From Stentor roeselii (lineage: Eukaryota; Ciliophora; Heterotrichea; Heterotrichida; Stentoridae): 50,679 nt of DNA. Position numbers and translations under genes: made by a program. The notes under the pieces are model-generated. The model saw only the letters and a program-made list of their open reading frames with translations, had not been told where the DNA came from and did no database searches. Location of the stretch: contig RSEH01000313.1 in the NCBI GenBank assembly GCA_006503475.1, positions 1 through 50,679 on the forward strand, in the 5' to 3' direction. This document shows positions 1 to 50,679 of the stretch, piece by piece; within the stretch, counting starts at the first letter, position 1; each line of letters begins with the position of its first letter.

Positions 1-137
1 TGGTAAGTGTAAAGGCATGATTGGAAGTGAGTTTTTTCCAGTAAATTAAACTTATGTTCTTAGTAAAAGGAATAATTTTAGTTTATAAGTTGATTATTAA
101 AAAATTATTACTAATACTTACAATTCAAACTCTAAGT

Positions 138-1040
138 CTAAAGTAAAAGATTTCCCATAACCATAGAAAATATCATCTTGTTCAAGCAAAACATGGTAAA
201 ACCTGAATATAGTCCTTTATACCCATATTTCTGCATAATCTCTTTATAAACTTGTTGATATGTCTTGCTACTTTCATATGTCCCAGCAGTTTGAAGTTTA
301 ATCCTAAGAACTTCAACAGGATAAACAACAGCTGAAAGTAAACAAGCAACAAAACAAGAAATAAGCATATTCTCAATCCCAACTCCTTTCCCAGAATTCA
401 AAATAAATACCAAGCTATAATTCGAAGAGTTAAAACTTCTAAAAAAAGCAGATCCAAGAGCGCCTTTATAAATAACCTTCAAGTTATTTTCTTGCTTCAA
501 AACATCTAAAGCATGAGAAAAACTATCATATTTCCTATTGCTATCCAAAAAATGACTGAAAGTTTGAGATCTAACCAGAACAGCTTCAAAAGGTGTGCTT
601 ATTATTCCAGAAACCCATCCTCCAAAAAACATAGTTCCTTGAATCGTAAGAAAAACTTCCATATTCTTCTTTTCTTCGCGATAAGACCGGGCCATTTCAA
701 TAGCGTAAGATTGAATGATAATGTTGGAAATAAAAGTTGTTGATTTTGATAGAAAAAGACTGTCAAGTCCTCTATAAAAACCTTTCAAGCCTTCTTGAGA
801 CATTGTGGATTTGAAAAGGCTTAAAATTGACTGCTTTGGAGATGAAATGATTTTGTTGGACTTCAAAAAGTCAGCTGGAAGCCCTGCGGTATTCGCGATC
901 ATTAAGGATATGTATCGGGCTGTGTAGGATGTCGGCTCTTTTGTCGGTTTCAGCTCTGGATGAGAGGACTCTGAATCGGATTGGAAATCGTTTTGGTCTA
1001 AGGTGAATGATGAGTTCACATCTTCGTTTGAGGAGTCCAT
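138..1040 (-). CDS. Mitochondrial carrier (SLC25-like) protein
   Basis: A 300-residue protein, about the family's usual length. Two of the three carrier signature segments are visible: TPFEAVLVRSQ near residues 148-158 and YPVEVLRIKLQ near 240-250, each fitting PxD/ExxxxRxQ. A weak first copy, LPADFLKSNK, lies near residue 53 and has lost the basic end. Short glycine-containing turns (GFYRG, GLYSG) follow the repeats, as expected in this family. The family exchanges solutes across the mitochondrial inner membrane by a six-helix alternating mechanism; the substrate cannot be told from sequence. An acidic, serine-rich N-terminus of about 35 residues precedes the carrier fold. It starts in an AATAAATG context and ends in TAG. 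It is divergent from the gene at 1168, with 127 bp between starts. The degenerate first repeat suggests a divergent subfamily. Family call firm, substrate unknown. Confidence 0.85.
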   Translation of the reverse strand: MDSSNEDVNSSFTLDQNDFQSDSESSHPELKPTKEPTSYTARYISLMIANTAGLPADFLKSNKIISSPKQSILSLFKSTMSQEGLKGFYRGLDSLFLSKSTTFISNIIIQSYAIEMARSYREEKKNMEVFLTIQGTMFFGGWVSGIISTPFEAVLVRSQTFSHFLDSNRKYDSFSHALDVLKQENNLKVIYKGALGSAFFRSFNSSNYSLVFILNSGKGVGIENMLISCFVACLLSAVVYPVEVLRIKLQTAGTYESSKTYQQVYKEIMQKYGYKGLYSGFTMFCLNKMIFSMVMGNLLL

Positions 1041-1167
1041 TTATTGGTCATGATGTGATGTGGATAATGAAAGGTGAATAATTAATTTTTAGTTGGTAAT
1101 ATTTCATCTCTTGAATGACTATTAACCATATTCAACAAGTATTTTCAGCATGATAAACCAGTAAAGA

Positions 1168-1629
1168 ATGTCCTTATCACGTAAGACAATTTCAGACATT
1201 CCATCACTAGAAACCCTAGAAAAATCCTTAAAAGACTCAATTCCAGAAGGTTCAGAGGCCTCTGATTATCCCTTAATAACATCTTTTCTATCAAAAAACT
1301 CATCCTACCTAGAATTTCAAGACCGTGACCTTCTGTCCTCAACAAAATCAACCTTAAATCACTACTGTTTATTTTCACTTCTGGCGCCAACAGTGATATA
1401 CTTATCACTACCAGTTCAATTTTCATCCTTTTCTAAATTTACAAAGTCCTTCATAATTGGAAGTCTTTACTTGATTCCAACCTCTTTATTCGTTTCTTAT
1501 TATTTGCAGACAAACAAGCGACTGATGATTTACGAGTATCTCAAATATCATGAAAAAGTGAAGATTTTTCTGAAGACTTCTGATCGTTCTGTGCTTAACC
1601 CTCACTATGAAGACGACGATAATTATTAA
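1168..1629 (+). CDS. Small two-pass membrane protein, unknown function
   Basis: A 153-residue protein that I do not recognise. Visible features are an N-terminal 65-residue hydrophilic, Ser/Glu-rich stretch, then two hydrophobic segments near residues 67-86 and 91-113, and a basic then acidic C-terminal tail ending in Asp-Asp-Asp-Asn-Tyr. Two closely spaced membrane helices suggest a hairpin membrane protein with both ends on the same side; this is inference. It is the first member of a tight plus-strand run, and only 14 bases separate its stop codon from the next start at 1644. It ends with TAA. No intron is needed to keep the frame. Confidence 0.7.
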   Translation: MSLSRKTISDIPSLETLEKSLKDSIPEGSEASDYPLITSFLSKNSSYLEFQDRDLLSSTKSTLNHYCLFSLLAPTVIYLSLPVQFSSFSKFTKSFIIGSLYLIPTSLFVSYYLQTNKRLMIYEYLKYHEKVKIFLKTSDRSVLNPHYEDDDNY

Positions 1630-1643
1630 TCTTACAAATCTTA

Positions 1644-3381
1644 ATGAAATCTAAATCTTATCAAAAACTCGCTTCTTCTAGGAACTCTATTGTTTCTATT
1701 GAGAATCTCAAGTTTAAGTCTGAATGTCAGTCGTCTAGGGGATTGAAACTTCAAGAACTTAGGAAAAGAAAACTTTTAAATGAACCTGAAGTCAATAATC
1801 AAGTAGCTGCAAAAGTCGTTAAGGAGTATCTGCTGCCGATGTTTGAGTCAAAATTCCGCAACAAATCATCAAACGACCGTCAAAAAGTTTACGGTTTCGA
1901 CCACCGAAGAAGTCTGAGCATCGTCCCAGGTACCGTTTACGACGAACTAAAACTTATAGAAAACCTATCCGAAGAAAACAAGCACCTAAGAGCAGTTCTC
2001 GATTCCCTTCACCAAGAAAACCGTGAACTAATGCAAGAAAAAGAGTCAGTCTCGAAAGAACTCCAAAGAAAAAACGAGGAAATATTAAACTTGACGATCA
2101 GTTTAGAGTTAATTTCAGATGAAAACCGTCATCTTGCCCGAACAATCCAGAAACTTCACCAAAAACTTGCCTTTGGACATGACCGCGAGATAAGCAAGCG
2201 AATCCAATCTCAGATAAGCCTTGAAAACATGAAATTCAAGCAAGACCTGCAAGATTTCAAATCAAAAAATGATATCCGACTATTTTTATCTTATTTCTTT
2301 AACTCTTTCACATCAGCTCACTGATCAAATCTACAAACTTGTTCACGAAAACGGTTTTTTAGCTGTTGAAAACGAAATCATGGAAGAAAAAATCAAAGGG
2401 ATTCATTATTTCTTTGAACATTTCTGTGGAAAACTCTCGGTTCAAGAAAAACTCTCAGATGAAGTAAGAATTGTTGTGAAGTCTATTCAAAAATTGGCTG
2501 TTTATGATGAAGAGCTTCATGAAAAACTTGAAGATTCGACTTATAAGCAACAAACAGTTGAAGTCGACTTTTTGAATCTTTCGAAGTTGACTGAAATTAT
2601 TTTGGCTCATAAAGAAAGGGTTCAAAAAACTGCTATTGATAAAATTCGATTTTTACAGAAAGAATTCGCGAGTTCTAAAGAATCTGAGATGAAACTTCAG
2701 GGTAGTTTAGAGGAATGTAAAAAAAGACTACTTGAAACTTCTGAAGAACTTAAAACTCTTAAGATTCGGTCTAGAAAGTCGAAAGTTGTTAAAAGTAGCT
2801 CGGATGAGAAGTTTTGTGCGATATGCTTTCAGGTATTTAATGATATGGAAAATTTCAACTGGAGTTGTAGGACTCATAAAAGTCAGCTCACTGAGGATCG
2901 GTATTGGTGTTGTAATGGGGTGGGAAAAGATGCTCCAGGCTGCATTTTTTCAAAGCACATGACAAACGAAGAGCTATCAGAACAAGTAGAAGACAAGAAA
3001 TACGTCCAGTTCTGTGTAGGATGCAAAACAACAGGCCACCTAATAAAAGACTGTTTTAAAGACCCTAACATTCAATCAGGTCCGACAGTTCTCGAAGAAG
3101 TAGAAAGACTGAAGGTTTTATCCTCAAGTAAGAAAAAGCAGTTAAACCAAGGAGTAGAGCTTCAAGAACGAGCGATTGATTTGTCGAATAGAGCAGTTTC
3201 TGCTTTCGCGTTCAATCGAATCTATGACTCTGAAGACGAAATTGAAGAACTTGAAGGCACTTACTTTAGAGACTTGGTTGATATCAAAGAACTTCTTGAA
3301 ATTCCTAGAAATAAGCAACTTGAGTACCGTAAAAGTATTCATTTCAAGAAAAGAAGGTTTTTAAGTAAACTTTTAGACTAA
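1644..3381 (+). CDS. Coiled-coil protein with CHORD-like and CCHC zinc modules; candidate AT-AC intron
   Basis: Two overlapping open frames, 1644-2324 and 2269-3381, are best joined by removing 2272-2311 (listed separately). This gives exon 1 at 1644-2271, exon 2 at 2312-3381 and 565 residues. The join reads SKND-QLTDQIYKL and keeps the coiled coil unbroken. Residues from about 100 to 370 are heptad-rich coiled coil. A cysteine/histidine cluster begins near residue 376: CAIC, then SCRTH, then WCC, then GC and SKH. Its spacing resembles CHORD-type zinc domains, but I call it CHORD-like only. Near residue 445 a CVGCKTTGHLIKDC segment fits the CX2CX4HX4C zinc knuckle. A second coiled-coil tail follows. 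The function is unknown; a cytoskeletal or RNA-bound scaffold is possible. It sits 14 bases after the previous stop and 15 bases before the eS27 start. Confidence 0.75.
2272..2311 (+). other. Candidate U12-type AT-AC intron, 40 nt
   Basis: Begins ATATCC, matching the first six bases of the minor-spliceosome donor ATATCCTTT, and ends in AC after CTTTCAC. TTTCTTTAAC at 2294-2303 matches the U12 branch consensus TTCCTTAAC, with the putative branch A at 2302, nine bases from the end. Its length of 40 gives exactly the +1 phase needed to join the two reading frames. No GT dinucleotide occurs from 2231 to 2340, so no ordinary GT-AG donor lies where the frames overlap. An insertion or deletion in the A6 run at 2264-2269 is the main alternative. 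Even then, the retained segment would insert hydrophobic residues (DYFYLISLTL) into a coiled coil. Confidence 0.6.
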
Positions 3382-3396
3382 TTTGCTTACAAATAA

Positions 3397-3645
3397 ATGG
3401 ATATCGATCTTCTGCACCCTTCTGCTGAAGAGCAAAGAATCGCTCATAAGAAAAAACGATTGGTGCAAGGTCCTAACTCGTATTTTATGGACATTAAGTG
3501 CCCCGGATGCTATGCACTTACAACTGCCTTTAGTCATGCTCAAACAGTCATCACCTGCGAAGGATGCCAGACAGTTTTAGCAAGACCTTCAGGTGGCAAA
3601 TGCAAGCTGACGGTAGGTTGTTCATTCAGAAGAAAGACTGATTAA
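3397..3645 (+). CDS. RPS27: 40S ribosomal protein eS27
   Basis: An 82-residue protein that is essentially colinear with eukaryotic eS27 (usually about 84). Recognisable blocks are [37 protein letters not shown] and the C-terminal GCSFRRK. The zinc-binding cysteines are present as CPGC near residue 35 and CEGC near residue 54. eS27 is a component of the small ribosomal subunit and takes part in rRNA processing. The start is in an AATAAATG context, 15 bases after the upstream stop. It ends in TAA, followed 14 bases later by another ATG. The gene is intact and without introns. Confidence 0.97.
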
Positions 3646-3659
3646 TAAGTAGATAGTTT

Positions 3660-3743
3660 ATGTTTAGATTCAATGCTGAGGCAATGAGGAAGTTTGATTG
3701 GATGAAAAGAATTTGTAAGAAGCGAAATTTCATCAAGACCTAA
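3660..3743 (+). CDS. Possible micro-gene, 27 residues
   Basis: A short ORF of 27 codons after eS27, ending in TAA. It encodes a basic, aromatic-rich peptide (FNAEAMRKFDWMKRICKKRN in its middle) that I do not recognise. In its favour, its ATG follows the eS27 stop by 14 bases, the same spacing as the two upstream gene junctions (14 and 15 bases), and the composition looks like protein. Against it, the length is close to chance and no family is recognised. It could also be a leftover exon. Confidence 0.3.
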   Translation: MFRFNAEAMRKFDWMKRICKKRNFIKT

Positions 3744-3888
3744 AAACTTAAAGTATCTTAAAACATTAACAATTAAATTACTTAGTTCTGAGAAGAATCA
3801 TAAAACAATGGAATTCATTCCTTCATTTAAACTCTTTTCTCCTTTATTTCTCTTGATTTCTTAATAATTAACGTAGTTTACATCTAGA

Positions 3889-4620
3889 ATGAGCGTGATG
3901 GATTTGAAGACTTTGTACAGACACAACATTGAATTATTACTGCCAAAAAGCAACCAAATCATTAAAAACATCGGAAAACGAATCATGTTGCCTACAATAA
4001 GCCCCAGAGAACGAACATTAATAATTAAAGCTCCAAAAGTTTACAGAAAAAACCTTCAAAACGTGGTAGAAAGAGGAGAATACACTCAAAGATGCCAAAA
4101 TGAAGATATTCAAAAATTAAAAGAGTTATTTGAAAGGTCTATCAACAAAGATCAGGCAACTTTAAAAACACTTCCAACAATAAACAGAAGTCCTTTAAGG
4201 GTAAAATCAACTGAACCTACAAAGAAAAATAATCAAAAAATCATGATTACTACTTACAGAAGGTTTCAAGGAACTAAACCTTTGATTAACAAGAAGAAGG
4301 ACAAAAACAATAAACCGATTTTTTCTTTGAATTCTTTGTCTGTTGTTAGTAGAAGTTTAAGCAAAAAGTCGTTTGAAAAAAGCATCATTCAAGCGAAAGA
4401 GCTGCATGAAAAAAAAGCTTTAGAGAGTAGGATTCAGGTCAGTAAAAGAAATTTACTTTCGGAAAGAGATGAGTCTTTCAAAAGGAATAGGGCTAAAAAT
4501 AATGAAGCTAGACAAAGTGGGGGAATTGATAAGGAAGAATCTAAAGGTATTCAAAAAGAAATTCTTAGTGAAAGTGATGAAGATAGAATGGAAATTTATC
4601 ATGAATTTAAGTTTGTTTAG
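3889..4620 (+). CDS. Basic hypothetical protein
   Basis: A 243-residue, strongly lysine/arginine-rich protein that I do not recognise. It has no hydrophobic segment or cysteine cluster. The first 50 residues (LLPKSNQIIKNIGKR, ISPRERTLIIKAP) alternate basic and aliphatic residues. The middle is Ser/Lys/Asn-rich and looks disordered, and the end is acidic with a short helical stretch. Such composition is common in ciliate cytoskeletal or nucleic-acid-associated proteins, but nothing specific supports either. It lies on its own after a 145-base AT-rich leader. It is convergent with the EF-hand gene that ends at 4795, leaving 174 bases between stops. It ends in TAG. Confidence 0.65.
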   Translation: MSVMDLKTLYRHNIELLLPKSNQIIKNIGKRIMLPTISPRERTLIIKAPKVYRKNLQNVVERGEYTQRCQNEDIQKLKELFERSINKDQATLKTLPTINRSPLRVKSTEPTKKNNQKIMITTYRRFQGTKPLINKKKDKNNKPIFSLNSLSVVSRSLSKKSFEKSIIQAKELHEKKALESRIQVSKRNLLSERDESFKRNRAKNNEARQSGGIDKEESKGIQKEILSESDEDRMEIYHEFKFV

Positions 4621-4794
4621 TGGAAAATTAAGGTTTTTAAAGTTATCATATTTTCGAAAATATAATAATCTTTAAGGTATTAAATGCATTTATTTTTTAG
4701 TTTTGTATAAGATATACTTACAGATTAACTACTAATCTTAAACATTACTCGAAGCTATTCTTTAATAAAGCCTTTTAACCCAATCAAACATTCA

Positions 4795-7620
4795 TTAATG
4801 ACTAAAAATATCCATCAATCCATTCAAATCAATCATAAAATCTTCTCCATCAACAAATTTTCGACTAAGAGTCAAAACATTGTTAATCAAAAAAGGTTCA
4901 ATATTTTCCTCATACAAAGCACTTTTAAATCCAAGAAAGCTAATTTTCCCTTGACTTTCATCAAAGATTTTAGAAATCAAATTAAACCCTCCCTGTTCCT
5001 TAAAGATCAAAATAAACTCCTTATCAGCTCCATTCAAATCCTTCCTTTCTGAACTCAAGATTGAAAAAGTATGTCTTTTAATCCTACATTCAGCGAAGCA
5101 AGAATAACAAGAATTTCTTTTACATTCTCTGCAAATTCTATCAGCATTTTTATTGCAAATAGTACAAAAATATCCATTTTCGCTCTGATAGCTTTTCTGA
5201 CTGCAAACTGAAACATTTTCCTGAAGATCTGAATGTTTATCCTGTGACATCTTTTCAATATCTTGAAAACTTTCATGATTTTCTTTTTCTTCTCTTTGAT
5301 TACACAATTTCCTTTCCTTTTGCCTTAAATTAAACTTTTTCATAGCAGGAACAATGACTTGAAGAGCATCTTCAACCTTTTTCTTTTCTTTCAAATACCG
5401 AATCCTTGCAATATACCTTCTAATCTTCTTCTGAATAATAACAATCGCTATAAAACGGTTCTCCTTATCAAGTCTCTCTTCTTTATCTGCAATGGCCTCC
5501 GCTCGAACTTTACTATTCACAAAGTCTCTTTTTTTAAACTCGGCTTCGACAGTCACAGAAGCCTTTTCTCGATTTAATTTCTGAATTTTTTCTTGAAGAA
5601 CTGAAAAATTCATAGCAAAACTTGACTTTTCTTGCATTCCTTTCTGGAATAGTTGATCTCGCTTTTGCTGATTTTCGATTAACTCGAGTTCTAGATCTTT
5701 TTTTAGATCGGAATTTGAAATGCTTTTTATTTGGCGGGATTCTAAGGCGTTTTCGAGAAGTTTTATTCGGTTTAGAAGTTTTTGCTCGGTTTCGATTTTT
5801 GATTTGAGTTTGGTTGCTAGCTTTGGGATATCTCGGTGAAGCATTTTTCCTCTTAGCTTCATGTCGAGGACTTGCTCTTCGAAGATTATTGGGTTGTTTA
5901 TATCGAGATTTCCTATAAGTGCCCGGTATTCCTTTTGCACTTGCAATTTCGGGTCAAGTATTTTAAAAAATTCCTCTTCCGAAACCACTCCATCAGAGTT
6001 AGAGTCAAGAGTCCTAAGTAGCAAAGCCTTATCATCCTCTGAAATTTTAATCTGAATTCCAGCAAGTCCATTCCTAATTTCAGTAATCGTTAAAATTTTA
6101 TCTCCATCAACATCAATTTGATTAAAAAGGTCTCTTAAAGTGCATCCTTGTTTTTCAATCTTTTCAATAACCTGATCAATCGGGTTTTCCTTCATCACTT
6201 CCGAGCCGACTGATTCAAGTTCTGAAAGAGTATCGATGAGATTATCAGGCATCATGCCAGCTCTCATATATCTCCCATCTCCTAATTTGACAATTGCTTT
6301 AATTGATTCAAGTTTCTTTACTTTTTCAAGAAGAGTGTCTTGAAACTTCAATAATTCACCTTGTTGATCTATGAGTTTTTTATGGTCAATTATCAGGTTT
6401 TGATAAATTTTTATCTTTTTTCTGGCTTCTTCGTGATAGTCTACTTCTCCTCTTTTCATGTCTTTTCCCATTGTTAGAAGCTTTTCGGTTTCTTCGAGAC
6501 GCTTTTCTTCTTCGAGGATTTCAGAAAAAATGAATTCTTCACTGGTTTTTATGCTTAGAATTTTTATTGCTTGAAGCATGGATCCGGAGAGCTTGTCTGC
6601 CACTAGCCTCACATCTGAACTACCTGTGCTCGCTGCTAGTTGATGCAATTTATAAGCTCCTTGAGTAAAAGCTTTAGGCTTCGGTGCAGGAGGAACCGGC
6701 GGACTAACTTTAAACCTATCTGGAACTCTATCAGGTGGCTGGTAATTTCTTTCATTATTCAGCAGTTTTTTTTGAAATTCATTCATTTTCTTAAAATCAT
6801 TATCAGCTTTTTTCTTCTTATCATCGAAAATCGATCTTAAATTCGCTAAATTCGCTTTATGGTCTTCTTCAAGTTTAGCCTGATCTTCAATTTTTTTCGT
6901 TTTCAGGTCCTGTGAATTCGAAATCTTAATCGGAGGAATCGAGATTTTTTCATTAGGTGCTTGATTCGTTGCTTTTGCAGGTTTTTCTACTTGAAAACTG
7001 AAAGTTCCTTGCGATTTAGACGATTCCACCTGAAAACTTTGTATTTTTTTCGGAATTTCTTGATTTTTCACAGATTTTTCTTTATTTTCTATTTTTTTCC
7101 CTCTACTTTCTCTTCTTTCCTTAATTTCATAACTTTTTTCCTTATTTTCACTATTTTTTTCCTTGTTTTCCATTGTTTTTTTCTTAGTAATGGCGGGAAG
7201 TTCTTTTTTCTGAACAATTTTCAATTTTGCAGCAGTTTGAGGTCTATTATTTCGAGTGACCTTTTTAGCTGCTTCTTCTTTTTTCATTTTAATCAAAGCT
7301 TGTTTAGCTTTTTGTATTCTTTGATTTTGCAAGTCGATTTCTTCCTGTGTGGGTTGATTGTACTTACTGTCCTCGTTTTCTTCAGGGTGTTCTTCGATGG
7401 GCACCTCGTATCTCTGGCCAGGCAGTTCGTGTTCTTCAAAATTCCCTGTTTTAGACACCGAGTAGTTCATGGTAACCGAAGAGGCTTTAAGACTATCAGG
7501 GTCTTCCAAAGCGTTATCATAGTCCTCTTCATAGAGTTCTTCATAGTTCTCAACATGTCCAAGCTTATCAGGACTACTTTGAAACTTGTTATACCCAACT
7601 TTTTCATCTTCGTCACTCAT
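4795..7620 (-). CDS. EF-hand, IQ and B-box-type zinc finger coiled-coil protein
   Basis: A 941-residue multidomain protein. Residues 1-330 are charged and low in complexity, with repeated KEK/NKEKS runs that look disordered. Coiled coil spans roughly 340-480. Two EF-hands follow at about 497-560. The first calcium loop is DVDGDKILTITE and the second DSNSDGVVSEEE, both with acidic residues at loop positions 1, 3, 5 and 12 or acceptable substitutes, so calcium binding is likely. A second coiled coil covers about 580-720. An IQ-type motif (IQKKIRRYIARIRYL) near 730 is a probable calmodulin-binding site. A cysteine/histidine module near 817-850 (CTIC, CREC, CYSCF, then RH) resembles a B-box zinc finger. 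The combination suggests a calcium-regulated cytoskeletal or ciliary scaffold, which is inference. It is divergent from the kinase-like gene at 7710, with 89 bases between. Confidence 0.75.
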   Translation of the reverse strand: MSDEDEKVGYNKFQSSPDKLGHVENYEELYEEDYDNALEDPDSLKASSVTMNYSVSKTGNFEEHELPGQRYEVPIEEHPEENEDSKYNQPTQEEIDLQNQRIQKAKQALIKMKKEEAAKKVTRNNRPQTAAKLKIVQKKELPAITKKKTMENKEKNSENKEKSYEIKERRESRGKKIENKEKSVKNQEIPKKIQSFQVESSKSQGTFSFQVEKPAKATNQAPNEKISIPPIKISNSQDLKTKKIEDQAKLEEDHKANLANLRSIFDDKKKKADNDFKKMNEFQKKLLNNERNYQPPDRVPDRFKVSPPVPPAPKPKAFTQGAYKLHQLAASTGSSDVRLVADKLSGSMLQAIKILSIKTSEEFIFSEILEEEKRLEETEKLLTMGKDMKRGEVDYHEEARKKIKIYQNLIIDHKKLIDQQGELLKFQDTLLEKVKKLESIKAIVKLGDGRYMRAGMMPDNLIDTLSELESVGSEVMKENPIDQVIEKIEKQGCTLRDLFNQIDVDGDKILTITEIRNGLAGIQIKISEDDKALLLRTLDSNSDGVVSEEEFFKILDPKLQVQKEYRALIGNLDINNPIIFEEQVLDMKLRGKMLHRDIPKLATKLKSKIETEQKLLNRIKLLENALESRQIKSISNSDLKKDLELELIENQQKRDQLFQKGMQEKSSFAMNFSVLQEKIQKLNREKASVTVEAEFKKRDFVNSKVRAEAIADKEERLDKENRFIAIVIIQKKIRRYIARIRYLKEKKKVEDALQVIVPAMKKFNLRQKERKLCNQREEKENHESFQDIEKMSQDKHSDLQENVSVCSQKSYQSENGYFCTICNKNADRICRECKRNSCYSCFAECRIKRHTFSILSSERKDLNGADKEFILIFKEQGGFNLISKIFDESQGKISFLGFKSALYEENIEPFLINNVLTLSRKFVDGEDFMIDLNGLMDIFSH

Positions 7621-7709
7621 TTATAACAAATCTGACCTAATTTAATAAGTCTTTCTCTTAAAAACTCGAAAATCACTTCCATAATTTCAATCTTTCTAAT
7701 AAAACTTTA

Positions 7710-10268
7710 ATGGGTAAATGTTTATCAGTGTCTGATTCAAAAAAATCAGGAGATATCTCTCTTCTCTCATCTGTTCCTGAGGTAAAGTCTCATGACGAGT
7801 TTCAAAATTTGCAAATAATAAAAAATTTCCCCGTGAATCCAATCGCTTCTTCTCTAATTCGAAGAGCTTTAACAAAAAACCATTTATTCAACGACCTGTC
7901 CTCTCAAGACATCGAGCGTCTTTTAGCATCAGTGAAATTCTGTGTCTGTGATGACTCAAAGTTCGTTTTTGAGCAAGGAATGCAAGGAACGTTGTTTTTT
8001 ATAATCAACTCAGGGCAGGTGCAAGTGATCGTTGACGGTAAAAAAAAAGGGATCTTGAAACAAGAAGACTGTTTCGGTGAAATGGCTTTACTTTCAGACT
8101 TAGTCCGAAAAGCTTCGATTAAAACTCTTTGTAAGTGTTCCTTTTGGATTCTTTCTCGAATGACTTTTTTCACTGTTTTGCAGGATTTATTTAAAAAGTC
8201 TTTTGATCAGATAAGAAAGTTGATTTCTGGGACTGTTTTCTTTAGAAACTCTCCTGATAGTCAAATTGACTCGATTTCGAAACTGGCTGTTAAGGAATGT
8301 TATAATGATCAGGAAAGAATTGTGAGGGAAGGTGATGAAGGCGACATGCTTTACATTTTAAAGACTGGATGCGTTGTTTTTAAGAAAGGAATTGATGAGT
8401 TTCTTAGAATTACTCATATTGGAGAAATGTTTGGTGAAGGGTCTTTGTTGACTGGTGAGAAGCGACAAGCGACTTGCATGGCGATGGGTTACACTGAAGT
8501 CATATCTATAAATAGACTGAATTTGAAAAGGGTTTTCGGAGATAATTACGATGAGATTATGATGAAGAATGTCGCAAAAAATTCAATTTTAAGTGACCCT
8601 CATCTCGGCTTCTTGGATAAGCCGAAGGTCATCGACATCTGCTGGTCACTTGAGTGGAAAAGGTACTCTGATGACGAGGTAGTCATCCCAAAGAAATACG
8701 AGCAACTTTCAATGTTCATGGTAATCTGTTCAGGCAGCATTAAAACAAAAGAACTCCAGCCTTCAGTTCTTCGCTCATATCAAGTCATAGGTCTCGGCAA
8801 CATAAACGAAAAGTCCTTAAAACGTAAAGATTACTTCTCAGTCGGTCAAAGCATTGTAGGCCAAATTTCAGTTTCTGACATTGACCAGAAGTTAAAAATG
8901 AACACAAAACAAATGTTTGAAAATCTTGACCGCATTCGTTTTATTACAAGTCTTTCATTTTTCCAGGTCCTTTCATTGGAGTCTATAAAAACAGTAGGCC
9001 AGGCACTTAAGGCTTACTTTGTGACGAAAGACACAAAAGTCTTTGAAGTCGGTGATGATAGTAAAAAACTTTACATGGTTCGATCTGGTATTTTTGAGAT
9101 CTATGCAAATAACGGGTCGACTATTCGAATTGTTTTAGCGAATGAAATATTTGGAGAACGTTGTTTATATGATAAAAAAAGAACTGCTTCAGTGATTTGT
9201 GTTGAAGAAGGAGAGGTTTTCGCGATTCATATAAAAACCTTGAAGGATCTGCCTGAATATAAACAGTTGTGTAAAGATGCGAAGAGGAAAGAGTATTACC
9301 AGAAACAGATCACGCTTCAAAGTATGTTAGTTTTGTCTGAACATGTTATTGGATATGGACGGCGGAAGTATTGTATTCAGGACCCGGCGGATAAAAATAA
9401 GTATGACTTGATTATTATTCCGAAAAGCACTCTTGAATGTAAATTAGACTGCTATAAACTTGTCAGTGAAAGGAATATCATGATTCAAGTCGATTATAAA
9501 CATCTTGTTAAAATGGTTTGCTCTTTGGTTGATGAACATAATATTTACTTTATCACTGAACATGTCAAGGGAAAACCATTGAGGAATCTTTTTCCTTTGA
9601 CTCAGGAATTGTCAAAAGTTCTTATTTTGCATTTTGTGAAGATGCTGGAATATCTTCATAATAAAAATATCGTGCATAGGGATTTCTGTGTTGATAATAT
9701 TGTTGTTAGTATCAAGGGAATCCCTCATTTGTTCAACTTTCAGTCAGCGAAAATGGTTGAAAATAGGACTTATAGCAGGGTGGGAAACCCTTATTATAGG
9801 TCACCTGAAATGATCATGGGCAGAGGTTATACGAAAAGTACTGACATCTGGTCCTTAGGGGTTGTCTTGTATGAAATGACTTATGGAGTTCTTCCTTTCA
9901 AGATCTCAACAGGTGAAACTCCAGTAGAAGCCTACGAAAAGATCCTAAACGTAAAACACGGAATCGACCCATCAAAAGGCGAATACGTAAACGAGTTAAT
10001 CCTCGGAATGTTAAGTCCAGCAAACAAAAGATTCGACTTCACAGTAATCCAAAGAAACCTGTGGTTTTCCTCAGTAAACAAAAGAAAGATCTTCCGTCAG
10101 CGAGCCTCTCAAATCGACGACATCTTCCAAAGCGAGTTAAAAGAAAAAAAAACCTTTAAAAAGATATTCAAAGCATCAAGACTAATGACAGTAATAACTA
10201 CTCAGCAACTAAACCCAATTCAAGCACAACCAGAAGTAGAAGAATTCAATTGGGCTAAGCATTTTTAG
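7710..10268 (+). CDS. PKG-like cyclic-nucleotide-binding pseudokinase, N-myristoylated
   Basis: An 852-residue protein built like alveolate cGMP-dependent protein kinase. It begins MGKCLS, an N-myristoylation signal with a palmitoylatable Cys4. Cyclic-nucleotide-binding domains follow, with phosphate-binding cassettes FGEMALL...RKAS (about residue 122), FGEGSLL...RQAT (about 241) and FGERCLY...RTAS (about 480). A degenerate domain lies between the second and the last, as in apicomplexan PKG. The kinase domain covers about 545-790. The catalytic loop reads HRDFCVDN (usual Lys replaced by Cys). The DFG position reads NFQ. The beta-3 Lys aligns with Ile in YDLI. The activation-segment end (SPEM) and DIWSLG helix are kept. 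The fold is therefore preserved but the ATP/Mg residues are lost, so catalysis is unlikely. The role is probably a membrane-bound cyclic-nucleotide sensor or scaffold. It ends four bases from the stop of the convergent PABP gene. Confidence 0.85.
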   Translation: MGKCLSVSDSKKSGDISLLSSVPEVKSHDEFQNLQIIKNFPVNPIASSLIRRALTKNHLFNDLSSQDIERLLASVKFCVCDDSKFVFEQGMQGTLFFIINSGQVQVIVDGKKKGILKQEDCFGEMALLSDLVRKASIKTLCKCSFWILSRMTFFTVLQDLFKKSFDQIRKLISGTVFFRNSPDSQIDSISKLAVKECYNDQERIVREGDEGDMLYILKTGCVVFKKGIDEFLRITHIGEMFGEGSLLTGEKRQATCMAMGYTEVISINRLNLKRVFGDNYDEIMMKNVAKNSILSDPHLGFLDKPKVIDICWSLEWKRYSDDEVVIPKKYEQLSMFMVICSGSIKTKELQPSVLRSYQVIGLGNINEKSLKRKDYFSVGQSIVGQISVSDIDQKLKMNTKQMFENLDRIRFITSLSFFQVLSLESIKTVGQALKAYFVTKDTKVFEVGDDSKKLYMVRSGIFEIYANNGSTIRIVLANEIFGERCLYDKKRTASVICVEEGEVFAIHIKTLKDLPEYKQLCKDAKRKEYYQKQITLQSMLVLSEHVIGYGRRKYCIQDPADKNKYDLIIIPKSTLECKLDCYKLVSERNIMIQVDYKHLVKMVCSLVDEHNIYFITEHVKGKPLRNLFPLTQELSKVLILHFVKMLEYLHNKNIVHRDFCVDNIVVSIKGIPHLFNFQSAKMVENRTYSRVGNPYYRSPEMIMGRGYTKSTDIWSLGVVLYEMTYGVLPFKISTGETPVEAYEKILNVKHGIDPSKGEYVNELILGMLSPANKRFDFTVIQRNLWFSSVNKRKIFRQRASQIDDIFQSELKEKKTFKKIFKASRLMTVITTQQLNPIQAQPEVEEFNWAKHF

Positions 10269-10272
10269 ATAA

Positions 10273-11970
10273 TTAATGATTTTCCAAAAGCACCAGCTGT
10301 TCAGGTTTATCAGCCCAGGCTTTTCTCAGTACTTGAATCGCATTTCTCACCATTTCTTCTAATGACAAAGGGTTTTGCACCAGTCCATTCAAGGTCTCCT
10401 CATCGAGTTCTAAAAGCATTCCAGTCACTTTTCCGACCAGGTCTTTACTTGTCAGTTGAAGTACCTTCGGGTAGAGTTTTTGACCCATTGCTTGTCTTGA
10501 TGAGATTTGATTTAAACATGATGAGACCTCTGAGATTCCTTGCATGATTGGCATTGAAGACATTCCTTGCATGATTGGCATTCCTTCCATTACTGGCATT
10601 CCTGGCACCATCGGCTTCAGACGCCCTTGAAAGATCGGCGGGTTTTTGTTAAATGGTCTGAAAGCGGGATACACTGGAAAAGAATCTGGTTTAAAGTAAG
10701 TCCCTCCTTGGTAAATAGGAAATCGTGGCAAGGGTGAGTAGGGCGTGGGGAAGGGCTTGAAGTAAGAGAATTGAGGGTGATACCTGGTTGAATGGTTTTC
10801 TGAAGATGAAAACATCACCACATGTAATCTCTGGCTTTCAATGCATTTATTACGCAAGCTGCCAAGTGCTTTTCGTGCAGTGAACTGGTCTTTAAAAGTG
10901 ACAACAGCTGAGCCTTTACAAATGGTTTCTTTATAAATTTGTCCCTGGTCTCCATAGCTGATGTTTTCTACTTCTTCCATTTGAATTTGAACAACTGGTC
11001 CGTATTCTTGACAGATTTCTTCAAGTTTCTTTTTATTCATCGATAAATGCAGGTTTCTTATCAATAAAGAGAAATCTAGCCTTTCCCAGTCCTTTTTCAT
11101 GTTTTTTTCAATCTCTGGTGTTTCTTCAACTCGCTGTTGGGGAAGGTTGAATCCATTCATGAAGTTACCAGGTTCAAAGTCATTAAATCCCTTTTTCAAT
11201 TGACCATCTTCACCCTTTTCATTTATTTCTCCAACTTTTAAAGTATCAGCAGTCCACTGAAAACTTCCACATTTGAGACCATTGGTTAAAAGAACTCCAA
11301 TATACACGTCTTCAGCAGAATAACAAGAAACAAATCCAGAGACTTTTCCATACAACTCATCAACTGAAGCCGATTTGACCTTTATAAAGTTTTCAAACAT
11401 TCTCCTTAGCTCCAATTGACTGAACCAAAGGGGAAAGCCTTTCACATACACCCCATTAAAGTCTTTTTCCTCAAGAAACTCTTCAAATTTCACAGCTCTG
11501 ATATTTTTTCCTTGCATTAAAAAGCCATTCATTTGTTTCAAGGCTGCCTCGAAATGACTAAAAGAACTAAATTCAAGAAAACCTTCAGAAAAGTCTTCTT
11601 TTTGATGGAGAAAAAAACTGCAAAGACCTGATAATTTGAACTTTTTTATCAAGGCTTTAATGGATGGCTGCTTGGGCAGGTTCGATATGAAGAGACGACT
11701 TGAAGATGATGGACTTGATTGCTCTAGTTTTGCTTGCCAGGTAAAATTTTCAGTTAGTTTCTGGTTTAGAGATAAAAAAGCTGCCTCTGATGATGATCGG
11801 GTCTTGAACGTCACCCAGGCTTGACTGAAAAATGAACCTGGAACTAGCTTCAGCTTTTGAACTGACCCGAAAGGCTGAAGAGTTTCTAAGAGGCTTGACT
11901 CTGAGATGCTTGGTGAAAGGTTTCCGAGGAAGAGATGAAAGTCTTGGTAAGAATTCAATTGTTGCGCCAT
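10273..11970 (-). CDS. Divergent poly(A)-binding protein (four RRMs plus MLLE)
   Basis: A 565-residue protein with the PABP layout. RRM1 is at about 10-85 (LFLGNLSP), RRM2 at about 90-165 (LFISNLP), RRM3 at about 172-250 (VYVKGFP) and RRM4 at about 300-390 (LLIRNLH). A Pro/Met/Gly-rich linker with short repeats follows. The C-terminal MLLE domain at about 495-560 contains the signature KVTGMLLE. PABP binds poly(A) tails and initiation factors, and MLLE binds PAM2 peptides. The RRMs are poorly conserved: RNP1 in RRM3 reads SGFVSCY, and RRM1 lacks the usual aromatic pair. It may thus be a specialised paralogue rather than the main cytoplasmic PABP. Its stop lies four bases from the stop of the opposite-strand gene, so the 3' ends of the two messages must overlap. 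An 8-base G run (12010-12017) lies 40 bases upstream of the start. Confidence 0.85.
   Translation of the reverse strand: MAQQLNSYQDFHLFLGNLSPSISESSLLETLQPFGSVQKLKLVPGSFFSQAWVTFKTRSSSEAAFLSLNQKLTENFTWQAKLEQSSPSSSSRLFISNLPKQPSIKALIKKFKLSGLCSFFLHQKEDFSEGFLEFSSFSHFEAALKQMNGFLMQGKNIRAVKFEEFLEEKDFNGVYVKGFPLWFSQLELRRMFENFIKVKSASVDELYGKVSGFVSCYSAEDVYIGVLLTNGLKCGSFQWTADTLKVGEINEKGEDGQLKKGFNDFEPGNFMNGFNLPQQRVEETPEIEKNMKKDWERLDFSLLIRNLHLSMNKKKLEEICQEYGPVVQIQMEEVENISYGDQGQIYKETICKGSAVVTFKDQFTARKALGSLRNKCIESQRLHVVMFSSSENHSTRYHPQFSYFKPFPTPYSPLPRFPIYQGGTYFKPDSFPVYPAFRPFNKNPPIFQGRLKPMVPGMPVMEGMPIMQGMSSMPIMQGISEVSSCLNQISSRQAMGQKLYPKVLQLTSKDLVGKVTGMLLELDEETLNGLVQNPLSLEEMVRNAIQVLRKAWADKPEQLVLLENH
10535..10605 (-). 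repeat. Short tandem repeat encoding MP(I/V)MQGM units
   Basis: Near-identical units containing TTGCATGATTGGCATT on the plus strand occur twice about 30 bases apart, with a third diverged copy. They encode the Met/Pro-rich linker before the MLLE domain of the PABP. The copies keep the frame, so slippage would add or remove whole linker units. Confidence 0.7.
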
Positions 11971-12009
11971 TTTTTATATTGGAATGGAATAAAGTCAGCC
12001 AAGAGATTT

Positions 12010-12017
12010 GGGGGGGG
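12010..12017. repeat. G8 homopolymer between genes
   Basis: Eight consecutive G bases in an otherwise AT-rich spacer, 40 bases upstream of the PABP start (C8 on that gene's sense strand). It is the longest G run I see in the window. It could fall in the 5' leader or be a length-variable site. Confidence 0.8.
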
Positions 12018-12219
12018 TCTGTGAATTTATTCATTTAAGATAAATTGAAGAGCTTGAATGATTGAGAAGATTTTAGAGTAAAGGAAATAAAGGTTTAGTG
12101 AATATCTTTAAAGAATAATTTTCAGATGAAATTATTAAAACATCTTGATTCTTATAACTTATATAAAAATCACTATTTAACAGAAAACAACTTATTAACT
12201 AACCCTTCTCTAATATAAC

Positions 12220-13287
12220 TTATTCTCTCTTAATTATATTTAGTTTCGTCTTCAACCCTTCAATAAAATCCTTAGAAAAACAAGGCTTAGACCGAACTAA
12301 AGCTGGACTACAATCCAACCTTTTCCTGAACTCATCAATTTCCATGTCAAGTTCAGAAAAATCCTTCATCAAGTCTTTATTTTTCCTTTTTCGTCTTTTA
12401 TTTTTTTTCTCCTGACCTTCAACTTTTCCTTCAATAAATTCCACAATTTGATCATTAGTAAGGACTTCAAAACTTCCAAACTTTTTCTCAAAACAAGCAA
12501 GGTCATGTTTATCAGCATCCTGAAAGCTGATTTGAAACTCTTCAAATAAAAACTCAGAGTCACATTGACTACAACAATGCGTATGAACAGAAAAATCATC
12601 AAACTCTTCAAAAAACTCAAAATTTTTAAATTTTCTAAATTTTTTCAGAAGTTTTTTCGCGAAACTGTCATGATTCAAGTCAAAAGTCAAGTGTTTATAA
12701 ATATCGCTTCTTTCTTTCATAAGATGAGTGTAAAAAAGTTCCTGATGCATTTTCTTCAAACAAAGTTGAGACCCAAAGGCAAGAGGTTGAATAACTTTCG
12801 AGATCCTTGAAATCAAGACATAAGTGTCAGTCATCAACAAGGCCTGCAGGTTTTTTTCACTGATTTTATATTGACTAAAAACTTCTGCAAGTCTTTCAAA
12901 CAACACTTTCGCTTTACTCGATACAAAACTTTGAATATTTTCAATGGAGGGCTTGTCTTTCAAGTACTTCGTCATAAACAGCACTTTTAACAGAGACCCT
13001 CTGCGAATGTTGATATATCCTCGATCAGCCACCTTGGAAGACTGCCCTGAGACAAGGATGCGTAAAGCGAGTTTGTAAACTTGTTTTATGATATCTGTGT
13101 AAAGCTGAGAAATCATCTTTTTCAGGTGGTTTTTTTTGCATTGAACGCAAAGCGATTTGAAGGACTCTTCGGCGATGTCAGAAGAAACCCCCATGCAGTT
13201 GATGTCTTCTGGATGGATTTCAGTTTCGTACTGATCGGAAATATTTTGCTGGGAGAGTAACCATCTTTGAAGATTAGACATCGACAT
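12220..13287 (-). CDS. Hypothetical protein with CxxC pairs
   Basis: A 355-residue protein that I do not recognise. The N-terminal third holds CVQCKKNH near residue 47, a possible half zinc site. Residues 60-210 are predicted helical and rich in Lys, Leu and Phe. A second cysteine cluster (HTHCCSQCDSEF) lies near residues 236-247. Near 290 there is a very basic stretch (KKNKRRKRKNK) that could be a nuclear localisation signal. The tail is helical. The two CxxC pairs could form one zinc site. The gene is divergent from the IP3-receptor gene, with only 42 bases between the two start codons, so the two must share a promoter. It precedes the PABP gene on the same strand by 249 bases. It starts ATAAATG and ends TAA. 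Confidence 0.7.
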   Translation of the reverse strand: MSMSNLQRWLLSQQNISDQYETEIHPEDINCMGVSSDIAEESFKSLCVQCKKNHLKKMISQLYTDIIKQVYKLALRILVSGQSSKVADRGYINIRRGSLLKVLFMTKYLKDKPSIENIQSFVSSKAKVLFERLAEVFSQYKISEKNLQALLMTDTYVLISRISKVIQPLAFGSQLCLKKMHQELFYTHLMKERSDIYKHLTFDLNHDSFAKKLLKKFRKFKNFEFFEEFDDFSVHTHCCSQCDSEFLFEEFQISFQDADKHDLACFEKKFGSFEVLTNDQIVEFIEGKVEGQEKKNKRRKRKNKDLMKDFSELDMEIDEFRKRLDCSPALVRSKPCFSKDFIEGLKTKLNIIKRE

Positions 13288-13329
13288 TTATTATGTTTGA
13301 ATAAGGCTTGGGATTAAAGAGGTTAATAA
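13288..13329. promoter_or_regulatory. 42-bp bidirectional promoter region
   Basis: Only 42 bases lie between the divergent start codons of the hypothetical gene (minus) and the IP3-receptor-type gene (plus). Both leaders and any core promoter must fit here or reach into the opposite coding region. Both starts are in an AATAAATG context. No TATA-like element is clear beyond A/T runs. Confidence 0.5.
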
Positions 13330-16300
13330 ATGGATTCTAAGTATTTAAAGTACGGATCGCTTATCACTTTAAGCACTAATGAAGGGTATTATTTGTACTC
13401 TCAGGGGTTTATTGATAGCTCACCTTATCTTAGAGAGCAGGATCAGAATTATTCTGAGTTTTCTGGGTCTATCTTTAGAATTGTTCCTCAGTGCATGTAT
13501 AGTGTTCAGACTTGTATTTTGGATTTTATTGAAGATCTTAGAGAAATTGATTTTGTGGAAAAGTATCCTCAGTTGGTGAAGATGGAAGAAAACCTTGAAG
13601 GTGAAATTAAAACTAATCTTCATTCTTATAATACAAATAAAGGACAGATCATCAGGTATAACTCAATGGTCCAACTCGAGCATTTCACCTCTCACAAGTT
13701 TCTGACCCTCCGTAGTCAATCCTTAGCAATCGCAGAAAAAGACAGTTTTAAGCTAAGTTTCGAAGACCATCCTTCAGAATACTCCCACTTCCGAATAGTC
13801 CCAAGTTACAAGTACCAAAAGCACGGTTCAGGCAAAGTAAAAATCTCAGACAAAGTCCACCTTCAAATTCTAGTTCCAGGTCTGCGAAAGATAGCCTGGA
13901 TGCACGGAAGCAAAGGACTGAATCTTGACCTAAAGCTTCAAAATCTAGGTTTTTCGCATTCAAGAGTAGTAACTTACAAAGCAATAGAAGTAAACGTTTC
14001 CCTCGATTACAAAACTCACTGGAGCATAAGTCTTTACGGAGAAATCATGAAAGACGACAAGTTTCTAGCCTGTGGAGACTACATCTGGCTTTTTTCGCCA
14101 GAAGAAAACGCAACGATTATCTTCAAAGAACTAGAAAATTCTTTAGGAGTGTCAAAAAGTCAAAACATCACTCATGGTCTATGGATGATTGAATTTGAAG
14201 ACCCGATGAAAGGTGGAGCAGTTGTTGAGGAGAGTCGTTATCGATTGAAACATGTGGTGACTGGGAAATATTTATGCATATCGGAAACTGTGAAGCTTAG
14301 TGATGTCAAAGATGAAACTTCTCTTTGGAAGTTTATCTCTTTCAAATCTGACGATTTTATCAGAAGTGACGAGTTGTGTTACTTGATTCATGATAGCACA
14401 AACCTGACTCTTAAAGTTGAGAATAGCTCAAGTGTCGTCTCCAGTCACATCTTAAATGAACATTGCATCTACAAACCTTCCAAGTCAAATCAAGACATCA
14501 TCTGGGAAATACTCTTCATTCTTCATTGCTTTCCTATTCTCTCCAATTTTCCTAAATGCTTCTCGTCAATCAGTGAATTTTCAGAGCATAGTAAACAGTT
14601 CCTTGAATTCGGGACTTACTGTGACTCAATCATCGAGTGCATTGGCCATCTACAACTTTTTGTGGAAAATCGACTGAGAAGTATGATCGGTATCGATAAT
14701 CACTTCGGAGAAGTTCAGCATATTCGACAGATTATTTTAATGGAGCATCATTTTTTCGAGGTTTTAACAAAAATCCTTGATTGCGCCATTCCTGATGAAG
14801 ACTTCGAAAAATACAAAAAATTTTTACTTTCGAAGGAAAAACCTTATAAAAAAAATACTGCGAAAATAGATTCTGCGACTTTTAAACCGAAAAAAGTAAG
14901 TCATCTGGTGAAGAAGATTTATAAGTTACTGATTAAGATGTGTGATAAAAATCAAGAGACACAGGTCAGAGCTTTTCAATTTGTAAGAATTTTCGCGAAA
15001 CATGTCGGGTTAAAACTTGGAGCTACTGACTTAATCTTAGCAATTTTAGGAAATAATGAAGAACTGATGTTAAAAATTCATGATAATCAAGATTTTGATT
15101 TGATCGCTTTTTATTCTAATAAACTTCTGGAGTTTGAAGATTACAACAAATTCGAGTTTATCGAGTTTTTAAAGTCGATTTGTGTGTTTAAGGGAGAAGC
15201 TGTTAGTGTGAACCAGGAGAAAGTTTTCGAAGCTGTCATTTTAAAAGCGGAGATCCGAGAGAAAGCCTTGATTGAAACTTTTATCCGCACCAGTGAACTT
15301 TACATAAAGCTAAGAAACATCGAGTTCACTTTGCTATCTTGTTACGATAAAGGTCGAAATAACGGTTACGAGTCAGAGACCAAGTACTTCACTTCTTTAC
15401 TTGAACTTTATAGCAACTTGTGCAGTGGCAGAAATTTCGAGTCTTCCAATTTTTTTCTGAAAAACTTTCCTCTTGCTGTTTTGAATTCAATGATCTGGAA
15501 TAGTAATTTACCTGCAACGACAAGTGCCGCTTTTTGTAGACTTGTTCTTAGTATTTATATTGATTGTGGACTTAGGGAAGAAGTCAATAAACCTGAACTT
15601 ATTAAACAAATTCGATATAATGGCTCGTTTATGCAAAATGATCAGGATAAAAGGTTTGCTAGACATTTTAGCATCTTTGACTTTCAGAATAATCAGGCTT
15701 TTAATGATAGTGAACAAGGAATGATTGGATTGTTGGAAAAAATTTTTGATTATTTTGATAGTGGTGCTATTAGGGCGAATAATCAGTTTAATTTGCAGAT
15801 TTTGCAGATTGTTTATAAATTGATTAAGTTTCAGGTTTTTAGTTTGGGGTCTAATTATGTGGATTCTGTTGATGATGGAAATTCTGATCCTAGTGAACGA
15901 TTTGAGGACTCGAAAATTGTAAGGATTATTCGAGCGATTTTACCAATATTGACAAGTTTCCAGCATGGAAACAACAGCATACCTTACTCAACCATCAGAA
16001 AAAAAGGAACTGCATTAGGCAAAAAGACTTTAAACGAATCACGAGTAAGTTACATGCATTACTTATCATCAATAATAAAAGACTCCCGTAGTCTAAACGA
16101 CCCAGTAATCCGATCAGCAGCGAATTTAAAGAACTATCTAAACCTTTACAAGCAAAACCCATTTAACGGTTTAGAAAACAAGGAGATCCATCACAGAATA
16201 AAGCTGAAAATATGTAAAATAATTGAATATTTTTTAGATTCACGTCAAGATTACCTCTTAAATAACGTGATGAAATGGTTCGACTCCCTCGACTTGTACC

Positions 16301-19300
16301 CCAACTGGGATATTGAGGACCTGACTCGATTAATGCCCGCCGTCATCATCACTGGAGGCTTGTCTGAGATTAAATCGAAAATAAAAGATTCGAATTTCGT
16401 AAAATTGCTATTTCCAATGCTTCCTGACCTCCAGACTGTTTCTGATAATGACCCTATTCCTTTGCTGCTCACTAGTCTTACTTATTGTGATAATTATAAA
16501 CTACAGACTAGCTTGCTTTCTATCATTTTTCGATGCTTCAGTCAGAGACGTGAATTGCTGAAGAATATTAAAAAGGTTCATGTTGTTTTTCGATCTCAGG
16601 ATTGTGAATTAATTGACTGGGTTAAGAAAAATTTACTTAGTTTTAAACATCATAGTGAACAGTCGGAGATTTGGATGAATTATTGGAAATATGATTCAAC
16701 TGTGCAAAGCAAACACAAAGAAGTCTTCAATAGCATCATAGAAATCCTAAGAAACCTCGAAAATTTTTTATTCGAAGACTCAGTAATAACAATGACAGGG
16801 CCATCATTTCCAAAACAAAAAAAAATTTCAATAGCCCGTCAAGAAATCCTTTACTACCTGAATGTTCACAAAGTGATAATCAACCTAATAAGAGACGGTG
16901 TTCATAAACTAGCAGAACTATTCAAAGTCGCAGATTTCGAAGTCTATGAAGAGCCCCGTGACCTTCTGACGAACTTGTTTAAAAGTTGTTACAAAGTGCT
17001 TAAAAACTTCGTGATGCAAAATAACAGAAACCAAAAGAAACTCCATAATTATATACATATCATTACACAGTATCTTTATCTTCCACTTGGGCAGATTCCT
17101 GTCATTTGTGAGGTTTTTAGGGATAATTGGCAACTTATTAATACTTTGACGAGGAACTCTTTGAAGATATTTGAGGACTTGATTTATAATTATGGAAGGC
17201 AAAAAGAGTTTTTGTATTTTTTTGATGCGGTTTTGTTGACTAATCATAAACCGAACCCGGAAATTCAAAGACTTGTTTTGTCGATTTTTATTAATGAGAA
17301 AATCAATATTTATACACTTTATATGATCAGTGAAGATGATCCTAGATTTCATTTCAAGGCACAGAAACCGAAGAATTTGTTTTATAAAGATGAACCTTAT
17401 GAATATCATGCTGCCCTCTTACAACTCCTATCAAAATGCGGTATGAAATCCTCCAAAAAGTTAAAAAACGACGTAAAATGCCAAAACATCCTCAGCCTTT
17501 CAACTCTCTTCAAACTTCTCGAAGAAAGCCAAGAAAAATCCAGTAAAAAGTTTATTCTTCGTATCCCATCCCTAAAGTTCCTCTACAACATCTACCTAGA
17601 CTGCGAATCAACCCAAATCGATTTAAAATCATTTAGCGAGTTCTTCAAATTCGTGAACAACCAAGCCTTCAACCTGGAAAACAGTTCTGAAGTCTCAGAA
17701 GATTTCATCGGATTTCTCGAAATCTGTATAAAATTGTTGAACACTTACCAAAAAAGTTACATAAAAAAACTAAGAACATCAAATTCCCGACAAGAAGACA
17801 TTCAACAACTGAAGTTTTTCTGTCAAGTCCTCTGTAAAAATTCTGAAAAGTTCGAAGGACTGATAACAAGAGACCTCTTTAACGACATTCACGATCTTTG
17901 CGAATTTTTCGAAGAAGACTTCCACATTTTTGACCTTTTGGAGAAAAATCCGAAGTTTGAAAGGAAAAGGTCGACTTTTGGAAGATCAGAGACGATAATT
18001 GGAAACGGGTTTTTAAACGCAGTTGAATATGACAAGTGGAATACTGTTCGTAAGGTCTTTGAAGAGCAGAAAGTCTTCCGTGAGTTGATAAGAGAAGAAG
18101 AAATGGGCCTGGTGTTGTCGATTTTTTACTGTGATAAGGTTTCCATCGATCAAATGGCTCGTGGAGTAAAACTTACCAATTTCGATAATATAGTGAAAAC
18201 TCTCATCGCTTATATTCGCGTCAGTCGCTCACAAAAGCCGCCGATTCAAATTTTAGTCCTTGTGATAAATTTACTTGAGAGAATCCTGGCGAACCCGATA
18301 TGTGAAAAGTCTCCAAACCTAGAAAAAACCGAAATGCAATACAAAATGAGCTTCTTCGGATTAACCAATATCATTTTAAACCTGATGGTTGACAGTCAGC
18401 TGGAAAAAGCGATTTTCAAGTCATTGATTTCCTTGTCGATACAGCTGCTTGACGGTGGAAATCATCAGATTCAACAAGAGTTTTATCAGTACTTTTTAAC
18501 TTCCAGCAACTCTGAGTTCCTTTTTTTCCGGATGCATAAAATAATTCAAGATAAAATCGAGGAAATCGCGGAATCTGAAAGTTTCGATTATCGATCAAAG
18601 CCGATGTACAAAGAAAAAAGAAGTATTTTAAAAATCACTCTTCGGTTCATGCAGCTTCTCTGTGAAAATCACAACCATTTCCTTCAAACCTACCTGCGAG
18701 TCCAGGAAAAATCAGTGATTAACTATAACATGATCACTTCAGTAATCGACTTACTTCAGATCTTAATGAAAAAAAGGCTAAAGTACCATTTTCACATCAT
18801 TTCTCAGTGCTTTGAAACACTCACTGAATTCATTCAAGGACCTTGCTTTGAAAACCAAGTAGAAATCATCAATAGTTACTTCATTGAAATCGCTGGGGAC
18901 TTGATGAAAAAAAGAGAAAGTCTTGAAGCTTCTGACCCGATTCGAACTTTTACTTATTCTTTAGCAAGTAGAGAAGAAACTTCAGTGAAAACTGAAGAAT
19001 TCATCAATTTTTCAGATCAGCTTCAAGGGTGGATGGTTGCTCACTTGAAGTTTAAATGTCTTATCACGATCATCAGCTTGTTCGAAGGTAGAAAAGATGC
19101 ACTTGTCAGTACCAGGATTATTAGAACTTTAAGTTTAGAGATCTTGCAAGAAAATATAAGAGATGTTTATGTGAACTTCAAGAAATATTCAAAAGAAACT
19201 AGTTTTCATTACAATATTTTTAATCATATTGTTGATAACCACCTTTATGACTTTGATATTCAGAACAACCCGCAAGATAAAGATCCTCAGTTTTTTACTA

Positions 19301-20991
19301 TTGTTATTGAAAATGGCTTCTTGATTTATCATCTGATTAAAATGCTGCAGGACTCTGATGACCCGGAAAACAAGGAAACTTTGAATAATGAACTTTCTCA
19401 GCTGATTTTCATTGAAGATCTAAAAAACCTTAACGGGTCATTAAAAAGGAGGAAGACAAAAGCTAGAAGAAAAAAAGAAATCATTGAATCCATTAAACGT
19501 CTTAAGTCCATTGGAAGTGAAGAGAAGGAAATCAATGAAAAATCGATTTTTGAAGCTTATAGGTTTTTTAAAGAACATACTGGAAACATTGAAGTCGTTT
19601 TCGCGAAACAGATTTTTCGGATTTACTTTTATTATCCTCCTGAGTACAAAGGACTGAACAAGACCATCAAGAACAACTTTCATAGAAAAGCTGTTCGAGT
19701 TTCAGATCAAAGCAAACTCAAGTACATGCTTGACCAGGCTCCTGAAATAATCGCCTTGATTCGGCATGAGTTTTTTTTGTTGAATTTCATGAAAAGAAGT
19801 AAAACTGTTGAGTTTATATCGAAAAATGTTGACTTGTTCAGAAGAACTGCTTTTCTTTTAACTATTCTCCTCAATATATTCATTCTTCTTTCTTATGAAA
19901 CTGGAAGAGACTACAGGTCGATTGACACATTGAACCCTGGCGATGAAGGAATAGGAAAAAATATCACAAATATTATTTTGAATCTTTTGGGAATTGTTCA
20001 ACTCGTGCTTTGCATACTTATTGTCGCTTTTTTCTTGTTGAAAGTAGGACCTTTGCTAGCGAAAAAAGGATGGGAAAAGAAAAATATTAAACTCTTTGGA
20101 TTGCAGAATAGTTCTGGCATTTTTGCTAAGGGAATAATGAAACTTATCAAAATTTGTTTGACTTTTTTGTATGTTTTGAGCAATTTTGATGTTATTTATT
20201 ATCTGCTTTATGCAGTTTTTTCGGTTTTAGGGACTACCACTCATCCTTTTTACTTTAGCTTGTTGTTACTTGATGTTATTTATCGGTCTCCTGCTTTGCA
20301 GAATGTGGTTAACTCGATTTTGTTGCCGAGAAAAGCTTTGGCTTTGACTTTTCTTTTGCTTTTGGTGATCATTTATATTTCAACTATTTTTGGATATTGG
20401 CTTTTCTTTGAAGATTACTTAAATCCTGACTGTCGAAGCTTACTTCAGTGCTTGTTAACATTTTGGGATCGAAGTTTTAAGTATGATGGAGGCATAGGAG
20501 CATTCCTTGGGTATCCTTCAACCCCATCATCCGACACACTGCGTTTCTTCTTCGACAACATCTACAACATAGTAGTGATGATAGTTCTAATGGGTGTAGT
20601 CCAAGGCATAATAATCGACACCTTCGCCCGTCTTCGAGAAGAGCAAGAATTCTGCAAGACCGACATGGAAAGCAAATGTTTCATCTGCGGTCTAAGTCGT
20701 GACTTCATCGAAAAGAACACCGCAAAAGGTTTTTTATACCACAAAGAAAACGACCACAACGAGTGGAACTACATAATGTTCATCGCCTATCTTCTCAGCA
20801 AAGACCCGACAGAGTACTCGGGAATTGAGAGTTACGTTCGAGAGCAAATCGACAAAGACGAGCTTGTCTGGATTCCAAACCAAGCAGCTCTCGCAATTTA
20901 CCAAAAAAAAGAAGACCACATTTCAAGTAAACTCGACATGATCAGTGAAGAACTCAAAACAATCGAAGAGCAAATCGTGAATTTGTTATAA
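13330..20991 (+). CDS. Inositol trisphosphate receptor-type calcium release channel
   Basis: A 2,553-residue protein, close to animal IP3R length (about 2,700). The N-terminal suppressor/IP3-binding region is trefoil-like with MIR repeats (about 5-400). A long RIH/ARM helical solenoid fills the middle, including the RIH-associated part near 1,900-2,000. Membrane segments lie near 2,170-2,195, 2,210-2,235, 2,270-2,300 and 2,335-2,360. The pore loop is near 2,383 (YDGGIGAF), followed by the last helix (IVVMIVLMGVVQGIIIDTF). Next comes the family's C-terminal zinc finger: CFICGLSRDF, then H/H in YHKENDHNEW, then TEYSGIESYV. That stretch is clearly IP3R-like rather than RyR-like. A short coiled coil ends the protein. 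The channel releases stored calcium from the ER or alveolar stores. The filter differs from the canonical GGGVGD. No frame break is present. It ends in TAA, 49 bases before the next gene. Confidence 0.92.
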   Translation: MDSKYLKYGSLITLSTNEGYYLYSQGFIDSSPYLREQDQNYSEFSGSIFRIVPQCMYSVQTCILDFIEDLREIDFVEKYPQLVKMEENLEGEIKTNLHSYNTNKGQIIRYNSMVQLEHFTSHKFLTLRSQSLAIAEKDSFKLSFEDHPSEYSHFRIVPSYKYQKHGSGKVKISDKVHLQILVPGLRKIAWMHGSKGLNLDLKLQNLGFSHSRVVTYKAIEVNVSLDYKTHWSISLYGEIMKDDKFLACGDYIWLFSPEENATIIFKELENSLGVSKSQNITHGLWMIEFEDPMKGGAVVEESRYRLKHVVTGKYLCISETVKLSDVKDETSLWKFISFKSDDFIRSDELCYLIHDSTNLTLKVENSSSVVSSHILNEHCIYKPSKSNQDIIWEILFILHCFPILSNFPKCFSSISEFSEHSKQFLEFGTYCDSIIECIGHLQLFVENRLRSMIGIDNHFGEVQHIRQIILMEHHFFEVLTKILDCAIPDEDFEKYKKFLLSKEKPYKKNTAKIDSATFKPKKVSHLVKKIYKLLIKMCDKNQETQVRAFQFVRIFAKHVGLKLGATDLILAILGNNEELMLKIHDNQDFDLIAFYSNKLLEFEDYNKFEFIEFLKSICVFKGEAVSVNQEKVFEAVILKAEIREKALIETFIRTSELYIKLRNIEFTLLSCYDKGRNNGYESETKYFTSLLELYSNLCSGRNFESSNFFLKNFPLAVLNSMIWNSNLPATTSAAFCRLVLSIYIDCGLREEVNKPELIKQIRYNGSFMQNDQDKRFARHFSIFDFQNNQAFNDSEQGMIGLLEKIFDYFDSGAIRANNQFNLQILQIVYKLIKFQVFSLGSNYVDSVDDGNSDPSERFEDSKIVRIIRAILPILTSFQHGNNSIPYSTIRKKGTALGKKTLNESRVSYMHYLSSIIKDSRSLNDPVIRSAANLKNYLNLYKQNPFNGLENKEIHHRIKLKICKIIEYFLDSRQDYLLNNVMKWFDSLDLYPNWDIEDLTRLMPAVIITGGLSEIKSKIKDSNFVKLLFPMLPDLQTVSDNDPIPLLLTSLTYCDNYKLQTSLLSIIFRCFSQRRELLKNIKKVHVVFRSQDCELIDWVKKNLLSFKHHSEQSEIWMNYWKYDSTVQSKHKEVFNSIIEILRNLENFLFEDSVITMTGPSFPKQKKISIARQEILYYLNVHKVIINLIRDGVHKLAELFKVADFEVYEEPRDLLTNLFKSCYKVLKNFVMQNNRNQKKLHNYIHIITQYLYLPLGQIPVICEVFRDNWQLINTLTRNSLKIFEDLIYNYGRQKEFLYFFDAVLLTNHKPNPEIQRLVLSIFINEKINIYTLYMISEDDPRFHFKAQKPKNLFYKDEPYEYHAALLQLLSKCGMKSSKKLKNDVKCQNILSLSTLFKLLEESQEKSSKKFILRIPSLKFLYNIYLDCESTQIDLKSFSEFFKFVNNQAFNLENSSEVSEDFIGFLEICIKLLNTYQKSYIKKLRTSNSRQEDIQQLKFFCQVLCKNSEKFEGLITRDLFNDIHDLCEFFEEDFHIFDLLEKNPKFERKRSTFGRSETIIGNGFLNAVEYDKWNTVRKVFEEQKVFRELIREEEMGLVLSIFYCDKVSIDQMARGVKLTNFDNIVKTLIAYIRVSRSQKPPIQILVLVINLLERILANPICEKSPNLEKTEMQYKMSFFGLTNIILNLMVDSQLEKAIFKSLISLSIQLLDGGNHQIQQEFYQYFLTSSNSEFLFFRMHKIIQDKIEEIAESESFDYRSKPMYKEKRSILKITLRFMQLLCENHNHFLQTYLRVQEKSVINYNMITSVIDLLQILMKKRLKYHFHIISQCFETLTEFIQGPCFENQVEIINSYFIEIAGDLMKKRESLEASDPIRTFTYSLASREETSVKTEEFINFSDQLQGWMVAHLKFKCLITIISLFEGRKDALVSTRIIRTLSLEILQENIRDVYVNFKKYSKETSFHYNIFNHIVDNHLYDFDIQNNPQDKDPQFFTIVIENGFLIYHLIKMLQDSDDPENKETLNNELSQLIFIEDLKNLNGSLKRRKTKARRKKEIIESIKRLKSIGSEEKEINEKSIFEAYRFFKEHTGNIEVVFAKQIFRIYFYYPPEYKGLNKTIKNNFHRKAVRVSDQSKLKYMLDQAPEIIALIRHEFFLLNFMKRSKTVEFISKNVDLFRRTAFLLTILLNIFILLSYETGRDYRSIDTLNPGDEGIGKNITNIILNLLGIVQLVLCILIVAFFLLKVGPLLAKKGWEKKNIKLFGLQNSSGIFAKGIMKLIKICLTFLYVLSNFDVIYYLLYAVFSVLGTTTHPFYFSLLLLDVIYRSPALQNVVNSILLPRKALALTFLLLLVIIYISTIFGYWLFFEDYLNPDCRSLLQCLLTFWDRSFKYDGGIGAFLGYPSTPSSDTLRFFFDNIYNIVVMIVLMGVVQGIIIDTFARLREEQEFCKTDMESKCFICGLSRDFIEKNTAKGFLYHKENDHNEWNYIMFIAYLLSKDPTEYSGIESYVREQIDKDELVWIPNQAALAIYQKKEDHISSKLDMISEELKTIEEQIVNLL

Positions 20992-21040
20992 TTAAACATT
21001 AGTCGTTTCAACAGTTCTTCGTCATCTTAATGTTTAATAA

Positions 21041-21571
21041 ATGTCAGCACTCAGGCCGCCTGTTTACAGAAGGAAAAGTTCTTTCAGTAAGACTTTAAAA
21101 ACTGATTCAGTCTGCTCTGGTCCTTTCTCAGATAAGACCTGCACTTCTATTCAAAGTCTTGATAGAAGCCAGAAAATGTCAGTGAATCAAAAAACTGACT
21201 CTGAAAGTTTAAAGAATGGAAATCAGGGAAAAATGATGAAAAATACTTCGAGATTAGTTGAAAGGATTGAAAAACTTCATAGGTCTTTTGTTAGGAATAG
21301 GAAAAATACTGAAAGGAAGTTTTCTGCTGATGAAAGAATTGGGCAGGACTTGCAGGTTAATGAAGAAATGCTTAGAAGGCTTAGGGATCAGGTTTTAATG
21401 GCGAAGTATCTGGAAACTGATAAGTTTAGTGATTGCTCTAGTATTCGAATTGATGATTTGGATAATTCTTTTGATAGCATTGATAGCGTTTTTCATCGGA
21501 ATAGAAGGAATTCTCTTGGGTGGAAGGAAAAGGCTTTTGTGGCAAGTATCGTCTTGATTAAATTAAATTAA
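21041..21571 (+). CDS. Hypothetical basic coiled-coil protein
   Basis: A 176-residue protein that I do not recognise. The first 75 residues are Ser/Lys/Thr-rich and look disordered (VYRRKSSFSKTLKTDS). Residues 78-125 form a charged helix with heptad-like spacing, and the C-terminal part is acidic then basic. No signal peptide or membrane segment is present. It begins in an AATAAATG context 49 bases after the IP3-receptor stop on the same strand and ends in TAA. Codon choice becomes strongly T/G-ending in its second half, in line with the regional skew described in the findings. Confidence 0.6.
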   Translation: MSALRPPVYRRKSSFSKTLKTDSVCSGPFSDKTCTSIQSLDRSQKMSVNQKTDSESLKNGNQGKMMKNTSRLVERIEKLHRSFVRNRKNTERKFSADERIGQDLQVNEEMLRRLRDQVLMAKYLETDKFSDCSSIRIDDLDNSFDSIDSVFHRNRRNSLGWKEKAFVASIVLIKLN

Positions 21572-21855
21572 TTTGTAAAGTATTAGCAAGATTGAGGTTT
21601 TGTGGTGAGGGTTGATTTAATGGTAAGGATTGAGTTATGGCATCGGAATTAGGGTTTTGGACATTATTTGAATATGATAATTTAAAGGATCTAGGATTTC
21701 ATCATGTTTATCGTGACTTTTGAGCCATCCTTCAAAACTTATCCAATCAATAATTCAAGTAAATTTCAATCAAAATCCTTAAAGTTGAGCCTTAAAGTCA
21801 TACTCTCAGCTTTTAAAACATCTGAAAAGCTAGAAAAAATCTATGATTAAAAAAT

Positions 21856-22194
21856 TTAAAACTCTTCAACATTCACTAAAACTTTTTTTTCATATCGACA
21901 ATCAGGACACACAACACAAGAGTACTTCTTTTTCCCAACCACTACCTAAACCCCACCTTTGATTTGTTTTTCAAGAAAAACTAGTAAAAAACTGCACTTT
22001 TTGCAATAGTTTCGCTTGATATCAGGGTCCCTAACTAGAACCTACATTCGAATAACAACTTTTTCACAAATTTGTCTCATTTCATGAATATAAAATTGAG
22101 AAAGTTTGCTATTTGTTTGGTAAATGCTGATTGCTGCTTGATAAAGGAAGTTGGCTCTTGCATAGTTTTCGAATCCGCTGATCCTGCTGGTCAT
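21856..22194 (-). CDS. RNase P/MRP protein subunit Rpp21/Rpr2, three exons
   Basis: Three exons on the minus strand: 22194-22046, 22030-21957 and 21941-21856 (TAA). Two 15-nt GT-AG introns separate them. Splicing gives 309 nt and 102 residues. The product matches the Rpp21/Rpr2 family. The helical N-terminus contains ANFLYQAA, followed by IRMDPDIKRNYCKKCSFLL, which is close to the human VLRRDPSVKR...C..C.SLL block. A second cysteine group, CVVCPDC, completes the zinc ribbon (C59, C62, C83/C86, C89). The subunit binds the RNase P RNA and is needed to remove 5' leaders from pre-tRNA. Each unspliced frame is broken by stops, so the gene is invisible to a simple ORF scan. It starts in an AATAAATAATG context. 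It is divergent from the gene at 22349. Confidence 0.9.
21942..21956 (-). other. 15-nt spliceosomal intron 2 of the Rpp21/Rpr2 gene
   Basis: Minus-strand sequence GTGGGGTTTAGGTAG, 15 nt with GT and AG ends. It joins AAA-G to TG-GTT in frame and leads into the second zinc cysteine group. Confidence 0.88.
22031..22045 (-). other. 15-nt spliceosomal intron 1 of the Rpp21/Rpr2 gene
   Basis: Minus-strand sequence GTAGGTTCTAGTTAG, exactly 15 nt with GT and AG ends. It contains in-frame stop TAG. Removing it joins CGA-AT to G-GAC-CCT and gives the conserved R-M-D-P-D-I-K-R block. Confidence 0.9.
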
Positions 22195-22348
22195 TATTTA
22201 TTAAAGTTTTATTTAAGTTTGGTTTTTATGTTCATCTTAAGGACCACTAAAGTAGTTTAAATGAGTGGTTTAATGAGGGATGGTAAATTTGTTTGGAATA
22301 TTATTTTATCTGCTATTTGAATGATTATTCAAATATTTGTTATATCTA

Positions 22349-22930
22349 ATGATTCATATAAGAAAATCGTCCTTGAAACAGGGAACCAATTTACCTGATT
22401 CTATTGTGAAGACGAACAGAAGCCACCTTATTTGTATCAAACAGCATAGTTCTAAAAGCGAGCCTTTTCTGAATCATGCTGAATCTTATAGTACTATAAT
22501 TAAAGGTAAGGATGACCTCAGTCATCAGCTAATTGAATTTAATCAAAAGTCAAGATTTGAAACGAGGCCAAGTTCTATTAAATCTTCAGTTTTTTGCAGG
22601 GACTTCAGTAAAAACAACTCAAATCAAGACATATTGAGAAAAAGAGTAAAGTTTTCACCACAAACCCCTATGCGTTCAAGGAAAATTTCAATTTCTAGGA
22701 TTTTGAATTTAGTTAAAGCTGAATTACCTCCTCTTCCAAAATTGGAGCAAAAAGCAAAGTTATATGTTGGCCTTGATAAAAACTTTGGATTAGAAGATTC
22801 AAATCAGTATTACTTGAAATATTTTGGGAATACAAACAACACCCTCTCTACAAAAAAGTCGGCAGAAAGACTCAAACGAAAACAAACTCTGCTAAATTAT
22901 ATCAAAAACTCACCTTATCAAATAAATTAA
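22349..22930 (+). CDS. Hypothetical basic protein
   Basis: A 193-residue protein that I do not recognise. I start it at the first ATG of the frame (22349); the frame is open four codons upstream to a TTG, but a eukaryotic start there is unlikely. It is Ser/Lys/Asn-rich, with a proline-containing motif in the middle (VKFSPQTPMRSRKISISRIL) and ELPPLPKLEQ, which look like phosphorylation or docking segments. It has a basic C-terminal helix. There are no membrane or zinc features. Its TAA stop lies one base from the stop of the opposite-strand coiled-coil gene, so the two 3' ends overlap. The start is 154 bases from the divergent Rpp21/Rpr2 start. Confidence 0.6.
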   Translation: MIHIRKSSLKQGTNLPDSIVKTNRSHLICIKQHSSKSEPFLNHAESYSTIIKGKDDLSHQLIEFNQKSRFETRPSSIKSSVFCRDFSKNNSNQDILRKRVKFSPQTPMRSRKISISRILNLVKAELPPLPKLEQKAKLYVGLDKNFGLEDSNQYYLKYFGNTNNTLSTKKSAERLKRKQTLLNYIKNSPYQIN

Positions 22931-22931
22931 A

Positions 22932-23546
22932 TTACTCAGTCTTTTTAAGAGTCTGTTCATACAATGTAGCAGTCTGTTCAATATACTGCTCAATAATCTC
23001 CTTTTCTCTTTCAAAAACCTCTAATTTTTCCACCAATCCTTCAATCTTCCTAACCAGCGGGACCAATTCCTTAAGTTCAGAAATCTGCATCGAAATTTTT
23101 TCCTGATCACGACTAGAACTTTTCGCCATTTTCGCCCTAAGTAATCTAAGCACCTCTTCAATTTCCTCCAAATTTCTAAATCCATTAGTCCTCGCCAGCA
23201 TTTCTTCAACCTCCTGATTCAAATTTTCCACTTTCAAAAGAATATCTTTCTGTTGTTTAACAAGTTCATCATGCCTCAAGGCCAAAGAAATAAGTTTTTC
23301 CGAGTTTCCCTGTTTTTGAGAAGAAGTCCAATTTTGTACAGAGTTAAAAATACTTGTCAAGACACAAAGTTCTTCAGTATCTGAAAATTGTGACTTTTGA
23401 ATAAAATCTTTAACAAGTGAAGAAATCGTATTCATTTTCGCTAGTTTTAAAGGAACCCTCTTCGGAATTGTGCTGACGTATTTTTCAAATTCATTTGTTG
23501 ATTTTTCGTAATCATCTATCGTGAAGTTAAAGTTATTACCTTGCAT
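22932..23546 (-). CDS. Coiled-coil protein, unknown
   Basis: A 204-residue protein. Residues 90-200 are almost wholly heptad-repeat coiled coil (KVENLNQEVEEML, IEGLVEKLEVFEREKEIIEQ). The N-terminal 80 residues are a mixed helical region. No enzyme or zinc motif is visible. It follows the 606-residue coiled-coil gene on the same strand with only two bases between that gene's TAA and this ATG, so its leader lies inside the upstream coding region or the two are read from one transcript. Both encode coiled-coil proteins, so they may be partners; this is inference. At the 3' end its stop is one base from the convergent gene's stop. Confidence 0.7.
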   Translation of the reverse strand: MQGNNFNFTIDDYEKSTNEFEKYVSTIPKRVPLKLAKMNTISSLVKDFIQKSQFSDTEELCVLTSIFNSVQNWTSSQKQGNSEKLISLALRHDELVKQQKDILLKVENLNQEVEEMLARTNGFRNLEEIEEVLRLLRAKMAKSSSRDQEKISMQISELKELVPLVRKIEGLVEKLEVFEREKEIIEQYIEQTATLYEQTLKKTE

Positions 23547-23548
23547 TA

Positions 23549-25369
23549 TTAAGAAATGTTGTATTTTTTCGTTGGGAATAAAGGATTTTTATTTCGGAAA
23601 CGAATCTGCATCGCTCTTTTTAAGTGTTCACAGTCAGACCCGCATTTTTCTTTGTGTTCGAAAAGTGCTTGGAAGATTTCAAGTCTTTCTTGTTTTGTGA
23701 GAGAAAGGTATTCTTGTTTGTTGATTTTCAGATGTTTCATTATCCAATGTTTTTTCGTTATTTTTGAGAAATTTCCACCTTCTTTAGTAGGGTGAAAAAT
23801 TTTAATGTTTTGAAAGGTCTGGAAAGATTTTTGAGTTGTTTTTGGACTTTCTGAATCTATTTCAGGGATTTGAGTTCTTTCTTCTGATTTAAAACTCAGG
23901 AATTGTCTTCGGTCTGGAGTGATTGATTGATTTGAAGGAGGGAATAAAGGACTTCTTGAAGAGGATTTGTTTGGTTGGAGCTTGTTGATTGGTGTTGTGC
24001 TCTGAGACGGGGCAGAAGACTCTTGACTAGAAAAAAAAACTGTTTCAACTTCATTTCTTTGTTTTTTACTCTGAACAGTATTTTTTTTCAGTTCATAATT
24101 GACTTCAATTTCTTTCTTCAGCTGAATTTCAACATTTTCTCTGAGTTTTTCCTCTTCCGTTAGTTTTTTTTCTAAAGCTTCTTTTTGAGCTCTAGTCTCC
24201 TGAACTTTTACTGACAAAATCTGCACATTTTGAGTTAAACTCGAGATTTTTGAGTTATTTTGACTGATGACTGTAAGTGAATCAGTGAGTTTCTTTTTAG
24301 TTATTTCAAGTTCTCTTTCAACTCCCAGTCCTTTATTCACTGTCATCTGGAGTTGCCTTATCTGTGAGCCAGTAGTCTCCAGTTGTTCCCTTTTAACCTT
24401 ACAATAAGCACATCCTTCACTTTTAACTTGAACAAGTTGACTTTTAATATCTTCCAATTCTTTCGAGCGATTTTTAAGCAAATCTTCAGTTTCCTGTAGT
24501 TTTCTAGCTCGAGTCATAAGTTCCAAGATAATATTTTCCTTTTCTTCAAGAGTTTGTCGAAAGCCTTCGATGAGTTTAAAGTCATCAAGTCGCACAAAGG
24601 TCTGAACCGCTGAGTCTTGAGTGAGGACTTCCGGGACTTCGACTTTTGAAGAAGCTTTGAACCTTGCTTTGAGTTTTGTATGAATCACTTTCACTGTATC
24701 TGTCAAGTCAAACTCGAAGACTTCAGGAGTTCGACTTGGAGAAGGGATGTCCACAGGCTTCAAGTGGTTGTTCAATTGTCTCAACTTTTCAATGATTTTA
24801 CTTGTTTGCATCTGGTTTAGGTTCTTGGCAAGGTTATGCAAAGAGTTAATGTATAAGGTCAGGTCTTTGTCTTCTTCTAGAATTGTTTCTTCGAAGGTTT
24901 GGGTGAAATTATCGGATTTTATCACTTTTTTCTTGATTTTCGCTGGTTTTTGGTTGAGTTTTGAAAGATTTTCTGAAGTTTTTAAAAAACCTTTCCAACC
25001 CCTTCGAAGTGCTTTTGCAATTACTGCAGTTTCAGGGTCTTGCAAGATAACTTTAATGAAATTTTCAATGAAAGTCTTATAAACCTGTTTTTCTCCTTCG
25101 TTTTTTTCTTCTTCGCTGCAGTTTTTGAACTCTTTTAACTTTAAAGCGAGTTCTTCACTATCAAGCTCTTCTTGCAACTTTGTTATTTGAGATGAAAGAT
25201 TAAAGGTTTTTGAGCGGTTTGGAGTAATTGAGTAACGATGTAAGTTTTTCCCTGTTTCAAATGATTCTTTTCGATTACTTGTCGCTTTGAATCGTGTAGA
25301 TTTATGAGAAATGTGATAAGAAAGTCGCAGTTTGCTTGGAGAAACAAGTAAAGATGAGAAGTCTTCCAT
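23549..25369 (-). CDS. Long coiled-coil protein with conserved-looking C-terminal block
   Basis: A 606-residue protein that I do not recognise. Residues 1-60 are basic and Ser/Thr-rich. Residues 60-200 are mixed helix, and 270-430 are long coiled coil with a CAYC pair near 330. A disordered Ser/Pro-rich linker follows (SAPSQSTTPINKLQPNKSSS). The last 80 residues form a compact, less simple segment (HPTKEGGNFSKITKKHWIMK, EHKEKCGSDCEHLKRAM) that looks like a folded domain. A basal-body or cytoskeletal role is plausible from composition only. It starts 50 bases from the divergent small gene at 25420 and ends two bases before the next coding start on its strand. Confidence 0.7.
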   Translation of the reverse strand: MEDFSSLLVSPSKLRLSYHISHKSTRFKATSNRKESFETGKNLHRYSITPNRSKTFNLSSQITKLQEELDSEELALKLKEFKNCSEEEKNEGEKQVYKTFIENFIKVILQDPETAVIAKALRRGWKGFLKTSENLSKLNQKPAKIKKKVIKSDNFTQTFEETILEEDKDLTLYINSLHNLAKNLNQMQTSKIIEKLRQLNNHLKPVDIPSPSRTPEVFEFDLTDTVKVIHTKLKARFKASSKVEVPEVLTQDSAVQTFVRLDDFKLIEGFRQTLEEKENIILELMTRARKLQETEDLLKNRSKELEDIKSQLVQVKSEGCAYCKVKREQLETTGSQIRQLQMTVNKGLGVERELEITKKKLTDSLTVISQNNSKISSLTQNVQILSVKVQETRAQKEALEKKLTEEEKLRENVEIQLKKEIEVNYELKKNTVQSKKQRNEVETVFFSSQESSAPSQSTTPINKLQPNKSSSRSPLFPPSNQSITPDRRQFLSFKSEERTQIPEIDSESPKTTQKSFQTFQNIKIFHPTKEGGNFSKITKKHWIMKHLKINKQEYLSLTKQERLEIFQALFEHKEKCGSDCEHLKRAMQIRFRNKNPLFPTKKYNIS

Positions 25370-25419
25370 AAAGTTGTTGATTTTTAAGAAGTTTTGATAA
25401 TACTGGCTTTCGGTAATAA

Positions 25420-25665
25420 ATGGATAACTCTTTCGAAGATAAGCTCACTGATTCACTTTTAGATCAGCTTGCACTTATGGAAAGGTAAGTCTTATGAAGG
25501 GATTTCTATGAAGGGTTCAAAGGACTTAATAGAACTAAAGTTTTGACTGGCAACAAACCAGGCGAGATTTTCAGTGATGGGAAGGGAAAAGATCGGATTC
25601 AGTCCCGGTGGTGCTTCAATTGTGGAGTCTTTTATTTGGCTGATGATCAGGTTAGGCATAATTAA
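25420..25665 (+). CDS. Small two-exon hypothetical protein
   Basis: Exon 1 is 25420-25484 and exon 2 is 25500-25665, with a 15-nt intron between. Unspliced, the frame stops after 22 codons; spliced, it runs 76 residues to TAA. The N-terminus is acidic and helical (NSFEDKLTDSLLDQLALMER). The C-terminal half is basic with a CFNCG pair and a nearby RH, a possible partial zinc site. I do not recognise it. The start is in the usual AATAAATG context and is divergent from the 606-residue coiled-coil gene, 50 bases away. A further 3' exon beyond the stop is possible but no 15-nt intron fits. Confidence 0.55.
25485..25499 (+). other. 15-nt spliceosomal intron of the small gene at 25420
   Basis: GTAAGTCTTATGAAG, 15 nt, with a full GTAAGT donor and AG acceptor. 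Removal restores an open frame of 54 further codons. It has the same length as the two Rpp21/Rpr2 introns. Confidence 0.75.
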
Positions 25666-26272
25666 AGTTCTTGATTGTTTTGGTAAGTTGGTGAATTTTA
25701 ATGTGGGGTAGGTTGATACTGGATTTGGGGGATTTTATGTTTGGTTGGCTCTTGGATTGATTTGAAATTTAGAGAAATTTTAGGTGTTGGGGGTGGGGAA
25801 TAAGGGATTTTTTTTTGTTTTATTTTTTTTGGGATTCTAGAAGGATTATTATTTTAGAATTTATAGCTTTAGGATTTGTTTAATATGATAGAGTTTTATT
25901 AGAAGATTGATTGTTTAAATCAGCTTCAAGAATTATATTAAAATTTTTTTTTTGGGGAAATTGGTGATGAAGATCAAAGATTCCTATTTGGATTTATTTT
26001 TTATGTAAACTTGAAGATCCCTCATGAAAGATGATATTTTGGTGAAGGTTATGCTATCATAATAAAATTTTAATATATTAAGGTTTTCAAAAATACATTA
26101 TAATATTAATATTGAAATATCATCAGTATAATGTACAGTTAACTGAACTTACTTGTATACAAAAATTATTCAGTTACTATCCTACTTTTAATTTTATAAA
26201 TATAAGGCTGCATTTTTAATCTAAACTGAATCATATATTACTCCTTCTAATATTCCATATAAAATAATCTAA
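25666..26272. other. Intergenic, G/T-rich then AT-rich, no gene seen
   Basis: About 600 bases without a supported gene. The first 370 bases are strikingly G/T-rich on the plus strand, with T8-T9 runs. A G-rich segment at 25783-25806 has tracts of five, four and three G bases that could form a quadruplex. From about 26040 the composition changes to A/T-rich with short TA repeats, leading into the GPCR start at 26273. Confidence 0.6.
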
Positions 26273-27094
26273 ATGAGCGATTATTTCTACACATTGCCCT
26301 TCCTTATACTGAGTATGTGCAGTTGTTTCTTGATAATAATAATCAGTCTGAAATTCAAGTCTCTTCGAAATGGTTACCCATTCAAGTTCATTTTCATCTT
26401 ATCAATAATCGACCTAATGCTCTCATTCAACTTATTCTTTCCCCATCAATTGATAAAAAATTCTTCAATTTGTTTAATTCAAGGTTTTTTAAACATCAGC
26501 TTATCAATGCTTGATCTCTTTTGGAAGTCTTACATGTCATTCGAAATGTATCGAGTGAAATTCCACCAAAAAGACCAGCTTCAGTTCGGATACAAAAAGC
26601 CTTTGATGATGCTAGTCTTTATTTCCTGCTTGTTTGGCGTGGTTCCTTTGTGCCTTAAAAGCTTTGGAGAGTCTGGGCCTTGGTGCTGGATCACTGAAGG
26701 GGAATATTTACTTGAATTGAGACTTGGTACCTTTTATATACCTACTTGGATACTCATTTTTTTTAATGTTTTTGTAGCTTTGAAAGTTTATTTTAGACTG
26801 AAAAAGGATTTCGGGGATGGAAGAGTTGATGTGGTTAGGAAAATTAGGAATTATCCTGTTTCTTTAGCGATTATTTATACCCCAGTTACGATTTTTGGAC
26901 CTTATTTAAAGGATTTCAATGGAAAAAGAGGGTTTTATCTGTTTTCTTTGTGTTGTTATTCATTGATTGGAGTACTCAATGTTATCTTTTATGGGATTGA
27001 TGATGAGGTTAAAGGGTATATCAAAAGTTGGTGGAAAAAGAAAGATCTTAAGGAAATTACGATGGATGACTCGATATCTTTACCTTTTAATTAA
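26273..27094 (+). CDS. Seven-helix GPCR of the cAMP-receptor-like (class E) type
   Basis: A 273-residue membrane protein with seven hydrophobic segments, near residues 7-28, 38-56, 68-88, 110-128, 151-172, 195-212 and 220-242. The extracellular loop before the fifth helix contains GPWCWIT, characteristic of cAMP-receptor-like GPCRs first known from Dictyostelium. KSYMSFEMYRV after helix 3 takes the place of the usual DRY-type motif. A basic cytoplasmic tail (KSWWKKKDLKE) follows helix 7. Such receptors act through heterotrimeric G proteins or phosphoinositide signalling. The ligand is unknown. The N-terminus is very short. It ends in TAA and is convergent with the WD40-channel gene across 510 bases. 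Confidence 0.8.
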   Translation: MSDYFYTLPFLILSMCSCFLIIIISLKFKSLRNGYPFKFIFILSIIDLMLSFNLFFPHQLIKNSSICLIQGFLNISLSMLDLFWKSYMSFEMYRVKFHQKDQLQFGYKKPLMMLVFISCLFGVVPLCLKSFGESGPWCWITEGEYLLELRLGTFYIPTWILIFFNVFVALKVYFRLKKDFGDGRVDVVRKIRNYPVSLAIIYTPVTIFGPYLKDFNGKRGFYLFSLCCYSLIGVLNVIFYGIDDEVKGYIKSWWKKKDLKEITMDDSISLPFN

Positions 27095-27604
27095 TCTAGG
27101 AAAAAACAACAAATATTTAAGTCAATTTATAAATCTTATAAATCATATGATCATAGATGATTGAGCTTGTAGACTTTAAGATTTGGATTATATAAAAATC
27201 TCAAGATTATTATCAAGATTTAACTTATTTGTATATTTGCATAGATAAAATTAGAATTATAATTACCTTCCTGATATTAAGTATCACAAAAGATAGTTCT
27301 TTTTCATCAATTCGAATACTATTAAATTTATCAATTTGGATTACTATCATGCTTTTATCTCTAAAATTACTCTGAATTTTAGACCTAGCTTTTCCAGATT
27401 ACTTCTAAAGTTGGCCTTTGATAAGATCAATACTGATGAAAGAAAGATTTAATTAAACCTTTGGAGCACTTAATTATCCTTAAATAAATCAGCGGATACA
27501 ATTTTTTAATCATTTAGAAGCAAAAGTCTCATACCATCAACTCATATATATTTAGAAATTATCCATCATATTTCTCTAATTCCAACAAAAATTATAAACC
27601 TTAT
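27095..27604. other. Intergenic AT-rich spacer between convergent genes
   Basis: About 510 bases, very AT-rich, between the GPCR and WD40-channel stops. I see no supported gene, tRNA or repeat. A 55-codon open stretch without a start lies on the minus strand at about 27240-27400; it shows no recognisable protein and I do not call it. Confidence 0.6.
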
Positions 27605-30600
27605 CTAGTTTAACTTATCTAAAATCTTACTAATTCCACTTTCAATAACCTCAAGTCGTTTTTCTAACTTGATAACAGACTCACTATGAATCTCATCAAT
27701 ATCTTTCATCTTTTTCTCAATCTTTTGACTTAAACCATCAATATCCTCTCTAATCTCTTTTTTAATTCCCTGAATTTTCCTTTCAAATCCTTCATAGAAC
27801 CCCTGAGCATCATCAACCTCTAGTTTCAACTTTCTTTCATCATTTTTCCGATCTTTTTCCTCACTTTTCTGCGAAACTAATCCAAGAGACCCCTGCACCC
27901 TTCCAAAACTTTTTCCATTTTCCACTATTTTCTCATTTTTCCCCTCATTCAAAACAATAAAATCTTTAATCCTATTCTCCATTTCCCCAATACTCGCAAA
28001 GTTTTTATCAAATCCAGAAAATTTTCCATCAATTTTATCATTCAAACAACAAACCACTTCCTTTTGCGACTGTGAAACTAAATTTCCCAAATTTTCCATC
28101 ATTTTCTGCAAAAAAACAATTCTTCCTTCCCAAGAGTTTTCCTCTCCAAGTGTGACATGATTAACAACATGTAAAAATCCAGTCATATTATTACCCCTTC
28201 TCCAAAAGAACATTTTTTGTATTTCAAGGCAAAGTTCAGCTTTTTCATAATTGTCAATCACGATTCTTTCTACTTGGAACTGGTCATGCGAGTCTCCTAG
28301 AATCGAAATGAGCAAGTTAAGCATGACGATCAAATTAATAAAAGTTGCAGACATGAAGATAAAAACTTGTATCACACTTTTATTACTTTCATCATACATT
28401 CCGAAATTGAGACTGTAAATATCAAGCCAAAGACTATTGAAAGTCAAGTTGTTTTCCGCTTTTACTGAGTTAAGAGCGCCAAACATGAGATTCGAGTAGA
28501 AAAATAAAAGTAAAAAGTACTTCACGTCGTTTATGGACCTGAAGATCAAATCAATGTAAAAGCGAGTCCCATCAAATAGTTTAAAAGCAGTGAGTCCCCG
28601 AATGAAGTTAGTCATAATCACGATTTCTTCCAAGTAGTTCAAGTCGCTATCAACGTTAAGCATCCATCCAAATGTAAGCCCAATTCTCAAAACATCCAAA
28701 AGGTTCCAAATCTGACTAAAGTACTTCAGCCCTGTCACTAGAAGTTGAGCGACTTCCCATAGAAAAAGAAGAGAATTAACAACGACAAGGGCAACAAGCA
28801 GCTCAAAATTCTCTTTAAATCCACTTAAAACAACGAGAATCCCAAGGTTACTGAAAAGTAAAAAAGAATAACAGACCACCCACAACTTCACAGACCTCCA
28901 CTCATAGTCAATGAATCTTGACACGAAAGGAGTGGTGAATATCTGCCGGTCTTTGCAGGTAATCAGTGAATCCAGAAGATCTAAACATTTTGAAGAACCT
29001 GGAATGAAAGGAACTTCGATTGGCAAGTAAGAAAAAATCACTGCAAAGGCATCGACTTCCTTGGAAGAGGACGGGTCGAAGTCTTCCTCGGCAGGTTTAG
29101 GAAAAGTGTTGAAAGAGTAACAAGGTAACTTGATTTGACGACTGAATAAACAGGTCTCGCTTGATAAAAGTAATTGATTTAGAAGATGGACTAGTTTTGA
29201 TGGAGATGAACGGATTATCAGAGGAAGGTCTTGTGAAATCGAATGAAATGAAGTCTGGAAGAAAGGTGAACTGTCGGTTTTTATTAGTTCAATCAGAGAA
29301 TTCATCAAGATTTCTATGCTTTTGTGATTTTTCTTTAAAATTGCGTAGTAAAAAGGAGATTTTCCGAATTTGTCCTTTTGTATCAGACAGCTTGTTCCTA
29401 GTAAAGTTTCCAGTACCTCGTTTTTACCGAGAAAAGCGAGAAAGTGAGAAAGGGTCAAGTCGTATTTTCCAAACATCACGGTGTTTGCGTTAGATGATAA
29501 GTTTTCAAAAGAACCACTTTTTATTGAATCTATGATGTTATAAAAAATTTGCTTTTCTTGGCAAAATGAATCGAAAACTGAAGAAGGTGTCCATTCGTAA
29601 TTTATTTTTGAATCATCTGGGAAAATATCGTCATGGCTGACAACTCGCCCAAAGGTTGTGATTTCTTGATATATACATAAGTCTGAAGCTATTATTGGAA
29701 CCGATCGACCCTCTTTTCGTGGGTCTCTGAATAGATCCCAGACTTTTACGGTTCTGTCTAAAGACCCAGTAAATAAAGTATCCCCTTGCAAGTTTAAAGC
29801 TAATGAATAAACATGATCCTTGTGCCCTGATAATGTAAATTCAAGTCTTCTCTCATTCAAGTTCCAGATTTTTATCGAAAAGTCAGACGACCCACTTATC
29901 AGAAATTTCATGCAACGACTTTCAAGTAAAACTTCTACAGGCCCTTGATGTCCTTGAAGACTGAAAATTTCTCTTCTTTTTAAAAAGTCCCAGATCTTTA
30001 TTTGTTTGTCTTCAGAACCTGTGGCGAACCAGTAATTATTTTTGATTAATAAAACACTCCATATTGTCTGTTTGTGGCATTTTAAACTGAATATTTCGCT
30101 AAAGGTTGTCATGTCCCATATAATTATACTGCAGTCTGATGATGCACTTATTAAACTTCTATGTAGTTGATTGAATTTCAAAGAAGTCACGCTAGATTTA
30201 TGGCCTCTTAATGTGGTAATTACTTTCCTTGATGTCACTTCCCAGATTTTAATAGTTGCATCTTGAGAACCACTAATCAGTTGTTGATGATCATCTGTTA
30301 GTTCCAAACATCTAACCCAATGAGTATGTTCTTTTCTAGACTCAATCAAAACCTTTCCCCTAACATCCCAGAAGTTAACACAATTATCAAAAGACCCACT
30401 AAAAAGTACCTGTTTTTTTTCACTAAACATCAAACATCTAACAGTTGCAGTATGTCCAATAAAAACCGTAAATTCACTAAAATCATTTAAATTCATGCAG
30501 TTAACAGCGAAACTATCAGTCCCAACAAACAAAAACTCCTGAGAAGCAAAAATACTCCAAACTTTTCCCTGAAACATTTTAAAAGTCTTGATTTCATCTC

Positions 30601-33600
30601 CATCCAGCGCCTTCCAAGTCTTTAAACATTTATCCAAAGAGCAAGTCAAAACCTCGCATTGATTAACTTTGATCATTCCAACAACTTTTTCCTTTCCTGG
30701 TTTAAAAGTCTTAACTTCTTTCATTTCTCGTAGATCCCAAACTTTAACACTTTGGTCAAAAGAACAGCTGACCACATTATTTTCATTAAGACTTAAAATG
30801 CAAGTGATTCTGTCTGAATGTCCAGATAAACAACTGACGACTTCTCTGTTCTCAACATTCCAGACCCTTAAAATAAAGTCTAAAGAGCCGCTGATCATCT
30901 GAGACCCGTGCTGAGCTAAAAAAGTGATTTCTTCAGATTTACTGAAAAGCTCAAATAAAACACTTCTCGATTCCCAGAAAATAATTTTTCCGTCATTTGC
31001 TCCACTCACCAATTTTTCATCATATCGGCAAAAACAACTGATTTCTGAAGAGTGGCCGAATAATGAAAATTTTGTGATTCTTGAATGAATGTCCCAGATT
31101 TTAATAATTCCTTCAAAAGTCCCAAGGGCAAGATTTCGGTCATCAAGAAAAAAAATAGCTTTAAGTGGATTTTTTAAATCACTGAAAGAATATTCAAGTT
31201 TTTTTTTTGAGATGTTCCAAATTTTCAATGAGCCAGTTTTTGAACACCCAGCGATAAAGTCTTGGCAGGGTGAAGCAGATAAAGTTAAAATCGAGTCTTG
31301 TTCACCGTGAACTGAGTAAAACTCCTGCCCATCAATATAATCCCAGACCACCAACCCTCCATTTTCCAATCCACAAGCCACTTTTTGTAACTTCTGCAAG
31401 AAAATCACAGCAAGAGCATAATTATCATGAAAAATCGTTTTTTCTTCAGTTTTTATTCCAAGATTCCAAGTTTTAATACAACCTTCTCCAGAAGCACTGA
31501 TGATTTTCCGTGAGTCTTCAGTGAACCTGACAGAATAAACATAGTTTCTTGCATGTCCAACAAGAGAAAATTCTATTTTTCTAGTCTTAGTGTTAAAAAC
31601 GACGATAGTATTAAACTCAGCATATGCGAGGAACTCTTCATTATGACTGAAACAAAGACTTTCAATAGAATTCTGACTTTTCGGGGAGGTATAAACGAGT
31701 TTCTTAGGAAACAATGTGAATATTTTAATATTGTTGTCATTAGAAGCCGAATAAACCTGCTTTGAACTGCTTATCACAATGCTGGTCACTGGATTCGCGT
31801 GTTGCTCGAAGATGTGCTCCAAAGACCTGCTTTCAAGGCTCCAGACGATCAGCTTCTTGTCGAAAGACCCGCTGACGAGTGTCTTGTTGTCATTTGTGAA
31901 GGCAAGCGACATGACTGTCAGTGAATGGCCGGAAAGGGTAAAGTTTTCCTTTCGGTTCAGAAAGTCCCAGATTTTAATTGTTTTGTCTTTCGAGCCACTT
32001 GCGATCAGCTTCTCGTCTGAGGATAGAGACACTGTCCATACTGCATCGCAATGACCGGAAAGTCTTGATTCTATTGTTTTTTTCTTCACGTTCATCACCA
32101 GGACTGCATTTGAGTCGCTCCCGCTGATGATAAATTGAGTGTCTTTTGAAAGGACTACTGAAAATACTTTACCGATACTTGTGTAGATTATTCTGTCGAT
32201 TTTTTTAGTGGATAAGTCGATTAGAGATATTGTTTTGTCTATGGAAGAGATAAGCAGCAAAGAAGGGCTTATTGTGCAAAGGGTGTTGAGTAATGGATAA
32301 TTATTCACTGTTGATAAAACTTGTCCTTCGCGAAGGTTCCAGATGAAAATCACTTCTGAACCACTTGCAAGGTGGTTTGAATCGATTTGGGCAAGGGCTT
32401 TCACCGTGCTTTCATGACCTTCTAGTGTGAAAACTTCTTGAATCTCTGGGAAATTATTGACTTTTATTTGATTTCTTGTGGAAAGTATCAGGAACTCGTC
32501 TTCTGACCATATCAGCAAGGTTTCAATCTGCTCTTTACAGTCTATTATCGTTTTTTCGGATTGATTTTCTATGTTTAGAAGTCTTATTGAGTTGTCTTTA
32601 CACCCAGTAATAAAAAAGTTATCATCTATTGTAAGAAAAAGTGAAAAAATAGGACTTTCGTGGATTTTAAGGCAATGTTTTAGCTCTTTTTCTTGGAGAT
32701 CCCAGATTTTTATGAAATTTTCGTCGCTTGCACTTGCTAATTTTTCTTGAAGTTTAGAAAAGACTACGCAGGTGACACTGGAAGAGTCTTTTAATACAAA
32801 ATCCATTTTGCGAGATTCCAAGTCCCAGATGATTATTTGACCATCTAAAGATCCGCTCGCTAATCTTGAATTGTGGAAGACGTCTAAAGAAGAAATTTCT
32901 TTAGAATGAATTTTTATGTTTGAATCGATTTCCAGAGTTTTTAGTCCCCAAAATTTTATGGAACCGTCTTCGTGACCGGTTACGAAACATTTTTTTGACT
33001 TTTTCATTACCCGACATGATGAAACTTGGTTCTCAGTACTTTGGAAGACCCAAGATTCTTTATTTTTATTTAAGTCCCATAAGCGAATAGTTTCGTCGTG
33101 TGACCCACTGACCAGAAGTTTTCCTTTCATGTCGCAGTCGATATCTCTGACCATTGCAGAGTGCCCATAAAGCGTGATTTCATCTCTTCTTTCAGCACTA
33201 CTCCAAAGTCTCAAAGTTTTATCATTACAGCCCGTTACAACCAAACTACAATCAGAACTTACTGCAAAAGAATTAGGGCGTTTCGGATGAAATCTCAAAG
33301 AAAACCTTCTTCTCCGTGTCTTCAAATCCCAAAAGTAAATATAAAAATCTTCAGAACAACAAGCTAAAACCTCTCCATTTCCCGCAAACCTAATCAACCT
33401 AATCCTGGGACGATCTAAAATCTCAAACTGAACCTGAAAATTTTCAAAATTTTCAAAACCAAAAACTTTAACATTCGAGTTACTTTCCGCAACAGCAAAT
33501 TTTTTTCCATCAGAACTCATCGCAAGAGAAACCAGCCCAGCAGAGGCCTGAATCAAATCTCTGACAAATGTGAGTGAATTTAAATCCCAAAGTTTAAGAG

Positions 33601-34204
33601 TTTTATCAGAAGATGAGGAAATAAGTAAATTTTCAAAAGCAATGCAAGATGTGATGGCTTCACTGTGAAGGTTAAAAGTTTGGAGCAGTTCTCCTGAAGA
33701 AGTCCAGATTTTCAAGCTTCGGTCTAAAGAACCTGTTATTATGAGACGGTTGGCTTCGGAGGCTGTCACTGAAACTACGCTGTTTAAATGCCCGGATAGT
33801 GTAAAAAGCAAGGTTTTCGATTTAAAGTCCCAGATTTTGCAGGAATTGTCGGAGGAACCGCTTAAAAGAAGGGAGTCGTTAAAAGTTAAACTTAAACAAA
33901 GGACTTCTTTTTCGTGACCTGAAAGGATACTTACTGGACTTTTCAATAGAAGGCTCCAGATTATAATTGTTTTGTCTGATGAACCGGTTATTAGGTATTC
34001 GCTGTTTGATGTCACTTCGACTGCGTTTATTGAACCTCCGTGGCCTTCTAGTTCTCCGAGGATCGTCTTGTATTCGCATTCTAGGATCAGCTCTGGTGAT
34101 GCTGGACTTTCGAGAGAAGTTAGAATTGGAACTGAGAATTTTTGACTTAGGAAAGGATCTTTCAGAGTCTGCAATGAGGAAGCATTTGAGTGTTTTGAAA
34201 CCAT
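27605..34204 (-). CDS. Giant WD40-repeat / ankyrin / TRP-like ion channel fusion
   Basis: A 2,199-residue protein. Residues about 50-1,497 hold about 35 WD40 units by my count, mean spacing about 41 residues. Many have the full GH...D.TIKIWD pattern (for example GSKDKTIKIWDF) and others are weak. Thirty-five fits five seven-bladed propellers. Two or more ankyrin-like helical pairs follow near 1,560-1,640 (DKFGKSPFYYAILKKNHKS). A six-helix ion channel domain lies at about 1,775-1,980, with the pore-like segment SLNFGMYD near 1,932 and a long last helix (FINLIVMLNLLISILGD), typical of TRP/PKD-type cation channels. A coiled coil at about 2,050-2,199 could drive tetramer assembly. The function is inferred to be a cation channel with a very large cytosolic sensor or scaffold. 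It is divergent from the E2-like gene, with 176 bases between starts. Confidence 0.88.
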   Translation of the reverse strand: MVSKHSNASSLQTLKDPFLSQKFSVPILTSLESPASPELILECEYKTILGELEGHGGSINAVEVTSNSEYLITGSSDKTIIIWSLLLKSPVSILSGHEKEVLCLSLTFNDSLLLSGSSDNSCKIWDFKSKTLLFTLSGHLNSVVSVTASEANRLIITGSLDRSLKIWTSSGELLQTFNLHSEAITSCIAFENLLISSSSDKTLKLWDLNSLTFVRDLIQASAGLVSLAMSSDGKKFAVAESNSNVKVFGFENFENFQVQFEILDRPRIRLIRFAGNGEVLACCSEDFYIYFWDLKTRRRRFSLRFHPKRPNSFAVSSDCSLVVTGCNDKTLRLWSSAERRDEITLYGHSAMVRDIDCDMKGKLLVSGSHDETIRLWDLNKNKESWVFQSTENQVSSCRVMKKSKKCFVTGHEDGSIKFWGLKTLEIDSNIKIHSKEISSLDVFHNSRLASGSLDGQIIIWDLESRKMDFVLKDSSSVTCVVFSKLQEKLASASDENFIKIWDLQEKELKHCLKIHESPIFSLFLTIDDNFFITGCKDNSIRLLNIENQSEKTIIDCKEQIETLLIWSEDEFLILSTRNQIKVNNFPEIQEVFTLEGHESTVKALAQIDSNHLASGSEVIFIWNLREGQVLSTVNNYPLLNTLCTISPSLLLISSIDKTISLIDLSTKKIDRIIYTSIGKVFSVVLSKDTQFIISGSDSNAVLVMNVKKKTIESRLSGHCDAVWTVSLSSDEKLIASGSKDKTIKIWDFLNRKENFTLSGHSLTVMSLAFTNDNKTLVSGSFDKKLIVWSLESRSLEHIFEQHANPVTSIVISSSKQVYSASNDNNIKIFTLFPKKLVYTSPKSQNSIESLCFSHNEEFLAYAEFNTIVVFNTKTRKIEFSLVGHARNYVYSVRFTEDSRKIISASGEGCIKTWNLGIKTEEKTIFHDNYALAVIFLQKLQKVACGLENGGLVVWDYIDGQEFYSVHGEQDSILTLSASPCQDFIAGCSKTGSLKIWNISKKKLEYSFSDLKNPLKAIFFLDDRNLALGTFEGIIKIWDIHSRITKFSLFGHSSEISCFCRYDEKLVSGANDGKIIFWESRSVLFELFSKSEEITFLAQHGSQMISGSLDFILRVWNVENREVVSCLSGHSDRITCILSLNENNVVSCSFDQSVKVWDLREMKEVKTFKPGKEKVVGMIKVNQCEVLTCSLDKCLKTWKALDGDEIKTFKMFQGKVWSIFASQEFLFVGTDSFAVNCMNLNDFSEFTVFIGHTATVRCLMFSEKKQVLFSGSFDNCVNFWDVRGKVLIESRKEHTHWVRCLELTDDHQQLISGSQDATIKIWEVTSRKVITTLRGHKSSVTSLKFNQLHRSLISASSDCSIIIWDMTTFSEIFSLKCHKQTIWSVLLIKNNYWFATGSEDKQIKIWDFLKRREIFSLQGHQGPVEVLLESRCMKFLISGSSDFSIKIWNLNERRLEFTLSGHKDHVYSLALNLQGDTLFTGSLDRTVKVWDLFRDPRKEGRSVPIIASDLCIYQEITTFGRVVSHDDIFPDDSKINYEWTPSSVFDSFCQEKQIFYNIIDSIKSGSFENLSSNANTVMFGKYDLTLSHFLAFLGKNEVLETLLGTSCLIQKDKFGKSPFYYAILKKNHKSIEILMNSLIELIKTDSSPFFQTSFHSISQDLPLIIRSSPSKLVHLLNQLLLSSETCLFSRQIKLPCYSFNTFPKPAEEDFDPSSSKEVDAFAVIFSYLPIEVPFIPGSSKCLDLLDSLITCKDRQIFTTPFVSRFIDYEWRSVKLWVVCYSFLLFSNLGILVVLSGFKENFELLVALVVVNSLLFLWEVAQLLVTGLKYFSQIWNLLDVLRIGLTFGWMLNVDSDLNYLEEIVIMTNFIRGLTAFKLFDGTRFYIDLIFRSINDVKYFLLLFFYSNLMFGALNSVKAENNLTFNSLWLDIYSLNFGMYDESNKSVIQVFIFMSATFINLIVMLNLLISILGDSHDQFQVERIVIDNYEKAELCLEIQKMFFWRRGNNMTGFLHVVNHVTLGEENSWEGRIVFLQKMMENLGNLVSQSQKEVVCCLNDKIDGKFSGFDKNFASIGEMENRIKDFIVLNEGKNEKIVENGKSFGRVQGSLGLVSQKSEEKDRKNDERKLKLEVDDAQGFYEGFERKIQGIKKEIREDIDGLSQKIEKKMKDIDEIHSESVIKLEKRLEVIESGISKILDKLN

Positions 34205-34380
34205 TTATAAGATAAGATGGAGATGGCTGAAGGATATTTTATTGAGTTTTTGAAAATTTTTGAAGAGTTTGATTGAAAGTTGATGTATCCTTATCTCTAA
34301 GAAGTTGCATCAAAATAAATCTGCATACTAAACTTCAAGTATCAAAGAATAATTCAACACCCTGATTTCTTGTAATAAAT

Positions 34381-34845
34381 ATGCACCCAAGATTAAAATA
34401 TGAACAAGAATATCTCAGAAGAAATCCATACAAAGCGTTTTTCTTTGATTTCAAAGAAAATCCATCAGAATTTCATGCATATTTCCTCGGATCTCCTGAT
34501 TCTCCATATGATGGAAAAGTTTTCGAAACCTTCTGGAGAATTCCTTCAGAATTTCCATATCGACCTCCAAAGATAACTTTATTGACTAAAGTGTTTCATC
34601 CTAACATCAGTCTAAATGGGGAAATAAGCTTAGGAATCCTTGAAATCGGATGGATTCCAATCCTTTCATTTGGTTATATTTTGTTAAGTATTTGCTCTAT
34701 TTTAGATTCCCCAAGTGTTGGGTGCCCGTATAACTTAGAAGCCACAGATTTATATGAAAGAGATAAGTGCTTGTTTAATTTGAAAGCAAGAGATATGACC
34801 TGCAGATATGCCTTAGAGAATAATTTTGGTTTATTTTGGAATTGA
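34381..34845 (+). CDS. E2-like (UBC fold) protein lacking the catalytic cysteine
   Basis: A 154-residue protein with the normal length and fold of ubiquitin-conjugating enzymes. The N-terminal helix is followed by the beta-sheet, FPYRPPKI at about 58-65, the HPN motif at 73-75, then GEISLGILEIGW, ILLSICSIL and C-terminal helices. In active E2s the position after HPN...G.I is the catalytic Cys (ICLDIL). Here it is Ser83 (ISLGIL), and the following Asp is Gly85. The HPN motif is intact. This suggests a ubiquitin E2 variant that cannot form a normal thioester and may act as a partner subunit or ubiquitin binder. The stop is TGA, unusual in this window; a TAA follows two codons later. It lies on the same strand as the RNF213-like gene, 1,057 bases upstream. 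Confidence 0.85.
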   Translation: MHPRLKYEQEYLRRNPYKAFFFDFKENPSEFHAYFLGSPDSPYDGKVFETFWRIPSEFPYRPPKITLLTKVFHPNISLNGEISLGILEIGWIPILSFGYILLSICSILDSPSVGCPYNLEATDLYERDKCLFNLKARDMTCRYALENNFGLFWN

Positions 34846-35902
34846 TTATAATATAGGGCTTAATTAGAATTTTTAGAGAATGATTATTGTATATTATTCT
34901 TAGATTTAACGAGTAGCTTTGATCATCAGTATCTAATGACAAATCATTAAAATATGTGACTTAGATAAAAAAGTAATTTTAAAATTATTTGGTATGAGCT
35001 GTAGTGATTTTATACCTTTCTGCCCTTCAAGTAAAAACATCTCAACTTTAATACAATTCACAATCATAAAAATAATCAATATTCAGTAAAAATGTGAAAT
35101 AAGCTAATTTTAATATAGTCAAACATTATTTGACTGCTTCAAGTACACCCCTGATGGTAAATGTTTAGTAGTTGAATATCGAAACTCAACAATTATTGTT
35201 AGGAATTTTGAAATCAAATCCAAAAACTTCATTTTGCTCAGATATAATTGCTGGATACTTTGATTGTTTTATCTCTCGATGGTGAATCACTAGTAATAGT
35301 CCACGGAGATCAAAAGCTAACTTTTAACCTTTTCAAATTTTTTAAAGAGTTTATATTCCTCTTTCTCTTCATAGACCTTGGTACTCATGAAATACTTTTC
35401 TTGTAATACTTCTTAAAAGCTTAAATATAGGTCAACTCTAATTAGAGTCTCTTACGCTATGGAAAAATGGAGGCATCTGAGCGTCCGAGATACTTATTAA
35501 GGAAACTCGATGAAATGTACTGCTAATGATTGATGAATCAATCCAAGAAAATAACTGTTAATGATTATAAATCAATACAGAGAGAAGATAATTACTTTAG
35601 ATCTTTTATGAAATTCAAAGATTTTTAAAATTTTGAAATCCTAAAATTTAAAACATTGATTAAAATAAGCCCAAACTTCAATCAATAAATAAAAACCTTA
35701 TAATCTTCTAACACCCTCTAATATCTCAACACAAATGACTCTATCTCACTTCCAACCATTCTTAATCTAATCATCTAATAACCTCACCTATCAATTTTCC
35801 ATTCAACTAGAATTGATACCTGACCAACATAAAAACTAAAAAAATCATCCTCTACTACAATTATGTGTCTACCATTTTTATTTAAAAATATAGACACTTA
35901 TA
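34846..35902. other. Intergenic region with a WD40 relic and an A/C-rich leader
   Basis: No intact gene. The first 150 bases are plain AT-rich. The middle (about 34995-35640) contains the WD40 pseudogene listed separately. The last 240 bases (about 35660-35880) are strongly A/C-rich with many CTAAT/CAACA-like runs, immediately before the giant AAA+ gene. These could be its promoter and leader. Confidence 0.55.
34995..35640 (+). pseudogene. Decayed WD40-repeat gene fragment
   Basis: Two WD40-like segments can be read. One (about 35143-35260) gives YTPDGKCLVVEYRNSTIIV with a following RNFE, matching the PDGK.L......TI.VW pattern. The other (about 35257-35350), one frame away, gives LSLDGESLVIVHGDQKLTF. 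A frameshift near 35258 separates them, and TAA, TAG and TGA codons interrupt the flanking frame. The second frame can be followed to about 35630 through several stops (ERPRYLLRKLDEMY). No start is visible. It is probably a dead paralogue or fragment of a WD40 gene such as the giant neighbour at 27605. The extent beyond the two repeats is uncertain. Confidence 0.5.
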
Positions 35903-38900
35903 ATGCAGCCAGGTAATCAAGAGATTGGGCATGTCCAGCCTCATCAAGCGGAAATTCCCAAAATCGAATGGAAAACCGAATTTTCTAAAAACTTCAACCA
36001 AGGAACGATTGAATCTCACAAACTTGACAGACTTACCGATCGTTTAAAAAAAGGCGAATTCACAGGAAAGTTAAAAAATAAGCTTTACTTTAAGATCAAA
36101 CTGAAAATTGACTCACAAGCAGATCTTTTTTATGCAATTGCTGGATTTTTCTCTGATGAAAGTGGTGAAAAAGGCAGTGCGAAGATTATTCTCTGTGGTT
36201 TCTGGAATGATGACGAGAGAAAGAAATACAAAACAGGAATTGATGGAAGAAAACTTTTGAAAGTAAAAAAAAATAGCAGTTATCAGTTTATTGAAACTGG
36301 AAGAATAGTGTCTCCTTCTGTTAGCATCTTCCGAATAGACAACCAGAAAGAAAACTTCAAAATCGGGACTACTCACTTATTTCAGTTAACTGTTTATAAG
36401 ATAATAAAAGACAATCCAAATGAAATATTATGGTTCCTTGAAAATGACTTAACCAATTTGAATCGACCTAAAGACCTTCTCATTAAATTTGTTAAAATTC
36501 TTCAAAAAGGAGCTGAAGGTAAAGGCTTCACGGAAGTAAATCAGATGTTCTTCGATAAGCTTCATCCTTTTAATTATTTTGGAAATGAACGACAGGTGGA
36601 ATTTAAATTTGAAAAATCGTTTATTGAATTTTTTCAAATTAATAAAGGGATTGCTTGGGATATCTTTTATTGGATTTTTGATATCTTTTCTGGTACTTTT
36701 CAATCAAAAGGCCAAAATTTAACTGTTGAGAGAGATTTTCTAGTTTTTAATAGAGAGTTTAAGGAAAAATTGTTATTTTTAGCTCTCGCTGTCAGTGAAA
36801 AGCTGGAATTTAAAAAATCGCTTAGTAGGGAGTGGAAATATTTATTTTTAATCACACAGAATGAGAAAGATATCAGCAAATTAAAATCTTCGAAAGTAAT
36901 TCACAATTTTTTTACTGAGGATAATTTCACAGACATATCAAAATTGGTGTTTATGGAAGATCAGCTTATGTATCAAAATCCCTCAGTTCTAAGGAATGAT
37001 TGGCCTACTTCAAAAATGATTTGTTTTAGAAAAAAATTAGGTGATATTGATGAAATTACTATAACATATGAATTAACTTGTGACTCAGTATTACGAAAAA
37101 AACAAAAAATAAACATTGTAAATGAATTCTACAAAGGATATGTTGTCCCTGGATTTATACTTCAAAAAGCTTTTATCAAGAACAAAGAAATAGAATTAGA
37201 AAGATTTCATGATTATAAAGGATTGATACTTATTCACTTTGAAGGAATTGAAAATTATCTACTAGACTACTTAAATTATTGTCTTAACAAAAAGAAAACT
37301 AAATATATAGAACATTTTTTCTTGTTGTTTAAAGATTTAGTACCTAAAAATACATCGATAATTATTGAAGAAATAATCAGTAAAATTAAAAAAAATCAAA
37401 TTACCCAAAGAGGATCAATTAATATAATAGCATTAATAAAATATATTGATATAAATTTACTTCTCGAAACTAATTTGAAACTTATAATGGAAAAAATTAT
37501 GAATCATTATCAAATGATATTACAATTCAAATCAGAATATATTATTGAAGGACTTGCAAAGCTTTCTTATTGTCTTGTTGTTAAAGAGATAGAAAGTTGC
37601 TCGAAATATATAAACAAATACTTAGCATCTCTAGACTCATCTTCAAAGAAAATATTTTTTAATCACATATCATGTTTTATAATTAAAGAAAAAAAGCCTT
37701 GTATTATGAAAATCGATTCTTTTATCGAAAAATTCGACATCGAAAACAATGAAAAGAGCTTTCATTTAATAGACACTATCTTAACACTAACCAAGGATCC
37801 TAAAATAATAATAGAATATTCTAAAAAGTTTGAAATAAATTTAAGAAAAAATATTTCAGAAGTTTTAACAAATCACTTTCGCAATATTTTAGAAAAATTG
37901 AACTTTATTGACATTTTTCAGGTTCTGATTCAAATAAGCCAGACTGATTCAGCTCTAAAATATTTTGAAATAGAAAAACTTACATCAACTATGACTAAAA
38001 TACTTAAAAGAGCTGAAGAAAACCTTGGGGGTGAAAGTTTTATTAATGAATATATAGACCCACTGTTCTTTTCTCAAAATACTCAACAGATAATTACCCG
38101 TAATAGGAAACTGAATTTCTTTCAATCACTTTTAAATAAAAATTCGATAAAATTTTTAGAATTCATCAGATTTTGTATAAACTTTGAATTCAATCACTAC
38201 CAAAGGAAAACATTTATAAAATTATTTGAAATAGGTTTAGTCAAAGCCACCTCCGTATTAAAAAACGGAGACATTATAAATGAAGTTGATGAAATATTAA
38301 ACCTGCTTGTTTCTAAACCTTTCTTCAAGAATATTTGTTTGAAAACATTTAAAATTTTACTTCCAACAATAAATTTCAGGAATTTATTAATATTCGCTGA
38401 AAGAAAAAAAAATATAGAAGAAATAAAGCTTACTTATAAAGAGTTCATTGAAAATTATATTAAAACTGAAATCTCTACGAATTCGATAACTGATCTTTTA
38501 AAATTCGTGTCTGGGCTCAACCATGATTTAGGAAGATTTGTTGAAAATTTATTAGTAAACCGTGGAGATTTAAAATCAAATGAGCAGCTTCTTGAGGAGT
38601 TAACAGTTACTGGAAGTTTTAATGAATTTCATCACTTTATTTTAATGAATCATCAAAGGTACAGTGATCTAAACGTTTTAGTTAAAATCCTTGATACAAT
38701 AAAACAAATAGATTCAAAATTGAAAGAAAATTCAATAAAAATAAGATCACTTAAACTACTCCAAACAAAAAACCTAGAAGAAAACATCAACAAATACTTT
38801 CAAATCTTTACAATTTGCAGTAAGGATGATTTCAAATTAAGTGGGTCTTTAAGTGAAAAATTAAAAATCGTTCAAGATAAATATGAAAAACTAGATGAAT

Positions 38901-41900
38901 TGAACAATTTATATGATGAAATCAATCAAATCTCTGAAATAAATTCACTTGATGGATTTTTTGATTCTCTGAAGTACTTTAAAAACTATTATTTTTCTAT
39001 ACCCGACCAATCCTTCGAAACTTTCATCAAGCACCCATTTGAAGTAACTTACAATAAAATGAAAATGATAAAAAAAATGTTAAATTCTCCAGAGATATCT
39101 TCAGATATATTCACAGGAATAAATCATGATCTCAGTCCTAAAAATTTCAATAATTTTCTAAGAAAATCTCAATCCATGTATGAAGATCTAGAAACTTCTT
39201 ATAATTTCCTCTCATCTCAAAACAATGATTCTAATGCACATCAAGTCTACAAACATTCAGAGTTCAGAAGCAGAAAACTTGATACTCTTGAAATAATCTT
39301 CCAAAAGAAAATTCCAGAAGAAATAAAAAATCTTATAAAAAACTATAAAAATTTTCTCTTATATATTCCTTCTTGTTTAAAAATTCAACAATGGGTCAAT
39401 GCGCTGAACCCTACAAACTTCTCATCTGAAAGTTTAAAGAAATTCACTGAAATTCAAGAAAGAATTGAAAGTATCAATGTACTTGAATTCAATAGAGACT
39501 TTCATCAGTATTTCCCTCTTGACACATCAAAAATTAAAGAAAATTTTATTTTCTTTGAGTTTTTAGAGACTCTTTCAAAATCAGCTGAAATGATCGAGTA
39601 TCTTAAAAGAGACATTTTTAATAATAAAGGAATTTTCGATGAAATAAAAATGTTCCTCAGGTCAAACTTTACTCCAAAGTTACAACTTTTTAATGTTTTT
39701 TGTATCCAAGAAATGAAAAATAACCTAGTTCAAAAAATCATTAAAAATTCTAGTGAGTCATCCGATTTCTTTGAAGGGCTACGTCAGGAGTTTTTTTCAA
39801 ATGTTGAAGAATGCAAAAGAATGATTTTTTATATGAAACAAACTGAAAACAACTTGAAAGATTTCATTGATATTCAAATGCAAGTAAGTAAAAATGAAGT
39901 CTTTAAAACAAGGCTTATCAACAGCATTATTCAACAAGCACGCCTCGAAATTTTCATTGAAAATCAAGTTTACGTTCTTAAAATTCACTGTGAAAATAAA
40001 CCTCATGACATAAAAGAACTGAATGATTTAAAAAGTAAAGCAGTTTTTGAATCTTCCTATAAAAAAACCAAAGACCAAGAAATTCTTCAAGAAAGTTACA
40101 AAGTTTTTATAAAATCAGTTGAAAACATCATAAAAGTTGAATCTGATTTAAATTCTTTACTTACAATCGGGGTAAACTTTTTAGAAGGGAATAAAAAAGA
40201 ATTTAATTTTCAATCTGGAGATTTTTCTGAACTGGAAAATTTTACCAATGAAGTTAATGAAGTTTTGAATAAATGTGAAATTTATCTGATTCAAGGTATT
40301 TCCAAGTTTCACGATTTGACTTATATCAATGGAAGATTTTATAAATTCATTGATAATTACTTGGTTAACAAAAGTCATGAATCGAAAATTATCCATTTAC
40401 TTAAATTCATGAGAAAGTTTTCTAGGGATGATGAAAGTCTTGAAAATGAAATGAAAAGGTTGGATTTTTTTGAATATGAACTTTCAGATCTAGGCTCTGA
40501 AATTATCGATATTCAGAATTCTCATGAAAATCATGCAGAAAAATTAAGGAAAAAACTTGAGGTTTATTCAAAGTTTTTTGGGAAATTCGAGCGTGAAAAA
40601 GGGTCTGAAGGGTTTTCAAACGATGATAAAAGTTTGATTTACAATTGTTTACATCGTTATATTTTTGATATTTTGATAACTTTTTACTCAAAATACAGTA
40701 ATGGTAATCTTCCTAAACCTCATCAATTTATTCACTGCTGCAAAGAAACTACCTGGCATGATCTTGAACTTTTTTTATATAGAATTTCAACGACAGAATC
40801 TCATGAAATATTTACTTTTATAGAATTAGAAAAGCTTTCTTTTTCCAACCAGTTAAACTTCATAGAGCTGTTCAAAACTATCTTCTCAAAAAACAGCAGT
40901 CACATAAAAATCTTTTTTTTGTCAAGATATGAAGAGTCTTACCCAGAAAATGTCTTAAAAATGACTCTAGGAATAAAATTCAGGTACTTTGAAGATAAAG
41001 AAATTCTTGATCATGATATAATTTTCAATAAAATAAACAAACTTAGAAATACAAAAGTTTTTTGCTCTGATAAGGCAGGAATGGGGAAGACCACATCGAT
41101 AATAAAAAGAGGAAAAGATGGAAAATATCAGAGAAAAGAAATACTTATTGCTGATATTTTTTCAGTTAAATACGTGAAAAGCTTTGTGGATGAAAGTCTG
41201 TTCAATCAGCCGATTCACATTCATTTAAATTTAAATACTGTTAAAAATATTGACTACTTGAATCAATTTTTATATAATCTTACTGTTTTTGGGTACTTTG
41301 AGGAAAATAAATCATTTCTTCATAAAAACACGATAATAAGCATCGAAGTTGAAAGCACTTATGAACATTCATTTGAAAAAAGTTTAAATATCTTGAAATA
41401 CTTGCAAACTGAAAGATTTATTTTCAACCCAGTTAATTTTAAAGAAAATGATTGTAAAGAGGTGAAAGATGTCGGCGAAATGATGAAAAAAATAGATTTC
41501 GAGAATAGTTTCGATAATAGACTACAATACATCCAATTTTTCATCAAAGAGAATAAATTTGAAAATTATCGTCAAATTCATCTATTTTTCCAAATGGTTT
41601 CTTCCACTTTAAACTCTTTTAAAGACACAGAATATTACGATGCACAAAACTACAAAACATTAATAAATGAACTTACCTCCAGTTCTGAATACATTGCAAC
41701 TATTTTTAGGTCAAGTCAAGTGAACCTAATGAGAGCCATAATCAAATCAATTTTAAATATCTACTCAAAAGATCCATCTATTCTAATCAACCAAGAATCT
41801 AGCAAAGAACCTATCAACACTCCTGCAAAATCCTGGAATACTGAGCATCGCCTGTTGATATTTTTCGACAACAATAAAAAAATAAATATTATTTCAAGTA

Positions 41901-44900
41901 ACCCTGAAAAATGCGACGATTACCTGAAAAAGTTGATGGCTTGTTATAAAGAATTCGAAGTTTACAAAGAGAAACTCAATGTGTCTTATTTTTCTTTTTC
42001 AGGGTTCAAAAAGATGTTAAGCTCAAGTTTTAATTACAGAGAAGTTCTTAGAGTATTTGATTCTGATGAATTAAACAACTTCGTCAACCCGAACCTAGAC
42101 TACCACGAGTGTCTCATTAACATGGCAGGAACATCCTCATTAAAACTCTCAGAAATTCCGAATAATTTGAAATATTACAAACTGACTCTTGAAAATTTCA
42201 TGAAAATGATCATTATTCATCTTAAACTTAAAGCACAAACTCCAATTATTCTAATGGGAGAGACTGGATGTGGAAAAACAGCGATAATCAACTACTTCGT
42301 TAAAGTTATCATGCAAGAACCGTTAAAAGTTTTTACAATAAACGCAGGAGTTGATTTGGAGGAAATTAAGTCAATTGTTTTAAAAGTAAGAGAAGAAGCT
42401 AGAGGTCAAATGGGAAAGCGTCTTTGGGTGTTCCTTGATGAGTTCAATACCAGTGAATGTATTCATTTTATTTCTCAGTTAATATGTGAGAATAAGTTCA
42501 ATAATCAAGAACTTGAAAAGAACATCGTATGGGTGGGTGCTTGTAATCCTTATAAAAAAATTAAAGACCTCGGACAGAGCTGTGGATTAAAAAAATCACT
42601 TGATGGGACAAAACTTGTACACATGGTTCAGAAGATCCCTCATCGGGTAATTGAGTATGTTTGGGACTTTGGAAGTATTACCTCTGAGATTCTTAAGAAT
42701 TACTTGGAAAAAATGCTTGATAGAATTTTTATAGAAGTCAAAAAAGTAAACAAGAAAATCATTGAAGAAGACAAAAAAAATAATTTAGAAGAAAAGAAAA
42801 AAAATCAAGAAGAAAAGAAAAATAATCAAGAAGAAAAGAAAAATAATCTAGAAGAAAAGAAAAATAATCTAGAAGAAAAGAAAAATAATCTAGAAGACAA
42901 TGAACTTAATGAAGAAGATAAAAAACTCAAAGTTCAAACTATTCAAGCTATTCTTACTGCTCATGAATATTTTCAAAGTCATCTTGGAAATCATAGTGTT
43001 AGTTTAAGGGATGTTTCAAGGTTTATTGATTTGGCTATTTGGTTTTATTACTTCACTGGGAATCAGTTTATTGAAAAAATTAGACTCAGAGAAAGTATTA
43101 TTCTTTCTATTGTTCATTGCTATTATTTGAGGATTTCTGAAAATGATCAAAGGGTCAATTTTTTAAATCAAATCGAAAATGCGATGAAAATTGCGAAAGG
43201 AAAAGTTATGGAATGCTTGAAAATTGCTCAAGATTACTTTTTTAGAGAACTTGATGTTGGGAATGATATTGCGAAAAATGAGGCTTTTATTGAAAATATT
43301 TATGCTTTGATTCCTTGTGTTTGTAATCAAATACCGATTTTTATATGTGGGAAGCCAGGTTCAAGCAAAACCTTATCAACCCAGTTTTTATTCAAAAAGA
43401 TGAAAGGAGAAAACTCAAACTCAGAACTATTTAAAAAAATGCCAGAAATAAAAGAATTCGCATTTCAAGGAAGTAAATCCTGCACATCAGAAGGTATAAA
43501 AAACGTATTCGAACTAGCTATAAAACAAGCAGAACAATATCAACACGACAAACAAAATATCTTACCAGTGATCGTCTTCGACGAAATCGGCCTAGCAGAA
43601 GATTCCCCAAGCAACCCATTGAAAGTGCTTCACAAGTACCTCGAGCACGAGCAAAAAACAATTGGATTCATCGGCCTGTCAAATTGGGAACTTGACGCTT
43701 CTAAAATGAACAGAACTCTTATCCTTGGCAGGGCAGAGCCAAAAATAAGCGACTTGAAAAAGACCTGTCTTGCAATTGCTTCAAATTACAGCATTTCAGA
43801 TGATCATAAAGCTCTTATAGTAAAATCTGTTGAAGCTTATTCAGAATTAAGAAACCAGTTTGAAAAGTGTTACCCGCAACATGTTAATTTTTATGGTCAT
43901 CGTGATTTTTATAATATTATAGGAAAAATTTGTAGTGATTTCAAACAGGTTCAAGATTGGAGCAATGAAAATGAAGGGAATATTATTGTTAATGCTTTTG
44001 CTAGGAATATGGGAGGACTTGATGATTCTCTTTCTAGGATAAAGACTGTTTTAGATAAGATGATGAATATTTATTGTTTGAAGCTGGACCCTTTGGAACT
44101 GATTAAAGAAAATCTGGGATTCGTTGGAAAAAAAAATGAGGTGAATGAAGCTATTCTAAAGGAAAACATTGAAAAAAATCTTAAACCAAGTTACGAGCCA
44201 AGATATTTGATGATCATCGGAAAAAAAGAAGAAATTTTCTACCTTATCAACAATAAACACGTTTCCTGTCAAAACGAAACAATTAAAATATTCGGCAGTT
44301 GTTTTGAAGATGACTGTTATTCACAAGATTCAGTAATTGATTCAATTTCAGATGTAATTCGATATATCGAAAAAGATGTTACATTAATTTTCATTGACAA
44401 TGAATCGATTTACCCAGCACTTTACGATCTTTTCAATCAAAACTTCACAATTAAAGATAAAACCAGGACTTGTAAAATAACTGTCGGGTCTGACTGCAAC
44501 CCGAACTGTGAAGTCAACTCAAGATTTCGATGTGTTGTCGTCGTTGAGGATATCGAAGAAAACTTCAACGATGAAAAAGCTCCTTTTTTAAATAGGTTCG
44601 AAAAACAGAAAATTTCAGTCAAGAACCTTTTAACTTCAGAACAAAAAAATAAAGTCTATGTTTTGCAATCTTGGATAAATTCATTCTTTTTAACAGCGAC
44701 AGTAAAAACTGACTTTGATAGAAAGTCTGTCTTTCCATTGTTATCAGAATCTTTACTTGAATTATTCGTTTTGATGTCTTCTGAGGAAGAACTTGAGAAA
44801 AATTTCAAAAATTTGTTTATCAGGTCTGCTTCAAATGACTTGCCTTTTCTTTTAAGGAATTCGAGAATGGATGAAAATGAAAAAGAAAAAATTTTGAATC

Positions 44901-47900
44901 AATGGAAAGAAAATCATAAAACTTGTTTTGTTGATGATGTTAAGAGAATATCTGAAGGTTTTAATTATAAGATGTTGGCACTTACTTATGATTCTGATCG
45001 TGTGCCGGGTTTTGAGTTTAGTGATTATTTTAGGATTAGTGATATCAAAACTGAAAAAGAAATGAAGAAGTTGATTGAAAAATTTAGGAAGTCGGAGAAG
45101 TTAATTTTGATTGTTGATGTTAATAATAGGGTGGAAGGAAAACATTTGTATCATCTTATTTCAGTTATTGATTCTGAATTGGTGGAAGGGTCTATTAAGA
45201 ATTATGTGATTTTAGTTAGAATGCAAAGAAATGATAAGCAAAGGAAATTTATTATTAGTGAGACTTCGTGGGATGTGAAGATGTATGAAAAGATAGAAAA
45301 TTCGCCTATTTATATTTTGGATTATCTAGATTACTCTGTTCAATCCTTAGTTCTCAATTCAAATTTTGTTAATTTATCCAGTGAAATCGGTTTTTTTATT
45401 GAAGAAACTGTACTTTCAATAATTTATCCAGCAGAAGTTGACTCCTCAAAACCTTCTGATCGCAAGTCACTTATAATTAAGTCATTTATTAGTGAAGAAA
45501 GCAAAAATCTTCAAGAAGACTTCATAAAAAAGGTCCAAGTTCTGATAAACAAAAGAGATAACTTAAAAAATGAATCTGATAAGATAAAAAATAAGATATT
45601 CCAATGTCCAGATGTCCAAAAACATGCAATAAACCTTGAAAACTCGCTAAAAATCTTAGCAAAAAATGAACTTTTAGAGACAATAAAACTTTTACTTATA
45701 TACTTTGAAGAAAAATACTTAATGACTCCTTACATAGAATCATTTTCAAAAAACGATTTAGAATTTAGAGAATTTTTCAATCACCTTATAGAAAAAATAA
45801 ATATCGAAGAAACTCCTAAAAATTCTATTGAAATTATTTATAATCTTACAATTCCATTATCCAGAGAAATTTACACAATTTGCATAGATACAATTAAAAA
45901 TTCTTCTCATGAATCTCGAAAAATATGCAAATTTAAAATTGAAGAAAAGCTTAACAAACGTATAGAAGAACCCTTCTTTAACATATTCAAGTCTCCAAAA
46001 AATACCAAACTACTTTTTTATGATTTTGTGAAGATCATCTTGCATGAAAATTCTTTATTTTATCAAGAATCGTCAGTAATAAATTCAATTTTAGAAACTA
46101 TTTACAGTGAAGATATTATTGAGAATATCATTTTGATTGATAAAAAAAAAAGTACAATAGTTTCTCTTTTTGGACTTTACCTTGAGCTGACAAGATATAA
46201 ATTCGAAACGATAATAAAAAAGGTATTCGAAGAAGATATGAATCTTAGAGGAAATGTATTTAATAAAGATAATATAAATAAAATTTGGAAAATAAAGGTT
46301 AAGCAGCTTCTTGAAACACTTACCTTGAATGTATTTCCTGATGATATTTTCAGTGCTCATAAAAATCTAAGAGTTGAAGATTACAAAAAACTTTTGCAGA
46401 TAATTTTTGATGTTTCATGCACGATAGAAAATAATGAAAATGTTGAAAATGATGAAGATAGTGGAAATAATGAAGATAGTGAAAATAATGAAGAATATGA
46501 ATTACCTTCTATAGAATGCTTATTATATTGGAAGAATGTTTCTGGTATTATAAATATGGAAAATTTCACATCAATTTCAAAAAATCCTGATTTTGATATG
46601 AAAAAAGTTTTACAGAGAATGTGTATTAGTCCTCGAACTCTTGATTGTATAAAAAATGAAGATTTTAGAGTAAATCAAGAAAAAATCATAAGCGATATAT
46701 CTTCAGATTTAATTAGAAATCAACTTTTCCTCCTAAATGCTGAATATTTGATCACTTCTGATTATACTCTTATTAATAAAGTTGCAGATATTCTCAATGG
46801 TAACCCTAAATCATTCGTTTTAGAAAATTGCACTAATCTAATCAAAAAGATAATAAAAGAATCAAATATCAGTTCAATACTTGAAATAAATGACTTCAAT
46901 CCTAAACTCATTTTTAGATCTGAAAATTGCAATGAAAACAAAATTATTGAAATTCTCGAAAATTGCTTAAATTTTTCATCAACTTTCACAACTTTAATCT
47001 TTGATAAGATTCTAAATTTCCTAAAAGATCCCCAAATAGATTCCCCAGAATATTATATGAGTGAAAACGTTCAAATTGACCAAAAGAAACTAGAGAAAAG
47101 GTTAAATTTTTATTTGGAGATAATATCCAAAGTCAATATCTTAGAATTCCCGAAATTGAATAAACTTGTTTCTTTAGCAAAGTTTCGAGATTTGTTGATT
47201 ATTTATTGCCAAAACTTCTGCGATTTATTACCAAAATCTAATCATGAAATAGATGAATTAATTAAGAAAAAAGTGTTATCAAATGGGTCTTATGGAAATA
47301 TTGCAAGAAATTTTATTTTAAAGTACTTGAAATTTAATAGCAATAAAATATATTTGAAAAAATTTATCAAAAATACCTTAAATGATGATAATTTGATTGA
47401 AGAACTTAGAATATATAAACAATTTAACAAAAAACTTGAAGAATGTCCTTACGAGACTGAAAGTGATTCTCAACTTGAAAGTAGGAATGTCTTCGAAATA
47501 TTCATAGGAATCAACAAACTTCTCAAAGATTTTCATCAATCTAAGTTAAGAAATTTCGAAATAAGCACTTCAATAGAAGAAATAATCAAATACCTTATTC
47601 AACAAAAAGACTTTTTCTCTGAAGAAACCCCAAAAATCAAATTTTATCTGAATATGACCTTAGTTTATCTTGTTGCATGTAAAAAATATAAAAAAAATAT
47701 AAATGATTTCCGTATTCAAGAATCTAAAGAACCTTTAATGATCCTTAAAAACATTCAAGAAATAATCAGATCTCGCAAATCTTTCTCAAATAATTCAAAC
47801 CTTGAATATTACTACTTTAAATTTGAAGAAAATTTCAAAGGATGTAACCTTTCACTTATTCAAAACACGATAATCCACGAATATCTGAATTGCATAGAAA

Positions 47901-49525
47901 AATGTGAAAAATTAAATGATATAGAAAGTTATTTATCTATTTGCACTGAAGAACTACTTAACAATATTCACTACTCAACAAGAAACTTCAAATATTTTAT
48001 TTTCCAAAAATACGGTCCAGGAATAGGAACATTAACAGAAATACTTGAAGAATTTGATAACCCTTCAGAAGAGTTTCAACTTTTAAGGTATAAAAAACAA
48101 CCTGAACTCATACAGATCAAAGAATCACCGAAAATAAAAGATAAAAATTCGCCTTATGTATGTGTAAAAGATATTATCAATCATGATAAACAACTGAAAC
48201 TTCTTCAGTTATTGTATCCTATGCTTTCCTTTGCCTATCATATGTTAGATATGATAGAAATCCACTCTTGGAATATCACAAGGGAAGAAGCAGGACAAAA
48301 AGTTCTAGATTTTAAATCCATTGATAATTCATTGTTTGAAACCTTTATAGAGGCTTGTGAAACTTTCAATAAGCATAGACCAGAAGACGCTCCTAAATTA
48401 GAAAAAATGTCAACAAGGTCAACATTAAACTATTTTTTACTTGATAGAAATCTGAATGACAAAGGAAAGTTCTTAACTGATACGATTAAATATTTAATAG
48501 GTATCTACAACGACTTTTCACGCCAAGTGATAATTATAAAATCTCAAATTATGCCTTTTTTCAACACCTCAGAACGTTTTTATAAGATTCAGCTAGAAAT
48601 CATTCCTAAAAATAAAGCAGAAGATTCTCTAGTCGAAAACTTAGGTGAATGTTCATTCAACAATCCTCACTACGGCTTGGGTAGCGAAGTTTTATTCGAT
48701 TTCAATAGAATTGAGTTAAACTTATCAAAATTTTTAAACTTCGACAAGTCATTAGACGTGAATAGTCTCAGATATGTCATGTACAGCGACGAGTTATCAA
48801 AAAATATCAACGACGTTATTCAAGCCCTTAGAAACATTTTCCATAAAAAAGAACGTCTTGACCCTGAAAAGAAAAAAGAGCTCAGAGAACATATCAAAAA
48901 AGAATCAAAAAATTACGAATTTTTAAATCTTCTTCAACGTATCATGATTCATATCGTTGAAAATAGAAGCGACGGTAAACAGACCATTAAAAAATGTGCT
49001 AAAGAAATGGGACATAAAGGCACTAAACTACTGAGAATTAAAACGAAACTTACTATGCAAAAAATTCGATTTATTGTTGAAATTTATGAATTGGTTGAAG
49101 AAGTTCAGTTTGAGAACTTGAAGAATGCTGGTAATGAAAACCTTGAAAAACAAAGAGATATCAGAAATTTGTTGAATGAAATAGAAAATGATGAAAAAAT
49201 TGAGAAGGAAGAAAATAAGAGATTTCCTAGTAAGGAAAATATTCGGATTGCTTGGATGAGGATGATTATTAGAAATGATAATTTGGAAAGTGGAGATAAA
49301 CTCATTTCTACTCTTATTTCGTATGAATCTCTCTGGGATATTGATGTTAATAATGTCAAGAGAACAGAATTTATCAATCTTATTGAGAATGGAATTACTT
49401 TTAAATTTGCTCTTGGAATTTATGAAAGGATTATTAATAAACAAGAAAAGTTGATTGAGGAAAATGAAAAAATACGAAATAATGCAATTAAAAAAGTTGC
49501 AAAGAAGCCAAATAAGTTTAGATAA
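35903..49525 (+). CDS. RNF213/mysterin-like giant AAA+ ATPase, no RING seen
   Basis: A 4,540-residue single open frame. The N-terminal 1,700 residues are mostly helical solenoid. A first nucleotide site reads KAGMGKTTS near 1,723. The next AAA+ module has Walker A GETGCGKT near 2,118, Walker B VFLDEFN near 2,176 and GACNPY near 2,212. The following module has GKPGSSKT near 2,482, FDEIGLAEDSPSNPLKVLH near 2,559 and GLSNWELDASKMNR near 2,591. These last motifs are diagnostic of RNF213/mysterin. FLNRFEKQ further on also fits. In animals RNF213 is a dynein-like AAA+ E3 ligase with RING and RZ zinc modules. In the roughly 1,900 residues after the AAA core I find no Cys/His cluster that could form either. 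A charged repeat insert sits at about 2,286-2,334 and an Asn/Glu/Asp-rich stretch near 3,515-3,535. The function is inferred as an ATP-driven ubiquitin- or lipid-droplet/pathogen-related machine. Confidence 0.88.
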   Translation: MQPGNQEIGHVQPHQAEIPKIEWKTEFSKNFNQGTIESHKLDRLTDRLKKGEFTGKLKNKLYFKIKLKIDSQADLFYAIAGFFSDESGEKGSAKIILCGFWNDDERKKYKTGIDGRKLLKVKKNSSYQFIETGRIVSPSVSIFRIDNQKENFKIGTTHLFQLTVYKIIKDNPNEILWFLENDLTNLNRPKDLLIKFVKILQKGAEGKGFTEVNQMFFDKLHPFNYFGNERQVEFKFEKSFIEFFQINKGIAWDIFYWIFDIFSGTFQSKGQNLTVERDFLVFNREFKEKLLFLALAVSEKLEFKKSLSREWKYLFLITQNEKDISKLKSSKVIHNFFTEDNFTDISKLVFMEDQLMYQNPSVLRNDWPTSKMICFRKKLGDIDEITITYELTCDSVLRKKQKINIVNEFYKGYVVPGFILQKAFIKNKEIELERFHDYKGLILIHFEGIENYLLDYLNYCLNKKKTKYIEHFFLLFKDLVPKNTSIIIEEIISKIKKNQITQRGSINIIALIKYIDINLLLETNLKLIMEKIMNHYQMILQFKSEYIIEGLAKLSYCLVVKEIESCSKYINKYLASLDSSSKKIFFNHISCFIIKEKKPCIMKIDSFIEKFDIENNEKSFHLIDTILTLTKDPKIIIEYSKKFEINLRKNISEVLTNHFRNILEKLNFIDIFQVLIQISQTDSALKYFEIEKLTSTMTKILKRAEENLGGESFINEYIDPLFFSQNTQQIITRNRKLNFFQSLLNKNSIKFLEFIRFCINFEFNHYQRKTFIKLFEIGLVKATSVLKNGDIINEVDEILNLLVSKPFFKNICLKTFKILLPTINFRNLLIFAERKKNIEEIKLTYKEFIENYIKTEISTNSITDLLKFVSGLNHDLGRFVENLLVNRGDLKSNEQLLEELTVTGSFNEFHHFILMNHQRYSDLNVLVKILDTIKQIDSKLKENSIKIRSLKLLQTKNLEENINKYFQIFTICSKDDFKLSGSLSEKLKIVQDKYEKLDELNNLYDEINQISEINSLDGFFDSLKYFKNYYFSIPDQSFETFIKHPFEVTYNKMKMIKKMLNSPEISSDIFTGINHDLSPKNFNNFLRKSQSMYEDLETSYNFLSSQNNDSNAHQVYKHSEFRSRKLDTLEIIFQKKIPEEIKNLIKNYKNFLLYIPSCLKIQQWVNALNPTNFSSESLKKFTEIQERIESINVLEFNRDFHQYFPLDTSKIKENFIFFEFLETLSKSAEMIEYLKRDIFNNKGIFDEIKMFLRSNFTPKLQLFNVFCIQEMKNNLVQKIIKNSSESSDFFEGLRQEFFSNVEECKRMIFYMKQTENNLKDFIDIQMQVSKNEVFKTRLINSIIQQARLEIFIENQVYVLKIHCENKPHDIKELNDLKSKAVFESSYKKTKDQEILQESYKVFIKSVENIIKVESDLNSLLTIGVNFLEGNKKEFNFQSGDFSELENFTNEVNEVLNKCEIYLIQGISKFHDLTYINGRFYKFIDNYLVNKSHESKIIHLLKFMRKFSRDDESLENEMKRLDFFEYELSDLGSEIIDIQNSHENHAEKLRKKLEVYSKFFGKFEREKGSEGFSNDDKSLIYNCLHRYIFDILITFYSKYSNGNLPKPHQFIHCCKETTWHDLELFLYRISTTESHEIFTFIELEKLSFSNQLNFIELFKTIFSKNSSHIKIFFLSRYEESYPENVLKMTLGIKFRYFEDKEILDHDIIFNKINKLRNTKVFCSDKAGMGKTTSIIKRGKDGKYQRKEILIADIFSVKYVKSFVDESLFNQPIHIHLNLNTVKNIDYLNQFLYNLTVFGYFEENKSFLHKNTIISIEVESTYEHSFEKSLNILKYLQTERFIFNPVNFKENDCKEVKDVGEMMKKIDFENSFDNRLQYIQFFIKENKFENYRQIHLFFQMVSSTLNSFKDTEYYDAQNYKTLINELTSSSEYIATIFRSSQVNLMRAIIKSILNIYSKDPSILINQESSKEPINTPAKSWNTEHRLLIFFDNNKKINIISSNPEKCDDYLKKLMACYKEFEVYKEKLNVSYFSFSGFKKMLSSSFNYREVLRVFDSDELNNFVNPNLDYHECLINMAGTSSLKLSEIPNNLKYYKLTLENFMKMIIIHLKLKAQTPIILMGETGCGKTAIINYFVKVIMQEPLKVFTINAGVDLEEIKSIVLKVREEARGQMGKRLWVFLDEFNTSECIHFISQLICENKFNNQELEKNIVWVGACNPYKKIKDLGQSCGLKKSLDGTKLVHMVQKIPHRVIEYVWDFGSITSEILKNYLEKMLDRIFIEVKKVNKKIIEEDKKNNLEEKKKNQEEKKNNQEEKKNNLEEKKNNLEEKKNNLEDNELNEEDKKLKVQTIQAILTAHEYFQSHLGNHSVSLRDVSRFIDLAIWFYYFTGNQFIEKIRLRESIILSIVHCYYLRISENDQRVNFLNQIENAMKIAKGKVMECLKIAQDYFFRELDVGNDIAKNEAFIENIYALIPCVCNQIPIFICGKPGSSKTLSTQFLFKKMKGENSNSELFKKMPEIKEFAFQGSKSCTSEGIKNVFELAIKQAEQYQHDKQNILPVIVFDEIGLAEDSPSNPLKVLHKYLEHEQKTIGFIGLSNWELDASKMNRTLILGRAEPKISDLKKTCLAIASNYSISDDHKALIVKSVEAYSELRNQFEKCYPQHVNFYGHRDFYNIIGKICSDFKQVQDWSNENEGNIIVNAFARNMGGLDDSLSRIKTVLDKMMNIYCLKLDPLELIKENLGFVGKKNEVNEAILKENIEKNLKPSYEPRYLMIIGKKEEIFYLINNKHVSCQNETIKIFGSCFEDDCYSQDSVIDSISDVIRYIEKDVTLIFIDNESIYPALYDLFNQNFTIKDKTRTCKITVGSDCNPNCEVNSRFRCVVVVEDIEENFNDEKAPFLNRFEKQKISVKNLLTSEQKNKVYVLQSWINSFFLTATVKTDFDRKSVFPLLSESLLELFVLMSSEEELEKNFKNLFIRSASNDLPFLLRNSRMDENEKEKILNQWKENHKTCFVDDVKRISEGFNYKMLALTYDSDRVPGFEFSDYFRISDIKTEKEMKKLIEKFRKSEKLILIVDVNNRVEGKHLYHLISVIDSELVEGSIKNYVILVRMQRNDKQRKFIISETSWDVKMYEKIENSPIYILDYLDYSVQSLVLNSNFVNLSSEIGFFIEETVLSIIYPAEVDSSKPSDRKSLIIKSFISEESKNLQEDFIKKVQVLINKRDNLKNESDKIKNKIFQCPDVQKHAINLENSLKILAKNELLETIKLLLIYFEEKYLMTPYIESFSKNDLEFREFFNHLIEKINIEETPKNSIEIIYNLTIPLSREIYTICIDTIKNSSHESRKICKFKIEEKLNKRIEEPFFNIFKSPKNTKLLFYDFVKIILHENSLFYQESSVINSILETIYSEDIIENIILIDKKKSTIVSLFGLYLELTRYKFETIIKKVFEEDMNLRGNVFNKDNINKIWKIKVKQLLETLTLNVFPDDIFSAHKNLRVEDYKKLLQIIFDVSCTIENNENVENDEDSGNNEDSENNEEYELPSIECLLYWKNVSGIINMENFTSISKNPDFDMKKVLQRMCISPRTLDCIKNEDFRVNQEKIISDISSDLIRNQLFLLNAEYLITSDYTLINKVADILNGNPKSFVLENCTNLIKKIIKESNISSILEINDFNPKLIFRSENCNENKIIEILENCLNFSSTFTTLIFDKILNFLKDPQIDSPEYYMSENVQIDQKKLEKRLNFYLEIISKVNILEFPKLNKLVSLAKFRDLLIIYCQNFCDLLPKSNHEIDELIKKKVLSNGSYGNIARNFILKYLKFNSNKIYLKKFIKNTLNDDNLIEELRIYKQFNKKLEECPYETESDSQLESRNVFEIFIGINKLLKDFHQSKLRNFEISTSIEEIIKYLIQQKDFFSEETPKIKFYLNMTLVYLVACKKYKKNINDFRIQESKEPLMILKNIQEIIRSRKSFSNNSNLEYYYFKFEENFKGCNLSLIQNTIIHEYLNCIEKCEKLNDIESYLSICTEELLNNIHYSTRNFKYFIFQKYGPGIGTLTEILEEFDNPSEEFQLLRYKKQPELIQIKESPKIKDKNSPYVCVKDIINHDKQLKLLQLLYPMLSFAYHMLDMIEIHSWNITREEAGQKVLDFKSIDNSLFETFIEACETFNKHRPEDAPKLEKMSTRSTLNYFLLDRNLNDKGKFLTDTIKYLIGIYNDFSRQVIIIKSQIMPFFNTSERFYKIQLEIIPKNKAEDSLVENLGECSFNNPHYGLGSEVLFDFNRIELNLSKFLNFDKSLDVNSLRYVMYSDELSKNINDVIQALRNIFHKKERLDPEKKKELREHIKKESKNYEFLNLLQRIMIHIVENRSDGKQTIKKCAKEMGHKGTKLLRIKTKLTMQKIRFIVEIYELVEEVQFENLKNAGNENLEKQRDIRNLLNEIENDEKIEKEENKRFPSKENIRIAWMRMIIRNDNLESGDKLISTLISYESLWDIDVNNVKRTEFINLIENGITFKFALGIYERIINKQEKLIEENEKIRNNAIKKVAKKPNKFR
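42765..42900 (+). repeat. In-frame 21-bp tandem repeat in the AAA+ giant
   Basis: About six units of 21 bases, each built around AATAATCTAGAAGAAAAGA, encoding EEKKNNL/EEKKNNQ heptads. The last units are almost identical, indicating recent slippage. The unit is a multiple of three, so the frame is kept. It falls between the GETGCGKT module and the GKPGSSKT module, probably a flexible charged helix. Confidence 0.85.
46425..46505 (+). repeat. In-frame GAAAATAATGAAGATAGT-type repeat
   Basis: A short imperfect repeat with units around AATGAAGATAGTG, encoding Asn/Glu/Asp/Ser-rich residues (ENDEDSGNNEDSENNEE). It forms an acidic linker in the C-terminal half of the AAA+ giant and probably marks a disordered loop. 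Confidence 0.7.
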
Positions 49526-50679
49526 TTATTAAGATAGGTTTTTATGATGGCTATTAGAGGTTTTGTTTAATGATTCTATGAGGTGATTGAAAATTTATAG
49601 GTAATTTAAGATTAGCTATTTATTAAGAGAGATAATAATTCCTAACTCAAAAACTTCAGTAGATCATTTGGAATATCTTTGATTTGGCAAGTTACTTCAA
49701 CTCACTAAATTCTTGTATGCATGCTCCTGTTTTCTGCATGGATATCGATTTTTTTGTCTGCTGGTAGAAAATATGATTTTTTCACTGGTGAAAAGCTTTC
49801 CAGGTAATAATATAATTCCTGACAAATCATCATTTAATTCTTTTCCTAATATCGCGAATCAAAACTTAATATCTTATCATTTTTTTGAATTTCCCTGAGC
49901 TAACTTTCTTAGAATCGTTTTAAATTCAAAGTCTTGTTTAAATTTCCCAAATTCCAGATTTGAAAATCTGAGTCATTGCTGATATCATAAAATATATAGT
50001 GAATCCACTATAAAGAATCCCTTACCTTGGAAACCCTCTATTGAGGAATTTTAAACAGAATTTAATCCGAGAGAAGTTTAATTCTGCTTATTTTACAATC
50101 AATTTAAGGATTCTCCTTAATAATAATTAACATATGTTGTGAAAAGGTCTGAAGATAGTTTATGGGGACTTTGAAATTATTAATACTTTTGAATTAGACA
50201 GGTTTTTAGCAAACTATAAAAAAATACTCAATTAAAGTACTAAATTAAATAAACTCTGAAGATAAAAATAAAAATTTACACACCAAAGGGCCCAAAAGAG
50301 GAATTTTATGATTTTTAGATCTATTGATCAAGAGGTTGAACGAAAAAGAATATTATTATCCAGTCTTGGCTTATTATAAAGTAAAGCTATTCTTTAATAG
50401 TTAATTGAAGTGATCAATTTTCAAAGCATCTAATTGATTTTTGTGTTTATGATAAATTCAGTTAAGCTTGATTTAAAAAATTAAATAAGATAACTTAGTT
50501 GGGTAAAGAAGAGGCTTTTCTTTACTGATAATGTTTCGAATGAAGATAATTATATTATTTCAAGAAAAAATGATTTTCTGGACCTTGATATCATAAAAAT
50601 ATTCTAGAAAGATGAAGAAAGTCGAGTGTTAATGAAGAAACAAAAGAAAAGATTATCAAATGTCAGAAAAAATATCTGC
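49526..50679. other. Terminal 1.15 kb, no intact gene
   Basis: AT-rich sequence with no complete gene. The first 600 bases show nothing I can support on either strand. From about 50158 to the window end one plus-strand frame contains four open stretches separated by stops, described under findings as a possible relic. No telomere repeat, tRNA or repeat array is seen. Confidence 0.5.
50158..50679 (+). pseudogene. Possible decayed ORF running off the window
   Basis: In one frame, protein-like stretches of about 25, 36, 37 and 25 residues occur in order, interrupted by TAA, TAG and one TGA. Examples are FEIINTFELDRFLANYKK, FRSIDQEVERKRILLSSLGL, FTDNVSNEDNYIISRKNDFL and DEESRVLMKKQKKRLSNVRK. The composition is like real protein and the frame is shared, but no family is recognised and stop density is only slightly below chance. 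It could equally be noise. Confidence 0.25.

Follow-up and report, generated by a model that had tools for sequence, protein, structure and literature searches.

Putative U12-type AT-AC introns and matching minor-spliceosome candidates in a heterotrich-like ciliate

Introduction

Two open reading frames, 1644-2324 and 2269-3381, overlap one base out of register in a 50,679-nt stretch of DNA (hereafter the window, contig C245 in an assembly that comprises 522 contigs and 44.4 Mb), and the question raised by this locus is what joins them. Excision of the 40 nt at 2272-2311, ATATCCGACTATTTTTATCTTATTTCTTTAACTCTTTCAC, fuses both frames into a single one of 565 residues. A first-pass annotation had described this segment as having an ATATCC donor, a branch element and an AC end, and had proposed that it is removed in phase by a U12 spliceosome; the letters are as described, with a branch-like A at 2302 nine nt from the end, and the in-phase fusion holds. 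Here, we describe the gene and its relatives, the small RNAs and the protein that could serve such an intron, and the alternatives, and argue that 2272-2311 is very probably a minor (U12-type) intron of the AT-AC class, in a heterotrich-like ciliate, a reading in which splicing is deduced from the anatomy of the segment and its match to snRNA candidates.

U12-type AT-AC introns have a ATATCCTT donor and a TCCTTAAC branch element, with a branch-to-acceptor distance of 10-15 in animals and plants (passages of PMC3488318). The relevant passages of published surveys report U11 and U12 as completely absent among the ciliates considered and minor or AT-AC introns as absent in ciliates (PMC12862383), no evidence of minor introns in Alveolata (PMC10639083) and absence of the minor system in Amoebophrya (PMC7789003). 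For Stentor coeruleus, passages of PMC9505925 list U11, U12, U4atac and U6atac as all not found and remark that U12-type introns had not been reported. For two further ciliates ‘all snRNAs’ were reported after a search that included minor models, and the passages concerned name no minor ones (PMC10946202). Our own text search of the literature, which covered titles, abstract openings and passages and few subscription papers, recognised no report of a ciliate minor spliceosome.

The intron-like segment recurs at one codon of a gene family

The features discussed below are collected in Table 1. Taken alone, the motifs of the segment are at chance level in the window: ATATCC occurs 18 times (18.15 expected) and TTCTTTAAC twice (2.16 expected). 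The intron call rises above chance through repetition: the structure is present at one shared codon in 14 of the 23 family loci, and two unrelated genes have it as well.

Table 1. Coordinates of the window gene, the two further intron-bearing genes and the candidate small RNA genes.
Feature	Position	Strand	Description
Exon 1, coiled-coil gene	window 1644..2271	+	ATG at 1644 is the assumed start; ends in AAT G before the junction; open frame 1644-2324
Putative U12-type AT-AC intron, 40 nt, phase 1	window 2272..2311	+	same-codon structure in 14/23 family loci, missing in 5
Donor ATATCCGA	window 2272..2279	+	CCGA predicted to pair with the U11 5' end, UCCG with U6atac (duplex computation)
Branch element TTCTTTAAC	window 2295..2303	+	likely branch A at 2302; predicted to pair with the U12 candidate, computed without shuffle control
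Acceptor AC	window 2310..2311	+	9 nt past branch A; the sole tested acceptor that keeps the window gene's frame open
Exon 2	window 2312..3381	+	coiled coil, then a Cys/His-rich C-terminal part; stop TAA
L081	contig C385		37-nt AT-AA segment; coiled-coil-like gene unrelated to the family
L052	contig C329		40-nt AT-AA segment with branch element TTCCTTAAC; UTP23-like gene
U6atac	C206:178445-178552	+	Rfam model, over cut-off
U12 candidate	C513:33061-33189	-	Rfam model, below cut-off
U11 candidate	C391:24585-24697	-	Rfam model, below cut-off

With most of exon 2 as query, 23 matching loci were found in the assembly, the window included, and all were examined. The 13 intron-bearing loci other than the window have 27-35% identity to its exon 2, and all 14 carry a 37-40 nt segment starting with ATATCCGA (two of 37 nt, six of 38 nt, three of 39 nt and three of 40 nt; seven ending in AC, seven in AA). 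The family search imposed [AG]TATCC alone, leaving the following GA free, and GA nevertheless follows ATATCC in 14/14. A TTAAC branch element, whose presence was required when the family introns were delimited, places a branch-like A 7-9 nt from the end. Five loci lack the segment: read-through is clear in L005 and L007 (E 3e-20 for L007) and more weakly supported in L027 (E 9e-8), L031 (E 3e-5) and L030 (E 0.002), and the remaining four (L029, L033, L034 and L035) were assigned to neither group.

These relatives bear directly on whether there is an intron at all. The window frames could likewise be joined by a one-base skip near the A6 run, either through programmed +1 frameshifting or as an indel introduced by sequencing or assembly, the latter a weakness that the first-pass annotation had itself flagged; however, in 14 diverged loci that codon holds segments of 37, 38, 39 or 40 nt, which would need different frame changes or none, five paralogues do without the segment, and the donor and branch letters are retained despite the divergence of the proteins, so that we give this explanation almost no weight. 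Equally slight is the chance that the family consists of pseudogenes whose frame breaks are decay: nothing beyond the break between the frames speaks for it, whereas long open frames lie on both sides (upstream 129-287 and downstream 135-381 codons in 15 loci), the break is identical in 14 loci and a similar one is found in a UTP23-like gene.

Protein alignments locate the junction of the putative intron. Exon 1 aligns with intron-less relatives up to an Asp at the junction; this residue is invariant in 9/9 alignment rows, and the spliced window protein shows no gap there against L005, Blepharisma stoltei P0010 and six other relatives. The family tree has long branches (over its 25 rows, end branches have a median of 0.69 changes per site), so that the donor and branch letters have persisted through extensive divergence. 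Half of the inner branches of this tree (11/22) are open and intron presence costs three changes; a single origin of the family intron is possible.

Conservation may extend to other species. The metagenomic relative P0032 (53% identity) and the relative P0031 (74%) start with MISDCFFRVFLNFSHKL and MKSLTLSNQL, respectively, the output expected of a gene caller that reads through ATATCCGAY... and ...CTTTAACTCT... into exon 2. Such starts are seen in two of the five relatives nearest to the window protein (P0031-P0035), the other three beginning past the junction, and they suggest that the intron is conserved in the sources of P0031 and P0032.

As for the host, the sole named relative of the spliced window protein is from Moneuplotes crassus, another ciliate, and the nearest named relative of L005 is from Blepharisma stoltei (52%). 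The first-pass statement that the other introns are 15-nt GT-AG ones was checked on relatives outside the window, and such an intron is present in 6/10 family loci examined. We infer a heterotrich-like host from these 15-nt introns and from the proximity of L005 to B. stoltei.

Ciliates delete DNA between and inside genes, and the segment might accordingly be thought a short internal eliminated sequence, kept in germline or incompletely processed copies and removed from DNA and not from RNA. It starts with AT, and the next exon has A as its first base in 13/15 cases and then T in 11/15, so that a two-base direct repeat often flanks it. The same exon AT is given equally by the conserved Asp codon, though, the segment is kept in 14/14 loci of the assembly, and its inner TTAAC and its donor match the genome's own snRNA candidates; we consider DNA-level removal very improbable, if a shade less so than an indel or decay.

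Frame test and genetic code

Read with the standard code, all 16 introns of the U12 type considered here (14 in the family, one each in L081 and L052) behave alike: if the intron is retained, a stop follows within 3-50 codons (16/16), and if it is removed, 105-381 codons stay open downstream (16/16). If TGA is taken as a sense codon, retention still breaks the frame within 3-91 codons in 13/16; the three 39-nt introns (L004, L022 and L026) then read through with 13 extra residues, and the first frame of the window extends 91 codons beyond the donor.

The frame argument is thus cleanest if TGA is a stop. That it plainly is one was not borne out, since the 15 window frames examined end in TAA (11) or TAG (4) and never in TGA. 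Spliced frames hold no in-frame TGA before their TAA or TAG (0/16), each of the three 39-nt introns holds one, and TGG accounts for 112 of 14,446 window codons (0.78%); together these observations fit TGA not being an ordinary Trp codon, which falls short of proving a stop role. TGA may be a seldom-used stop, or it may encode an amino acid; it is a sense codon in Blepharisma, and the same might hold here.

This doubt modifies one statement of the first-pass annotation. GT is indeed absent from 2231-2340, and the corollary that no normal intron can start where the frames overlap no longer follows if TGA is sense, as the overlap then passes 2340. The junction is placed at the same point even so, because the ungapped protein alignment still locates it, and our confidence in the intron is left nearly unchanged because the alignments are independent of the code. 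More than one acceptor keeps the frame in 9/16 introns (in 8/15 of the 14 family introns plus that of L081, and in L052); ambiguous acceptors were chosen by branch distance and protein alignment.

Introns of this type in other genes

The genome was also searched with two narrow patterns that imposed ATATCC or TATCCG. The first gave 22 matches, 13 in the family and nine elsewhere (reversed control, three), and the second 25, of which 12 were in the family; its 13 others show no excess over the reversed control (14). Because the second search did no better outside the family than its control did, introns that match this exact form appear to be few. Frame testing of the 21 distinct non-family places kept two, L081 and L052. 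Among the remaining 19, 13 have an open frame of at least 100 codons running across the segment on one of the strands, and L053, L054, L065, L067, L071 and L076 are without one; L081 and L052 also have a spanning frame, so that this property alone is not decisive.

In L052, removal of 37 or 43 nt also keeps the frame. The 40-nt product aligns with UTP23 (4mj7_A) at 84.0 bits, with the junction ungapped and a three-residue gap a few residues later, and with an FCF1 homologue (7mq8_SL) at 50.6 bits, crossing the junction without a gap; it contains a Pfam Fcf1 domain. Its branch element is the reference sequence for U12-type introns, with which TTCTTTAAC of the window agrees in 8/9 letters.

In all, at least 16 such introns are recognised, in three kinds of gene but mostly in one expanded coiled-coil family, so that the first-pass expectation of further introns of this type is borne out by 15 besides the window's own. 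The donor ATATCC, imposed by the searches, is common to all 16, and the branch A lies 6-9 nt from the intron end.

Small RNA candidates and their pairing with the introns

Using Rfam models, U6atac was found over its cut-off (37.7 bits; cut-off 33), a U12 candidate below it (36.4 bits; cut-off 53; E 2e-4) and a U11 candidate just below it (38.3 bits; cut-off 39; E 1e-4 to 3.5e-4). The major U6 gene scores 97.1 bits. The same searches in 14 prokaryote genomes, run as a control, gave matches in three (U12), eight (U6atac) and one (U11), all of them short of the cut-off. The U12 candidate retains the branch-binding stretch AUGAGUAAGGAAAAUA and an AUUUUUG site. Upstream of U6atac, U12, U11 and U6 (L010, L009, L020 and L013) lies TCCCATAT, its CCCATAT starting 52, 53, 56 and 59 nt before the RNA, respectively; elsewhere it occurs seven times in 257,525 bases on both strands (other loci examined, some overlapping). 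It is likely a common snRNA promoter element, and its sharing places the snRNA genes in a single genome and speaks against contamination.

The search for U4atac was negative. At E 1 the Rfam model matched nothing (of 2067 first-look candidates, 48 were scored), and CGTCCATAN{30,60}AGCTAAA matched twice against nine times in the reversed control. The pattern AGCTAAAN{22,52}AWTTTTTG gave 56 matches against 146 in the control, none U4atac-like among the 12 inspected. The promoter-based CCCATATN{92,122}GCTRAN{25,55}TTTTTG, a weak pattern that missed the U4 positive control, gave four against two, none of the four U4atac-like on inspection. Rfam found no snRNA in any of seven pattern-derived loci (L058, L059, L093 and L097-L100). 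In one of these, L097 (G000:C179:69500-69760), which has no Rfam match, a TCCCATATT element precedes what may be a small-RNA-like stretch, containing GGCTAAAG and TTTTTG.

The donor of the window, ATATCCGA, differs from the classical ATATCCTT, and the family donor, ATATCCGATT, reads CCGATT instead of CCTTTT; GA stands at +7/+8 in all 16 introns and the classical TT in none. The small RNAs appear to have changed with it. The U11 candidate has the 5' end CAAUCGG (Rfam consensus AAAAAGG), with which the family donor would form six contiguous pairs as against two with a human-type U11 end; the probability of four free positions pairing by chance is 0.006. The donor of the window itself, ATATCCGAC, gives a shorter U11 duplex (-5.7 versus -7.7 kcal/mol for the family donor). 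U6atac has CGGAG here (consensus AAGGAG), which pairs with UCCG. As judged from the letters, GA at +7/+8 is thus compensated by AAUCGG in the putative U11 and CGGA in U6atac: pairing would be kept and the letters changed. Pairing of the U12 candidate with the branch elements is computed at -5.9 to -9.1 kcal/mol without a shuffle control, and helix I between U12 and U6atac is not above shuffles, 91% of which are equal or better.

Could another machine remove the segment, either the major (U2) spliceosome or a hybrid in which, for example, U4 is borrowed in place of U4atac? The failure of the Rfam model and the three patterns to find U4atac and the scores of the U11 and U12 candidates below their cut-offs would agree with this. 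However, ATATCCGA fits the U11 and U6atac found here and misfits a U1 end such as that described for Stentor (ACUUACCU; passages of PMC9505925), taken as a stand-in for the U1 of this genome, and the same genes have major introns of the 15-nt GT-AG kind. We regard such removal as improbable, though it is the least improbable of the alternatives, and retain the U12-type reading.

A U11-35K-like protein

The minor and major machineries also seem to be represented by separate protein genes. L101 is U1-70K (60.8% to human 70K, 49.5% to 35K). L102 has as its best solved match 8r7n_C (U11/U12-35K) at 90.8 bits, with the best U1-70K chain at 78.5 bits, and in another comparison it scores 91.7 bits against 35K and 74.3 against U1-70K; by these scores, it is a U11-35K-like protein encoded by a gene separate from U1-70K. 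The L102 gene carries a 15-nt GT-AG intron. The search for minor-spliceosome components that the first-pass annotation had called for thus has a mixed outcome: U6atac over cut-off, U12 and U11 candidates and a U11-35K-like protein are there, and U4atac was not found. Its U12-type interpretation is supported, strengthened by the relatives and slightly corrected.

Proposed mechanism and comparison with known systems

Taking the order of steps from the known minor spliceosome, and RNA production and splicing as inferred, the U11 snRNA (5' end CAAUCGG) would recognise the donor CCGAUU, and the U12 snRNA (GUAAGGAA) the branch element UUCUUUAAC. U6atac (CGGAGAGA) would then replace U11 at the donor, and the branch A, 6-9 nt before the AC or AA end, would attack the donor. 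The small set of minor introns would coexist with a major system that removes 15-nt GT-AG introns.

With classical U12-type AT-AC introns, those described here share the AT start, ATATCC, a TTAAC-type branch element near the end, matching U11, U12 and U6atac candidates and, in 7/16, the AC end. They differ in having GA for TT at +7/+8 with matching changes in U11 and U6atac, AA ends in 9/16, lengths of 37-40 nt, a ciliate host and a branch 6-9 nt from the end, shorter than 10-15. Blastocystis also has short, AT-AC-rich minor introns in a unicellular eukaryote: passages of PMC5608401 report 346 of them, with all four snRNAs and seven proteins, as against 16 introns, three snRNAs and one protein here (35K being the only minor-specific protein sought). 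As the median length of its minor introns is given as 39 bp (passage of PMC10639083), a length near 39 nt is not new, and the first-pass description of the intron as unusually short does not stand, in contrast to its U12-type assignment. The 15-nt GT-AG major introns resemble those of S. coeruleus, and the U12-type introns, U6atac and U11/U12 candidates set this genome apart from what the passages of that study report (PMC9505925).

It is likely, if a little less so than the identity of the window intron, that a functional minor spliceosome persisted in a ciliate lineage, and hence in the alveolates, to serve perhaps no more than some tens of introns, most of them within a single expanded family, and that its donor code moved from CCTT to CCGA(T) with co-evolved U11 and U6atac, beside 15-nt major introns. 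If this is true, loss of the minor spliceosome in the supergroup Alveolata is incomplete, contrary to the surveys, and a single cell runs two spliceosomes, one for introns of 15 nt and one for introns of about 38 nt. The smallest number of minor introns that can sustain a second spliceosome would then become testable, as names can be put to the introns, snRNAs and protein. With donor, U11 and U6atac changed in a matching way, the system would be a natural experiment in splice-site recognition, and TCCCATAT could help to locate further small RNA genes of this genome.

Other genes of the window

Three further features of the window were noted. A protein kinase with cyclic-nucleotide-binding domains is encoded in three stretches at 7710-10268 (+). 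It is followed at 10273-11970 (-) by a gene whose product combines a single RRM with an MLLE domain at its C terminus, resembling a poly(A)-binding protein in shortened form. A single open frame of 4540 codons occupies 35903-49525 (+), in the A+T-rich end of the window.
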